DNA of 45,018 nucleotides, from positions 1-45,018 of IMG/VR virus record IMGVR_UViG_3300031329_000010. The stretch is one strand, 5' to 3'. Origin of the DNA: a virus. Position numbers and translations under genes: made by a program. Below the pieces are notes generated by a model. It had not been told where the DNA came from, did not search any database, and worked only from the letters and a program-made list of their open reading frames with translations. Shown here piece after piece: positions 1 through 45,018 of the stretch (positions are counted from its first letter, which is position 1; every line of letters begins with the position of its first letter).

Positions 1-46
1 AAGAACCTAAGATCGCAACGAAACCAGAGATAGCAATAGCAAACAT
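1..46 (-). CDS. 5' end of a small membrane protein (partial)
   Basis: Only the first 15 codons lie inside the window. They read MFAIAISGFVAILGS, which is hydrophobic and fits a transmembrane segment or signal peptide. An AAAGGG ribosome-binding site lies about 8 nt upstream of the ATG at position 46. It is preceded by the repeated promoter-like element at 76-125. The function is unknown because the rest of the gene is outside the window. Confidence 0.5.
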   Translation of the reverse strand, partial: MFAIAISGFVAILGS

Positions 47-75
47 AGTTGTGCCCTTTCATTGAGCGTTGGGTT

Positions 76-125
76 GATGAACGATGAACTTTCGTTCATT
101 ATAGATGCTTCGTTTTTCTCACTTT
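76..125 (-). promoter_or_regulatory. Repeated TATAAT/hairpin promoter-like element, copy 1
   Basis: On the minus strand this reads a TATAAT box followed at once by ATGAACGAAAGTTCAT, a 6-bp stem closed by a GAAA loop. A near-identical copy lies at 1215-1260. Both copies stand upstream of a small gene, so a host-type promoter with a hairpin in its 5' leader is the simplest reading. No good -35 box is visible. Confidence 0.45.
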
Positions 126-251
126 TTTTCGTACGTTTTCCTACTTTGTTACCAAGTTTGTTCTTCTTTAACCACCGAATCGCACATGGGGCTTAAGCAG
201 GGCGGATTGAGAAACACTTGCGGTGGAGATTGAAGTAGACAGAAACGCGGG
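126..251. other. Intergenic stretch with a degenerate promoter-like site
   Basis: No convincing gene is visible. On the minus strand near 159-176 it contains CGGTGGTTAAAGAAGA. This resembles the phage promoter core found elsewhere in the window (AGGTGACGTTAAAGA) but is 2 nt shorter between GGTG and GTTAAAG. I treat it as a possible decayed or variant site only. Confidence 0.2.
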
Positions 252-605
252 TCATGTGTCAAGTACCTCCGTGTTCAGGTTGTATTCGGTGGCAAGATAA
301 CGCATTTTGTTGATGAACTTCGGAAGGAAGTCTTTGCCATCGTTGCAGTTATCATGGGTGCTCTGTAAGTCTTGGAAAAAGTCTATGTCTGCTTTGATGA
401 AGTCGGGGACTTGTTTGGGGTTGGATATAATTATGTCCATGATGGACCCATAGCCGTCCCATTTTTTGGGATCTTCTCCATCTGGGATGAATGGACGTAT
501 TGCACATCCTGACCCGCTGTAAGTACAGCTTATACTATCGGCGCTTTTCTTGCCTGTGGAAATCAAGTGCCGAGCAGCTTTGTCAAAGGCTTCTTGACGT
601 GTCAT
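252..605 (-). CDS. Hypothetical phage protein (117 aa)
   Basis: The 117-residue soluble protein starts at an ATG with GAGGAG about 10 nt upstream. It contains the sequence CTYSGSGCAIRPFIPDG near residues 27-43, a cysteine-containing pattern that I associate with a common uncharacterised phage family (Q/EAFD...H...C.Y...CAIG.LIPD). No catalytic motif is visible. It is part of the string of small genes downstream of the tape measure and HNH genes. Function is not assigned. Confidence 0.75.
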   Translation of the reverse strand: MTRQEAFDKAARHLISTGKKSADSISCTYSGSGCAIRPFIPDGEDPKKWDGYGSIMDIIISNPKQVPDFIKADIDFFQDLQSTHDNCNDGKDFLPKFINKMRYLATEYNLNTEVLDT

Positions 606-655
606 TTAAAGTACTCCTCAGAGTTGGCTTCGATGTAATTGGCGGTCCAGAATAG

Positions 656-901
656 TTACTTTTCCTTGGTTATAGTGATACCTATTTTTTCCCCCTGATA
701 AATGAATCTCTTAATCTCTTCATTAGGGAAGTGCCTTAATTTTTGAACAGAAACTACCCCGTCATAGTAGAACACAACAACCTCGGTGGGATCATCAGTG
801 TAGAGTGCAATACACTCTTCTTCTGGTTTGTCTTTCATATGGAAGTAAAAGCCAACAGGTTCTTTAAGTTCCGGTATGACTTCTTTATCGAGTATCAACA
901 T
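656..901 (-). CDS. Hypothetical protein (81 aa)
   Basis: The acidic 81-residue protein has a well-placed AAGGAA site before its ATG. It has alternating short beta-strand-like segments (VGFYFHM, TEVVVFYYDGVVSVQ) and no transmembrane helix or recognisable motif. It lies in tandem between two other short phage genes on the same strand. I do not recognise the family. Confidence 0.65.
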   Translation of the reverse strand: MLILDKEVIPELKEPVGFYFHMKDKPEEECIALYTDDPTEVVVFYYDGVVSVQKLRHFPNEEIKRFIYQGEKIGITITKEK

Positions 902-923
902 ATTGATCGTTCCTTTTTGGGGG

Positions 924-1181
924 TTATAGTTCAGATGGGTCGGTTATGATCTTTGTTGAGTTTGGATCATGTATGGGGTATCGGGATCCTCCTTTGTTTT
1001 CTCCTATTACAGTGTGATTGTTGTGTGCCGCCCATTGAAGAAATGATACGTAGATACCAGAGCCAGCTGGTATATTAAACACTGCTACCTTATCTTCTCC
1101 GTAGTTTCCTTCAATGTCTTTAAAAACATGAAACTCTGTTTCGCCCTTTAGCTTAATAGCCCTAAGTATAAATAGGCTCAT
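924..1181 (-). CDS. Hypothetical protein (85 aa)
   Basis: The 85-residue protein starts at an ATG preceded by AAGGAAAG. It is mostly predicted beta/loop with no membrane segment. The repeated TATAAT/hairpin element at 1215-1260 lies about 35 nt upstream and may drive it, together with the two smaller genes that follow. I do not recognise the family. Confidence 0.65.
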   Translation of the reverse strand: MSLFILRAIKLKGETEFHVFKDIEGNYGEDKVAVFNIPAGSGIYVSFLQWAAHNNHTVIGENKGGSRYPIHDPNSTKIITDPSEL

Positions 1182-1214
1182 TTTTTATCACTTTCCTTGT
1201 GTTTGGGTTTTCGG

Positions 1215-1260
1215 AGGATGAACTTTCGTTCATTATAGATGCTTTGTTTTTCTCACTTTT
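1215..1260 (-). promoter_or_regulatory. Repeated TATAAT/hairpin promoter-like element, copy 2
   Basis: This is the second copy of the element at 76-125. On the minus strand it has TATAAT followed by ATGAACGAAAGTTCAT (6-bp stem, GAAA loop). The upstream part of the repeat includes the stop codon of the HNH gene. The following gene starts at 1181, a spacing that fits a promoter with a short leader. Confidence 0.45.
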
Positions 1261-1573
1261 TAACGGGCTTTTTAGCAGCCCAACTAGACCTATTTTTCAG
1301 ATTGTCTGATCTAGTCGCCTGCCTAAGGTTAGAGGGTTTGTTGTTCGATCTGTTTCTATCCTTATGATCAACATCACCAGATCTTATCTTCTTACCTGTA
1401 GTGATTTCTTTTACAATACGATGTTCATACACAGCCTTCCCGTCAATCCTTACAGTCCTATAACCATCACCATGATCAGTGCCCGCTCTTGCCCCTGCTC
1501 TGGCCCTACCAACACTCTTTTGATGGTATAGTTTTCCCCCCTTTAGGTTAAACTTTTCTTTCCATTTTTTCAT
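1253..1573 (-). CDS. Free-standing HNH endonuclease
   Basis: The protein is about 106 residues from the ATG at 1573, preceded by AGAAAGG. A GTG at 1606 would add 11 residues but has a poorly spaced ribosome site. It has the HNH_3-type signature of phage homing endonucleases: a short beta region (YRTVRIDGKAVYEHRIV), then DVDHKDRNRSNNKPSNLRQA with the metal-binding H/D and N residues, and a basic C-terminus. Such enzymes nick or cut cognate intronless or insert-free DNA and spread themselves. It sits alone directly downstream of the tape measure, not inside the group I intron at 13.2-13.5 kb. Whether it mobilises that intron in trans is unknown. Confidence 0.85.
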   Translation of the reverse strand: MKKWKEKFNLKGGKLYHQKSVGRARAGARAGTDHGDGYRTVRIDGKAVYEHRIVKEITTGKKIRSGDVDHKDRNRSNNKPSNLRQATRSDNLKNRSSWAAKKPVKK

Positions 1574-1642
1574 ATTATACAAAACCTTTCTGATAAAATA
1601 GGCCACCCCTCGAAGTGAGAGATGACCTTAGTTTGGATTATC

Positions 1643-4600
1643 TTAGTATACGCCAACTTCCCTGTTGTAGGACCCTACTCCACCGGCAATGTCTGGGATC
1701 ATTGTAAGAACCTCTTTACGAGTTTGACGAGAGATGTCACCAGTGATGTTGATGTTAAACACCTGAGTATCCTTTGACTCTGTGGATCTATTATTAGTTC
1801 TAGCATCTTGGGTAGTTGTAACAATCTCACCCGGTTTCAGTAAGGCAGGGACCGAGTCCTTACCTACCTGAGCACCCGGGATAAGAGGAACAGTACCACC
1901 ACGGTCAGCTCCAAATCCAAATAAACTAAAAGCACTAGAAAGTATACCTGATAGACCACCTCCTCCACCGAGTCCACCGAGAATATCAAACAGGCTAGAG
2001 GTAATTCCATCAAAGAATTCTTTTATACCTGCAGTCTCAATTAAGGATGTAACAAATGCGTCAATGAAGGTGTCAACAACAGTTGAGGAGAATTTATCAG
2101 CAAAAGCCATAATACCACCTTCAAGATCACCCTCTTTGAAGACCTTTCCTAGACCCTCTCTCAGACCGTCTCTAAGCCCATCAGATAGCCTCTGAGAAGT
2201 AGACAGCATAGAGTCGAGTCTAGCTTGAGCGCTAGAAAGCTCATTGTTAGCTCTCGCAATCTCTTCCGTATTATTAGCGCTTATGAGACCACGCTCACGA
2301 ATGATACGGTTGATCTCTCTTTGGAGTTCTATTGCTCCAGCGCCACCACCAAGCACTTCAGGGCTAAACCCTGCGGCCTCTGCTGAGTTAACATTACCAT
2401 TAGACAGGATTTTCTCTATTTCAGCTTCCTGATTCCTGATAATATCAAGCTGTTGTTTACGAAGGCCAACATTGGTAAGAGCAGAGTTGTTAATACGCTT
2501 TTCTGCTGCTTCGATCTTCTTGAGCGAAGAGAAGAGTGAGTTAGTTTCTCCACCAGTTAGGCCGACTAATCCTTCTATTGTTAGACCAATATCACTTAGC
2601 AGTCTTTGAATAGGAGTATTGGTAGTACCACCGCCACCACCACCGCCATTGCTAGTATTCAGACCCCCACTAGAGATAGCATCGGAAAGAGCCTTCCCTC
2701 TTGCCTTTAACTTTTCGATTACTTTGTCAATAGTTGTATCATCAACTTCGCCACCTGCTGCAAGAGTATCGCGAGCAAATGCAGCTGACAAGAACCCAGA
2801 AGCGATTTTACCAAGATTAGAAATAAGGCTATCCGGAGCATTAAGAAGTTTATCAGCATCAATTGAGATACCTTTTAGGGCAAGAGCAGAATTAATAACT
2901 TCAATGATCTGATCACGAGTAGCTTCGCCCTTAGCAAGGTCTTCTGAGAACAACTGGATATTAGCGGATTGAGAAAGCAGGCCAAGTATTTTACTAAGCT
3001 CAGCCTCATCTTGCTTAAGATTTGCAAACAGTCTAGCATTCTCATTAGTCACAACCGGCAGAGCACCAATTGCTTCCATTTGCTCTCTAACGTTCTCAAG
3101 CTCAGTTAGAGTTGATGAGATATCAGAGAACCCACCAAGGCTGATCTTAGTTGTCTCTATGCCTTCTTGGATACCAAAACTAGTGGCATTACTAGCAATC
3201 TGAGCGATCTTAGCGGGATCAATAATATCACCGACTTCGTCCGCTAGTCTTGTAAAGTTTGCTTGAGCAGATCCATCTCGTAGCGCACTTGTAATAGTCT
3301 GTTTTAGGCTTGTTTCGGCCTCAGCCAAGAAGGATCTAGCTCTAGCAACATCACCATCGGTAGCGTCTCCAACTTGTCTTCTAGCAAGGGTATCTTCTAG
3401 ATTTCCTCTTCTCGCTAAAGCAGATGAGAACGCATCAGAGATAAGTTTAGACTCTGAAGTAGAAATTAAAGATCTGTTACCAAGAGTATTTAGGCTCTGG
3501 TCCTCAAGTGCTCTTACAGCATTCTCAAAGTTTTCAGTTGCTCTTTGTCTAGCAACAAGCTCAGGGTTCCTACGAGCGGCTTCATCAAAGTTTGAACGAG
3601 CATCTCTAACATTACGATCCCTAATAAACCCAAGAATAGGGTTAATATAATTACCCTTCATCGGGTTAAGTGTCGCATTACCAAATCGTTCTTCCGAAAG
3701 GGCAACAATCAGTTCATTGATAGAATTGGTAAGCTCTGTTGAGAACTCAGAAGGGTCTCTGTTGGCAATACCACCTAGGAGGGCGGCAGTATCTTCTCCA
3801 AACAGAGATTCTATTTGCTCCGGTGTTTGGTTTATCTGAAGGGCAGAAGCAAATCTAGTTAGACCTTCCGCTGTAACAGGTCCTTCCCCAAGTGTCTCTG
3901 CAATGTTAGCAAGAATGTCACTTTGTTTAGAGAAGTCTGATTGTTCCCCACCAAGGAATACGGTAATATCGCTAAGAAGATTTCTGAAATCAGCAAAGCC
4001 CGGTCTATTTTGAACACTTAGAGCTGCGGCAACCCCTGTATCTCTGTTAGCTGCCTCATCTGCTGCTTTATCAATAGCGGCAGTAGTTCTTTCTTGAGCG
4101 GCCTCAAGACGGCTTGTAGTCTCTGCTGTAGCACTACCATAAGTTAGAATTTCTTGGTTGTACTTGATCTGGATAGCCTCAAGACTATTAACAGAGTCAA
4201 TGATCTTACCTGCTGAAACATCACTAAGAGCTTGGAAGTTAAGAGTTTCAATACTCTCTTTGTTTCTTCTATTCTCAAATGCATTACGACCAAATTGACC
4301 GCGAGCAGCAATGGTACGAGACGTAGAACGAACATCAACCGCATTAGAAACTGTAGCTTCGTTTAAGAGGCCAAGCTTACGTCTAGCGTAGTTTATTTGG
4401 CTATCAAACTTTCCCCTGAAGGTATCTCCTTCACCAAAGATAAGTGTATAGGCAATACCGCCAACTACAACTGCAGCTGTAATAGTGGCAATAATCTTAA
4501 ATGCTAAGGTAGCAATCACACCTTTAAGAAGAGTAGGAATAGCTAAGAGCGCCCGGCTAAGTAACCCAAGGATAGCAGAACCAAAGCTTTTGGCTGTATC

Positions 4601-7087
4601 AATAGCAAGACCAAGACCAAGTTTTCTTCCAGCAAGACCTACCGCCTGCTCTACAATACCTGAACCGACAACAAGAGCAGCAATAGACGCAGCAACAATG
4701 GTAGCGACCCCGTTTGCTCCATCGCCAGAACCGGCAGAAGCCATACCTGCACCGGCAACAAGAGCAGCAATAGACGCAGCACCAACCCTACCGAAAGAAC
4801 CCATACTACGAGTAGCGCGCCTTAGTGAGGTAGGAAGACTAGAGAAGATAGCTTGCATCCTAGCTAGTGCTGGAGCTGCAAGGTTCTGTACGATACCACC
4901 CATAGCGGCAATAGCAGGAATAGCGTTTGTACGAACAGCATTACCAAATGCGTTAACTTTTTCTTTAAGATTATTTTTGCTAAAGGCATCAAAGAAGGGT
5001 TTGAACACTGGGTTAAGTACAGTACCCCCACCACGTCCTCGACGGCTAGAACCACGGCCTGCTCTCTGACCCTGAGTAGTACTAAGAGAAAGGAGACCAA
5101 TAATTCTACTTTTAAGAGTCCTACGTTGGGATACACCTAAGAGACCATCAACAAAGGTTTGACCTAGGGCTGCAGCCGCTAAGATACTTTTAAAGGTCTT
5201 AGGAAACAGTAAAGCAAAAGAAGCGATAAATGCTATAGACCCTGCAATACCTGCTTCCTTGAACAGACCTATAAGGCCTGCACCCAGAGCGGACACAAGT
5301 CCAGAGATGATAGCAGGAAGCGCTGTCACAATTTGTTTGATAGCTTCCCCAATTACCTCACCTACCATCGAACCAAAGGCAGCAAAGACCTTTGGTGATC
5401 CTACGGCTTCAACAAGATTAGCAACAAGAACCGCTAGGAACACTGGGCCAATTTTATCAGCAATTTTGCCAAAGGCTTTAGTGATAGTCCCTGTACTAAA
5501 GGCAAAGGTAAACGCTGCTAGGATAGCTGTAGTAAAGGTTTTTCTAATCTCAGGGGCAAGACTTCTGATTGCATCGACACCTCTAGAGAATCCCCCAGAA
5601 ACAGCATCGATAATAGTTTGCCTGATCGATTGAATACTTTGAGCGGTGGCAGTTAGGTCAATATCAAAGTTTAACCTCCCCCGACCAGCGCTGTAGATAG
5701 CTTTAAAGGCACTAGTAACGTCATTAGCGAATGATTTTACTTTATTGAGAACAACCGGGAGATATTTATCTGCTAGGTTGGCAATACCCTCCATTGTATC
5801 TGTCCAGTAAGAATTACCAACAACTTTCTCATAGATATTAAAGAAGAATTCAATTACGTCTGAAGCAAAGTCTCTCACAACTCTAGCTGCATCACCTAGG
5901 TAAATAACAGCGAAGTCTCTAACATTTCTGAAAGTTCGTTCTAAGAACTGGAATGCGGAGGTATCACTTAGTCTGTTGAATTGGTCCTTTATAAAGTCTA
6001 TTGAGCTACCAAAGTTGTTTTCTATGATATCAGAGATGGTTCTCATAGACACTCTGGCAGCATCTATCATACCTTTATAAATGCCTTCTAGTCCTTCTAG
6101 TCCTTCATACAGGCTAGAGATATCAAAAGAAGACAGAGACTTTTTCATTACCCCTAAACCAGAAACAAAGTCTTTAACAACCCTACCGATTATCTTTGGG
6201 ATCTCTGCTAGTCTATTTCTCCATTCTACTACGGAAGCAACAATAGATTCTCTGTTACCAGCAATAGCATTTGTTAACCTAGAAATTTTATTTGTAAATG
6301 AACTAGTAATTCCTAGCGCTTTAGATAGTTCAGCAGTAAGTCTACCTACTTGGTCCCCGAGAAGAACAAATGCTTTACCAGAAGTAAGCTCAATGTTCTC
6401 AAACTCTTTAGCGACAGCCTCAGACTGCCCAAGCAGGGCCGAGAATACAACATCAGAAGTCAGCTTACCATCAGCCGCAAGACCACGAAGCGCGCCGCGA
6501 GCTACACCCATGTTATCCGCGATGGCCGTAGCGACACGAGGTAGCTGCTCTAGCACCGAGTTAAGCTCTTCACCCCTCAGTGTACCAGCAGACAGACCCT
6601 GCCCTAGCTGTACCAGAGCAGCCCTCTGTGACTCTACAGAACCACCAGAGATAGCAGCGGCTTGGTTTAGCGTGATAATAGACTTATTAATGTCCTGAAT
6701 TGACCTGCCAGTACCCTTTAGGGATTGTCCCATACGGTTAAAGGCTTGGGCGGTGGATTGTACAGGGGCTTTAGTCTGTAAAGAAATCCTGTAGATCGTA
6801 TCCATCTGTTTAGCTAGTTCTTCACCACGACCAACAACCAGAGCAACTTGGTTCTCCATGTCAACAAAGTTATCTGTTGCCCGGTTAATACCTCTTGTAA
6901 GAGCTGTACCGGCGAATGCGGCAGCAATACCAGTGGCTAGCCTTGCAATGTTCTTTGTAGCACTAGCGGCGGTGTTTCCAACGCTCTTAAAGTCACCGTT
7001 TAGTCTACGGATATCTTGACGTGCTTTAGCAGTGTCAGCCGTAACGCGAATACGGACGCCGCGCCCCGGTCCTGTGGGTAATACCAT
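1643..7087 (-). CDS. Tape measure protein
   Basis: At 1814 residues this is the longest ORF in the window. The N-terminus has a tape-measure-like start (basic, then DIRRLNGDFKSVGNTAAS, then the TMP_N-type region VPAQAFNRMGQ-like/LSAGTLRGEELNSVLEQLP around residues 100-200). The centre has long helical and hydrophobic stretches (about residues 510-900), including several candidate membrane-spanning segments. The C-terminus has the GG-rich hydrophobic tail and the motif PGAQVGKDSVPALLKPGEIV found at the end of many phage tape measures. It sets tail length and is ejected with DNA. It follows the frameshifted chaperone genes, the canonical order. Confidence 0.95.
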   Translation of the reverse strand: MVLPTGPGRGVRIRVTADTAKARQDIRRLNGDFKSVGNTAASATKNIARLATGIAAAFAGTALTRGINRATDNFVDMENQVALVVGRGEELAKQMDTIYRISLQTKAPVQSTAQAFNRMGQSLKGTGRSIQDINKSIITLNQAAAISGGSVESQRAALVQLGQGLSAGTLRGEELNSVLEQLPRVATAIADNMGVARGALRGLAADGKLTSDVVFSALLGQSEAVAKEFENIELTSGKAFVLLGDQVGRLTAELSKALGITSSFTNKISRLTNAIAGNRESIVASVVEWRNRLAEIPKIIGRVVKDFVSGLGVMKKSLSSFDISSLYEGLEGLEGIYKGMIDAARVSMRTISDIIENNFGSSIDFIKDQFNRLSDTSAFQFLERTFRNVRDFAVIYLGDAARVVRDFASDVIEFFFNIYEKVVGNSYWTDTMEGIANLADKYLPVVLNKVKSFANDVTSAFKAIYSAGRGRLNFDIDLTATAQSIQSIRQTIIDAVSGGFSRGVDAIRSLAPEIRKTFTTAILAAFTFAFSTGTITKAFGKIADKIGPVFLAVLVANLVEAVGSPKVFAAFGSMVGEVIGEAIKQIVTALPAIISGLVSALGAGLIGLFKEAGIAGSIAFIASFALLFPKTFKSILAAAALGQTFVDGLLGVSQRRTLKSRIIGLLSLSTTQGQRAGRGSSRRGRGGGTVLNPVFKPFFDAFSKNNLKEKVNAFGNAVRTNAIPAIAAMGGIVQNLAAPALARMQAIFSSLPTSLRRATRSMGSFGRVGAASIAALVAGAGMASAGSGDGANGVATIVAASIAALVVGSGIVEQAVGLAGRKLGLGLAIDTAKSFGSAILGLLSRALLAIPTLLKGVIATLAFKIIATITAAVVVGGIAYTLIFGEGDTFRGKFDSQINYARRKLGLLNEATVSNAVDVRSTSRTIAARGQFGRNAFENRRNKESIETLNFQALSDVSAGKIIDSVNSLEAIQIKYNQEILTYGSATAETTSRLEAAQERTTAAIDKAADEAANRDTGVAAALSVQNRPGFADFRNLLSDITVFLGGEQSDFSKQSDILANIAETLGEGPVTAEGLTRFASALQINQTPEQIESLFGEDTAALLGGIANRDPSEFSTELTNSINELIVALSEERFGNATLNPMKGNYINPILGFIRDRNVRDARSNFDEAARRNPELVARQRATENFENAVRALEDQSLNTLGNRSLISTSESKLISDAFSSALARRGNLEDTLARRQVGDATDGDVARARSFLAEAETSLKQTITSALRDGSAQANFTRLADEVGDIIDPAKIAQIASNATSFGIQEGIETTKISLGGFSDISSTLTELENVREQMEAIGALPVVTNENARLFANLKQDEAELSKILGLLSQSANIQLFSEDLAKGEATRDQIIEVINSALALKGISIDADKLLNAPDSLISNLGKIASGFLSAAFARDTLAAGGEVDDTTIDKVIEKLKARGKALSDAISSGGLNTSNGGGGGGGTTNTPIQRLLSDIGLTIEGLVGLTGGETNSLFSSLKKIEAAEKRINNSALTNVGLRKQQLDIIRNQEAEIEKILSNGNVNSAEAAGFSPEVLGGGAGAIELQREINRIIRERGLISANNTEEIARANNELSSAQARLDSMLSTSQRLSDGLRDGLREGLGKVFKEGDLEGGIMAFADKFSSTVVDTFIDAFVTSLIETAGIKEFFDGITSSLFDILGGLGGGGGLSGILSSAFSLFGFGADRGGTVPLIPGAQVGKDSVPALLKPGEIVTTTQDARTNNRSTESKDTQVFNINITGDISRQTRKEVLTMIPDIAGGVGSYNREVGVY

Positions 7088-7118
7088 TATCCTTCTCCTC
7101 TACGTTACGGATTAAATT

Positions 7119-7156
7119 GCCCTAGACAGTCCCTAATAACAGGGGCCATCTAGGGC
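7119..7156 (-). other. RNA hairpin upstream of the tape measure gene
   Basis: A perfect 8-bp inverted repeat (GCCCTAGA / TCTAGGGC) encloses a second CCCCT/AGGG pairing. It lies in the 75-nt gap between the HK97-gp10-like gene and the tape measure gene. No U-tract follows, so it may be an mRNA processing or stability element rather than a classical terminator. Confidence 0.5.
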
Positions 7157-7162
7157 TTACAC

Positions 7163-7474
7163 TTAAATAAGTTTTGATGTTTGAAGAACTCTCTCGATAA
7201 AGAAAGCTGGGGCTTGTTTTGACCCGCCTTGGTTAAGATAGGTAATGTAAGGAGCATCGTTAGCAATTTGACCACCGATACGGAAAATAGACTTATTGTT
7301 TCTCCAACGAGAACGGGCAAAACCAGTGTCAACTGGGGTTACTTCTCGGAGAAGGTTGGTAGCAAAATCCATTCTTGCATTGACGTCGTCACTAGCAATC
7401 TCTTCAACCTCTAAGGCTGCTCTTCTCAACTCTCGATCGAAGTCCACTACTTCCATGCTCACTCCGAACACCAT
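7163..7474 (-). CDS. HK97 gp10-like tail completion/connector protein
   Basis: The 103-residue protein has the pattern TPVDTGFARSRW, followed by NDAPYITYLNQGGSKQAP and FFIERVL. This is the family signature of HK97 gp10/neck-type proteins that act at the head-tail interface or in tail completion. AGAGGAG lies 10 nt upstream of the ATG at 7474. Its start overlaps the end of the frameshifted chaperone ORF. It is oddly placed between the tail chaperones and the tape measure rather than with the connectors at 9-10 kb. Confidence 0.75.
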   Translation of the reverse strand: MVFGVSMEVVDFDRELRRAALEVEEIASDDVNARMDFATNLLREVTPVDTGFARSRWRNNKSIFRIGGQIANDAPYITYLNQGGSKQAPAFFIERVLQTSKLI

Positions 7475-8194
7475 TGTTCTTTACTCCTCTTTGAATAAGG
7501 TCCTCAAGATTAAACTCTCCATCTCCACCTCTAGCTTTTCTCATATTGTCAAGCATCTTATTTTCAGGCATTACGCCTTCTCTGAATTCAGGCTTACGAG
7601 CCTTTTCTGAGTTAACAACAGCTCTAATGGTTGGGAATATTTCTTCAGGCTTCTTCTTTATTTCTGTCATAGAAGACATAATATAGTAAGTCCTCATATC
7701 CTCTGCATAACCGGGAGGTCTTGCTTTGAAGTAATAACACCAACCGACAAACTCTGAATAAGGCATGTCTATAATCTCAGAAATAGTTTTCTTCAGAAGA
7801 AAAGCGATTTCATAGACTTGGAGTTCTTCATCGGTTAGTTTCCCATAGGGGTTTCTCCATCAACATCACTATCAGGGTCAACCTCTACAGCATCAGTACT
7901 TAGACCGATGTAGTTAAGGACTTCTGTTGCTAGGTTATTAAGTTCATCAGGTGGGAAAGACTGGTAGTCTTCAACACTTAGCTCTTGCGCGCCAATTACA
8001 CCAGCACCAATAACAATACGAAGCAGCTCCATACTATCCACTTCCTCGTTCTTCTTAGACTTTGGCTTAGTCTGGACTGCTTTAATCTGTTTCTGTAGTT
8101 CAATAATCTGACCGAACGTCAGTTTACGAATGCTCACTTTTTCTTCCATAAAGTCAACTTCTTTAGTGACTTCCTTACCAACTAGATGTTTCAT
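7404..8194 (-). CDS. Tail assembly chaperone, frameshifted long form (gpGT-like)
   Basis: A -1 ribosomal frameshift on the heptamer at 7838-7844 joins the 119-residue upstream ORF to a second ORF ending at 7404, giving about 263 residues. Both segments are whole codons (8194-7838 and 7838-7404). The extension contains MPYSEFVGWCYYF and RPPGYAEDMR, resembling the T extensions of siphophage GT proteins. Such long forms bind both the tape measure and tail tube subunits during tail assembly. The position just upstream of the tape measure gene supports this. Confidence 0.85.
7835..8194 (-). CDS. Tail assembly chaperone, short form (gpG-like)
   Basis: This 119-residue acidic protein ends in PMGN at a TAA just past a slippery heptamer. 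It is the in-frame product; a minority of ribosomes produce the longer GT form. A helix-rich centre (KLTFGQIIELQKQIKAV, ELLRIVIGAGV) fits the G-type chaperones that coat the tape measure before tube polymerisation. Its start overlaps the preceding 76-residue ORF by 20 nt, which suggests coupled translation. Confidence 0.85.
   Translation of the reverse strand: MKHLVGKEVTKEVDFMEEKVSIRKLTFGQIIELQKQIKAVQTKPKSKKNEEVDSMELLRIVIGAGVIGAQELSVEDYQSFPPDELNNLATEVLNYIGLSTDAVEVDPDSDVDGETPMGN
7838..7844 (-). promoter_or_regulatory. Programmed -1 frameshift slippery site GGGAAAC
   Basis: In the zero frame the codons read ..G GGA AAC then TAA. The -1 frame reads GGG AAA CTA and continues into the T-like extension. 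GGGAAAC fits the X XXY YYZ rule and resembles the lambda GGGAAAG site. Confidence 0.9.
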
Positions 8195-8405
8195 CTTTGG
8201 TGAACCTTTCTCTATACTCTTTTAAAAACTTGCGGAGTTTGAACAACTCACTAATTGTTTCTAATACTTCCTGACCTTCTTCTGGGGTCAACTGCTCCAT
8301 ACGCTGGGCGGTCTTATCTAGACTGATATCAACAGCACGAATCATATGTTTAGCAGTTACATCTAGGACGTAGTTTTTACTGAATCTAAACTTTTTTTCG
8401 TTCAT
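8175..8405 (-). CDS. Small hypothetical tail-region protein (76 aa)
   Basis: The 76-residue charged, mainly helical protein lies between the tail tube gene and the G-like chaperone and overlaps the latter. It is the first gene after the phage-type promoter at 8450. A helical segment (QEVLETISELFKLRKFLKEYRERF) suggests a coiled or helical-bundle fold. The position fits a tail-assembly accessory role, but I do not recognise the family. Confidence 0.7.
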   Translation of the reverse strand: MNEKKFRFSKNYVLDVTAKHMIRAVDISLDKTAQRMEQLTPEEGQEVLETISELFKLRKFLKEYRERFTKDETSSW

Positions 8406-8430
8406 AACTTCCTCTAACTTGATTGAAGAG

Positions 8431-8450
8431 ACCCCCGAGGGGGCCTCCTC
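8431..8450 (-). other. GC-rich hairpin at the 5' end of the transcript from P8450
   Basis: Immediately after the predicted start site the RNA folds into a CCCCC/GGGGG stem with a 2-nt loop, extended by imperfect GAG/CTC pairs. No U-run follows. It could stabilise the new mRNA or act as a weak terminator for the tail tube transcript. Confidence 0.5.
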
Positions 8451-8464
8451 TTTAACGTCACCTA
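8449..8464 (-). promoter_or_regulatory. Phage-type (SP6-like) promoter P8450
   Basis: This is an exact copy of TAGGTGACGTTAAAGA; by alignment with SP6, +1 is the G at 8450. It lies between the tail tube gene and the tail chaperone operon. Its AATTAGGT is also the right arm of a perfect inverted repeat whose left arm (ACCTAATT) covers the tail tube stop codon, so the core can be drawn into a hairpin. Confidence 0.8.
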
Positions 8465-8487
8465 ATTAACTATTAAAAATCAATAAA

Positions 8488-9024
8488 TTAGGTAGCTGCG
8501 ATAGTCGACGGACCAACAAAGTCGACCTGAACCGAAATGTTAATAACGGCGGTGTTTGAGTCAGTCAGAGACGGAGTCGGCTGGATGGCTTCGATCTTGC
8601 CTTTCCAGTAGAACTCTGTGTTATCAACATCCAGCGTAGCAGCTGTACCATCAGCTTCTGTTACCGCCGCAGCAGCAAACATAAAGCGGAAAGCAACTTC
8701 TTGACCTTTGATATCTTCAAATTCTAGAATATCGCTAGGCACGTAGTTGATTGTAACGTCCATCGACGGAGCATCAGATTGTCCTGATACCTGTGAGGAC
8801 TGTTGTTGGCCAAATACAGGAACGTTAGTAATGTTAGCGGCGTTACCTACGGCTGGGAATTCTCGTGGCGAAGGTACGCGTAGAACGTCAGTTCCCGGTG
8901 TTCCGCCTGCGAATAGAGCTGCATAGTCTCCAGCGACAGAGTCGCCGTCGATAGCGCTAACATCGCCTGTAAAAACGTCCATGTACGAGTAAATACCAGA
9001 CGTTAGTGAGCTAATGTGAGTCAT
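8488..9024 (-). CDS. Major tail tube protein
   Basis: The 178-residue protein resembles siphophage major tail proteins in length, position (after the tail terminator, before the chaperones) and beta-rich composition. It contains YVPSDILEFEDIKGQEVAFRFMF and ends with a beta-strand-rich stretch (TAVINISVQVDFVGPS). It polymerises into hexameric rings forming the tail tube around the tape measure. It is followed at once by a promoter/hairpin element. Confidence 0.85.
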   Translation of the reverse strand: MTHISSLTSGIYSYMDVFTGDVSAIDGDSVAGDYAALFAGGTPGTDVLRVPSPREFPAVGNAANITNVPVFGQQQSSQVSGQSDAPSMDVTINYVPSDILEFEDIKGQEVAFRFMFAAAAVTEADGTAATLDVDNTEFYWKGKIEAIQPTPSLTDSNTAVINISVQVDFVGPSTIAAT

Positions 9025-9034
9025 AAATTTCTCC

Positions 9035-9421
9035 TTAGAGGTGTTTGGTAAATGAAGCTTGCCAGACCATCATGCCTAGTGCTTCATTGTCGGGGTCATC
9101 TTGAGGTTGCGAAAGTGTTGAGTAATTGATTGTTAATGTATTGTTAATAAAACGATCAAACGTATCTTCTAAAGTACCAGCGTAGTCAACAGCGTCCATA
9201 TGTCCGTTGTTTCTATCATAAAAGATCCTAAAGAAAATCAGTCCTTCCATAACAGAGCCATCACCGAAGTCTTCACGCTCACGGTCGTTAAAGGAGATTG
9301 AGTATCTCCCGTATAAGCTCTCGTTAGAGATGTTACCTTTGTAATCCTCTGGGTAAGCTTCAAGTCCTGAAGCGCCAACTAAGCTACCTACAATGAGATA
9401 AACTGGTCTAAAACTAGACAT
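9035..9421 (-). CDS. Tail terminator (gpU-like) protein
   Basis: The 128-residue protein contains YSISFNDREREDFGDGSVMEG and a typical NNTLTINYSTLSQPQDDPD segment. Size and position between head-closure and tail tube genes fit the tail terminator that caps the tube and joins it to the head. The assignment rests on gene order and fold-like features rather than a decisive motif. Confidence 0.65.
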   Translation of the reverse strand: MSSFRPVYLIVGSLVGASGLEAYPEDYKGNISNESLYGRYSISFNDREREDFGDGSVMEGLIFFRIFYDRNNGHMDAVDYAGTLEDTFDRFINNTLTINYSTLSQPQDDPDNEALGMMVWQASFTKHL

Positions 9422-9422
9422 A

Positions 9423-9767
9423 TCAATTCTCCTTAGTAGCTGTTATTTCAACAATGTACTTCATTGTAGGTTCAAACCCAGTGATAGTATAGGTTCTATT
9501 CTCAAAGGTTAGAGTTTGGTAAGTGTTTTCTGATACATCACCATACCTAAAAAGTAGCTTAACCTCTTCTGTACCGTCTTTACTAATAAAACGACTTACT
9601 TCGATACCTTGACGGGTAACAGGAGGGACAGCACTTTCAATGTTAGATTGAGTAGTGTGATCAAAACCACTTACGGTTTTTGGTTGTAGAGTTACAGACT
9701 TCTTCACATCACCAACGGCGTTGAAGGCAGTCTCTACTCCACCTCTAATTCTTGAATCTAGGGACAT
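9423..9767 (-). CDS. Head closure (stopper) protein
   Basis: The 114-residue beta-rich protein lies between the adaptor and tail terminator genes, where siphophages encode SPP1 gp16/lambda FII-type stoppers. The C-terminal half (RTYTITGFEPTMKYIVEITA) looks like the small beta barrel of this family. It overlaps the end of the adaptor gene. Assignment is mainly by order and size. Confidence 0.6.
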   Translation of the reverse strand: MSLDSRIRGGVETAFNAVGDVKKSVTLQPKTVSGFDHTTQSNIESAVPPVTRQGIEVSRFISKDGTEEVKLLFRYGDVSENTYQTLTFENRTYTITGFEPTMKYIVEITATKEN

Positions 9768-10264
9768 TAGTTAGCCATCCACCAAGTATAGCCGGAGTTT
9801 CCGCGCACTGTAAGAGGCTTAAGTAGATCAACTACCTTGTAAGGGAATTTAACGGTCTTTGTCCTAGAGTTACTATCTGAAATCGAGATAGGCCCAACAG
9901 TTATGCTTTCCGCAATACTCTCTTCAGAGGCATATGCAGCAGGGAACTGTATAAAGTGGAGCGCTTGTAGCGTTGTAGCTAGCTTCACTCTTTCTGGGAT
10001 TTCATCGTTAGCAGGATTAACAATCAAATTAAGTTTTGGGTCAACAAATTTCGCACTTGTGCGAGGCCACCCAAGCGGTTGGGAGGCACTCACAGCGGAA
10101 CCAAGCCAACGACGTTCGTCAATCGCTGATGTAGCGGTAACAAGAGCCTGTGCTTTGGTAACGGGATCAGCAGCGTCCCAGTCTGAGAGGCCAAATCGAT
10201 CAGCAAGGATCGTTGTAGCATCCGCGACTGAAATGTAGCTGTTTACTCCGACGATTAAAGCCAT
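9767..10264 (-). CDS. Head-tail adaptor (DnaT-like/gp6-like) protein
   Basis: The 165-residue protein has the pattern NSYISVADATTILADRFG...W..A..VTKAQALVTATSAID..RWLG, followed by QPLGWPRT. It is typical of the phage adaptor family often auto-annotated as 'DnaT-like'. It binds beneath the portal as the first head-completion protein. It directly follows the major capsid gene with a normal ribosome site. Confidence 0.8.
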   Translation of the reverse strand: MALIVGVNSYISVADATTILADRFGLSDWDAADPVTKAQALVTATSAIDERRWLGSAVSASQPLGWPRTSAKFVDPKLNLIVNPANDEIPERVKLATTLQALHFIQFPAAYASEESIAESITVGPISISDSNSRTKTVKFPYKVVDLLKPLTVRGNSGYTWWMAN

Positions 10265-10281
10265 GAGTACCTCCTTTAAGC

Positions 10282-11400
10282 TTATGCGTGGTAAATTGGA
10301 AGGATCGGCAGGTTTAGAGCCGAAACTTTACGTGTCCAAGAAGCTGCTGCAGAGAAAGTAGCGTTAGTAGCAAACGCGTCCTCAGCACCAGCCCAAGCAT
10401 AACCCTCAGGGTGCCACACGTAACCCCAACGGTACCAGATCTCAGTCTTACCACCACCAAGGTAGACAGACGCATCACGATCTATCTCAACCGGAGTTGG
10501 GATTTCAATCGGAGCGAAAGAAACAGAGTTGGGTTTCAGAAGGAAAGTACACTTAGTAGACCGTGCGTTTAGATCGCCAGCACTAACCGATGCCATCTGA
10601 GTAAAACGAGTAGGCAGTAGGCGGAATTTACCATCAAAGATAGTAGTGAATTCCAGTTCACCGTCCGTTACTCGGTCCTCATCAACAAGGTTAGCAGCGC
10701 GGATCTGTGCAAGGGTCTCCGGAGAGGTAACCATGTACATGTAGTCCGGTTCGTAGTCCTTAAACGCCATACCAATTGCTTGGAACAGACGCTCACCACG
10801 AGCAGCACCAACACCCGATGCATCAAACAGCTTACGCTGATCAGGTGCACCGGTTGCAGCAGAACCAAATACGGCGGAAGAAGCGTTGAGATCAACAAAG
10901 AAACCAGTTGCTGTGGCATCAGGGTCAGTATCAAAGTCTACAAGACCACCCTCACCTGCATCGCTAGCATCACCTAGGGCGACCTCTGAACGAGCAACAC
11001 CTTGTAGGACGTTGTAGAAGGCTTTGCCTTCGTCTTCCATACGTGTCTGTGCGAAGTCACGAGCAATCTTTTTAAGCCCGTCTTCACCAGAGATCACTTG
11101 TTGCACGTTAACTTGCTCAGCACCGTGCGAACGAGCGGTCTTGATGTATTTTGCAAGGTTAGTGCTGATGTTTGTCATTGTACCTTCAGTGTCGTCAGTT
11201 GTTGACATGACGTTGACTTCCGGCTCAAGAGGCTTGTACCAACGGAACTGGCCAATATAGCTTTCTGAGTTACCGTCAATACCCTCACGAGTACCTACGA
11301 CACCAGTCGTGTGGATGTTTTTGGAAGTAGTGTACGCTTCGTGTGAGTACTGACGTAGTACTTCCTCAATGACCTGAAAGTTAGCATTAGAGATAGGCAT
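10282..11400 (-). CDS. Major capsid protein
   Basis: The 372-residue protein follows the scaffold gene. It carries features of the HK97-fold family without an obvious cleaved prodomain: an N-terminal helix region, a long spine-like helix region with AEQVNVQQVISGEDG and FAQTRMEDEGKAFYNVLQG, and a C-terminal domain ending TRKVSALNLPILPIYHA. It forms the icosahedral shell. No prohead protease gene is visible nearby, which suggests scaffold release without proteolysis. Confidence 0.9.
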   Translation of the reverse strand: MPISNANFQVIEEVLRQYSHEAYTTSKNIHTTGVVGTREGIDGNSESYIGQFRWYKPLEPEVNVMSTTDDTEGTMTNISTNLAKYIKTARSHGAEQVNVQQVISGEDGLKKIARDFAQTRMEDEGKAFYNVLQGVARSEVALGDASDAGEGGLVDFDTDPDATATGFFVDLNASSAVFGSAATGAPDQRKLFDASGVGAARGERLFQAIGMAFKDYEPDYMYMVTSPETLAQIRAANLVDEDRVTDGELEFTTIFDGKFRLLPTRFTQMASVSAGDLNARSTKCTFLLKPNSVSFAPIEIPTPVEIDRDASVYLGGGKTEIWYRWGYVWHPEGYAWAGAEDAFATNATFSAAASWTRKVSALNLPILPIYHA

Positions 11401-11421
11401 AGTTTAATCCTTTCGTTAGAA

Positions 11422-12186
11422 TCATCGGACGCCCAATTTCTTTCGTGTTTGGGCTATCATCTGATCTTGTGGAACATCGAAAATCGATTTAGGTTTGTCT
11501 TGAGGCACACTTGTCGAAGTCATCGACGTAGTAGAACTCCCAGTATTTTGCTTCGGTTTGAAAAGAAACCTGTTTTCTTCATCTTCTAGATAACTAGAAA
11601 CAGTAGACTCGATGTCTTTACCATCGCGAGAGACCCAACGACCACTGTCGTCTTGAATAAGAGAATCAACAATGTCCCGACGTGCAGATGCGCGAGCACG
11701 ATCGTTACGGAATTCTGCAGTACTTAGAGAAGCGTCAACGGCGTTATCACGACGAAGACTCACGTTTTCACCCCTTAGAGTTTCTAGTTCAGAATTCATA
11801 TCAGAGATCTGCGCTTCTAGCGCTTCTTTGTCTTTACCTGCTGATTTCATAGCTTCAATCTCAGCTTCCCTCTCACGCTTTTTAGTGTCTTTGAGTTCTG
11901 CTTGGGTATCTTTGAGTTTCTTATCAAGAGCATCCATCTTTTCTTTGAATTGCTGTTTCAAAACCTCAAGCTCTGAATCTTCTTTCTTATTCTTGTCTTT
12001 TTCTTTGTTCTTATTATCAGAGCCATCAACGTCAGCGTCCGCATCAGTTGTTTCCTCTTTGATATCATCTTCAGTGTTTCCGTTTTCGTCATCTTCGTTT
12101 GAAGCATTATCTTTTTCGGATTGAGCATCATCAATTTTCTTACGAAGCTCTTCCATTTGTGCTTTGAGTTCTTCTTTAGTAGCCAT
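11422..12186 (-). CDS. Capsid scaffold protein
   Basis: The protein is about 254 residues from the ATG at 12186, which has AGGAGA 9 nt upstream. It is almost entirely charged coiled coil (KEELKAQMEELRKKIDDAQ, then KEKMDALDKKLKDTQAELK) with a very acidic D/E-rich stretch. It ends in a short conserved-looking tail (PKSIFDVPQDQMIAQTRKKLG). This fits an internal scaffold directing capsid assembly. It sits between the MuF-polymerase and major capsid genes, the expected place. Confidence 0.85.
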   Translation of the reverse strand: MATKEELKAQMEELRKKIDDAQSEKDNASNEDDENGNTEDDIKEETTDADADVDGSDNKNKEKDKNKKEDSELEVLKQQFKEKMDALDKKLKDTQAELKDTKKREREAEIEAMKSAGKDKEALEAQISDMNSELETLRGENVSLRRDNAVDASLSTAEFRNDRARASARRDIVDSLIQDDSGRWVSRDGKDIESTVSSYLEDEENRFLFKPKQNTGSSTTSMTSTSVPQDKPKSIFDVPQDQMIAQTRKKLGVR

Positions 12187-12247
12187 TAAAATTTCTCCTA
12201 CAGTCACTGACTGTGTTAGCCGTTGAGTTACAAACTCTCAGGTCGAA

Positions 12248-15200
12248 TTAGGGTCCTACACCATAAAAATCTTTATTAGGTACGTCCGTCAATATGTCTT
12301 TCCTAGTTATAGGGTTAGGCGGATCAATAAGACCAAGTTGTTTTGCTTCAGCGAGAAGTTCATCGTAGGTAGCCTTAGGCAACCCCTCTTTTCGCATTTC
12401 AGCAAGAGTTCTTCGGATAGTATCCCCCTCTAGGGCATCCGCATAGATTTCACGGAGAGCAGCTTTAGCGTTATCTGCTTCCGCTAGATTAGTAAAGAAA
12501 GCGTCGTGGATTGTACCAGTAGACTTGCCCTCTTTGCGGCCCCACAAGTGGAACTTGCGAACAATAACCGCGTCGTTAGAATGGTTTCCATTCACACCCA
12601 GACCAATAGAAGCATCTTGGACAGATCCTTTTCCAAGGAGCTTGCCGTCTTCAGCTTGTGCTGCATAGATGTTCATAACCTTTCGTCCTGTTATGGGATC
12701 CCTGAATTCAATTCTCTCTTGAAGTTCCGGTCGGTATCTTTGTGTCATAACCTTACCGTCAAAAGTCACCCACGGGATGTCTACCTTTTTAGTTTCAGTT
12801 GTAAAGCGTTTAGATACTCTTTTCCAGAAATTAATGAATTCATTTGTAACAGGTGCTCTGTCAGACAGCTTCTCTGACATTAGCGCAGAAAGTTCTTTAA
12901 AGTCATTTGGGCCAATCAGGCCTCCACGAGCACTAGTCACCTTAGCAACAAAGTCTGCCGTGTCGCTGTGAATTTCTTCTGCTTCTTTTAGAAGCCTTAG
13001 ACCAATAGACTGGTCCTTGTTCACCATATTGATAAGCTCACCCCTAAAGGCTTTCAGATTAGCTGAAGTAAGTTCTGCACCAATCCTATCTGCTTGTTTG
13101 ATCTGTGAATCAATTATCCTAAGCTGACCGCTTAGCTCTGATTTAGTAATTGTAGTAAAGCCTTTTTCATCTAGAAGTTTAGATAGCTTTGCTGCAACGT
13201 TAGCGGTCTTAGTTGCCTCACCGGCACCGTAGAAACTTACCCAATTTGTTCAATGGGGTGGTTATTCCCATCCGCATAACAATAACTTAGCTATGCTGCT
13301 ACATGTTTCCATGCAGATCAGACTATATCATCAACCTCTCTGTAGTAGGTTGCCCTGCGCTTCCACTCGACACTTGAGTGTACTCCTCTCGGATAGTCGT
13401 TGAACGTTCCTTATACAATACTATAGTATTGTATGAGGCTTCGCTGCTGATTGTCTTCACCGTTACGTGGTCAGAGTTTCCAGCAATTCACAGGGTTTAA
13501 AGAACACAATATAAGTTTATGTTCTGCGCTTTAGCACCTTTAGCAAGATCCTCCCAAGTCAAGTTCGCGTCACGGAGCGCCTTAATCTTGTTGAAACGAG
13601 GATCATTAATGGTGTCAATAGCCACTAGGTCATAGAGTCTATTCTTTTGTGTCGTAGGAACAACGTTAGAGGCTTCCGAGACCATACGGTCCCCAGTAGA
13701 AAGCCCGATAATTTGTGCACCAGAGGACGACGCATCGTTCTCTATCATAAGACGTGTTTTAAATGATTTGAGTTTAGCAGCATCTCTCATGTCGCCGCCA
13801 ACGTGGTCATATACACGAGCATACTCTAAAGCCATACGAGACATCTTAGGTACCTCGGGTCCTTCTAGACCCTTGATTAGGGGGTGTTCTAGGAACTCCC
13901 TCATACGCCTGTCTCTCTGGGTTTCTTGCTGCATTAGCCTTCCTAGAGAAAGAATGTCTTCCCGCTTTCTCTGAAAGATAGCCTTACGACCACTAAGGGT
14001 AAGAGCCTCTGTACCGGGTCCAATCATAGCTCCAATCTGGGTTTCTAGCTCATCTACTGCATTGAGAGTCATTGGAGTAGCAATAGCATCATCTAAAAAG
14101 GGTCGAACCATCTCACCACCAGTAGGTGTCAGGTATCCACGGTGGTAGACACGGCCACGGCTATCCATGTATGTATCCGACCAAAAGGGTTTACCACGAT
14201 TTGTCTGGTACCTGCCTGCTGTCATGAAACCAAAGCCTTGGTCACCACGTTTGATGATCTCGTGTCTAAACTCATTAAGGCCATCGTAGTAATCTGTGTT
14301 ACCGCGAGGGTCACGGAACCTAACAACATCATCCATAAAGTTAAAGAACACCGGATCTGTTTGGTATTGTGTACCAGAGGCTTGGTTTAGAGCATTAGCA
14401 AAGTCTGCATCAACCTGATTTGCGTCAAAGCTAGCGTACTTACGTCTAGATATGATAGGTCTGCCGGTAACATTACCACGAGCATCAAAGGCTTCCTTCT
14501 TACCAGCGCGGACAAACTGCCTATCTCTATCAAAAGAAATACCCATACGTCTGCCAACAACAACTCGTCTTTCAGCCTTCTGTAGCTCAATAAGACGTTT
14601 GTCGATTACCTCAACCTCTCTAGAAACTGTGTCTCCCCAGAAGCCTGTGGCACGACCTGTCTCTACATCTAGAACACCTCTGCGGGTCTTACCACGGTAG
14701 TTGAGACGGATCATCTTTCTGTCCTTCATGTAATCAAGGACTCTGGAACCGTCTTTGTGGTAGTCTTGTAAAGTGTGTTTCTGGAATGGGTTAACATCTT
14801 CTAGATCTTTTGCCATTTGTTTACCAATAGCAATAGAAAGACCGTCGTAGTCTGTCATTTGTCCAGAACCAACAAGCTTTACTGCTTTAGAAAGAGAGTT
14901 GAGTACTTTGTCATCCATTACCTTTGATGTAGGATTCTTCTTAGATGTAAGAAATTCAAAGTCAATAATTCTACGAATACGTTCATCGATACCACGTTCA
15001 AATCTAACAGCTAATTCGTCTGTGGGTGTTCTATACCATTTTAAGTACTTAGCAAATGAGGTTTTCTCCCAACGCTTCTTAAGTGTTTCGGGTTTCTTGA
15101 CTTTTCCCAGAAGACCTTGGAAATAAGACCTTGGTGGGCTTTTCCCTCTGAAGTAAAGCTCTTTCGAGAGTTTAGCTCCAACACCAATACGGAAGGAATC

Positions 15201-17003
15201 AATAGACCTCTGATCTGCAAGAAGTCTATCCTGTAGCTGATCAATCTTGTAGTAATCACCCATAAGCTGGACTTGAGGTCCTCCTTCTTTAGCACCAAAG
15301 AAGCGAGAAAATAAGTTGTATTTATCTCTCTGTCTAGTATCAAGAAGACGGGCAGTGTTCTGAACAGCAAATCTATTTTCTGCTCTAAGTACATTAGCAA
15401 AGTTGTCCCAAGGCTGCTTGTCTTTCCTAGCTCGCTCTATTACAACCCTAAGGTTTTCAATAGCAACTGTTTGCTGATTTGTTGACACTTTCTCTTCTAA
15501 GGAGTTAATCACAGATCCAATGAAGTCTTTATCTTCAGATTGGAGGACTTTAGAGTTCCTCATGAAGTCAAGACGTTCTTGTAGAAGTGTGTAGTTAGGA
15601 TCATAAAGGTTGTTGTTTCTTGCCTCACCTGTAAGGGGGTCGAAGCTATTATTACTTTCATCGAAGATGTTAGCTGTACGGCGACGAGCGGTTTGTTTAC
15701 CTTGCAGTGTTGTACCTTTAAAGTCCGTTAGAGAGTAAGTTTTACCGAGATCATCAGCATCATTGACAAATAGATCTACAACCTCTCGCTTATACTTAGC
15801 ATTCCTGACGAGGGTGCTAGGGCGCGCCACAGCGATCTGTGTTACGACATCTTCACCTATCGACTGCTTAGGGCGGAAAATGTTAGTAAGATTAGCAGCA
15901 CGACGTCTCAAAGCAGTAATAGAGAGTGCGCTACCTTGAGGTGTCACGAAGTTATCGGCTTTGACTTCTCCTTTTCGGAAAAGATCTGCCTTTTCTTGAC
16001 TACCAAGGATCTTTGTTTGGACATCATAAGCCTGACGTTTAAGCCACTGACCAAAGGTTTCTTTCTCTGGGGGAGATCCTGTTAAAGAACTTCCTTTCGT
16101 GGTTTCAAGAGCAGCTAAATTGATCCTATCAGACTCTTTCTTTAGCAGTTCGGCTTTGCTCTCAAATATAGGAACAAGGGTAGAACGGCAGTTAAAGTGT
16201 AGTGGAGGGGCAAAACGCCTATCACCTACATCATAGATCTTACCATCATGATAACGACAAATGCTAGAAGTACGATTATCAAGCATTGCTTGGAACATGT
16301 AGCCTTTGATGGCTTCCTTGTTTTCCCCTACCGCACTAAACAGAGCATCGCGCTGCGTAGCTGTGATACCTGTACGAGAAAGAGTACCCGCTTGGTGGGC
16401 TGTCATCTTGGTTGTTTTGCTGACGTCACTAATAATTTGATTTTGAGACTTATTATCTCTACGACCACGCTTCAACCAAGTTTGTACCCTAGTTGTCTCA
16501 CCACGAGCAATGTTCTCTACGTTATTTTTGATAGCAGCATCACCGTTGATACTAGCGCCAGTAATATCTGCTAGATCAGCCTTGTTCTTAGGTCTACGAA
16601 CGGAGAACCATCCTTTAGTGTGTTTTGAGATACTATCAGTGTAGAAATCTACCTCAGCACCATGTAGCTCTGTCAAATTTGTCTTCTGCCAAGAAAAGAG
16701 CTCTGTAGCAAAACGGTTTTGCTCTCGTCTGAATTTGTTGGCTATTTTCTTCTTTTGATCAATAGTAGTTGTTGCTAAGTCTTCCTTAACAAGCTTAACT
16801 AGAGACTCACGATGACGATTTACAATACGACTATTACCAATCTGAATGCTCTCTTCGAACTTTCTAACGTCAGTAAGGTGATCAATCACCTCGTCGTTCA
16901 TTTTCTGTGTAACATCCATTCTAGCAATCTCCTGATTGGTAAGTTTGGTGGAATGAACCGCACAGTCCTTGCAAAAGACCGTCGCCCCCTTAGAACATGT
17001 CAC
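12248..17003 (-). CDS. MuF head-morphogenesis / single-subunit RNA polymerase fusion (intron-split)
   Basis: The spliced gene, join(12248..13241,13519..17003) on the minus strand, encodes 1492 residues. Residues about 168-280 are a MuF/SPP1 gp7-like domain, with LDNRTSSICRYHDGKIY and PPLHFNCRSTLVPI. From about residue 900 on it is a T7/N4-type RNA polymerase: DSRGRVY (about 947), motif A DASSSGAQ (catalytic D1090), motif B K1158 to Y1166-G1167, and motif C IHDAF (H1407, D1408). A long helical, basic linker joins the two. MuF proteins bind the portal inside the head and can be ejected with DNA, so a virion RNA polymerase is implied. The GTG at 17003 lacks a good ribosome site. The ATG at 16919 has CAGGAG 9 nt upstream and may be the true start, in which case residue numbers drop by 28. 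Confidence 0.9.
13242..13518 (-). ncRNA. Group I self-splicing intron (277 nt, no ORF)
   Basis: The minus-strand RNA contains the four conserved core elements. P is AAUUGCUGGAAAC and pairs with Q (ACAAUCAGCAGCGAAGCC) to form P4. R is GUUCAACGACUAUC and pairs through GACUAU with S (GAUAUAGUC) to form P7. P1 is formed by 5' exon AGAACAU and guide GUGUUCU, ending in the required U.G pair. The intron ends in G. Excision joins AA CAU to GGUAAG and restores the frame (N-M-V-S-F-Y-G). The intron lacks an endonuclease ORF. It interrupts the polymerase coding sequence exactly in motif B. It could be read as a frameshift or pseudogene if missed. Confidence 0.95.
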
Positions 17004-17093
17004 CCCGTTTTATGATTTTTGCCTGCAGCTTTCTTGGCATAACGTTTTCACCCTGCATTTAACTTGCCTAAGGCAGCAAAGAGTAATTATGGC

Positions 17094-17164
17094 CGACCCG
17101 GAAGGACTCGAACCCTCACTTGAAGATTAGAAGTCAACTGTTCTATCCTGTTGAACTACGGATC
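17094..17164 (-). tRNA. tRNA-Arg (UCU)
   Basis: D-arm (GTTC/GAAC), T-arm with TTCGAGT and a 7-nt anticodon loop CTTCTAA give anticodon UCU, reading AGA. The acceptor has one mismatch and the anticodon stem has two U.U mismatches, so folding is weaker than normal. CCA is not encoded directly after the discriminator. It is the last member of the cluster before the MuF-polymerase gene. Confidence 0.8.
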
Positions 17165-17217
17165 AATGTATAGTGTTTATAGTTTATGTGTGTCGTATCC
17201 TAGCTTAATCTTATGTA

Positions 17218-17293
17218 TGGTGGTCCTGCCGGGACTCGAACCCAGATATTACGATTATAAGTTGTACGCTCTAACCAGTTGAGCTACAAGACA
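17218..17293 (-). tRNA. tRNA-Ile (UAU)
   Basis: Good D- and T-arms (GCTC/GAGC; CTGGG TTCGAGT CCCGG), an encoded CCA and loop CTTATAA give anticodon UAU for the rare AUA codon. The acceptor has a position 1-72 mismatch and a T.G pair; one anticodon-stem mismatch is present. Confidence 0.8.
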
Positions 17294-17306
17294 TTGATTA
17301 TTAAAT

Positions 17307-17393
17307 TGGTACGGGTAGAGGGAGTCGAACCCCCACGTCTTTTAAAACACTAGGACCTAAACCTAGCGCGGCTACCTATTTCGCCATACCCGC
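17307..17393 (-). tRNA. tRNA-Leu (UAG)
   Basis: This is a class II tRNA with a long variable arm, perfect CTAGG/CCTAG anticodon stem, loop TTTAGGT, GCGGGTA acceptor and encoded CCA. The anticodon UAG reads CUA and other CUN codons. It looks fully functional. Confidence 0.93.
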
Positions 17394-17394
17394 A

Positions 17395-17471
17395 TGGTCC
17401 CCCACCCCGGACTCGAACCGGGAGAACCGGCAGTTTAAGTGCCGTACGGTTACCAATTACGTCAGTGGGGA
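17395..17471 (-). tRNA. tRNA with UAA anticodon (Leu UUA) but class I shape
   Basis: A well-paired acceptor (TCCCCAC/GTGGGGG), perfect anticodon stem CGGCA/TGCCG with loop CTTAAAC, a 5-bp T-stem and encoded CCA are present. The anticodon UAA should read UUA leucine. The variable region is only about 5 nt, whereas bacterial leucine tRNAs normally have a long arm. Amino acid identity is therefore uncertain. Confidence 0.8.
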
Positions 17472-17489
17472 ATGGTACCGTGTAATTAG

Positions 17490-17564
17490 TGGTGGAAAGG
17501 GGAAGAATCGAACTTCCTACGCGCAGGGCTTCAACCTACCGCTCTACCTCTGAGCTAATCGGGT
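17490..17564 (-). tRNA. tRNA-Phe (GAA) with unpaired acceptor arms
   Basis: The D-arm, T-arm (GGAAG TTCGATT CTTCC), anticodon stem and loop TTGAAGC, and encoded CCA are all normal; the anticodon is GAA. The 5' acceptor strand ACCCGAT does not pair with the 3' strand CCTTTCC at any position. It is probably a recombinant or dead tRNA, unless it is edited. Confidence 0.65.
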
Positions 17565-17576
17565 AAATATAAATAA

Positions 17577-17630
17577 TGGCAGCTTAGGTAGGACTCGAAC
17601 ATACATGTGTTACCAGTCAGCCACTAAGCT
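17577..17630 (-). tRNA. 54-nt tRNA-like element lacking an anticodon arm
   Basis: A perfect 7-bp acceptor (AGCTTAG/CTAAGCT) with encoded GCCA encloses a D-loop-like part (ACTGGTAA) and a T-loop (TTCGAGT), but nothing corresponding to an anticodon arm. It is either a deleted tRNA or a functional tRNA mimic. Confidence 0.5.
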
Positions 17631-17636
17631 ATTAGT

Positions 17637-17783
17637 CTATCCAGCGATGAGAGCAAGAAAGATCACAAAAGCTATTGCCCCGCCACCTACAAGGAGACCA
17701 AGTGATTTAGTCTTAGACCAAGCTTTTACTTTATCTTTTGCTTCGATGACTTTTTCCTTTGCTGTATCAATGATGTCTTTCAT
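17637..17783 (-). CDS. Small membrane protein inside the tRNA cluster (48 aa)
   Basis: From the ATG at 17783 (AGGAGA upstream) the protein has an amphipathic charged helix (DIIDTAKEKVIEAKDKVKAW) and then one transmembrane helix (LGLLVGGGAIAFVIFLALIAG). A longer reading frame runs back through the fMet-type tRNA and is unlikely to be translated. The family is unknown. A single-span membrane peptide here could act in lysis or membrane perturbation, but nothing shows this. Confidence 0.6.
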   Translation of the reverse strand: MKDIIDTAKEKVIEAKDKVKAWSKTKSLGLLVGGGAIAFVIFLALIAG

Positions 17784-17806
17784 TGTATATCTCCTGATAT
17801 CGAATA

Positions 17807-17881
17807 TGGTTGCGCAGAGGGGAGTTGAACCCCTAGTACAGGCCTTATGAGGGCCGCGTGTTACCATTACACCACCGCGCG
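17807..17881 (-). tRNA. tRNA-Met, initiator-like (CAU)
   Basis: Loop CTCATAA gives anticodon CAU. The acceptor begins with C1 facing A72 and continues GCGCGG/CTGCGC, with A73 and encoded CCA. The C1xA72 mismatch and three G-C pairs next to the anticodon loop are hallmarks of formyl-methionine initiator tRNA. The D-stem lacks the usual A11-U24 pair. Confidence 0.8.
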
Positions 17882-17886
17882 AAACT

Positions 17887-17940
17887 TGGTGAGAGAGGGA
17901 GGACTCGAACCTCGCTCGGTTAAAGATTTTCCTCGCCTAG
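17887..17940 (-). pseudogene. 3'-half tRNA relic
   Basis: A T-arm (CGAGG TTCGAGT CCTCC), 3' acceptor strand CTCTCTC, discriminator A and CCA are clear. No matching 5' acceptor or D-arm exists upstream, where the portal gene ends. It appears to be the surviving 3' half of a tRNA at the cluster edge. Confidence 0.55.
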
Positions 17941-17946
17941 TTATTC

Positions 17947-19560
17947 TTATTCTTGTACTTGTCCACCGTAGTCATTCATAGATCGAGCCATTTGGGCTAC
18001 AGGGTCAGCCCTAATCTCGCTTACACCCTTTTCATCGTTGTAGTCGCCCGGAATGAAATCATTCTCTTTAGCGATATTAATAAAGACAGAACGAGGAATA
18101 AGGCCCATCTGGTACCACTCTGTAACAAGACGCATACCATCTTCACCCTGAGCCTGAGGACTAAAGTCCTTAGACATAGCAAAGTCAATATCTTCTGCTG
18201 TTAGTTCAAGATCGTAGCGCCAGTTAATCATAAACGCAATAACAGACCGCATAGTATTAGAAATCTTCATATTAAGAGTACCAAGAGTGGCTGTCTGTGA
18301 TGAGTTACGAAGCTCTAGTGCAATACCCGACTCTGTTGTCTCTGGGGCAAGCATACGAATACCCAGCTTAGCTAGTTCCTCTAGAGTTTGTTCAATAGAG
18401 TCCTTCATATCGCTAAGAGCAGCGGTAGGAGGAGTGAGAACATCCGCTGTAACACCGCTAGGAAGGAACATCATAGTACCTAAACCTTGGCTAGCAATCT
18501 TCTGCTGTTCACCCTCTTCAATGTCTCCTATAAAGATAGGTGTGTAGGTAGCTGCGCCATACATCAAGTGGTTACGCCTAGAGATCTTATTGTAAAGGCC
18601 AATTTCTCGGTTAACAAAGGTTAATAGGATAGGCTCTTCAATATGAGTTTCACCGTCGAGAGGCCAAGCAGGGATACGTGCAAGACGCTTACCAAACTGT
18701 TGTGGTTTAAAAGTTTCATAAAGTTCATAACCAGTCTCTTCAATCCCTTCTTTTCCGGGTTTAAGACTGTTGTCAGTAATTTCTCCACCTTGAGCAGTGG
18801 CTGTAGAATTATTTTCTTTACGATACTCATCAACAACTAGAAAACCTTCCCTATCAATGTAATGATCTCTTACGGTACTGACTAAGGTAGGATGCCAAGG
18901 GTTGTCATTTTTGTATACCGGAGTATAAAAACGAGTAATAAACCGTGTCATAGCCGGTAGGCCTGTAACGGGATGATATCCCTCAATAACGTTGATCACA
19001 TTCTCTGCTGAAATAAGAGAAGGATAAGGCTTTACATAGTTTGCCTGCTTTGGAGTCATGTTCTCAGTTTCTTCTGGGGATACAGAAGGAACATCAACAT
19101 AAATCCATGAATATGAAGTTTGCATCTCTTCCCAGACTGCGTCATCAAGAAAGTGAAACAGAGACTGATTGTCAGAAGTAAATCTGTGTCTAATCCAGTC
19201 AATCATTTCCATCCTTAGAGTCTCTGGAATTTCATCAGGAAGTTCAAGATTAGATTCTTTTCTTAATAGAGCACCAGTCATTGAACGAGCGTACTGAGCA
19301 GTAACCCCCGGTAGTTCAGCTTCATCTTTATAGAAATTGTATTGATTTTGATCCATAGTAGGCGAGAAAGGAAGCAAGATGTTCCTCTTATTGCCATCAT
19401 GATCAATGTCATGAACAATCTCATCGTGGGCCTTTACAGCCTCTTGGCCTCGGACCACAGCTCGGCACTTCGCCCAAGTCGATCTAATAGAATCGTATTG
19501 ATAGGACGGAGTACCCACACTCGACTTGTTTACAGAGGTCGAGAGAGTAATTTTGGCCAT
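17947..19560 (-). CDS. Portal protein (DUF4055-like)
   Basis: The 537-residue protein resembles the DUF4055 portal family of siphophages in length and in segments such as QNQYNFYKDEAELPGVTAQY, an N-terminal WAKCRAVVRGQEAV region and the C-terminal IALELRNSSQTATLGTLNMK helix region. It forms the dodecameric DNA channel and docks the terminase. It directly precedes the tRNAs and the MuF-polymerase gene. Portal-MuF adjacency is standard in phages and supports a portal-bound location for that fusion. Confidence 0.9.
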   Translation of the reverse strand: MAKITLSTSVNKSSVGTPSYQYDSIRSTWAKCRAVVRGQEAVKAHDEIVHDIDHDGNKRNILLPFSPTMDQNQYNFYKDEAELPGVTAQYARSMTGALLRKESNLELPDEIPETLRMEMIDWIRHRFTSDNQSLFHFLDDAVWEEMQTSYSWIYVDVPSVSPEETENMTPKQANYVKPYPSLISAENVINVIEGYHPVTGLPAMTRFITRFYTPVYKNDNPWHPTLVSTVRDHYIDREGFLVVDEYRKENNSTATAQGGEITDNSLKPGKEGIEETGYELYETFKPQQFGKRLARIPAWPLDGETHIEEPILLTFVNREIGLYNKISRRNHLMYGAATYTPIFIGDIEEGEQQKIASQGLGTMMFLPSGVTADVLTPPTAALSDMKDSIEQTLEELAKLGIRMLAPETTESGIALELRNSSQTATLGTLNMKISNTMRSVIAFMINWRYDLELTAEDIDFAMSKDFSPQAQGEDGMRLVTEWYQMGLIPRSVFINIAKENDFIPGDYNDEKGVSEIRADPVAQMARSMNDYGGQVQE

Positions 19561-19610
19561 GTCCGGCCCTCCTTTCTGCTTAAATTACCTTAAATTAAGG
19601 GGTTTTCTCT

Positions 19611-19626
19611 TCTTTAACACATCGTA
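19611..19626 (-). promoter_or_regulatory. Variant phage-type promoter P19612
   Basis: TACGATGTGTTAAAGA keeps GTTAAAGA and the AT-rich upstream flank but replaces the AGGTGAC block by ACGATGT. It is the promoter closest to the portal gene (51 nt to its start). Confidence 0.5.
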
Positions 19627-19762
19627 TTTTTGTTTTGTCTGCTGTAGGATCCTCTCTTGAGATCTAAGGCTTGAGGCTCTTTAAAAGTACTTGTTTAAGC
19701 TATCAACAAACAACAATGCTTTCGATTCAAGAGAGGTCCTCTTAGGGTCTCTTCTTAGCATC

Positions 19763-19785
19763 TACTGACTCCGATCTCGTCAGTA
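19763..19785 (-). repeat. Conserved hairpin, copy 1
   Basis: A 7-bp stem TACTGAC/GTCAGTA closes an invariant 9-nt loop GAGATCGGA. Three other copies in the window have the same loop. No U-tract follows, so a protein-binding or processing site is as likely as a terminator. Confidence 0.75.
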
Positions 19786-19821
19786 AGGTCCCTAGTTAGG
19801 ATTCTTAAGGGTTTTCCCCTC

Positions 19822-19837
19822 TCTTTAACGTCACCTA
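19822..19837 (-). promoter_or_regulatory. Phage-type (SP6-like) promoter P19823
   Basis: This is an exact copy of TAGGTGACGTTAAAGA followed by GAGGGG. Just upstream are an extra small hairpin (GTCTTT/AAAGAC) and a TAGACA-18-TAGATA pair. It drives towards the portal, tRNAs and MuF-polymerase. Confidence 0.85.
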
Positions 19838-19903
19838 TTTATGTCTTTATTTACAAAGACTTATCTACCCTAAAACCATGAGTTTTGTCTAAATTTAGCC
19901 TCC

Positions 19904-19926
19904 TACTGACTCCGATCTCGTCAGTA
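19904..19926 (-). repeat. Conserved hairpin, copy 2
   Basis: It has the same stem TACTGAC/GTCAGTA and loop GAGATCGGA as the other copies, located between promoters P19969 and P19823. Confidence 0.75.
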
Positions 19927-19967
19927 AGGTCCCTAGTTAGGATTCTTTAGATTTTCTTTTTTCCTCT

Positions 19968-19983
19968 TCTTTAACGCATCGTA
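19968..19983 (-). promoter_or_regulatory. Variant phage-type promoter P19969
   Basis: TACGATGCGTTAAAGA followed by AGAGGA. It is preceded by a long hairpin (8-bp AATGAAAA/TTTTCATT stem) and AAGATAA. It shares the 3' half of the SP6-like promoters but has a diverged recognition block. Confidence 0.5.
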
Positions 19984-20031
19984 TTTATCTTAATGAAAAC
20001 AAAAGTTTTTCATTAACCTTCTGCTAAGATA

Positions 20032-20277
20032 TTAATCACAACCAGTATCGAACCCTTTGATAACTCTTACTGCTGTAATGATGACATTCGGATGGGTCTG
20101 CTCATTATACCTTAGAAGAGATTCAGCTAAATTACCAACTGGCTCTTCTAACGTTTCACAAATAGCCCCATCTGAAGCCTCTGGATTAATTGCTCCTGTC
20201 AAGGAGGTACTGCAAGCTGTCGTTAACGTTATTAGGAGCAAGGCGAAGAGACTCATTGATTTTCTTCCTGCGTTCAT
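20032..20277 (-). CDS. Outer-membrane spanin lipoprotein (Rz1-like)
   Basis: From the ATG at 20277 (CAGGAG upstream) the 81-residue protein has a signal peptide ending in the lipobox LTTAC, with lipidation predicted at C22, then a periplasmic domain. Its start lies inside the i-spanin gene in another reading frame, the usual overlapping Rz/Rz1 arrangement. Together the pair fuses inner and outer membranes at the end of lysis, which implies a Gram-negative host. Confidence 0.8.
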   Translation of the reverse strand: MNAGRKSMSLFALLLITLTTACSTSLTGAINPEASDGAICETLEEPVGNLAESLLRYNEQTHPNVIITAVRVIKGFDTGCD

Positions 20278-20407
20278 TTTGGTTCTCCTGAAGTTCAATA
20301 GTAATTTCACTCCGCTCTGCAGTTCTAACGTACCTCAAAGCACCAAATACAGTGCCTCCTAGTGCAATAACAACCGCGATAGCAATTAAGATAGTTTTGA
20401 TTGGCAT
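20186..20407 (-). CDS. Inner-membrane spanin (Rz-like)
   Basis: From the ATG at 20407 the 73-residue protein has an N-terminal transmembrane helix (IKTILIAIAVVIALGGTVFG), then a charged helical periplasmic part (ERSEITIELQENQNERRKK). It is short for an i-spanin, but topology, the overlapping lipoprotein gene and its position after endolysin and holin genes all fit. Confidence 0.75.
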   Translation of the reverse strand: MPIKTILIAIAVVIALGGTVFGALRYVRTAERSEITIELQENQNERRKKINESLRLAPNNVNDSLQYLLDRSN

Positions 20408-20408
20408 A

Positions 20409-20687
20409 TCATTCCCACCCTTCTTCATACTTAACTTTGTCACGTTTTGCCACATTTTCTGTGATCTCATGCAATCCAAGTGCCGAGCAAACAGCAGCTA
20501 GAGTGGGCGTGAAAGTTGTTTCCAGAAAAGAAGTATCACCAGAAAACATACCCCAACCTAGACAAGCAATAAAAGTTCCACCTGTGAACTCGCGCTTGTA
20601 GGTCTTTTTTCGGGGTCCTTGCTTTTCAGTGAATTTCTTTTTAACAAGATCAGGGGCTTTTTCTCCTGTTTCAATCTTATCGGTCAT
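20409..20687 (-). CDS. Putative holin (92 aa)
   Basis: From the ATG at 20687 the protein starts with a very basic cytoplasmic stretch (DLVKKKFTEKQGPRKKTYKR) and follows with one or two hydrophobic segments (TFIACLGWGMFSG, TPTLAAVCSALGL). It overlaps the end of the endolysin gene and precedes the spanins. Gene order and topology suggest the membrane pore that times lysis, but no family signature is decisive. Confidence 0.55.
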   Translation of the reverse strand: MTDKIETGEKAPDLVKKKFTEKQGPRKKTYKREFTGGTFIACLGWGMFSGDTSFLETTFTPTLAAVCSALGLHEITENVAKRDKVKYEEGWE

Positions 20688-21150
20688 ACCCCGGCGCTCC
20701 CTTTGGAATCTCGAAGTGTACCCAGTCAATAAAGCTGTGGTCTGTGTGTTGACCATCACCATCCCAGTCAGCGCCCCAACGAATAGGCACACCTAGTTTC
20801 TGACCAGCTAGCCTCATAGCAACACCAATTGCTTGATATCCTTCATACTTGCCCGCGTGGTCTACTTTGTAGAATGACTTAACGTTATCAGTATTCCAAC
20901 TAATGTTACCGTTTTCCCACCAAGCTAGATCAACAGCCATACCAACAAGGTGACGGCTGTTCATTGTCTTTGACTTCCCTTCACTAACTAAACGACGCTG
21001 CCTTTCTCTAGACCTCATACCCTCAATTACAGCAAAGTCCTCTGTGGAGTACTCGCTTAGGGCAAGATATACAACGCGAATTAGATCGGGGTGCACCCCC
21101 GCGAGACGATCGCGGGAGCGCTTAGACAGAACAAATCCTGTTTTTGTCAT
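20677..21150 (-). CDS. Endolysin, M15-family D-Ala/L-Ala-D-Glu peptidase
   Basis: The 157-residue protein has the VanY/T5-endolysin fold markers SRHLVGMAVDLAWW (zinc ligands H67 and D74) and IDWVHFEIP (H145). It cleaves the peptide stem of peptidoglycan. No signal peptide is present, so it needs the holin. It is the first gene of the lysis cassette. Confidence 0.9.
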   Translation of the reverse strand: MTKTGFVLSKRSRDRLAGVHPDLIRVVYLALSEYSTEDFAVIEGMRSRERQRRLVSEGKSKTMNSRHLVGMAVDLAWWENGNISWNTDNVKSFYKVDHAGKYEGYQAIGVAMRLAGQKLGVPIRWGADWDGDGQHTDHSFIDWVHFEIPKGAPGYDR

Positions 21151-21563
21151 AATTTATCTCTTCCTTTAACTTTTTTCTTTTTAGGGGGTTCAGGCCAAGC
21201 TGGAGCCTTTGGATTAAGTGTGTTGTCAGGCAGATCTCTAAGAGCTTTCCTGTAATCAGTCCAAGCTTTCTTGTCTGATTCCACATCTGGTAACATGAAT
21301 TTATCCGAAGCTGCTAGCTTTTTATTACGTTTTAGTCTAAATACGCGCCATTCTTCTTCTTTTCGGCGCTTGTTCTCCTCTTTAATTATGACGTCTTGTT
21401 CTTTTTCTACTAGAACTCCGTTAGAAAAGGTTAGATCCTTAGGCTTAACGTTATAAGAAAATTCTGCGATAAGTTGGCCTTCTTCTAAAACTCTCTCAAG
21501 CCACTCACGATTACGTGATGTACCTAGAATTTCTTCTTTGTTATTATACAAAATATAAATCAT
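21147..21563 (-). CDS. Tail fibre/hub assembly chaperone-like protein
   Basis: The 138-residue protein ends with the typical tail chaperone pattern WRVFRLKRNKKLAASDKFML, then W..YRKALRDLPDN and a proline-lysine tail. It resembles the phage tail-assembly chaperone (APC_4/XkdW-like) family encoded next to host-range proteins. It overlaps the end of the J-like gene by 4 nt and probably helps fold that protein. Confidence 0.7.
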   Translation of the reverse strand: MIYILYNNKEEILGTSRNREWLERVLEEGQLIAEFSYNVKPKDLTFSNGVLVEKEQDVIIKEENKRRKEEEWRVFRLKRNKKLAASDKFMLPDVESDKKAWTDYRKALRDLPDNTLNPKAPAWPEPPKKKKVKGRDKL

Positions 21564-24500
21564 TTGAACCTCACAAATATAGAAGAAATACAGTCAAGAA
21601 GTTCAATATCACCAGATTCTCCCATCCAGTATACAAATACAGAAAAGAGCGCTTCTGCAGGATTTCCATTAAAAGATCTAATGTTTTCAAGATCTTTAAG
21701 AACGCTTACAACAGTAACGTAGTCGGTTTCTTGTTCTATTGGTGATAGAAGACGTTGTTTCATAACATGGTAGCCAGTACCACGGACTTTACCATCACCT
21801 TGGTATATATCAACAGTTCCTGTTCCTGTTCCTGCAGTAGTAGCAGAGAATAAATCTCCGGGGTTGTATAAAAGACCTGCTGTACCGGCCATGTTATTCC
21901 AGGTGCCTTGAGAGGTAGACCCTAATGATTTTATTATGTAAGTGACCCCAGATATAACCGAAGTAACAGGTATGTCAATAATGTTTGTTGTGCTAATAGT
22001 ACTCCCAACAGATTTAGTCTGTCCTACGGTACCATCCAAAGCATTCCAGTTTGCTTGCCCCGCACTACCAAGGTCGAGGATTGTGTAAGAGGAAAGGCTA
22101 TTCATAAATCCACAGCTAACATCCATTAACACATAAGGACTACCCGCTTCAATTTTATAACCCCAAGCATCATTATCTGCGACTAAATTAGAGTAAACAT
22201 GCTCGAAGTTAACAGCAATCTGAACATCAGCATTATAAGCAGGGGGTATATCTAAGGTAGCCCCGCCCACTAGTTGTAAGAAGTTAATCCCCTGCATAGG
22301 TAGGTTTCCCCTATATAAATTATCTTCTAGCTGAGTGATATTACCACCCTTAACTATAAGTTTACCACTACCGTCCGAGGATAAGCTTCCATCTCCAATA
22401 CTGATTTTATCAGCAGTTAAAGTATCGCTTACAAGCAGATTACCATCAATGACTTCATCTTGCTTAACCCAAGTAGATCCGGTATAGATCCATACAGATT
22501 GACTAGTTGGACTAGCCTGTGCACCTGTATAGAACCAAGCTTGATCACTTGAGATTGGTGGTGTAGGTGTATTGAGATCAGAGTTCCATCTCGTCTGGGC
22601 TGTATAAGCACTAGTAGGAAGAGAGGTAACAGGTATGTTCCATCTCCCCGGACCTCTAGCACCTACGGGTCCATCTTCACCGTCACTACCACTCATACCA
22701 ACGACACTTGCCGCAGAGAACTCAGCGGTATTAATGATGTCGGTACTTTCACGACTAGCCGCCGTAGCTTGAATAGCAAAGAGATACTCTCCCGCATTAA
22801 GAGACGGAGCAGTCTGTGCCCAGTTTCCTAGGATACCTGTTAAGACGCCTGTATTAAAGTTGTAGGTCAAGTCACCAGTAGGATCCGCTGGTGGTGTAGT
22901 AGTTGTATTCTTAGCGTAGAGAGTAACAAACGCTGTATTGATACCGTCTTGGCCAGCCGAAGACTCAACAACCGGATTAGAAAACTCTGTTCCAGCTAGG
23001 GAGTTTGTCGCCGTAGTAGCTGAAGCAGTAGCTCTAGTTACCCATAGCTCTTCGTTTGGATTCAAGCTAGGGGGTAGCTTAGACCACCCGTTGAGGTTAC
23101 CACCAGTAAGATCTGCTGTGCTAAAGGTATAATTAAATGTACCAGTAGGTTTAGGTGGTGGGGTAGAACCAGAGGCTAGTTTCTGGAATAACAGAACAAT
23201 TGCTGAGTTAAGACCATTTTCACCGTCACTACCACCAATACCGCTAGAAACGATAACAAACGGAAGAGATATTAGAGCAATAGACGTACCATCATTAAAC
23301 TGAAAAGTAACAGTTGCAAGTTCATCATTAACACTAACACTAGGTGTAATAAACCCAACGTTTACTTCATCTGGTATATCCGCTGATCTGTCTGTAACAG
23401 GGGCAGACCAAGTATTACCAGAGCGCGACAGTCGGTAACGGTTTCTTGCTACAGTAAGACCTGCTTTAATAAAGATTACATCAATATCAAGGAATGTATC
23501 ACTGTAAGTTCCTGCATTAGGATTGTATATGATCTGGCCTTGTGTGACATACACCGCATTTGATGTGATACCTGAGGTCACAGGTGCTTGGCTAGTAACC
23601 TGTATGTTGTCTGAGTAGGCACTAGAATTACCTTGAGTATCAACTGCACAAACCCTGTAGTTATACAGTGTATTTGGTAGCCTGTTAGAGTCAGTAAACT
23701 TAGAACCAACCTCTGTACCAACTAGGGTTGTTGGGTTAGCAAACACAGACCGATAAATCTGGTACTCTTTGAAGTCTAGCAGAGGTGAGTTATCAATGTT
23801 TTGTGTAACTTCGTCCCAAGTTAGATCAATTACGGTACCCTCGGCAGTAGCCACTAGGTTTTGTGGAGGTTTAGGGAAAGTACTATCAACACCAGAAGTG
23901 AAGGCGATATGTGTAGGCTCAGACTCTAAGCCAGAGGTAAGAATAGTTTTCACTATTGCATGGTAATCCTTACCCCCATCGAGGGAGGGTATCCTAACAG
24001 AGTTTGATACACTCGTAGCTGTTTGCCGTAATACATCATCTACCTTCTTATACTCAATAAGGTAAGAAGCATCATTGTATACAGTATCCCAAGTTAGATC
24101 AACGTAAGAGTTAGATACTGCGCCTTTAAAAAATTCTACCCCTGTAGAGGCTTGCAAATTTGTTGGCTTACTAATAGTAAAGTCAAACACAGGTTGAGAA
24201 GTATAAGGAATATCATCTGGCACATTCCAAGCAAACATGTTAGCTGTTACAAGTGTTGCTTTGACTTTAACAGAAAAATCCACCCTGATTTCAACTTCTT
24301 CTGCTTTCCAGATACCATTTGGGGCGTTCGTAAGTTCAGAGTCAATTCTGAAGAAATCACCGGGTTCAATCCTAAGACCTTTTCTGCCTAAAGTGATCTC
24401 AAGGTTATTTGAGTCACGAGAGATCCTTACTGTTTGCTCAGCTTCAGCCATAGCGTGGTAAGGTGTCGTAGCATCAGAAGTAATTGTACTCTCATAGATC

Positions 24501-26026
24501 TTATTGTTGTCTTCAGCTAGGTAAGTGTTATGAACAGTACTTCCTCGCTCGGGCCAAGAAATGGAATCTGAAGCAAAGTTCTCAAACTCGTTATTAAAAT
24601 CAACCGTTACTCGGTTAAACCTTTGAGCGGCTTGACCAAATTCTTCTTGAATGCTTCCAACACGAAGAATATCATCATCACCAAAGGTGTTGTCTGCATT
24701 GATAAGTGCTTCTAGTTCTGCGTCAGTATCAGGATAATTCATAACAAGACGGTATTTACCATCGTTGGTCCAAACCAAATCTGCAAAAGGAATACCGCTT
24801 AAGATAGATTCAATATTATCCCTAACACTTTGGCTGGGATCAATTGTTAAGTTACCTTCAAACCTATACACATCTTTTCGAGGAGCAGAGATTTCAACGT
24901 ATTGGCCGATCTCTTCTACGGGCTGACTTAAGAGAGCATAATACTGAGTGGAGGTCAGCCCGTACTGATCCCAGATCCCCCAGGACTGCTCCTGGCCCCT
25001 GGGGGGCTGATAGTCATCAATCGGATTCAGCGACCCAATCGGATCATAGATTTCTGATACGAATTTATAGAACTTACCCGTATCAACGGCCTTGTAGATG
25101 GTAGACCCTGATGGGTGTCCAAAGTAGTCTTGATCTTTAAGAGACTGTTTAGTAGGGAAGCCAGAGAGTGTACCGTACTCACGGAGAGGGCCTAGACCAT
25201 TAACACCACCACCAAACTGTTGGTCAGACATAGCAACCACACCAGCAATACCTGCTGCTCTACCAAAGGAGTCAATTTCAATTTGGCTATCAAGCAGACC
25301 TGCACCGTAGGGTGCGGTCAGATAATCAAACAGAACTTCTACGCGATTGTTAGAGTACTCCTTGTATCCGGATATACCATATGATCCCCCTCCAAGGTCG
25401 TCAAATGTGCGAATGTGGTTACCTTTAACAAGGAACTGTAGTCGTGGTATGCCACTGTACTGAGGCTCTTTACGGTTTAGTTTGAATATGTTAGTAGAGT
25501 AAGCACAATTAGTGAATTTGTTTGTTGCCGGTTGACCGTTAGCAGTATCAAGAGGTTCTGCTGTACCACCACTGTAGTGTACGTAGAAGTTATGAGTAAA
25601 CTTCTTTTTCTGATATTTATAGGTAGTTGAGTTAACAAGAATGTCTTCAACACTCTCAATTCTTGTACCTTGGGTGTTACACAGAGCAGTGTTAAACATT
25701 AGGTAAGAGTTCTTACCAGCGTTGTGGGTACCACCTTCAAAACTAAAGTCTTCCGGTTGTTTAAAGGCATTACTTGCAGCAGTAACAGCGGGTGTGATTG
25801 AGCTACGCACTCTATGGTTAAGCTCAGTACCACCAATAATCTGTTTTCCGTAAATAATAGGAAGAGGTCCGACCTCACCCCTTACTGGAATAAAGAAGCC
25901 TCGTCTCTTATCAGCCTCCGCCTCAGCCTTTCTTCTTGCCCTGTCTTGTTTTTTCTTTTGGTTCCTGGCTGAAATAACTTGAAATGCCGCTGAAACGGCA
26001 AATAGGACTAAAGACTCAATACCCAT
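21560..26026 (-). CDS. J-like central tail hub / host specificity protein
   Basis: The 1488-residue protein has an N-terminal hydrophobic helix and basic region, then the J-family start GEVGPLPIIYGKQIIGG (about 51-67). It has a hub region up to about 620, two fibronectin type III-like repeats (about 640-850, e.g. SYVDLTWDTVYNDASYLIEY), repeated beta domains with collagen-like GSDGEDGPVGARGP (about 1160), and a C-terminal beta-rich receptor-binding part. It forms the tail tip that contacts the host. It overlaps the preceding and following genes, as usual in this operon. Confidence 0.9.
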   Translation of the reverse strand: MGIESLVLFAVSAAFQVISARNQKKKQDRARRKAEAEADKRRGFFIPVRGEVGPLPIIYGKQIIGGTELNHRVRSSITPAVTAASNAFKQPEDFSFEGGTHNAGKNSYLMFNTALCNTQGTRIESVEDILVNSTTYKYQKKKFTHNFYVHYSGGTAEPLDTANGQPATNKFTNCAYSTNIFKLNRKEPQYSGIPRLQFLVKGNHIRTFDDLGGGSYGISGYKEYSNNRVEVLFDYLTAPYGAGLLDSQIEIDSFGRAAGIAGVVAMSDQQFGGGVNGLGPLREYGTLSGFPTKQSLKDQDYFGHPSGSTIYKAVDTGKFYKFVSEIYDPIGSLNPIDDYQPPRGQEQSWGIWDQYGLTSTQYYALLSQPVEEIGQYVEISAPRKDVYRFEGNLTIDPSQSVRDNIESILSGIPFADLVWTNDGKYRLVMNYPDTDAELEALINADNTFGDDDILRVGSIQEEFGQAAQRFNRVTVDFNNEFENFASDSISWPERGSTVHNTYLAEDNNKIYESTITSDATTPYHAMAEAEQTVRISRDSNNLEITLGRKGLRIEPGDFFRIDSELTNAPNGIWKAEEVEIRVDFSVKVKATLVTANMFAWNVPDDIPYTSQPVFDFTISKPTNLQASTGVEFFKGAVSNSYVDLTWDTVYNDASYLIEYKKVDDVLRQTATSVSNSVRIPSLDGGKDYHAIVKTILTSGLESEPTHIAFTSGVDSTFPKPPQNLVATAEGTVIDLTWDEVTQNIDNSPLLDFKEYQIYRSVFANPTTLVGTEVGSKFTDSNRLPNTLYNYRVCAVDTQGNSSAYSDNIQVTSQAPVTSGITSNAVYVTQGQIIYNPNAGTYSDTFLDIDVIFIKAGLTVARNRYRLSRSGNTWSAPVTDRSADIPDEVNVGFITPSVSVNDELATVTFQFNDGTSIALISLPFVIVSSGIGGSDGENGLNSAIVLLFQKLASGSTPPPKPTGTFNYTFSTADLTGGNLNGWSKLPPSLNPNEELWVTRATASATTATNSLAGTEFSNPVVESSAGQDGINTAFVTLYAKNTTTTPPADPTGDLTYNFNTGVLTGILGNWAQTAPSLNAGEYLFAIQATAASRESTDIINTAEFSAASVVGMSGSDGEDGPVGARGPGRWNIPVTSLPTSAYTAQTRWNSDLNTPTPPISSDQAWFYTGAQASPTSQSVWIYTGSTWVKQDEVIDGNLLVSDTLTADKISIGDGSLSSDGSGKLIVKGGNITQLEDNLYRGNLPMQGINFLQLVGGATLDIPPAYNADVQIAVNFEHVYSNLVADNDAWGYKIEAGSPYVLMDVSCGFMNSLSSYTILDLGSAGQANWNALDGTVGQTKSVGSTISTTNIIDIPVTSVISGVTYIIKSLGSTSQGTWNNMAGTAGLLYNPGDLFSATTAGTGTGTVDIYQGDGKVRGTGYHVMKQRLLSPIEQETDYVTVVSVLKDLENIRSFNGNPAEALFSVFVYWMGESGDIELLDCISSIFVRFK

Positions 26027-26589
26027 TAGATTTTCCCCCAGTTAAGTTCAATTTCAACGTTGTCGTAGACTTTATCAAAAGAAGTATCAGTGTCTGAGTA
26101 CTGATTCATACCATCCTTTGAAATCATCATAACGTTTACTGCATCAAATGCATCCATGGGGGAACTTCCTTCTAGAGACACAATCATTTCTTCAAAGTCA
26201 TTAGATATACGAGGACGATCAATTGTTCCGTTGTAGACATTAATAATGTCTGCGGGGTCAAGCATTGGTTTTCCATCAGCATCAAGAAAACCTACTTTAA
26301 CGCTAATAGGCTTACCAATAACGTTATTACCTTTGATCTCACTTCTAAGCAATTCGTCGTTGTCAGAAAAAGTTACTGTGTAAGCCGCCCTATCAACAAC
26401 AGAATTATTACGGTAAGAGGAAACACTAAGCACCCCCCCATCAGACACATAAACGCCACCATCAAATGTAATATCAGAAGGGAAAGAAGTGAAACGATAG
26501 GTAGAGGTCAGGTCTAGCCTGATTAGATAAAATACTCGGATAGGGTCACGGTCTAGTGCCGCTTGTACATTTGGTGAAAACGTTCTCAT
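26026..26589 (-). CDS. Distal tail protein (DUF2163/phiJL001 Gp84-like)
   Basis: The 187-residue protein begins RDPIRVFYLIRLDLTSTYRF and continues FDGGVYVSDGGVLSVSSYR, resembling the N-terminal part of phage tail proteins of the Gp84/DUF2163 type seen in alphaproteobacterial phages and gene transfer agents. It sits just upstream of the J-like hub gene with 1-nt overlap and probably forms part of the baseplate hub. Confidence 0.65.
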   Translation of the reverse strand: MRTFSPNVQAALDRDPIRVFYLIRLDLTSTYRFTSFPSDITFDGGVYVSDGGVLSVSSYRNNSVVDRAAYTVTFSDNDELLRSEIKGNNVIGKPISVKVGFLDADGKPMLDPADIINVYNGTIDRPRISNDFEEMIVSLEGSSPMDAFDAVNVMMISKDGMNQYSDTDTSFDKVYDNVEIELNWGKI

Positions 26590-26603
26590 GACTGCTCCTT
26601 AGA

Positions 26604-27188
26604 TTAGATTTCTTCAACCAGATTCACTGTACCAGCATTAGAAAGAATACCATCAGAGAATGTAATGCCTTTGATGTCATTAACATCACGACTATAAGTT
26701 AGAAGGCAATTAGACCCATGTTGTATTCTTGTAGATGAAGGCACGGGCTGAACAAGGCCGGGGTGAATACGGGTAGAGCCAGAACCGTTCACGGTAGACT
26801 CTGTTAAATACACCTTTGAATGGTTTGAAAACTTGATGAATGATCCGGCAGGAATTAGTCCCGATCCGGAGATGTTAATAGTTGTTGTTCCTGCTAAGTA
26901 AGTAGCCGAAGCGTTCATAAAACCAGCCGCCCAAGCTTCATCTACCGAGGGAAGTTGAGGCATAATCATAGTATCAACTGACCCAATAGCATCCCTAAAT
27001 ACCGATCCCACAAGAGACAGAGAAGAGCTTTCAATTGTGATAAGCTGAAAAGATAGCTCCCAACGCTGTGCGTTTTGGCTACTACGCTCTGTTTTAAGAG
27101 AGATAGTATCATTAGAGAACATAGGTTCATTTGATCTAAAGGTTATTGGGGCGGAAATCCTGTTTCCATTGTAGAAATAAGCTGTCAT
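26604..27188 (-). CDS. Putative tail tip protein (194 aa)
   Basis: The 194-residue beta-rich protein contains RSSQNAQRWELSFQL and a small all-beta segment (YLAGTTTINISGSG) recalling distal tail/DUF-type hub proteins that sense membrane contact. It overlaps the NlpC/P60-like gene start by 4 nt (26604-27188 versus 27185). I infer a tail tip role from context; the family is not recognised with certainty. Confidence 0.6.
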   Translation of the reverse strand: MTAYFYNGNRISAPITFRSNEPMFSNDTISLKTERSSQNAQRWELSFQLITIESSSLSLVGSVFRDAIGSVDTMIMPQLPSVDEAWAAGFMNASATYLAGTTTINISGSGLIPAGSFIKFSNHSKVYLTESTVNGSGSTRIHPGLVQPVPSSTRIQHGSNCLLTYSRDVNDIKGITFSDGILSNAGTVNLVEEI

Positions 27189-27634
27189 TGTTGTTGTCTC
27201 CCTATACCGACAATGGTCCTGTCTAAAAGAGGCAATACATCGCTTTGAACAACCATATCTCTTTCATTTATAAAGAATTCCGTATTAGAACCATAAACTA
27301 GCGAAGTATTAAGACCTGAGGCTGTTCTACGAGCAATCAAATCACCTTCTCTTACGTCCTCTAAGTTTTCTATTTTTTGTAGGCCCAACTGAACAATAAA
27401 TCTATCCATAGCTGGTTGCAGGGATCTAGTCTTTGTTCCTTTCATCATCTCTAATACAAAATGTTTGTTACTAAAAAAGGTTTGCCTTGTCCACTTGGGT
27501 TGTTGATAGCTATGGTCTACTAACTGTTTATAAACTAGGACTAACGCCCAACAATCATTGTGGCCTATAATGATGTTCCCTGTTTTTTTTAACCGGGCTT
27601 TCATTTCTTTGATTGCCTCTAAAACTTCTTTCAT
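27185..27634 (-). CDS. NlpC/P60-like tail hydrolase
   Basis: The 149-residue protein has HNDCWALVLVYKQL near residues 25-38, the DC(W/A) nucleophile segment expected of small phage NlpC/P60-like peptidases, with VREGDLIARR later as the strand before the catalytic His region. A clear catalytic His is not obvious, so activity is unproven. It is the first gene after promoter P27681 and begins the tail-tip operon, like lambda K. Confidence 0.6.
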   Translation of the reverse strand: MKEVLEAIKEMKARLKKTGNIIIGHNDCWALVLVYKQLVDHSYQQPKWTRQTFFSNKHFVLEMMKGTKTRSLQPAMDRFIVQLGLQKIENLEDVREGDLIARRTASGLNTSLVYGSNTEFFINERDMVVQSDVLPLLDRTIVGIGRQQQ

Positions 27635-27861
27635 ACTCTTCTCCTAGTAAGTGAGGGAGGACCCTAAGGTTTCCCCCTCTCTTTAACGTCACCTAATTAT
27701 GTGATAAAAAACAAACCCTTAGTTACTCCCTTTTTTTTTTTTTTCACTTTGAAGCTTAAGACTTGCTCCAAGACTTGTGAGTAAGTCAATTGGGCTTCCT
27801 TTAAAGAGCCGCTAAATGGACGGCCCCGGACAGTGTGTCCTGATCTTGGTTTGTCGTGTTG
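27635..27861. other. Intergenic region with promoter and poly(T)
   Basis: It holds promoter P27681, a T15 homopolymer on the plus strand (near 27731-27745), and otherwise no supported gene. It separates the GC-rich tail-fibre block from the AT-rich tail-tip operon. Confidence 0.6.
27680..27695 (-). promoter_or_regulatory. Phage-type (SP6-like) promoter P27681
   Basis: This is an exact copy of TAGGTGACGTTAAAGA followed by GAGGGGGAAA, 46 nt upstream of the NlpC/P60-like gene. It lacks the hairpin modules of the other arrays. Confidence 0.85.
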
Positions 27862-28012
27862 TCAGGTGACTACGACGTTGTAATCGACGCCATCAGTGAA
27901 CAGCGATGAAGCAGACCCAAATGTGTATACATCTATCCCGTCACTGGTTTCAGAAAACGTCAATTCTGTCCCGACGCCGCGCTGCGATTTGGGCGGCTAC
28001 TGTTTCAGTCAT
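27862..28012 (-). pseudogene. Frameshifted small gene
   Basis: An ATG at 28012, overlapping the previous stop, opens MTETVAAQIAARRRDRIDVF and then stops. A different frame continues as ETSDGIDVYTFGSASSLF and ends at 27862 with no start codon of its own. The two halves look like one protein of about 50 residues broken by a frameshift near 27970. A programmed shift or a sequence error is also possible. Confidence 0.4.
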
Positions 28013-28268
28013 CTGCCCGCCTTAACGTTTCAATTTCAGCAAGCAAGGCTTTCGCGTCGGACACGTCATTCAGAAACGACCGCTCGCAGTGGTCGGGGTT
28101 GCGCTGCCAGAAGAATATGGCGTCAATAAACCGCTCACCCCGGCGGCCCTGCCGGTGCATCCGGGCGCTAACGCTTTCGTTCGGCCCCGTCTCTGTCAAG
28201 TCAACCGCCGTCATAACGTTGCCAAGCTGCGACAGGGCCGAACCGATCATGGATATGCGCTGCATCAT
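28005..28268 (-). CDS. Hypothetical protein (87 aa), GC-rich block
   Basis: The 87-residue helical protein (MIGSALSQLGNVMTAVDLTE...DVSDAKALLAEIETLRRADD) overlaps the DUF4376-like gene by 4 nt. Its GC content and codon use differ from the backbone. It looks like the small helper proteins near tail fibres in Rhodobacterales prophages. No function is assigned. Confidence 0.65.
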   Translation of the reverse strand: MMQRISMIGSALSQLGNVMTAVDLTETGPNESVSARMHRQGRRGERFIDAIFFWQRNPDHCERSFLNDVSDAKALLAEIETLRRADD

Positions 28269-28669
28269 GGCCAGTACTTATCATTGGTGAAGTCTGCCGG
28301 AATCGGGTCCATGGCCTTGATTGCGTGGGCCGCAAAGATGTGCGCGCTCTCGTTCGCTGCCGCCGCATTGCCAAAGGCAAAGCACGTCTGAGCGTCCATC
28401 GTGGTCAAGCTGTTGTCGGCGGCAATCCACGTGAAGTCTGCATTGCCTCTATGCCACCGCAGGTCGCCGACCTCTGCTCCACCACCTATGGCAAATCCGG
28501 CAAGGGTTGCCGCGCCCGTGATCCGCGCGAGGCTTGCAGTGTCGCAGTCATACCGTTTGCCAGCAAAGGCAAAAGTTGCGGTCATACGGCGGTCGCGTTC
28601 TGCGTTTACTGCGGCGCGGGCTTCGGCAAGCAGGGTGGCTGGGTCTGGTCTGCCAATCTTGATAATCAT
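28265..28669 (-). CDS. DUF4376-like tail fibre helper
   Basis: The 134-residue protein contains ERDRRMTATFAFAGKRYDCD, then ITGAATLAGFAIG and a WIAADNSLTTMDAQTCFAFG segment, the layout of DUF4376 proteins found behind phage tail fibres. They probably aid fibre assembly or cap it. It overlaps both neighbours by 4 nt. Confidence 0.75.
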   Translation of the reverse strand: MIIKIGRPDPATLLAEARAAVNAERDRRMTATFAFAGKRYDCDTASLARITGAATLAGFAIGGGAEVGDLRWHRGNADFTWIAADNSLTTMDAQTCFAFGNAAAANESAHIFAAHAIKAMDPIPADFTNDKYWP

Positions 28670-28884
28670 GCGCCCACTCCATCAGTCAAATCGGCTTCAT
28701 CAACAGTCCATTCGTTACGCCATTGGCGGTCTGTTGGAATGTCAGCCACGTCTACAATCTTGTACGCCTTTCCAGTCGGCACGTCTTTTGCGGCGATTTC
28801 CTCAATTGTCAGCCCGCAATCGGCAGGGATGATAACCGCCACGTTGCCTTCGTCGTTTTGGTAGATAATGCGTTTGTTTTGCAT
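28666..28884 (-). CDS. Hypothetical tail-fibre-associated protein (72 aa)
   Basis: The 72-residue acidic protein (IIYQNDEGNVAVIIPADCGL...DRQWRNEWTVDEADL) has a good AAGGAG site and overlaps the DUF4376-like gene by 4 nt. This type of small protein is common behind tail fibres in alphaproteobacterial prophages. Function unknown. Confidence 0.7.
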   Translation of the reverse strand: MQNKRIIYQNDEGNVAVIIPADCGLTIEEIAAKDVPTGKAYKIVDVADIPTDRQWRNEWTVDEADLTDGVGA

Positions 28885-28895
28885 TGGGTCGCTCC

Positions 28896-30347
28896 TTACC
28901 TGAAAAACATAACTTCTACTGACGGGAAGTCTTCTACGTTAGCACCTGCATTGACTGTCTTAATGCGACAAGCAGTAGTTGTTTTTGTTCCACCGTTCGT
29001 CCGACCAATTAACACGTCTTTAACTCCACCCGTATCCTCGCCAGAACCGGACATAGCGTAATTCGCATCCTGCATTGCTGTCGTAAAGTTTACAGTGTAA
29101 TCACCCACGCCATTATCAGTAACGCTCGATACATTCCCGCCGCCGCGGATTGCCACTGTTCCGGTGCCGTTGAAATTTACCCACGCGCGGCAGGCATGCA
29201 TCGGGGCTGTGCCGCCAGGATCAAGCGTTGCGCCTTTTACGCTTAAACTTTTGGTAATTTGGACATCACCGCCTGACGTTATTCTCATACGTTCCGTCGG
29301 GAATTCTTCGATATCTGGTCTTGTTCCAAATGTTAAAGCCTGTTGATAACCCGATACGGATTCTTGGTCCCAGCCTATGTAGCATCCCGTTTCTTCAAAT
29401 GAATTAGAAATTCCGAAACCAATATATCCTTTGCCAAGAGTGTCACCACTGCTACCAGCACTGTTGATAAACTGAGCAACCATTGAATTGTTTACTTCTT
29501 CCACAACACGAAGTTTTTCAGGACTATTTGCAGAAGCCAGCCCTAAGTTAGCGCGCGCTGTCGTCGCGCTTCCCAGATCGCTTAAATTGTTGGATCGGTG
29601 GGCGTAGCGGTTGTCTGGCTGAACAGATGCCGTCCCAAGCGCCGTTCCCTGCCGGTAAGGTGTCCAGCCGCTTCCATCCTTTTTGGCGACGATAACCCAT
29701 GCGCTATTTGCCTCATTGCGCACTTTCATGAGGTCGTTATTCGTATCGAACCAGAGCATGTGCGCAAATGTCGGGTTCGGCTCTGATGATCCGGCATTGT
29801 TCGTCGCAATCGCGCTCAGAGCGGTGTTTGTTGTGAAGCCGGAGTCGTTGGTCAGAAGCGAGATGTTCGATCCAGACACTAGCTTGCCGTCGAGCGCACC
29901 CTGCAGCCCCGTGACGGTCGAGATGGCCTGCGTGTGTGCTGCTGGGGCATAGTCGCTGCTGTCAAAAGACTTAACCTGAGCTAAGTTAGTTACCTCACTG
30001 TCCATAAGAGCACCAGCGGATGTCACATTAGCTGTGTCTGTAACGTCTGCGGAAGCCTCGATGTTGTCCAACTTAGTCTTGTCACCATCTACAAAAGCAC
30101 CCTCAGTAGGTGGCTGTTGCGCTGTATCTGCAAGACTTCCTTGCGCTGCAGTGGCGAAGTCTTCTGTGCTAGCCGTTGCTGCAGAACCCGCGTCTGAAAT
30201 ACTAGAAAGGGGCTGTGTACCTGTATGTGTTCCCCTATCTCTTAGTTGAGCGTCTGTTGCGTTGGCGGTTGCGTTGGAAGCAACGCCTTGAGTCTTGCTG
30301 ATCCCGGCGTCGATATCTTCACCGGTATGGATACTGTTATATGGCAT
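28896..30347 (-). CDS. Tail fibre protein
   Basis: The 483-residue protein has a low-complexity Ala/Thr/Asp-rich shaft (TQPLSSISDAGSAATAST), a THTGTQ segment, and a C-terminal domain with WVNFNGTGTVAIRGGGN and a VNFTTAMQDANYAM motif common at the ends of phage fibres. GC content rises across it relative to the backbone, which suggests acquisition by recombination. It is followed by three small overlapping helper genes. Confidence 0.85.
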   Translation of the reverse strand: MPYNSIHTGEDIDAGISKTQGVASNATANATDAQLRDRGTHTGTQPLSSISDAGSAATASTEDFATAAQGSLADTAQQPPTEGAFVDGDKTKLDNIEASADVTDTANVTSAGALMDSEVTNLAQVKSFDSSDYAPAAHTQAISTVTGLQGALDGKLVSGSNISLLTNDSGFTTNTALSAIATNNAGSSEPNPTFAHMLWFDTNNDLMKVRNEANSAWVIVAKKDGSGWTPYRQGTALGTASVQPDNRYAHRSNNLSDLGSATTARANLGLASANSPEKLRVVEEVNNSMVAQFINSAGSSGDTLGKGYIGFGISNSFEETGCYIGWDQESVSGYQQALTFGTRPDIEEFPTERMRITSGGDVQITKSLSVKGATLDPGGTAPMHACRAWVNFNGTGTVAIRGGGNVSSVTDNGVGDYTVNFTTAMQDANYAMSGSGEDTGGVKDVLIGRTNGGTKTTTACRIKTVNAGANVEDFPSVEVMFFR

Positions 30348-30358
30348 TGTTGTGGCTC

Positions 30359-30868
30359 CTACTCTGCAGCGGTAATAAATTCTTCTCCGCCTGATGTGAT
30401 CAGTTGATCCTCATACGTTGGCGGAGAGGGTATGTACCCGTAAATAATTTCCGGCTCTGCCCGCGCGACAGTCATCTGAACCCCACTCTTGCCGCTGAGC
30501 TGTTGAACGGGAGGTTCAGCGTCAAAGTCTTCGGTGTTGAAATCCCCGACACGAATGCGAGTGACCGGAAAGCCCACGCTGAAGCCGTTAGGGGTCGGTC
30601 CGGAGGCCCGAACGATTTGCACTCGAAATGTCGCTGTGCTCGGCCCGAGATCGCTCGTGCCTTCAAAGATCACCCGCACCTTACCGGCGACTCGATCTGT
30701 ATATGAAATGATCTCTTTGCCGAGAATCTGCGCACTTGGGTCATAGATCCTGACCTCCCATTCTGTGAGATCGAAAGGAGCCCCTAAAGCATCTACGGTC
30801 TCCGGTGGTCCAAAGAAATTAAGGTCGACGGCCACGTCACCGCCAGCGTTGTGTATAAGCGTAGTCAT
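30359..30868 (-). CDS. Putative virion/fibre-associated beta protein
   Basis: The 169-residue protein from the ATG at 30868 (AAGGGGG upstream, overlapping the previous stop) is beta-rich, with WEVRIYDPSAQILGKEII and ATFRVQIVRASGPTPNG suggesting an Ig-like or jelly-roll fold. It sits between fibre genes. No family is recognised. Confidence 0.6.
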   Translation of the reverse strand: MTTLIHNAGGDVAVDLNFFGPPETVDALGAPFDLTEWEVRIYDPSAQILGKEIISYTDRVAGKVRVIFEGTSDLGPSTATFRVQIVRASGPTPNGFSVGFPVTRIRVGDFNTEDFDAEPPVQQLSGKSGVQMTVARAEPEIIYGYIPSPPTYEDQLITSGGEEFITAAE

Positions 30869-31002
30869 CGGCAATCCCCCTTCATTCTGTCGTCCGTATT
30901 AGCCATTATTTTACTCCTTTCATACAGGCCCCCACGGCAGAAGTGCAGGCCTCCAGACCAGCAGTTCAGATCCTTTTCTTGGTTATCATAAGGGTTAGCC
31001 AT
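30865..31002 (-). CDS. Small Cys-containing protein (45 aa)
   Basis: An ATG at 31002 with a strong GAGGAAT site opens a 45-residue ORF (NCWSGGLHFCRGGLYERSK) that overlaps the next gene by 4 nt. An internal ATG (MANTDDRMKG) with AGGAG could also be used. Its function is unknown. Confidence 0.55.
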   Translation of the reverse strand: MANPYDNQEKDLNCWSGGLHFCRGGLYERSKIMANTDDRMKGDCR

Positions 31003-31036
31003 TTATATTCCTCAAATTTTCTAGGTGGGTTAGTCT

Positions 31037-31198
31037 TTAGTTAATAACCATTAGATAGGCAACCAAAGTGCCAGCACCGCCGCAGGCGTTCAGCCAGTTC
31101 AAACTGCCGTAGGTTAGGGCCTCGGCAGGACCAGACCCAAAGGCCATTGCAAAGTGGTTGCCGTCGGCGCGCAGGGCGTCTGGGCAAGGGATTGTTAG
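31037..31198 (-). pseudogene. Paralogue of the adjacent gene without a start codon
   Basis: The frame reads LTIPCPDALRADGNHFAMAF and continues to AYLMVIN. It matches the start of the adjacent upstream gene (LTIACPEALRDDANQLAMVL) and follows that gene's TGA in the same frame. The intact paralogue starts ATGAGACTAACA; here ATGACTAACA lacks two bases, so the ATG is out of frame. Readthrough of the TGA or a sequence error are alternatives. Confidence 0.5.
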
Positions 31199-31606
31199 TC
31201 ATACATACGCCCCCACATCCACCTCAACCTCAACCTCAACCTCAACCTGCGTCAGCCCCATTGCGGCCAACGTTGCCAACGCATCGTCTCCGGCACAGGC
31301 GGTCAGTTTGTCAGGCGCTACCTCAACAGCCTCTAGCGAGAACACCAGCGCCGCTTGTGCGAGCCGTGCCGCATCCATGTCTATAATGTTGTCAGTGTCC
31401 CATGAGGGGCGCTGTAGGCCGCTCTGTGCTGTTGTGGTGAATGCGTCAGACACGATCAAGCTTGCGCAGGCGTAAAGGTTGCCCCCCGCGTCCTGCCAGT
31501 TCAGCGCCACGTAGGTTTCTGCATCAGACGGACCGTAGCCCAGCACCATGGCTAGTTGGTTTGCATCATCCCGCAGCGCCTCGGGGCAAGCGATTGTTAG
31601 TCTCAT
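31199..31606 (-). CDS. Small tail-fibre-associated protein with VE dipeptide repeat
   Basis: From the ATG at 31606 (AGGAGG upstream; ATGA overlap with the fibre gene) the 135-residue protein contains LNWQDAGGNLYACASLIVSD and ends in a hexanucleotide-encoded VEVEVEVEVD tract. Similar proteins accompany prophage fibres, but no function is established. Confidence 0.65.
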   Translation of the reverse strand: MRLTIACPEALRDDANQLAMVLGYGPSDAETYVALNWQDAGGNLYACASLIVSDAFTTTAQSGLQRPSWDTDNIIDMDAARLAQAALVFSLEAVEVAPDKLTACAGDDALATLAAMGLTQVEVEVEVEVDVGAYV

Positions 31607-33846
31607 CAGTAGCCTCCTGTTACTGCTACGGTCCATCCGCGTGACCGTAGCGTGTCGATTGCTGCCTCACCAGCAGCGGACGGTGCCGATCCGCCCGACT
31701 GATCGAACACACGTGTTCCTGCCGCAATACCGGATGCAACAAGCGACACTAGGATGTTGTCGATGCTGGTTTGCGTCAGTGCGGTGTTGTTAAATGCGCT
31801 GGAAAAGTCCCCGCCTTTTATATTGTCGAAGGCATTAGCTGGGAAGCTGGTCAGGCTGGTGCAGTCGCGCCACGCTAACGCAAAGCTAGTCCCCGAAGAC
31901 GTGTCGATTAGGGGGAAACTGGTGAGGCTTGAGCAACGCAACCACGCTATCGCAAAGATATTCCCCGAAGACGTGTCAATAAGAGGGAAACTGGTGAGGC
32001 TGGTGCAGTCCTGCCACGCTCGCCCAAAGCCAGTCCCAGAAGATGTGTCGATGAGCGGGAAACTCGTTAGGCTGGAGCAGTCGCGCCACGCTCCCCGAAA
32101 GTTAGTCCCCGAAGATGTGTCGATGAGCGGGAAACTGGTGAGGCTGGTGCAGTCCTGCCAAGCAAAAGAGAAATTAGTCCCTGCTGACGTGTCGATCAGA
32201 GGGAAGCTGGTGATTTCCGACCAATCTCTCCAGTAAGACTCAAAGTCGGTCACAGCCCCATAGCTGGCCGTTGCACCTTCCCCTACAAAGTAAGCCTCCG
32301 TCGCAGCAGCATCCCCCGCACTCAAAGCCCCGTTGCGGATTAACTGCCCCACGAGTGCGGTGCCGGGGAAATACTGCCCGTCCCTGCCGCCAATCTCATA
32401 CGGACCAGCAGGAATGTTCACGCCGTAGCTTGCTGTGCCTTGGTCCGTGCCGAGAACCATTGTGCCAGTAAACCCGCCCGTTGGTACTGTCACGGACAGG
32501 CGGTCATCCACCTTGTCCAGCGTGGCGCGGGCGGGACCAGTCTGGTATGTCGGACGCGCCGCAGCCGTGGCCTGCGTGGCGTGGTTGCCGTTGCCTGATT
32601 TGTCCAGCATCAGCCCAACAGGTTGTCCCGCCGTTGTGACGGGCGTGGTGCCTGCGCTATCTTGGAACAGCGTGGACAGGTCGGATGGACCGTACCATGC
32701 ACCTGCCTCGCTTCCCGTGAACACGTCAGCAGGGGTGAACACGCCGTCCTGCACCGTCACGCTCACGCTGTCCTGCGCGTCGGGTGACACGCCGTTGCTT
32801 GCTGTCTCCGAGTACTCCAGAACTTCACCGACAGACGCTTCCTCCGGTATAGTATAGTCGAGACCAGAAAGGTTCGCCGTAACGTCAACGCCATCAAGCG
32901 TAAGCGTAGGTGTCAAAGTAGGTGCAGGCGACCCGGAGTAGATGCCTTCAACGATTGTCACTGTGCTACCCTGTGCCGGATCGCCGGTGATCTGCGGGGC
33001 GGAGGTGATCGTCGGCGCGAATGCCTTGAGACCTGCCTGTCCCCAGTTTAAGAGGTCTGTAAATTCAGACGCTGTCAGACCGCGACTGATCTCCATTCCT
33101 CGCGCTATTTCTACCTTGGCAAAAGTATCTTCGCTAAACACACCTTTGTTGCCAAACAATTGGCTAACTCCTGTTTGCCAGTCCGGATAGAAACTGACAC
33201 CTGTTTCCGAGGCAACCAGAGTTCCGTCGATCCAGAGTTTAAGAGTGCCGCTCGGTATGTCGCCCTCTACGATGATCACCATGTCAAGCGGCGGATCATA
33301 TGTCGGACTGGGTGCATCGAGAACATCTGTACTGGTGTTGTCAATCTGGAACCGGACAGGGGAAAACGAACCTTGCGGCGCATAGATAATCCTTAGTCCG
33401 TCATTAAGATCATGGGCAGTCCAGACAGGGTTGGTGTTTCCGTTTGTGTCCAGCGACCTGATTGCAAAACATGCGGTGAAAACATCCTTGCCTGTGAAGT
33501 CTCGGGTCACGCTCGTCAGTTTATCACTGATACCGTCCGAAAGTATCGTTCGACGGTTACCCACAATCTGCAGCCTCGGACGGTCGGCGAGTACCTCCGT
33601 GCTGTGATCCACCCCGTTCGTGCTTCCGCTGTTATCTTTCCAAAGAGCCACGGGATCGTCATGGGCCGTCGCCGGAATTGTCCCGGCATCATCTTGCCAA
33701 AGACTCGACGTAGCGTAGGCATCCACGACAAAGCCCTGATCGTTTGATGTATAGAGGGTCTGCGGGAACACAAGCACGCCGGATCGACCACTTCGGCTAT
33801 AGAAAACGGGAGTAGAAGTCATGTTAAGTGCTGTCGTTAGTCTCAT
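31606..33846 (-). CDS. Tail fibre/adhesin with LamG-like, Ig-like and BspA-like repeats
   Basis: The 746-residue protein has a concanavalin/LamG-like N-terminal half (with FQIDNTSTDVL and LKLWIDGTLVAS), an Ig-like segment (ITSAPQITGDPAQGSTVTIV) and a second carbohydrate-binding-like region. Six tandem 24-residue BspA/DUF285-type repeats follow (SLTSFPLIDTSSGTNF). It ends with the BspA-type cap TLRSRGWTVAV. A receptor-binding or surface-adhesion role is likely. It lies directly downstream of TerL and the 79-residue protein, in the GC-rich block. Confidence 0.85.
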   Translation of the reverse strand: MRLTTALNMTSTPVFYSRSGRSGVLVFPQTLYTSNDQGFVVDAYATSSLWQDDAGTIPATAHDDPVALWKDNSGSTNGVDHSTEVLADRPRLQIVGNRRTILSDGISDKLTSVTRDFTGKDVFTACFAIRSLDTNGNTNPVWTAHDLNDGLRIIYAPQGSFSPVRFQIDNTSTDVLDAPSPTYDPPLDMVIIVEGDIPSGTLKLWIDGTLVASETGVSFYPDWQTGVSQLFGNKGVFSEDTFAKVEIARGMEISRGLTASEFTDLLNWGQAGLKAFAPTITSAPQITGDPAQGSTVTIVEGIYSGSPAPTLTPTLTLDGVDVTANLSGLDYTIPEEASVGEVLEYSETASNGVSPDAQDSVSVTVQDGVFTPADVFTGSEAGAWYGPSDLSTLFQDSAGTTPVTTAGQPVGLMLDKSGNGNHATQATAAARPTYQTGPARATLDKVDDRLSVTVPTGGFTGTMVLGTDQGTASYGVNIPAGPYEIGGRDGQYFPGTALVGQLIRNGALSAGDAAATEAYFVGEGATASYGAVTDFESYWRDWSEITSFPLIDTSAGTNFSFAWQDCTSLTSFPLIDTSSGTNFRGAWRDCSSLTSFPLIDTSSGTGFGRAWQDCTSLTSFPLIDTSSGNIFAIAWLRCSSLTSFPLIDTSSGTSFALAWRDCTSLTSFPANAFDNIKGGDFSSAFNNTALTQTSIDNILVSLVASGIAAGTRVFDQSGGSAPSAAGEAAIDTLRSRGWTVAVTGGY
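31840..32225 (-). repeat. Six 72-bp tandem repeats in the fibre gene
   Basis: The repeats encode SLTSFPLIDTSSGTxFxxAWxDC-type units. They are near-identical in DNA, which indicates recent expansion and possible copy-number variation between isolates. Confidence 0.85.
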
Positions 33847-33867
33847 TTCTCGACCTTTCTATTAATA

Positions 33868-34107
33868 TTAAGTTAATAGAGCGAAGATACCAACAGCTGA
33901 TGTATTTGCCGCATTAAACCTTGAGACATTTGCTGTAATAAGAGTACCGCTACCTACTTCTGCTTCAATGGTCTCTCCGGCACTGTCGAAAGAAACTACT
34001 CCACCTACATTTACAAAGAAGCCTACACAGACATCCTCTGGAACGTAATCACCATCACCTGTAGCTCTCCACTTGGGGGATAAGCCTGATACTTTTGTTG
34101 CTTGCAT
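33868..34107 (-). CDS. Putative small virion protein (79 aa)
   Basis: The 79-residue, Gly/Val-rich beta protein (VCVGFFVNVGGVVSFDSAGE) lies between TerL and the fibre genes. It resembles small capsid decoration or fibre-cap beta proteins in composition only; the family is not recognised. Confidence 0.6.
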   Translation of the reverse strand: MQATKVSGLSPKWRATGDGDYVPEDVCVGFFVNVGGVVSFDSAGETIEAEVGSGTLITANVSRFNAANTSAVGIFALLT

Positions 34108-34158
34108 TTTTATTAATTCCTTTTCTTTTTGTTTGGTGGCACTAAACAGTATCAGAAC

Positions 34159-35496
34159 CTAGAAAGTAGAAGTCTTAACAACGCCTACACTACCGCTACG
34201 AATAGGGTAGTTATACTCTGTATAGTACCTAATAGCATCAGACCAGTGTTCGACCCCCTCGGTCTTATTGATTTGTGCTGTATCTGGGTTATTCTCTAGC
34301 CAAGACGTGCGCTCCATAGAACGAACAGTGTTAAGCATACGAGGGTGAAAGTACATATTAACATCCCCGTTAGCGTTCTTAAGCTGAGCGTTAACTGCGT
34401 TAGTACTATCTATGATAGCTGGAGATGCCTCTCTAACCCTTACGGTTAGACCAGCCTTACGAAGAATACTGAAGTCGGTCTCCCCAGAGGCAGAGGTCTT
34501 ACGACTCTTACCTGTAGGGTCCGGGTAGACGATTACCTTATGCCCATTCTTTACGTATTTACTTACGAGGGACTTAGCGACCGAATCAGTATCAGGATGG
34601 CCACTAAGTTCGTGCAGCCAATGCGTCTGATTACCACGGCGAGCGCCGATAGCTGAAGCCATAATACCGATGTTGAAGTCCATTGCAACATGAACATCTT
34701 CTCCTTTCTGGATGTCAGGTAGAGCAGAGTCTACGTGATCATTACGATTAAACATATAGAACAGGTTGTTACCAGAGTCTTTAAATGATGCTTCATACTC
34801 TCTTGCAAACTTAAGAGGGTCTAGAGTCATCTTAGCTCGTTGAATCTCATCAGGATCTAGGTAGGGTGATTGTCTATAGTTAAAGTGGTAAGAACCCCAA
34901 GCGTTGTCATTCTCTTTCCTATTGAACATCTCATAGAAATAGTCATGACCCCTTGGTGTACTAATAACAATAGCACGACCGGGAAAAGGACTATTCCACT
35001 TCTTTTGCATCATAGGGGACCAACGAGTAGTAACACAAGGCTCGATTACCGACTCCCAGCTTTCCTTTAGGTTAGTACCTGCACCCTTCCAAGAACAGAC
35101 CTCATCAAGAATAACAAGGTATTGTCCTGTACCGCGCATACGCTCTGAAGCCTCGTAAGACCAGAGCTTAAGCATAACGTTGTTAGGGAGCCAAAACTGA
35201 CCAGCAGATCTACTATGTTTAACAGCAAAGTCCTCTAGACCGAGCTGCCAAGCAAGCAGCGGATAGTAAATATCCACCACCTGCTGATAGGTAGGGGCAA
35301 TAATAGCAACGTTCTTGTTAGGAACATCGGCTGGCATGTTAACTAGTTCTTGAACTGCCTGTAGCGCCGTAGTGCCAGCGAAATAAGACTTACCCCAACC
35401 TCGGGCAGCGCAAACCACACCATAACGGTATTTTCCATCAACCATAACATCTTTAAACACTCTACTTTGACCGGGGTGTAGTTTAATACTTGGCAT
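34159..35496 (-). CDS. terL: Terminase large subunit
   Basis: The 445-residue protein has the ATPase Walker A ARGWGKS (31-37), Walker B LVILDE (127-132), coupling motif STPRGHD (179-185) and nuclease acidic residues (AMDF, D273; YPDPTGKS, D326). It powers DNA packaging through the portal and cuts genome ends. It follows the putative small terminase and a group of small genes. Confidence 0.95.
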   Translation of the reverse strand: MPSIKLHPGQSRVFKDVMVDGKYRYGVVCAARGWGKSYFAGTTALQAVQELVNMPADVPNKNVAIIAPTYQQVVDIYYPLLAWQLGLEDFAVKHSRSAGQFWLPNNVMLKLWSYEASERMRGTGQYLVILDEVCSWKGAGTNLKESWESVIEPCVTTRWSPMMQKKWNSPFPGRAIVISTPRGHDYFYEMFNRKENDNAWGSYHFNYRQSPYLDPDEIQRAKMTLDPLKFAREYEASFKDSGNNLFYMFNRNDHVDSALPDIQKGEDVHVAMDFNIGIMASAIGARRGNQTHWLHELSGHPDTDSVAKSLVSKYVKNGHKVIVYPDPTGKSRKTSASGETDFSILRKAGLTVRVREASPAIIDSTNAVNAQLKNANGDVNMYFHPRMLNTVRSMERTSWLENNPDTAQINKTEGVEHWSDAIRYYTEYNYPIRSGSVGVVKTSTF

Positions 35497-35502
35497 GCTC
35501 TA

Positions 35503-35865
35503 TTATCCTACAACCGGTTCTGAAGACCAGTAGTCCCAAAGACTGTCTTGTCTATTGTCTGTCTCTACGAACTCGTTTTTGTGTACTCTTTGTTTCCCTA
35601 CTTTTTTAAACTCACTATACACTTTAGGTCTCCTATACTCGTATTCATGAACAGAGGTTTCAGAATCAGAAGTAGCCATAGCGCTGTAATGAGATAAGAG
35701 CTTATTATGATGGTTCTTTTCTACAGTAATAACAACAGGACTCTCTAATGCCTCTTTCCAAGGGAAGAACTCAAAGAACACAGACCCACCAATAGAGCCT
35801 GTTGGGTCCCTACGCATAATCAATTCGGCTATAAGATCGATGGTTTTCACACTTTTAAGCTCCAT
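35503..35865 (-). CDS. Hypothetical protein (120 aa)
   Basis: The start at 35865 has AAAGGG 6 nt upstream; the longer ATG at 35889 lacks one. The protein contains ATSDSETSVHEYEYRRPKVY, echoing the SDSE-type segment of the neighbouring small gene at 36075. It is acidic with no membrane segment. The family is unknown. Confidence 0.65.
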   Translation of the reverse strand: MELKSVKTIDLIAELIMRRDPTGSIGGSVFFEFFPWKEALESPVVITVEKNHHNKLLSHYSAMATSDSETSVHEYEYRRPKVYSEFKKVGKQRVHKNEFVETDNRQDSLWDYWSSEPVVG

Positions 35866-36085
35866 AATAGTCCCTTTCGTTGTTTTCATACACTACATCG
35901 TACTCAAGGTTTATTCCATACGCCCTAACTTCCCAACTACGACCATGTGCTTTTCTACTTTTACGGGTCATGGAAATAGCTTTTTTAGCTGCTGCTTGAC
36001 TCTCATAGATACCGAGTTGTTTAACTGTATTATAGTCATCAGCGGGTGATCGATAGAACACTCTGTATATAGTTTCAAAACTCAT
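35855..36085 (-). CDS. Hypothetical protein (76 aa)
   Basis: The 76-residue basic protein (SQAAAKKAISMTRKSRKAHG) has AAGGAAAG before its ATG and overlaps both neighbours. This compact alpha/beta pattern (Y..Y....AAAKKAI....W.VR) recalls small phage proteins predicted to bind nucleic acid. No firm family assignment. Confidence 0.65.
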   Translation of the reverse strand: MSFETIYRVFYRSPADDYNTVKQLGIYESQAAAKKAISMTRKSRKAHGRSWEVRAYGINLEYDVVYENNERDYYGA

Positions 36086-36284
36086 CTAATACTTTCCTTC
36101 CTGTATCTGTTAGAGAAGCAAAACCTACATGAAGGTGCCATCTAACTAGGTCTTCTCGCATAAGCTGACAGAACTCCCATGAACTATAGAACCTCTTATG
36201 GACCTTAGGTTCAGAATCAGAACTCGTAGCTAGCGTTAATAGTCGTTTCTTTCTTAGAGGTCTCATCCTCAGAGAATCTTCCAT
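36075..36284 (-). CDS. Small winged-helix-like protein, start uncertain
   Basis: The end of this frame, SSWEFCQLMREDLVRWHLHV followed by SLTDTGRKVLDEF, looks like a small winged-helix domain. It overlaps the 3' end of the small terminase gene in another frame and the start of the next gene. Possible ATGs are at 36284, 36266 or 36161, none with an ideal ribosome site. Confidence 0.45.
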   Translation of the reverse strand: MEDSLRMRPLRKKRLLTLATSSDSEPKVHKRFYSSWEFCQLMREDLVRWHLHVGFASLTDTGRKVLDEF

Positions 36285-36978
36285 CTGAATCTGAATCTGA
36301 ATCTGAATCCGAGTCATTGTTGTCTTTTTCACCGAGATCAAGTTTAATAATAGTTGGAGCCTTTTCATTGATGTCCAACTCTTGCTTATCAGGTACCATA
36401 CGATAACCATACCGCTGGAGATCCTTAATGATGGTCTGTTTGATCTGTAGCATACCGTTATACTGGTGTGATCCACGAGGAACTGTATACTCATACCTAT
36501 CAGGGTCATCTGTAGGAGCGTTACGAGCTTTATCAGTCTTCTTAACTCTCACAGCAGAAAGATCTCTGTTAATCTGCTTATAGAGTTTGATCATCTCAAC
36601 CATAGGATCGAAGTTAAGCTCTTCTAGCTTACCAGCAGCATTAGAGGGATCGATCTTCACATTCTTAGAGCCTTTAGGTCTACCGCCTTTATTGAATCTA
36701 CGATTGTTTTCAAAGTCCCAATCACCGTTATCTACGGCATTGATCTTATCTTCCATAGCTGCACGAGCAGCCTGCTCTGTATTCCATCTAGTTTCGTTTT
36801 CAGTACCTTCTTCCCCACTGAATAAAGGAGGATTCTCCCTCCCTTCACACCCTACGTGGTTCATCTTGTCTTTTTCTGAAACATGGTTCTTTTTTGGCTT
36901 AGGACTCCCCGGCGGAAGACCATCTTTGCGAGGTCGACCACGAGGACGCTTAGGTTTGTCATCTTTATTATCAGACAT
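36217..36978 (-). CDS. Putative terminase small subunit
   Basis: The 253-residue, highly charged protein lies three short ORFs upstream of TerL. It carries two AT-hook-like basic DNA-binding segments (RPRGRPRKDG, 11-20; GGRPKGSKN, 98-106), a central helical region, and an SD repeat (222-232). DNA binding plus position suggests the packaging-site recognition subunit. No HTH signature is certain, so this is moderate confidence. Confidence 0.55.
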   Translation of the reverse strand: MSDNKDDKPKRPRGRPRKDGLPPGSPKPKKNHVSEKDKMNHVGCEGRENPPLFSGEEGTENETRWNTEQAARAAMEDKINAVDNGDWDFENNRRFNKGGRPKGSKNVKIDPSNAAGKLEELNFDPMVEMIKLYKQINRDLSAVRVKKTDKARNAPTDDPDRYEYTVPRGSHQYNGMLQIKQTIIKDLQRYGYRMVPDKQELDINEKAPTIIKLDLGEKDNNDSDSDSDSDSDGRFSEDETSKKETTINASYEF

Positions 36979-36990
36979 GGTCTCTCCTTA

Positions 36991-37080
36991 TCATTTATCT
37001 GTATGTTTACTATAGGAAAATAGGGAATGAAGACAGGGTACTAAATAGCTATTAAGTTTATTAAACAATAAAAAACCCAT
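36991..37080 (-). CDS. Possible 29-aa hydrophobic peptide
   Basis: An ATG at 37080 with AAGGGA upstream opens MGFLLFNKLNSYLVPCLHSL and stops just before the small terminase ribosome site. A second tiny ORF (MKVLIILSGLYFNRIFKKD) lies further upstream. The remaining gap from 36979 to 37191 is AT-rich without other features. Coding status is uncertain. Confidence 0.3.
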   Translation of the reverse strand: MGFLLFNKLNSYLVPCLHSLFSYSKHTDK

Positions 37081-37191
37081 CTTAAGTTCCCTTAACTACA
37101 TGATTTCATTAGATCTTTTTTAAAGATTCTATTAAAATAAAGACCAGATAAAATTATCAATACCTTCATCGGGAGATTACTAAAAGACCCT

Positions 37192-37722
37192 TTATTCAGG
37201 TAAATAAAAAGGACCGACCTCTTTAGAGTAATCATCGAGAGATATGCTAAAGAAGGTTGTAGACTTCACAACAAAGTTTCTAATGCGTTCATCATAGCAA
37301 AGATGGTCTGTTACAGCAGTTAGAGTGCCTTTCTTTAATGAAAAGGTATCCTCTCCACCACTGATGACATATAGCCTAAACTCCTGTGGTCCGGGTGGTC
37401 TATTACCCTCGTTTTCATTGGCTTGCCAATCTAACTCACTAGTCTCTCCTCTAACCGAGTGATAGATCTCTAGAGAAAGAAAAGAACAAGCCCTCTTGAT
37501 AAAAGACACATCAACAATGAAACTCTTTTCTTTTACCCCGAAATGAGGGTTATCTAGCCTTACCTTCGAATAAGGCTCACTTATCCTGTAGGGAAGGTTG
37601 TAGTAGTTATAAGAGCTGTAGAGAGCACTAGTTACAGCAATACTAAAAATCAAAAATACCAGTCTTATAAACCAAGTTTTCAATGTAGTATTATATTTAT
37701 ATTTATATTCATATTTGGTCAT
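37192..37722 (-). CDS. Membrane-anchored protein with KY-repeat N-terminus
   Basis: From the ATG at 37722 (ATGA overlap with the previous gene) the 176-residue protein starts TKYEYKYKYN, has one transmembrane helix (FIRLVFLIFSIAVTSALY), and continues with an extracytoplasmic beta-rich domain. No family is recognised. It is coupled to the preceding coiled-coil membrane protein, so they may act together at the envelope. Confidence 0.65.
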   Translation of the reverse strand: MTKYEYKYKYNTTLKTWFIRLVFLIFSIAVTSALYSSYNYYNLPYRISEPYSKVRLDNPHFGVKEKSFIVDVSFIKRACSFLSLEIYHSVRGETSELDWQANENEGNRPPGPQEFRLYVISGGEDTFSLKKGTLTAVTDHLCYDERIRNFVVKSTTFFSISLDDYSKEVGPFYLPE

Positions 37723-38012
37723 TGTCCTATAAGTCCTCCTCTGGAGACCCAAGTCCAGACAGAAGCTATAAATGCCCCGCCAAGGATCCAGAAAAATCTG
37801 TTCCAACCTGTTCTCATCCTATCATCATTCTCTTTAATAGCATAATTAGTCTGTGCTAAGAGTTCTGTAAGAGTTTTGATCTGGGACTTCATAGTTGTTT
37901 CAGTTATTTCCATTTCTCTAACTTTTAGTTCAGTTAGTTCTATTTTTCTTTTTTGTTCCTCTACTGCTCTACATAAAGCTCTTATTTCATAGCTTTGCTT
38001 TTCTTCATTCAT
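37719..38012 (-). CDS. Coiled-coil membrane protein (97 aa)
   Basis: The protein has a long coiled coil (RKIELTELKVREMEITETT...), and a C-terminal membrane helix (FWILGGAFIASVWTWVS). The layout resembles XhlA-type or phage antiholin-like proteins. It is the first gene after the promoter array at 38.2-38.6 kb. Its role is unproven. Confidence 0.65.
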   Translation of the reverse strand: MNEEKQSYEIRALCRAVEEQKRKIELTELKVREMEITETTMKSQIKTLTELLAQTNYAIKENDDRMRTGWNRFFWILGGAFIASVWTWVSRGGLIGQ

Positions 38013-38110
38013 CCTAGGATCCTCTCTTTAGATTTGAGGTCTAAGGCTCTGTTAAATTATTTATTAACAAATAATCAACAAACAACAGTCCTTTCGATTC
38101 AAGGGAAGAC

Positions 38111-38124
38111 CCTTTAGGGTCTCT
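38111..38124 (-). terminator. GACCCT/AGGGTC hairpin of the repeat module
   Basis: A 6-bp stem with an AA/TT loop, followed on the minus strand by TTCCCTTGAATC. It recurs at 38380-38395 and in weaker form at 19735-19750. Without a U-run, termination by host polymerase is doubtful; a phage-polymerase terminator or processing site is possible. Confidence 0.35.
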
Positions 38125-38134
38125 TCTTAGCATC

Positions 38135-38157
38135 TACTGACTCCGATCTCGTCAGTA
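38135..38157 (-). repeat. Conserved hairpin, copy 3
   Basis: The TACTGAC/GTCAGTA stem and GAGATCGGA loop are identical to the copies in the 19.6-20.0 kb array. Confidence 0.75.
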
Positions 38158-38199
38158 AGGTTCCTAGTTAGAATCCTTTAGGGTTTCTTTTTACCCTCT

Positions 38200-38215
38200 T
38201 CTTTAACGTCACCTA
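38200..38215 (-). promoter_or_regulatory. Phage-type (SP6-like) promoter P38201
   Basis: An exact copy of TAGGTGACGTTAAAGA followed by AGAGGG. Upstream at 38240-38270 lie TTAACA and TAGATAA separated by 18 nt. Confidence 0.85.
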
Positions 38216-38407
38216 TTTTATTTCTTTACTTTCAATTGTTTATCTACTATAAAACTGTAAGTTTTGTTAAAAAAGGTAAGATCCTCTTAGGATCCCTAGT
38301 TAGGATCCTACCTTAAGTCTCTGTTAAAGTATTTATTAACAAATAATCAACAAACAACAATGCTTTCGATTCAAGGGAAGACCCTTTAGGGTCTCTTCTT
38401 AGCCTCC

Positions 38408-38428
38408 ACTGACTCCGATCTCGTCAGT
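38408..38428 (-). repeat. Conserved hairpin, copy 4
   Basis: The stem is one base pair shorter (ACTGAC/GTCAGT) with the same GAGATCGGA loop, in the second tandem module. Confidence 0.75.
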
Positions 38429-38469
38429 AAGGCCCCTAGTTAGGACCCCTATTTAGGGGTTTTCCCCCT

Positions 38470-38485
38470 TCTTTAACGTCACCTA
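38470..38485 (-). promoter_or_regulatory. Phage-type (SP6-like) promoter P38471
   Basis: An exact copy of TAGGTGACGTTAAAGA followed by AGGGGG. Confidence 0.85.
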
Positions 38486-38509
38486 TTTTTTCTCTTTACT
38501 TTCAATTGT

Positions 38510-38539
38510 TTATCTACCTTAAACTATGACTTTTGTCAA
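38510..38539 (-). promoter_or_regulatory. Sigma70-like promoter, copy 1
   Basis: On the minus strand TTGACA, 17 nt, then TAGATA. The -35 is perfect; the -10 is imperfect. It lies about 25 nt upstream of P38471, giving tandem host-type and phage-type promoters. Confidence 0.45.
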
Positions 38540-38576
38540 AAAAGATAAGATCCTTTAGGGTTTCTTTTTACCCTCT

Positions 38577-38592
38577 TCTTTAACGTCACCTA
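38577..38592 (-). promoter_or_regulatory. Phage-type (SP6-like) promoter P38578
   Basis: An exact copy of TAGGTGACGTTAAAGA followed by AGAGGG. It is the first of three tandem phage-type promoters after the 38.66-kb terminator. Confidence 0.85.
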
Positions 38593-38616
38593 TTTTTTCT
38601 CTTTACTTTCAATTGT

Positions 38617-38646
38617 TTATCTACCTTAAACTATGACTTTTGTCAA
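38617..38646 (-). promoter_or_regulatory. Sigma70-like promoter, copy 2
   Basis: TTGACA, 17 nt, TAGATA, identical to the element at 38510-38539 and again just upstream of a phage-type promoter. Confidence 0.45.
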
Positions 38647-38656
38647 AAAAGATAAG

Positions 38657-38716
38657 AAAAAAAAAAAAAAGGGGGTATGACCCCCACCCCATCCCAATTA
38701 AGGGACAGGATGGGGG
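38657..38716 (-). terminator. Strong intrinsic terminator
   Basis: On the minus strand a CCCCATCC/GGATGGGG hairpin is followed by a second hairpin, GGGGG-TCATA-CCCCC, and then 14 T residues. This is a textbook terminator between the accessory genes and the promoter array for late genes. Confidence 0.9.
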
Positions 38717-38717
38717 T

Positions 38718-38909
38718 TCATGAGTAAGGTCTCTTCATACCAGAGAGCTCCAGAGTGTACCCCTCTGGTGACTCCTCTAAGCTCTGGATACCCACCCTAC
38801 TAGAAGAGTGAACCCATGTCTCTACGGTCTCCTTTGAGGCACTTTACCATAGTTGATCGGTAACTTCAGTAAGAGGGCCACATACTAATGCTAGCCTCTT
38901 GTTCCTCAT
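38718..38909 (-). pseudogene. Small gene with an in-frame TAA
   Basis: An ATG at 38909 with AAGG upstream opens MRNKRLALVCGPLTEVTDQL, reaches TAA at 38844-38846, then stays open in the same frame (ETVETWVHSSSRVGIQSLEE...) to a TGA at 38718. The full length would be 62 residues plus the interrupted codon. A nonsense mutation is the simple reading; readthrough is possible. Confidence 0.45.
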
Positions 38910-38918
38910 TGAAGAGCC

Positions 38919-39131
38919 TTATCTGCTCCTCAAAAAAATGCTCGTAGGATCGTACAAGGATCTGACGGTATCTAAGACAATAGAGACAGATAGAACGATA
39001 AACACAACAGTTAGGACAAAATAGATGACTCTTTTACTATCCTTCTCGTATCCTTCGAAGAGCTTGTTCCCCGTTAAAACCAAATAGGTACCTGCTAAGA
39101 CAATTGCCAGATAGAAGATAGCAGTAAGCAT
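38919..39131 (-). CDS. Two-helix membrane protein (70 aa)
   Basis: The 70-residue protein has two transmembrane helices (AIFYLAIVLAGTYLVLT and VIYFVLTVVFIVLSVSIVL) separated by a charged loop (FEGYEKDSKR). The topology would suit a holin or superinfection-related membrane protein but the main lysis cassette lies at 20-21 kb. No family is recognised. Confidence 0.65.
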   Translation of the reverse strand: MLTAIFYLAIVLAGTYLVLTGNKLFEGYEKDSKRVIYFVLTVVFIVLSVSIVLDTVRSLYDPTSIFLRSR

Positions 39132-39148
39132 AGCTTATTTTCCTTTTC

Positions 39149-39709
39149 TTAGTAGGAGAGACCGGTTTTCATGTTGCGGATGACTTCTGCCTCCCTCGCC
39201 ATATAAGTCATAATGACAGACCATTGTATCCGAATTTCTGTAGTAGGGGCATTCAGAATGTTATGGAAAGCGAACTCAACATGACGATCTACAGACAGAG
39301 CAGCTTCTTCAAGTGCAGCATTACGCTCCCTGTCAAGGATAGTCCTAAGTTTTTTCTCCTCTTCAAGTTCAGCTTCTTCTGCCCCATATTCGTCTGCTTC
39401 AAGTTCAGCTTCTTCAGGGTTCATGCTCATGAAGATTGGGCTGTTGCCATCAATGACGAAAAAGTCTTGATATTCCTCCTCAGGTACATCAACAATCATA
39501 TCTTCACCGAGAACAATACTATCAGGCTTACAAGTGCATTTGTATTGGTATCGGTATTGGTAGGGGGTGGCATTTTGCGGTTTGTTCATTTTAGAATTCT
39601 TCTTATCCTTAGTTTCAGCTTCAAGTTCGTCTTCTTCATCCCAGTAGATCTTTTCCGCAAAGTAGAGATCATCATCTGGATTGGTATGAGTGCGCTGGTT
39701 ATTTTCCAT
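39149..39709 (-). CDS. Acidic protein with YQ/YR repeat (186 aa)
   Basis: From the ATG at 39709 (AAGGAC upstream) the protein is highly acidic, contains YQYRYQYKCTC encoded by a hexanucleotide-type repeat, and a duplicated EAELEADEYGAEEAELEEE region. The C-terminal part is helical (AALEEAALSVDRHVEFAFHN). No known function. Confidence 0.65.
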   Translation of the reverse strand: MENNQRTHTNPDDDLYFAEKIYWDEEDELEAETKDKKNSKMNKPQNATPYQYRYQYKCTCKPDSIVLGEDMIVDVPEEEYQDFFVIDGNSPIFMSMNPEEAELEADEYGAEEAELEEEKKLRTILDRERNAALEEAALSVDRHVEFAFHNILNAPTTEIRIQWSVIMTYMAREAEVIRNMKTGLSY

Positions 39710-39926
39710 TTTTAGCGTCCTTACTGGTTTGGTGTTGAGCTTTTTCATAGCCTGCAAAGAAGGCTCTTCTTATGATACTATAGGTCGGTGAGGACTCTAT
39801 AGTCTCTCTTACTGAGTCATCTGGCCTGAAATGAGATCCGTGGAACTCATCCCAGTACCATTCTTCAAAGAGCTGGTTTATTTGGGGTAACACGACTAGC
39901 ACCTCCTCCGGGTCCAGAGGGTCCAC
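39699..39926 (-). CDS. Hypothetical protein (up to 75 aa)
   Basis: The frame opens at a GTG at 39926 and has a better-spaced GTG near 39893 after GGAGGA. The protein is acidic with a WYWDEFHGSHFRPDD segment. The upstream 41-residue membrane gene overlaps it in another frame. Start is uncertain; function is unknown. Confidence 0.55.
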   Translation of the reverse strand: MDPLDPEEVLVVLPQINQLFEEWYWDEFHGSHFRPDDSVRETIESSPTYSIIRRAFFAGYEKAQHQTSKDAKNGK

Positions 39927-39990
39927 CGCCGCCCCCTTTAAAAAAAGCGATGATGACGATAATAGCTATTATCGTGACAAAAAAGTCCAT
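39865..39990 (-). CDS. Membrane peptide with Gly/Pro-rich tail (41 aa)
   Basis: An ATG at 39990 with AAGGAG upstream, overlapping the preceding stop (TAATG), opens MDFFVTIIAIIVIIAFF, one membrane helix, followed by a Gly/Pro-rich tail (KGGGGGPSGPGGGAS). Small membrane peptides of this type are frequent in accessory phage regions. Function is unknown. Confidence 0.65.
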   Translation of the reverse strand: MDFFVTIIAIIVIIAFFKGGGGGPSGPGGGASRVTPNKPAL

Positions 39991-40166
39991 TATTTGTCTC
40001 CTTTAAGTTCTTTCGTTACGCTATCAGAGCAAGAATCTTTGAGAGCATCAGCCTTTTCTGTTGTTTCTTCCTGTCTCTCCTTTATTCTTTGAGATTCTCG
40101 AACAAATCTTACTGCTACGTTGAACAGAAAGATCCCCCCAAAGAGGAATAGCGCGGTCTCTAACAT
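39990..40166 (-). CDS. Single-pass membrane protein (58 aa)
   Basis: From the ATG at 40166 the protein has one N-terminal membrane helix (LETALFLFGGIFLFNVAV), followed by a charged helix (RESQRIKERQEETTEKADAL). An A-run and AGGGG precede the start. Its stop overlaps the next start codon. Confidence 0.6.
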   Translation of the reverse strand: MLETALFLFGGIFLFNVAVRFVRESQRIKERQEETTEKADALKDSCSDSVTKELKGDK

Positions 40167-40194
40167 CCCCTTTTTTTTTTTTTCCTTTCGATTG

Positions 40195-40383
40195 TTAGGT
40201 GAACCTTTTTCCGAGTTTTCGTTTGGTTGCTTTAGAGCCGTCTGCTGTAGTGCATCGACCCCAAGATTTTCCTTTAGACACCGGCCCTTTAAGCTTCTGA
40301 TAGGGAAGGGTGTTATTGCCGCCTGAAGCCGCTGTCTTGAGCGTACGTACACCGGTTTTGTTCATAACTGGTACTGTTTCCAT
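40195..40383 (-). CDS. Basic hypothetical protein (62 aa)
   Basis: The 62-residue, Lys/Gly-rich protein (LKGPVSKGKSWGRCTTADGS) has AAGGAC upstream. It could bind nucleic acid, but no motif is recognised. It is overlapped by the 40313 gene in another frame. Confidence 0.55.
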   Translation of the reverse strand: METVPVMNKTGVRTLKTAASGGNNTLPYQKLKGPVSKGKSWGRCTTADGSKATKRKLGKRFT

Positions 40384-40588
40384 TGTGTAGTCCTTCTTCT
40401 AGTTTGTCTATAAGTCTGATCTCAGACGCTTTCATGTTGTATAGGATTTTCCTTTTATCAAAAGCGCGCCTAGCCCCACCAGCATCAGCCAACCCGCTGC
40501 GGGAAGAGGAACAGGCGCGGGCAGCATGCGCGTCAATCTCAGGGCTTATTTGGGCGGCGTACAGCTTGGCCGTCTCGGTGATGTTCAT
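40313..40588 (-). CDS. Hypothetical helical protein (91 aa)
   Basis: The ATG at 40588 has AGGAAGAAAGAG upstream. The protein is helical (MNITETAKLYAAQISPEIDA) with a GC-rich Ala/Arg segment, then ASEIRLIDKLEEGL. The GC-rich middle suggests it is a chimera between backbone and the imported block. Family unknown. Confidence 0.5.
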   Translation of the reverse strand: MNITETAKLYAAQISPEIDAHAARACSSSRSGLADAGGARRAFDKRKILYNMKASEIRLIDKLEEGLHNGNSTSYEQNRCTYAQDSGFRRQ

Positions 40589-40633
40589 TTCTCTTTCTTC
40601 CTGTGGTAATGGGGGCGCTTGGCCCCGTTGAGT

Positions 40634-41305
40634 TTACTGTCGCTCGGCAGCGATTGCATTCAGAGCGGTGACAATTGCCATGCTTTCACGATGTTTGTGG
40701 TGCTTAGGGTGGCCCCAATGGGCTTTCGCCTCGTCAGGCGTAAAGTCGCGGCACCCAGCGACAATCGATCCGTCCGATTGCAAGGTGAACATGTACCCAT
40801 CTGATCGGGTTATGCTTGTAGGCGTAGACGTGTACACCCCGCGCTTGACCAGCGCATTGCCGGAGACCCGCGCATCGCCGTAGACAAGCGCATTGCCGTA
40901 GACCCGCGCACTGCCGGAGACCCACGCATCGCCGCGGACCCGCGCATCGCCGGAGACCAGCGCATTGCCGTAGACCAGCGCATCGCCGCGGACCCGCGCA
41001 TTGCCGGAGACCCGCGCATCGCCGTAGACAAGCACATTGCCGTAGACCCGCGCACTGCCGGAGACCCACGCATCGCCGTAGACCCGCGCATTGCCGTAGA
41101 CCAGCGCATTGTCGTGTACCAGCGCATCGCCGGAGACCAGCGCATTGCCGTAGACCAGCGCATTGCCGTAGACCAGCGCATCTTCTCCAATGTACGCGCT
41201 ATTATGTACGTTAGCCGTATCAGCCACCCACCCGTTGCCTTTAATATGCCTGTGCGCAGGAACGGGGCCGTTGCCGTCTCCGAAATTGTGAGTTTGCTCT
41301 TTCAT
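40634..41305 (-). CDS. Hexapeptide-repeat (left-handed beta-helix) protein
   Basis: The 223-residue protein is dominated by about 25 repeats of the type DALVYG NALVSG (residues about 45-175), predicted to form a left-handed beta helix as in hexapeptide acyltransferases. A C-terminal domain (YMFTLQSDGSIVAGCRDF) follows. No catalytic His of acetyltransferases is obvious, so a structural or antifreeze-like role is also possible. Confidence 0.75.
   Translation of the reverse strand: MKEQTHNFGDGNGPVPAHRHIKGNGWVADTANVHNSAYIGEDALVYGNALVYGNALVSGDALVHDNALVYGNARVYGDAWVSGSARVYGNVLVYGDARVSGNARVRGDALVYGNALVSGDARVRGDAWVSGSARVYGNALVYGDARVSGNALVKRGVYTSTPTSITRSDGYMFTLQSDGSIVAGCRDFTPDEAKAHWGHPKHHKHRESMAIVTALNAIAAERQ
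40850..41185 (-). repeat. 18-bp tandem repeats
   Basis: Units of the type GTAGACCAGCGCATTGCC repeat with few changes. All three frames stay open in long runs, which creates false overlapping ORFs. Recent expansion is likely. Confidence 0.85.
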
Positions 41306-41379
41306 CTGTCTGTCTCCTTGTGTTGATCGTCGCGCTGGCGGTCCATAATCAGGAACAGGCGCGTGGCGAAGTCGGACAT
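41302..41379 (-). CDS. 25-aa ORF ahead of the hexapeptide-repeat gene
   Basis: An ATG at 41379 with GGAGAG upstream opens MSDFATRLFLIMDRQRDDQH and its TGA overlaps the next ATG (ATGA). The coupled arrangement supports translation. Function is unknown. Confidence 0.5.
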   Translation of the reverse strand: MSDFATRLFLIMDRQRDDQHKETDR

Positions 41380-41412
41380 GGTCTCTCTCCGTTGTTATTT
41401 AAATGGACTTAG

Positions 41413-41793
41413 TTATTTCAGCCAAGGCTTGCCGCCGCTAAGGTCGGCACAGTTAACAAATATGCCCGTAAAATACGTCTCAGACCCGCTAGAAACGTCA
41501 ATGGTAGGGAATGCGTTTTTCTCCGCCCACTCCTTTCCTTCATCCGTTTCCAAGAACGCGGCCTTCAGTTTGGCTTCCTCCGCTGCGCGCTTCTCTTCTT
41601 CTGCACGGTATTTTTCATCGGCGTCAATGGTGTCTTGGTGCATTGCGATATAAACGCCGCGGTCGTCCTCGTCCTCAGTATCGTAAAGGAATGTGCCTGT
41701 TTTGTGGGTAACTCGGAGCGATCCGCGAATGTCTATCGTCAGACCTGCATCCTCAAAAAGGCGGACGACATCTGCTTGTGTTAGGTTTTTCAT
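41413..41793 (-). CDS. Hypothetical protein (126 aa)
   Basis: From the ATG at 41793 (AAGGAA upstream) the protein has a start MKNLTQADVVRLFEDAGLTI, a beta segment and a charged helix rich in E/A/K. Its first bases are duplicated at 42352-42381 in front of a gene fragment. Family not recognised. Confidence 0.65.
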   Translation of the reverse strand: MKNLTQADVVRLFEDAGLTIDIRGSLRVTHKTGTFLYDTEDEDDRGVYIAMHQDTIDADEKYRAEEEKRAAEEAKLKAAFLETDEGKEWAEKNAFPTIDVSSGSETYFTGIFVNCADLSGGKPWLK

Positions 41794-41795
41794 TT
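41766..41795 (-). repeat. 30-bp direct repeat, copy 1
   Basis: The repeat covers the start of the MKNLTQADV gene and matches 42352-42381 exactly. It probably mediated the recombination that produced the VRR-NUC fragment. Confidence 0.8.
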
Positions 41796-41848
41796 GGTTG
41801 GTTCCTTTGGTTGATGTGTGGTCCCCGGCGCGTGGCCGGGGGTGGGGG

Positions 41849-42034
41849 TCATGCGTCAATTTCAACGGCGGTCATGCCGGTGGTGTCGGGGCACTCGTCG
41901 CCGTCATCGTCAATGTATGGCGTGCCGTGAAGTGTGGCTGCAACTTCCATTGCATCTTGCTCGCTCGTGCCTTCAAACTCACCCCAGAAGATGCCGTTTG
42001 CGTAAACGCTGTATTTCAAAATCTGCATGCTCAT
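41849..42034 (-). CDS. Small hypothetical protein (61 aa)
   Basis: From the ATG at 42034 the acidic protein reads QILKYSVYANGIFWGEFEGT then EQDAMEVAATLHG. Such 60-residue alpha/beta proteins are common in phage accessory blocks. Function unknown. Confidence 0.6.
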   Translation of the reverse strand: MSMQILKYSVYANGIFWGEFEGTSEQDAMEVAATLHGTPYIDDDGDECPDTTGMTAVEIDA

Positions 42035-42081
42035 CTTGGTCTCTCCAGTTGTGGGCGTCTGCCCGTTTCCTTGCACCACTA

Positions 42082-42357
42082 TTACCCGTTAATACCGCAC
42101 GAGTCAAGCAGTAATTTTGCAAAATCGTCGGCTGTGCAACAAAACCCACCGACACCGCCGAAGCCCCGAACGGATTGCAGGAAAGCGGCCAGGCGCAGGC
42201 CGCGTTTGTCGCCGGGCGTCAGACGCCAGCCGGGCTTTTTGGTTTCGACCGCCGGGAACACGCCAAGCGTTTTGCCAACGTGTGACGGCTGCACCAACAC
42301 GGGCAACAGCCCGATCAGATCGGACGACTTCCAGCGCGCATTCAAGGCGGGCGACAT
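42082..42357 (-). pseudogene. N-terminally truncated VRR-NUC nuclease
   Basis: WKSSDLIGLLPVLVQPSHVG, FPAVETKKPGWR and a GFGGVGGFCC segment match the core and end of VRR-NUC-type nucleases. The usual N-terminal part is absent. Directly upstream, the duplicated 30-bp repeat supplies a foreign start in another frame. The ORF begins at an internal ATG, so the nuclease is probably nonfunctional. Confidence 0.6.
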
Positions 42358-42381
42358 CTGCTTGTGTTAGGTTTTTCATTT
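42352..42381 (-). repeat. 30-bp direct repeat, copy 2
   Basis: It is identical to 41766-41795. It ends at the VRR-NUC fragment, so the region between copies can be lost or gained by recombination. Confidence 0.8.
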
Positions 42382-42735
42382 AGGTTTTCCTTTGCTATAA
42401 TAGTATTCTTCTAGAGCATTTGCAATCTCACTAAAGGATTTACCTTTGTCATTCATTTCTGTAGCAATTCTTGATATTTTTGAGTCTTGGGTGAATTTCA
42501 TTATGTGGTCATAGGTTATCTCGTGTCCTTCAAAAGTAAAACCACTTTTATTAAGACTCTCAACTTCCATAGGGCCGAGATGAAACAAATCATTAAGTAC
42601 ACCAAGGCAGCAATAACCTGTCTTACCAAACTCTGAAACACCCATAAGTGTCCCTTGTATTTGCTGGTACTTACCACTGCGGAGTGCGGCCATCCATTGA
42701 TTAAATTCCTTATCAGTTATTTTAGCAATTGTCAT
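42376..42735 (-). CDS. Hypothetical phage protein (119 aa)
   Basis: The 119-residue protein has WMAALRSGKYQQIQGTLMG and GYCCLGVLNDLF, a pattern typical of an uncharacterised but widespread phage family. A helix-turn-like C-terminus (KSFSEIANALEEYY) follows. Function is not known. Confidence 0.75.
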   Translation of the reverse strand: MTIAKITDKEFNQWMAALRSGKYQQIQGTLMGVSEFGKTGYCCLGVLNDLFHLGPMEVESLNKSGFTFEGHEITYDHIMKFTQDSKISRIATEMNDKGKSFSEIANALEEYYYSKGKPK

Positions 42736-42913
42736 AGTTTTTCACCTTACTGTAATCCACCCTAGGGCAGAAATTGTATTTGATAGACCGGTACTTTGTA
42801 TTGATAAGGCCGGGCGGTTTGGCCACGTAGTTTTGTCTCCTTTTCTCAAAAATTTCTTCATAGCCTTTAACAAATAGCCAAGATTTTTTGTTAGGTTTGT
42901 AAGATTCAATCAC
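42722..42913 (-). CDS. Small basic protein (63 aa), GTG start
   Basis: A GTG at 42913 overlaps the stop of the 58-residue ORF upstream. The protein is basic and aromatic (YKPNKKSWLFVKGYEEIFEK). It is overlapped by the next gene start. Family unknown. Confidence 0.55.
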   Translation of the reverse strand: MIESYKPNKKSWLFVKGYEEIFEKRRQNYVAKPPGLINTKYRSIKYNFCPRVDYSKVKNYDNC

Positions 42914-43082
42914 AGTTGTTTCCTCTCGAAACTATCGCATACCACTTGTTATCTCTCGGAGACATATATGGTTTGCGGGTTATAGTATCGTAGCCTTGCG
43001 CAGGATACTTTCTCAGGTAGTTAGAAGACGCCACAAGGGCGTCCTCCTTTGTCTTAAATGGACCAAGATCCTCATACACCAT
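42906..43082 (-). CDS. Small protein (58 aa)
   Basis: An ATG at 43082 overlaps the previous stop (TAATG). The protein reads DLGPFKTKEDALVASSNYLR, then RDNKWYAIVSRGNN, a compact phage-type alpha/beta pattern. Function unknown. Confidence 0.65.
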   Translation of the reverse strand: MVYEDLGPFKTKEDALVASSNYLRKYPAQGYDTITRKPYMSPRDNKWYAIVSRGNNCD

Positions 43083-43324
43083 TACACAGCCACGCTTTGG
43101 GACTTCTGGTGATTCTTCTTGTTGTTAGCATGGACTTCATTGGGGGTTGCAGTAACCCAATTCCGCTTACCATGCCGATCAACTTCAGAACGAATGTTAG
43201 GCGATCGACGACGACCAGACTTAGCCGGAAGCCCGGCTTTCTGCCTAGCGTTAATTCCAAGAGCACTCTTGTGGCTGCTCTGACGTGCCTTTGCTTTACC
43301 AATTCCAGATTTTCCACCAGCCAT
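43082..43324 (-). CDS. Highly basic protein (80 aa)
   Basis: The 80-residue Lys/Arg/Ser-rich protein (GGKSGIGKAKARQSSHKSAL...) could bind DNA or RNA. A TAATG overlap with the following gene supports the frame over the alternative 43072-43317 frame. Confidence 0.6.
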   Translation of the reverse strand: MAGGKSGIGKAKARQSSHKSALGINARQKAGLPAKSGRRRSPNIRSEVDRHGKRNWVTATPNEVHANNKKNHQKSQSVAV

Positions 43325-43348
43325 TGATTTTCTCCTTATCCTATGTGT

Positions 43349-43747
43349 TTAGATTACGTCCAGATCCACCCAGCTTGCTGTAAAGACCATGTTAGGGAGA
43401 GGACCTCCTTGATCTATGATAAGCTGCATGATGTCCTCTCGATTATGGCCAGCCAGACCACAACCAATTGGTGTGATAACAAACAAGAGACCGGGGCGAG
43501 CCTCAGCATACTTGATAAACCTATAGACAAAGTTCTCAATTTTATCGAGAGACAAAGTCTGCATACTCCCGTCTTTAGTAGGGATAGCATAGCACCGGCC
43601 AGTACGGCCAGTCCCTACACCCCAAGCTGCTCCAAGGCCTTGATGTGCATAGTAAGCCGCCCCTGCACTGTGATAACCAGCGAGGTTAGAACCAAAAACA
43701 AAGCATAGGTTGCTCACAAGATCCCAGTTATAATTCATATAAGCCAT
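43349..43747 (-). CDS. Macro-like phage non-structural protein (A1S_2505-type)
   Basis: The 132-residue protein has CFVFGSNLAGYHSAGAAYYA, YAIPTKD and ITPIGCGLAGH, the pattern of A1S_2505-type phage proteins that resemble macro domains. They may bind ADP-ribose or nucleotide derivatives. The role in infection is unproven. Confidence 0.75.
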   Translation of the reverse strand: MAYMNYNWDLVSNLCFVFGSNLAGYHSAGAAYYAHQGLGAAWGVGTGRTGRCYAIPTKDGSMQTLSLDKIENFVYRFIKYAEARPGLLFVITPIGCGLAGHNREDIMQLIIDQGGPLPNMVFTASWVDLDVI

Positions 43748-43750
43748 AAG

Positions 43751-43894
43751 TTAGTAACCTTTCATTTCTTCTTTTAACGCTTCGACAGCATGGATCATGT
43801 TAGCCTCTTGGCATTCTTTGATGCGCCTAAGACATTCTTCTTTGGTGAGTCGGCTACCACCCACCGGCTTAATCCTATCTAGATCAATCTTCAT
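43751..43894 (-). CDS. Small helical protein (47 aa)
   Basis: An ATG at 43894 overlaps the previous TGA (ATGA). It reads KPVGGSRLTKEECLRRIKEC, then AVEALKEEM. Two cysteines lie in a helical region. Function unknown. Confidence 0.65.
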   Translation of the reverse strand: MKIDLDRIKPVGGSRLTKEECLRRIKECQEANMIHAVEALKEEMKGY

Positions 43895-44085
43895 AGTTTT
43901 GCCCTTGTTTTTCGTTGTTTTTTCTGCTCGTCCTTGACTAGGTTTTCAAGGTGAAAGTTACAGGAACAACAAAGATCTGTCCAATTTAAAGCCACCCAAC
44001 CTGCCAGATCGCACCCTACCATAGGTCTCTCCATTTTAATATTACACCTATCACAAATGTAATACTCTTCTGTCTTTTTCACCAT
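43891..44085 (-). CDS. Zinc-ribbon protein (64 aa)
   Basis: The protein has CDRCNIKM and CCSCNFHLENL, two CxxC-type pairs (about C11, C14 and C39-C42) expected to bind zinc. A basic tail follows. Such small Zn-ribbon proteins may bind nucleic acids or host factors. Confidence 0.7.
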   Translation of the reverse strand: MVKKTEEYYICDRCNIKMERPMVGCDLAGWVALNWTDLCCSCNFHLENLVKDEQKKQRKTRAKL

Positions 44086-44124
44086 TGTTATGGCTTCCTT
44101 CTGTTGATTTAGTATACAGTATAG

Positions 44125-44283
44125 TCAGTAGTAGTTGTCAAATGCAGCTTCTGCAGCCTCTTCTCTTGCTTCTCTGAGTTCTTGCTTGAGGTCTCTTATA
44201 TACTCATTAAACTCTTCCTGAGTTATAAGGCCATCCTCAAGCTCTTGTTCAAGTTCTAGTTCGGCTTTATCACACCAGTGCAT
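44125..44283 (-). CDS. Acidic coiled-coil protein (52 aa)
   Basis: From the ATG at 44283 (CAAGGAA upstream) it reads CDKAELELEQELEDGLITQE and ends in an alanine/glutamate helix. It is likely helical and acidic; function unknown. Confidence 0.6.
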   Translation of the reverse strand: MHWCDKAELELEQELEDGLITQEEFNEYIRDLKQELREAREEAAEAAFDNYY

Positions 44284-44501
44284 TGTTTTTTTTCCTTGCT
44301 TACTATAGTTGCAAAACCTTTTTGATCCCACGCGAGTTTTACCCCGCGTGAAATCAGTTCCTGTTTGTAGGAGTTAAACATAGTGTTGTAATGTCTAGCA
44401 GCGCCAAGCGCATGTAAACTAAGATACGCATCAGAGTTTCTAGCGCTCCTATTCATCAGACTAAGAAGATCAAAGTTCGGCAAGTTGCTTTCGGATTTCA
44501 T
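44256..44501 (-). CDS. Hypothetical protein (81 aa)
   Basis: The ATG at 44501 lies within the 3' end of the previous gene. The protein reads SARNSDAYLSLHALGAARHY and ends with VKLAWDQKGFATIVSKEKKQ. A small helix plus beta pattern is seen; family unknown. Confidence 0.6.
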   Translation of the reverse strand: MKSESNLPNFDLLSLMNRSARNSDAYLSLHALGAARHYNTMFNSYKQELISRGVKLAWDQKGFATIVSKEKKQCTGVIKPN

Positions 44502-44871
44502 CTTCGGAAAGACCTTCCAGTTTGTTTTCTTGTTTCTTATCAAGGATCTCAAGAAGCTTCTGACGCTTTTCAGCTTTAGCGCGGGCATCTTGACGAGCAG
44601 CGTTTTCGTCTTGCTTATCAGCAATTACGTCTTTAACAAGCTCAAGCTGATCTTTCCAACGAGTCAACTGGGGGTTAGACCCAGTATCAACGAAGGTCTC
44701 TTCTCCCGTTTCACGAATCTGACGAGAAAGATCAATTGCCACCTTATTAAGGCAAGCAGCACCTGTTTGAGAAGTCAGAGCCAACTTGAACAGATCCTCA
44801 ACGGTCATCTGGCCCTTAGTGGAGTTGAAGCGCCAGTTTTCTTTTGCAGCACGTTTGTAGAGATTAGTCAT
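44470..44871 (-). CDS. Hypothetical phage protein (133 aa), helical
   Basis: The 133-residue protein has a basic start, a middle with GEETFVDTGSNPQLTRWKDQ and a long charged helix ending GLSEDEIRKQLAEL. The pattern recurs in marine phages as far as I recall. Its function is not known. Confidence 0.7.
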   Translation of the reverse strand: MTNLYKRAAKENWRFNSTKGQMTVEDLFKLALTSQTGAACLNKVAIDLSRQIRETGEETFVDTGSNPQLTRWKDQLELVKDVIADKQDENAARQDARAKAEKRQKLLEILDKKQENKLEGLSEDEIRKQLAEL

Positions 44872-44884
44872 GGTTTTGATTCCT

Positions 44885-45018
44885 TTATCCGAAGTTTACG
44901 TTGTAAGCGGTTTTCTTACCTTTGTTGTCTGTTACCAAAAGTTCGATTTCGGCTTTTTTGGTATGAGAAAATCCAACACCAGAAAGCTGGTCGGGATCAA
45001 GCTCGCACTTAGTCTTGT
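44885..45018 (-). CDS. 3' end of a hypothetical protein (partial)
   Basis: The C-terminal 44 codons are inside the window, reading DQLSGVGFSHTKKAEIELLV and ending VNFG. The start lies beyond position 45018. Beta-rich, no recognised family. Confidence 0.5.
   Translation of the reverse strand, partial: KTKCELDPDQLSGVGFSHTKKAEIELLVTDNKGKKTAYNVNFG

Follow-up and report, generated by a model that had tools for sequence, protein, structure and literature searches.

A MuF domain fused to a T7-family RNA polymerase in a group of long-tailed bacterial viruses

Results

A predicted spliced gene between the portal and capsid genes

The DNA analysed here (the window: 45,018 nucleotides, positions 1 to 45,018 of IMG/VR virus record IMGVR_UViG_3300031329_000010) carries two minus-strand open reading frames, at 13497–17003 and 12248–13027, between the portal and capsid genes. 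A group I intron lies between the two frames (RF00028, 13299–13528, minus strand; 103.1 bits versus an Rfam gathering score of 50). An earlier note, made from the letters alone, had taken them as one spliced reading frame, and the predicted splice agrees: joining AACAT at the end of exon 1 (13519) to GGTAAG at the start of exon 2 (13241) restores a single open frame. In addition to the RF00028 core, a U closes the 5′ exon and a G closes the intron, and the exon join matches the intron-less homologue of phage DSS3_VP1, whose frame runs uninterrupted through the same residues. From the frame, the end bases and this homologue, we infer that the intron is spliced out. Exon 1 (13519–16919, minus) would encode residues 1–1133 and two bases of codon 1134; the 277-nt intron (13242–13518, minus) interrupts catalytic motif B and contains no open reading frame of at least 60 aa; exon 2 (12248–13241, minus) provides the remainder of motif B, motif C, the C-terminus YGVGP and the stop codon. 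Bringing motifs B and C together would require splicing. The orthologous gene of the DSS3 phages has no intron at this site, and in EBPR siphovirus 1 an HNH-bearing intron sits 3 nt farther downstream.

The true start is most likely ATG 16919 and not GTG 17003, the start in the earlier note, which conservation, the ribosome-binding sequence and DSS3_VP1 indicate to be 28 codons too early. AGGAG lies upstream of the ATG, the DSS3_VP1 protein begins at the same point, and among 53 DSS3-like relatives the residue-1 column holds a start codon in 52 and a Shine-Dalgarno-like stretch in 41, which makes it the sole conserved start codon with such a stretch in most rows. With this start, the single gene (minus strand, 16919–12248) would encode a protein of 1464 aa, with an estimated mass of 165 kDa, after the predicted splice, and the MuF domain occupies residues 157–248 in ATG-based numbering.

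The portal protein gene (17947–19560, minus; phrog_145, E 3e-43) lies upstream, with tRNA genes in between. Directly downstream is a gene for an acidic coiled-coil protein (11422–12207, minus), possibly a scaffold given its place in the gene order and a weak match to PF06810 Phage_scaffold that is under the cut-off (E 0.0019), followed by the major head protein gene (10282–11400, minus; phrog_247, E 7.4e-24). The gene also lies between the portal and capsid genes in DSS3_VP1.

A MuF domain followed by a T7-like polymerase

Searches of the spliced protein recovered both domains that the earlier note had proposed to look for. Phage_Mu_F (PF04233) matched residues 185–276 in GTG-based numbering (E 6.5e-11; 43.4 bits, cut-off 29.6), corresponding to 16176–16451 on the minus strand, and RNA_pol (PF00940) matched residues 1077–1447 in the same numbering (E 3.9e-8; 33.0 bits, cut-off 22), whereas the 3′ open reading frame alone scored 19 bits, under the cut-off. 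PHROGs assigned head morphogenesis to 24–371 (E 2.4e-45), in line with the MuF/SPP1 gp7-like domain of the note, and RNA polymerase to 936–1197 (E 2.2e-27). The four hallmark polymerase motifs that the note had picked out also align with T7 RNA polymerase (RNAP), three of them in order in a profile search and the complete set in a multiple alignment. They are, in ATG-based numbering, the DxxGR motif DSRGRVY at residue 919 (14145–14165, minus; T7 R425 region), motif A DASSSGAQ at residue 1062 (13713–13736, minus; T7 D537), the interrupted motif B, and motif C IHDAF at residue 1378 (12497–12511, minus; T7 H811-D812). All 80 DSS3-like loci carry the four motifs, with minor variation in DxxGR. By profile and alignment, the fusion is confirmed: a complete T7-family RNA polymerase follows a MuF/SPP1-gp7 domain. 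We call the protein MuF-RNAP.

The fold was read from a model of an intact homologue, L011, which superimposed on T7 RNAP with a Z score of 30.5 (517 residues, 3.6 Å, model residues 263–1170); Foldseek gave E 1.5e-19. Structure prediction thus returned a polymerase fold, the absence of which the note had named as grounds for abandoning its reading. On the window this fold covers 12251–15240 (minus, spanning the intron), the left end being approximate and taken from the homologue model. The note had called the enzyme T7/N4-type. The T7 half of this label holds, but "N4-type" is not the best description because the L011 model is closer to T7 and mitochondrial RNAP than to the N4 virion RNAP (vRNAP; Z 17.0). 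The N-terminal 640 residues, modelled with a pLDDT of 85.6, had no PDB match at E ≤ 0.001, which is uninformative on MuF either way.

In a tree, the fused polymerases formed one clade. The N4 vRNAP joined it with support of 99/98, but its branch has a length of 10 and the join was flagged as a possible long-branch artefact. The second, stand-alone RNAPs of these phages grouped with T7, SP6, VP3 and Kolga, so the tree lends no support to the idea that the fused polymerase arose from the second RNAP of the same phage.

The fusion is general among its relatives

We then asked how constant the fusion is. The search gave 167 loci, 160 of them fetched with the polymerase part only, and all 107 full-length open reading frames (53 DSS3-like and 54 EBPR-like) came from those 160. 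The MuF part was nevertheless present in 107 of 107, the outcome of the search for homologous fusions that the note had suggested. These relatives include the cultured roseophage DSS3_VP1 and a sister, EBPR-like clade about 32% identical. As judged from these sequences, the MuF-RNAP fusion is a general feature of these long-tailed bacterial viruses, which form a widespread group. Over 31 kb, one contig, G006, and the window share 99.8% identity. Of 74 pattern matches in a scan of bacterial genomes, two were relatives; both came from a single Gammaproteobacteria MAG, so the scan, at its sensitivity, showed no evidence of prophages.

A second polymerase and SP6-like promoter sites

A stand-alone T7-like RNAP was found in 14 of 15 long contigs of relatives (43–82 kb, a hand-chosen set that includes G006). 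In two relatives, apparent inteins in the second RNAP proved to be split frames. The window contains eight SP6-promoter-like sites on the minus strand and none on the plus strand, compared with a mean of 0.03 in simulated sequences (n = 100); three of them (19969–19983, 19823–19837 and 19612–19626, minus) lie upstream of the portal and MuF-RNAP genes. The SP6-like motif was recovered in intergenic regions of DSS3_VP1. The second RNAP gene of this phage lies at 42.4 kb, and the stretch from 29.4 to 45.9 kb had two loose matches only, both intragenic (41311, with four mismatches, and 38531). The motif was absent from 14–16 kb stretches containing the second RNAP in five relatives. De novo motif discovery offered no clear replacement, and the promoter searches yielded no candidate specific to the fused enzyme. 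In the stretch scanned for sigma-70-like sites, the number found was what chance predicts (9 found, 10.0 expected).

The genome of DSS3_VP1 is dU-DNA (PMC12697855). We dropped dU-DNA as a general reason for a virion polymerase because the deaminase of this phage turned up in just 2 of the 15 long contigs, the record of DSS3_VP1 itself and a second contig with a match of 30% identity, and was not found in G006.

The polymerase part is nearly free of cysteine

The polymerase part has no cysteine in 53 of 53 DSS3-like and 52 of 54 EBPR-like relatives (105 of 107 in all), whereas ten stand-alone RNAPs have 6–13 each; the N4 vRNAP domain has none and T7 gp1 has 12. In the window, MuF-RNAP has only two cysteines, 221 and 244, both in the MuF domain, and the tape-measure protein has none in 1814 residues. 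Cysteine loss does not prove ejection, since counts are also low in structural proteins that are not ejected (portal, 1 in 537 residues; coat, 1 in 373; putative scaffold, 0 in 248) and in the cytoplasmic ribonucleotide reductase beta subunit (0 in 323). The cysteine pattern may offer a simple way to recognise ejected phage proteins from sequence.

Discussion

MuF-RNAP is probably a virion RNA polymerase that is bound to the portal, packaged and ejected, and that reads the early genes. Its late-gene position, the presence of a second stand-alone RNAP and the loss of cysteine are indirect signs that favour packaging and ejection. The portal protein targets SPP1 gp7 to the procapsid interior, and MuF-toxin fusions have been proposed to exploit such targeting (PMC6316719). 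By binding the portal, the MuF domain would likewise carry a few copies of MuF-RNAP into the procapsid. At infection, the protein would leave the head through the long tail together with the DNA, in an extended form; being free of cysteine, the polymerase part would form no disulphides in the periplasm and could refold in the cytoplasm. It would then transcribe early phage genes, including that of the second, ordinary T7-like RNAP, which in turn may read later operons from the SP6-like promoters, among them the operon that makes new MuF-RNAP.

Alternatively, the fused polymerase could act late in the producing cell, on late genes or in packaging at the portal, and never be ejected, a reading we consider unlikely. 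Its position among head genes and the SP6-like sites upstream of the portal gene are what this reading expects, and MuF would keep the enzyme near the portal. However, a stand-alone T7-like RNAP is already present in nearly all long contigs, and the lack of cysteine over ~1170 residues fits passage through the periplasm better than work in the cytoplasm.

It is also rather improbable that the fold serves as a structural or DNA-binding ejection protein that has lost catalysis. The equivalent of T7 R627, the motif B arginine, is alanine in the window, as in all 80 DSS3-like loci, which would count against full activity in this clade, and the C-terminal FAFA of T7 is replaced by YGhG in the multiple alignment. 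Yet the EBPR-like rows shown have arginine at the R627 position, and the equivalents of T7 R425, D537, Y571, K631, Y639, H784, H811 and D812 are conserved in those rows and invariant in a 70-row alignment, so that both catalytic aspartates, the motif B lysine and tyrosine, the DxxGR arginine and the histidines do not vary across two clades that are about 32% identical. The conserved positions were also present in the other rows shown.

Separate production or maturation of MuF and polymerase, through an internal start or a protease cut, which would leave the fusion genetic only, is very improbable: proteolysis is possible, an unspliced message would give a truncated product of 1140 residues and the start-site test, informative for the DSS3-like clade only, says little in the 54 EBPR-like rows because even the true start is missed there, but conserved internal start columns have a Shine-Dalgarno-like stretch in at most 7 of the 53 DSS3-like rows (41 at residue 1), leaving no conserved, Shine-Dalgarno-bearing candidate for the internal starts that the note had raised against its own reading, and the stretch between the domains (residues 301–700) is conserved throughout, with 43–71% identity to DSS3_VP1 per 100 residues compared with 47–77% elsewhere.

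A virion polymerase of this architecture would extend two kinds of protein that are already known, virion RNAPs and MuF effectors. MuF/SPP1 gp7 proteins and their effector fusions (toxins, PBECR, RelA/SpoT, 2H) share PF04233, a gene after the portal and C-terminal cargo expected in the head, but here the cargo is a whole single-subunit RNA polymerase. Like MuF-RNAP, the N4 vRNAP (gp50), of the Schitoviridae, has a single-subunit, cysteine-free RNAP domain within a larger protein encoded among virion genes, in a phage with a second RNAP. It differs in its length of ~3500 aa and in the N- and C-terminal regions of its own that flank the polymerase, whereas MuF-RNAP has 1464 aa, a MuF N-terminus and motif C at 1378; MuF-RNAP phages also have a long-tail tape measure, unlike N4. 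The fold and catalytic residues are shared with the T7/SP6 polymerases of Autographiviridae, and the second RNAP and SP6-like sites are of the T7/SP6 kind; T7 gp1 itself is an early, non-virion enzyme. The long-tailed phage P23-45 similarly has a virion RNAP fused to a structural protein and a second, non-virion RNAP (PMC10770324). In P23-45, the fused enzyme is a two-barrel homologue of cellular RNAP on the tape measure (PMC10770324), whereas here it is T7-type and on a portal-associated head protein.

More tentatively, the lineage may have evolved its head-tethered, T7-type virion polymerase apart from N4, phiKZ-like and P23-45-like phages. Such an enzyme, threaded through the tail as a chain with a cysteine-free polymerase part, might start infection without host RNAP. 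It would read the first genes and possibly pull the genome in, before giving way to the second T7-type enzyme, for which the SP6-like promoters would be reserved.

We found no description of the MuF-RNAP fusion among the literature matches listed, a set without the founding DSS3_VP1 paper, and the accessible parts of the papers on Shewanella phage KASIA, StenR_269 and CHAB-I-5 phages do not describe it. If the proposal is true, it adds an architecture for polymerase delivery beside those of N4, the giant two-barrel enzymes and P23-45, with a T7-type enzyme recruited. The isolated roseophage DSS3_VP1, whose gene is intron-free, makes the proposal open to direct test. For in vitro work, MuF-RNAP would be a candidate addition to the T7-type polymerases. 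The gene has orthologues in similar positions in DSS3_VP1 and DSS3_PM1 (Naomviridae) and in EBPR siphovirus 1, and public records label orthologues "minor head protein-like protein", "head morphogenesis" or "head protein"; in hundreds of metagenomic phages, a "minor head protein" would be re-annotated as a polymerase.

A MuF domain and a T7-type polymerase in one frame after predicted splicing

The MuF-RNAP gene, on the minus strand, is split into two open frames (17003-13497 and 13027-12248), with a group I intron over the split (Rfam RF00028, 103.1 bits, E 8.6e-26). Predicted splicing, with the 5′ cut following the U in AACAT and the 3′ cut following the G that precedes GGTAAG, takes out 277 nt (13518-13242) and restores a single frame; the residues at the join read NMVSFYG, compared with NMVTFYG in the intron-less roseophage relative DSS3_VP1. 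Seven loci are near-identical to the window, and five contain both exons with the intron between them; the other two are cut off. In the spliced protein, MuF (43.4 bits) and RNA_pol (33.0 bits) both exceeded the Pfam cut-off, which bears out the earlier note's reading of both domains in one spliced frame, and PHROGs assignments were consistent. The RNA_pol match on the 3′ ORF by itself was under the cut-off.

A profile of three relatives matched T7 RNAP in the PDB (E 2.3e-8) with the order of DxxGR, motif A and motif C kept, individual stretches of the match being weak. AlphaFold2 models had a pLDDT of 85.6 for 640 window residues from ATG 16919 and 80.4 for residues 292-1463 of the intact homologue L011, the IMG/VR copy of DSS3_VP1. 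Structure prediction, a check proposed in the earlier note, thus returned a polymerase fold: the L011 model matched T7 RNAP with Z 30.5 (517 residues, 3.6 A), mitochondrial RNAP with Z 26.8 and N4 vRNAP (2po4) with Z 17.0. By predicted fold the fused enzyme is therefore a full T7-type polymerase and not N4-type, and the T7 half of the earlier "T7/N4-type" label is the better one. The positions of T7 R425, D537, Y571, K631, Y639, H784, H811 and D812 are kept; these, with R627, we take to be active-site residues. In all 80 DSS3-like loci the R627 position is Ala; the EBPR-like rows shown have Arg there. YGhG stands in place of the C-terminal FAFA of T7 RNAP. The second, stand-alone RNAP of the phage retains R627 and a FAFA-like end. 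Two relatives (L034:6570-6977 and L080:1705-2112) have about 136 additional residues directly behind the MuF domain, with no Pfam match over the cut-off.

Translation start

The best start is ATG 16919, which would give 1464 residues; it is preferred because of an upstream AGGAG, the same start in DSS3_VP1 and conservation in 53 DSS3-like relatives. Its column has a start codon in 52 of the 53 and an SD-like stretch in 41 (next best column, 7), and is the sole conserved start with such a stretch in most rows. The start proposed earlier lies 28 residues further upstream; of the five cysteines that this longer version would have, three fall in the extension, out of character with the rest of the protein. 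Expression of the two domains as separate proteins from internal starts is disfavored in the DSS3-like rows, where the next start column has only 7 SD-like stretches; the test missed the true start in the 54 EBPR-like relatives and says little for that clade.

Spread of the fusion

Among 50,697 INPHARED records the polymerase part was found in four: two DSS3_VP1 entries and a single entry each for DSS3_PM1 and EBPR siphovirus 1. It is common in IMG/VR, where, out of at least 599 pattern-matching stretches, at least 526 encode relatives. The 167 loci retained comprise 80 DSS3-like, 80 EBPR-like and 7 near-identical to the window, and 107 contain a full-length ORF (53 DSS3-like, 54 EBPR-like). 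These had been retrieved with the polymerase part only, and blastp detected the MuF segment in all 107, confirming that homologous fusions exist in viral databases. The remaining 60 are truncated at a contig end, interrupted by an intron or broken; L133 and L046 appear frameshifted. GenBank and RefSeq name the gene minor head, head morphogenesis or head protein. Among the matches listed, the open literature contained no description of the fusion, an earlier mention in Rihtman 2021 (DSS3_VP1) being possible; a polyvalent-protein survey places N4-like virion RNAPs in N4-like phages only.

A second polymerase and promoter-like sites

DSS3_VP1 encodes a stand-alone T7-like RNAP (PF00940 E 8.5e-83). 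With this protein as query, a homologue was present in 7 of 20 contigs, many of them short; a PF00940 search of 15 chosen contigs of 43-82 kb, DSS3_VP1's own included, found one beside the MuF-fused polymerase in 14, the exception being a 44-kb record (G015). Three of these 14 contigs (G006, G022 and G028) have a stand-alone gene that is split in turn. The fused gene of G006 extends past the contig end; because 31 kb of G006 match the window at 99.8% identity, the phage of the window very likely carries both polymerases.

The pattern TA(G/C)GNNN(C/T)GTTAAAG, which resembles the SP6 promoter, occurs at eight window sites (within 8450-8464, 19612-19983, 27681-27695 and 38201-38592), all on the coding minus strand; 100 simulated sequences averaged 0.03. 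With this pattern DSS3_VP1 has 12 sites and none on the opposite strand. In both, three sites lie immediately upstream of portal, which suggests that the second RNAP would transcribe the operon holding the MuF-RNAP gene. Six window sites are spelled TAGGTGACGTTAAAGA and two TACGATGYGTTAAAGA; the two spellings might belong to two polymerases.

A candidate virion polymerase

The window carries the structural genes of a tailed phage, the main ones all on the minus strand: tape measure (1643-7087; 1814 residues, zero cysteines), major head protein (10282-11400), possible scaffold (11422-12207), then MuF-RNAP, the tRNA cluster, portal (17947-19560) and terminase (34159-35496). Between portal and MuF-RNAP are five tRNA genes (Arg, Ile, Leu, Leu, Met) and one partial Rfam match (17090-17881, minus strand); DSS3_VP1 has a single tRNA-Asn there.

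The polymerase part (~1170-1240 residues) contains zero cysteines in 53/53 DSS3-like and 52/54 EBPR-like proteins, the other two having one; the segment ahead of it retains two or three. The N4 virion RNAP domain likewise has none. Ten stand-alone RNAPs have 6-13 each (second RNAPs of five phages, 7-12; T7, 12; SP6, 10; VP3, 10; Kolga, 6; N4 RNAPII, 13), and 27 other CDS chosen from the 108 annotated in DSS3_VP1, including its tape measure (zero in 1655 residues), pool to 7.2 per 1000. This pattern fits ejection but is no proof of it, since cysteines are also scarce in portal and coat and absent from a putative scaffold (248 aa) and from the ribonucleotide reductase beta subunit (323 aa). Cysteine absence is among the published signs of an N4-like vRNAP (PMC10747016).

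In SPP1 the portal protein brings gp7 into the procapsid, and gp7 helps infection; MuF-toxin fusions have been proposed to use this route (PMC6316719, PMC5512222). Given its coding among head genes, its MuF anchor, the lack of cysteines of its own and the phage's other RNAP, the best interpretation of the fused enzyme is a virion polymerase that would transcribe the first genes. It would be carried in the virion and serve those genes, and the stand-alone RNAP would serve the others. Such a division would match N4 (PMC4496689, PMC12633501) and P23-45, with a tape-measure-fused virion RNAP and then a non-virion RNAP (PMC10770324).

Group I introns and repeats in relatives

In these phages group I introns repeatedly target the two polymerase genes, at conserved motifs; besides the window's intron, sites were located at L003:9011-9237, L180:2414-2647, L181:10456-10640 (minus strand) and L199:1742-1938. 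The MuF-RNAP introns of the window and of EBPR siphovirus 1 both lie at motif B, 3 nt apart, the 40.5-bit EBPR match being under the Rfam gathering score. In L180 the intron is in MuF-RNAP at a VN-NHSND stretch (EBPR residue 1377). The second RNAP of L198 (G028:17800-21300) ends shortly past KRNTMTLPL (motif B), with no Rfam match at gathering score at the frame break; in G022, which breaks similarly, the intron is at motif B of the second RNAP. In G006 it is at DxxGR of the second RNAP, with an HNH-like ORF. Short repeats of the GATGCGCGGGTCTACGGC type, mostly spaced 36 nt apart, occur at ~40859-41182 of the window (minus strand), and G006 has other short repeats near 656-1837 of the L181 reverse complement.
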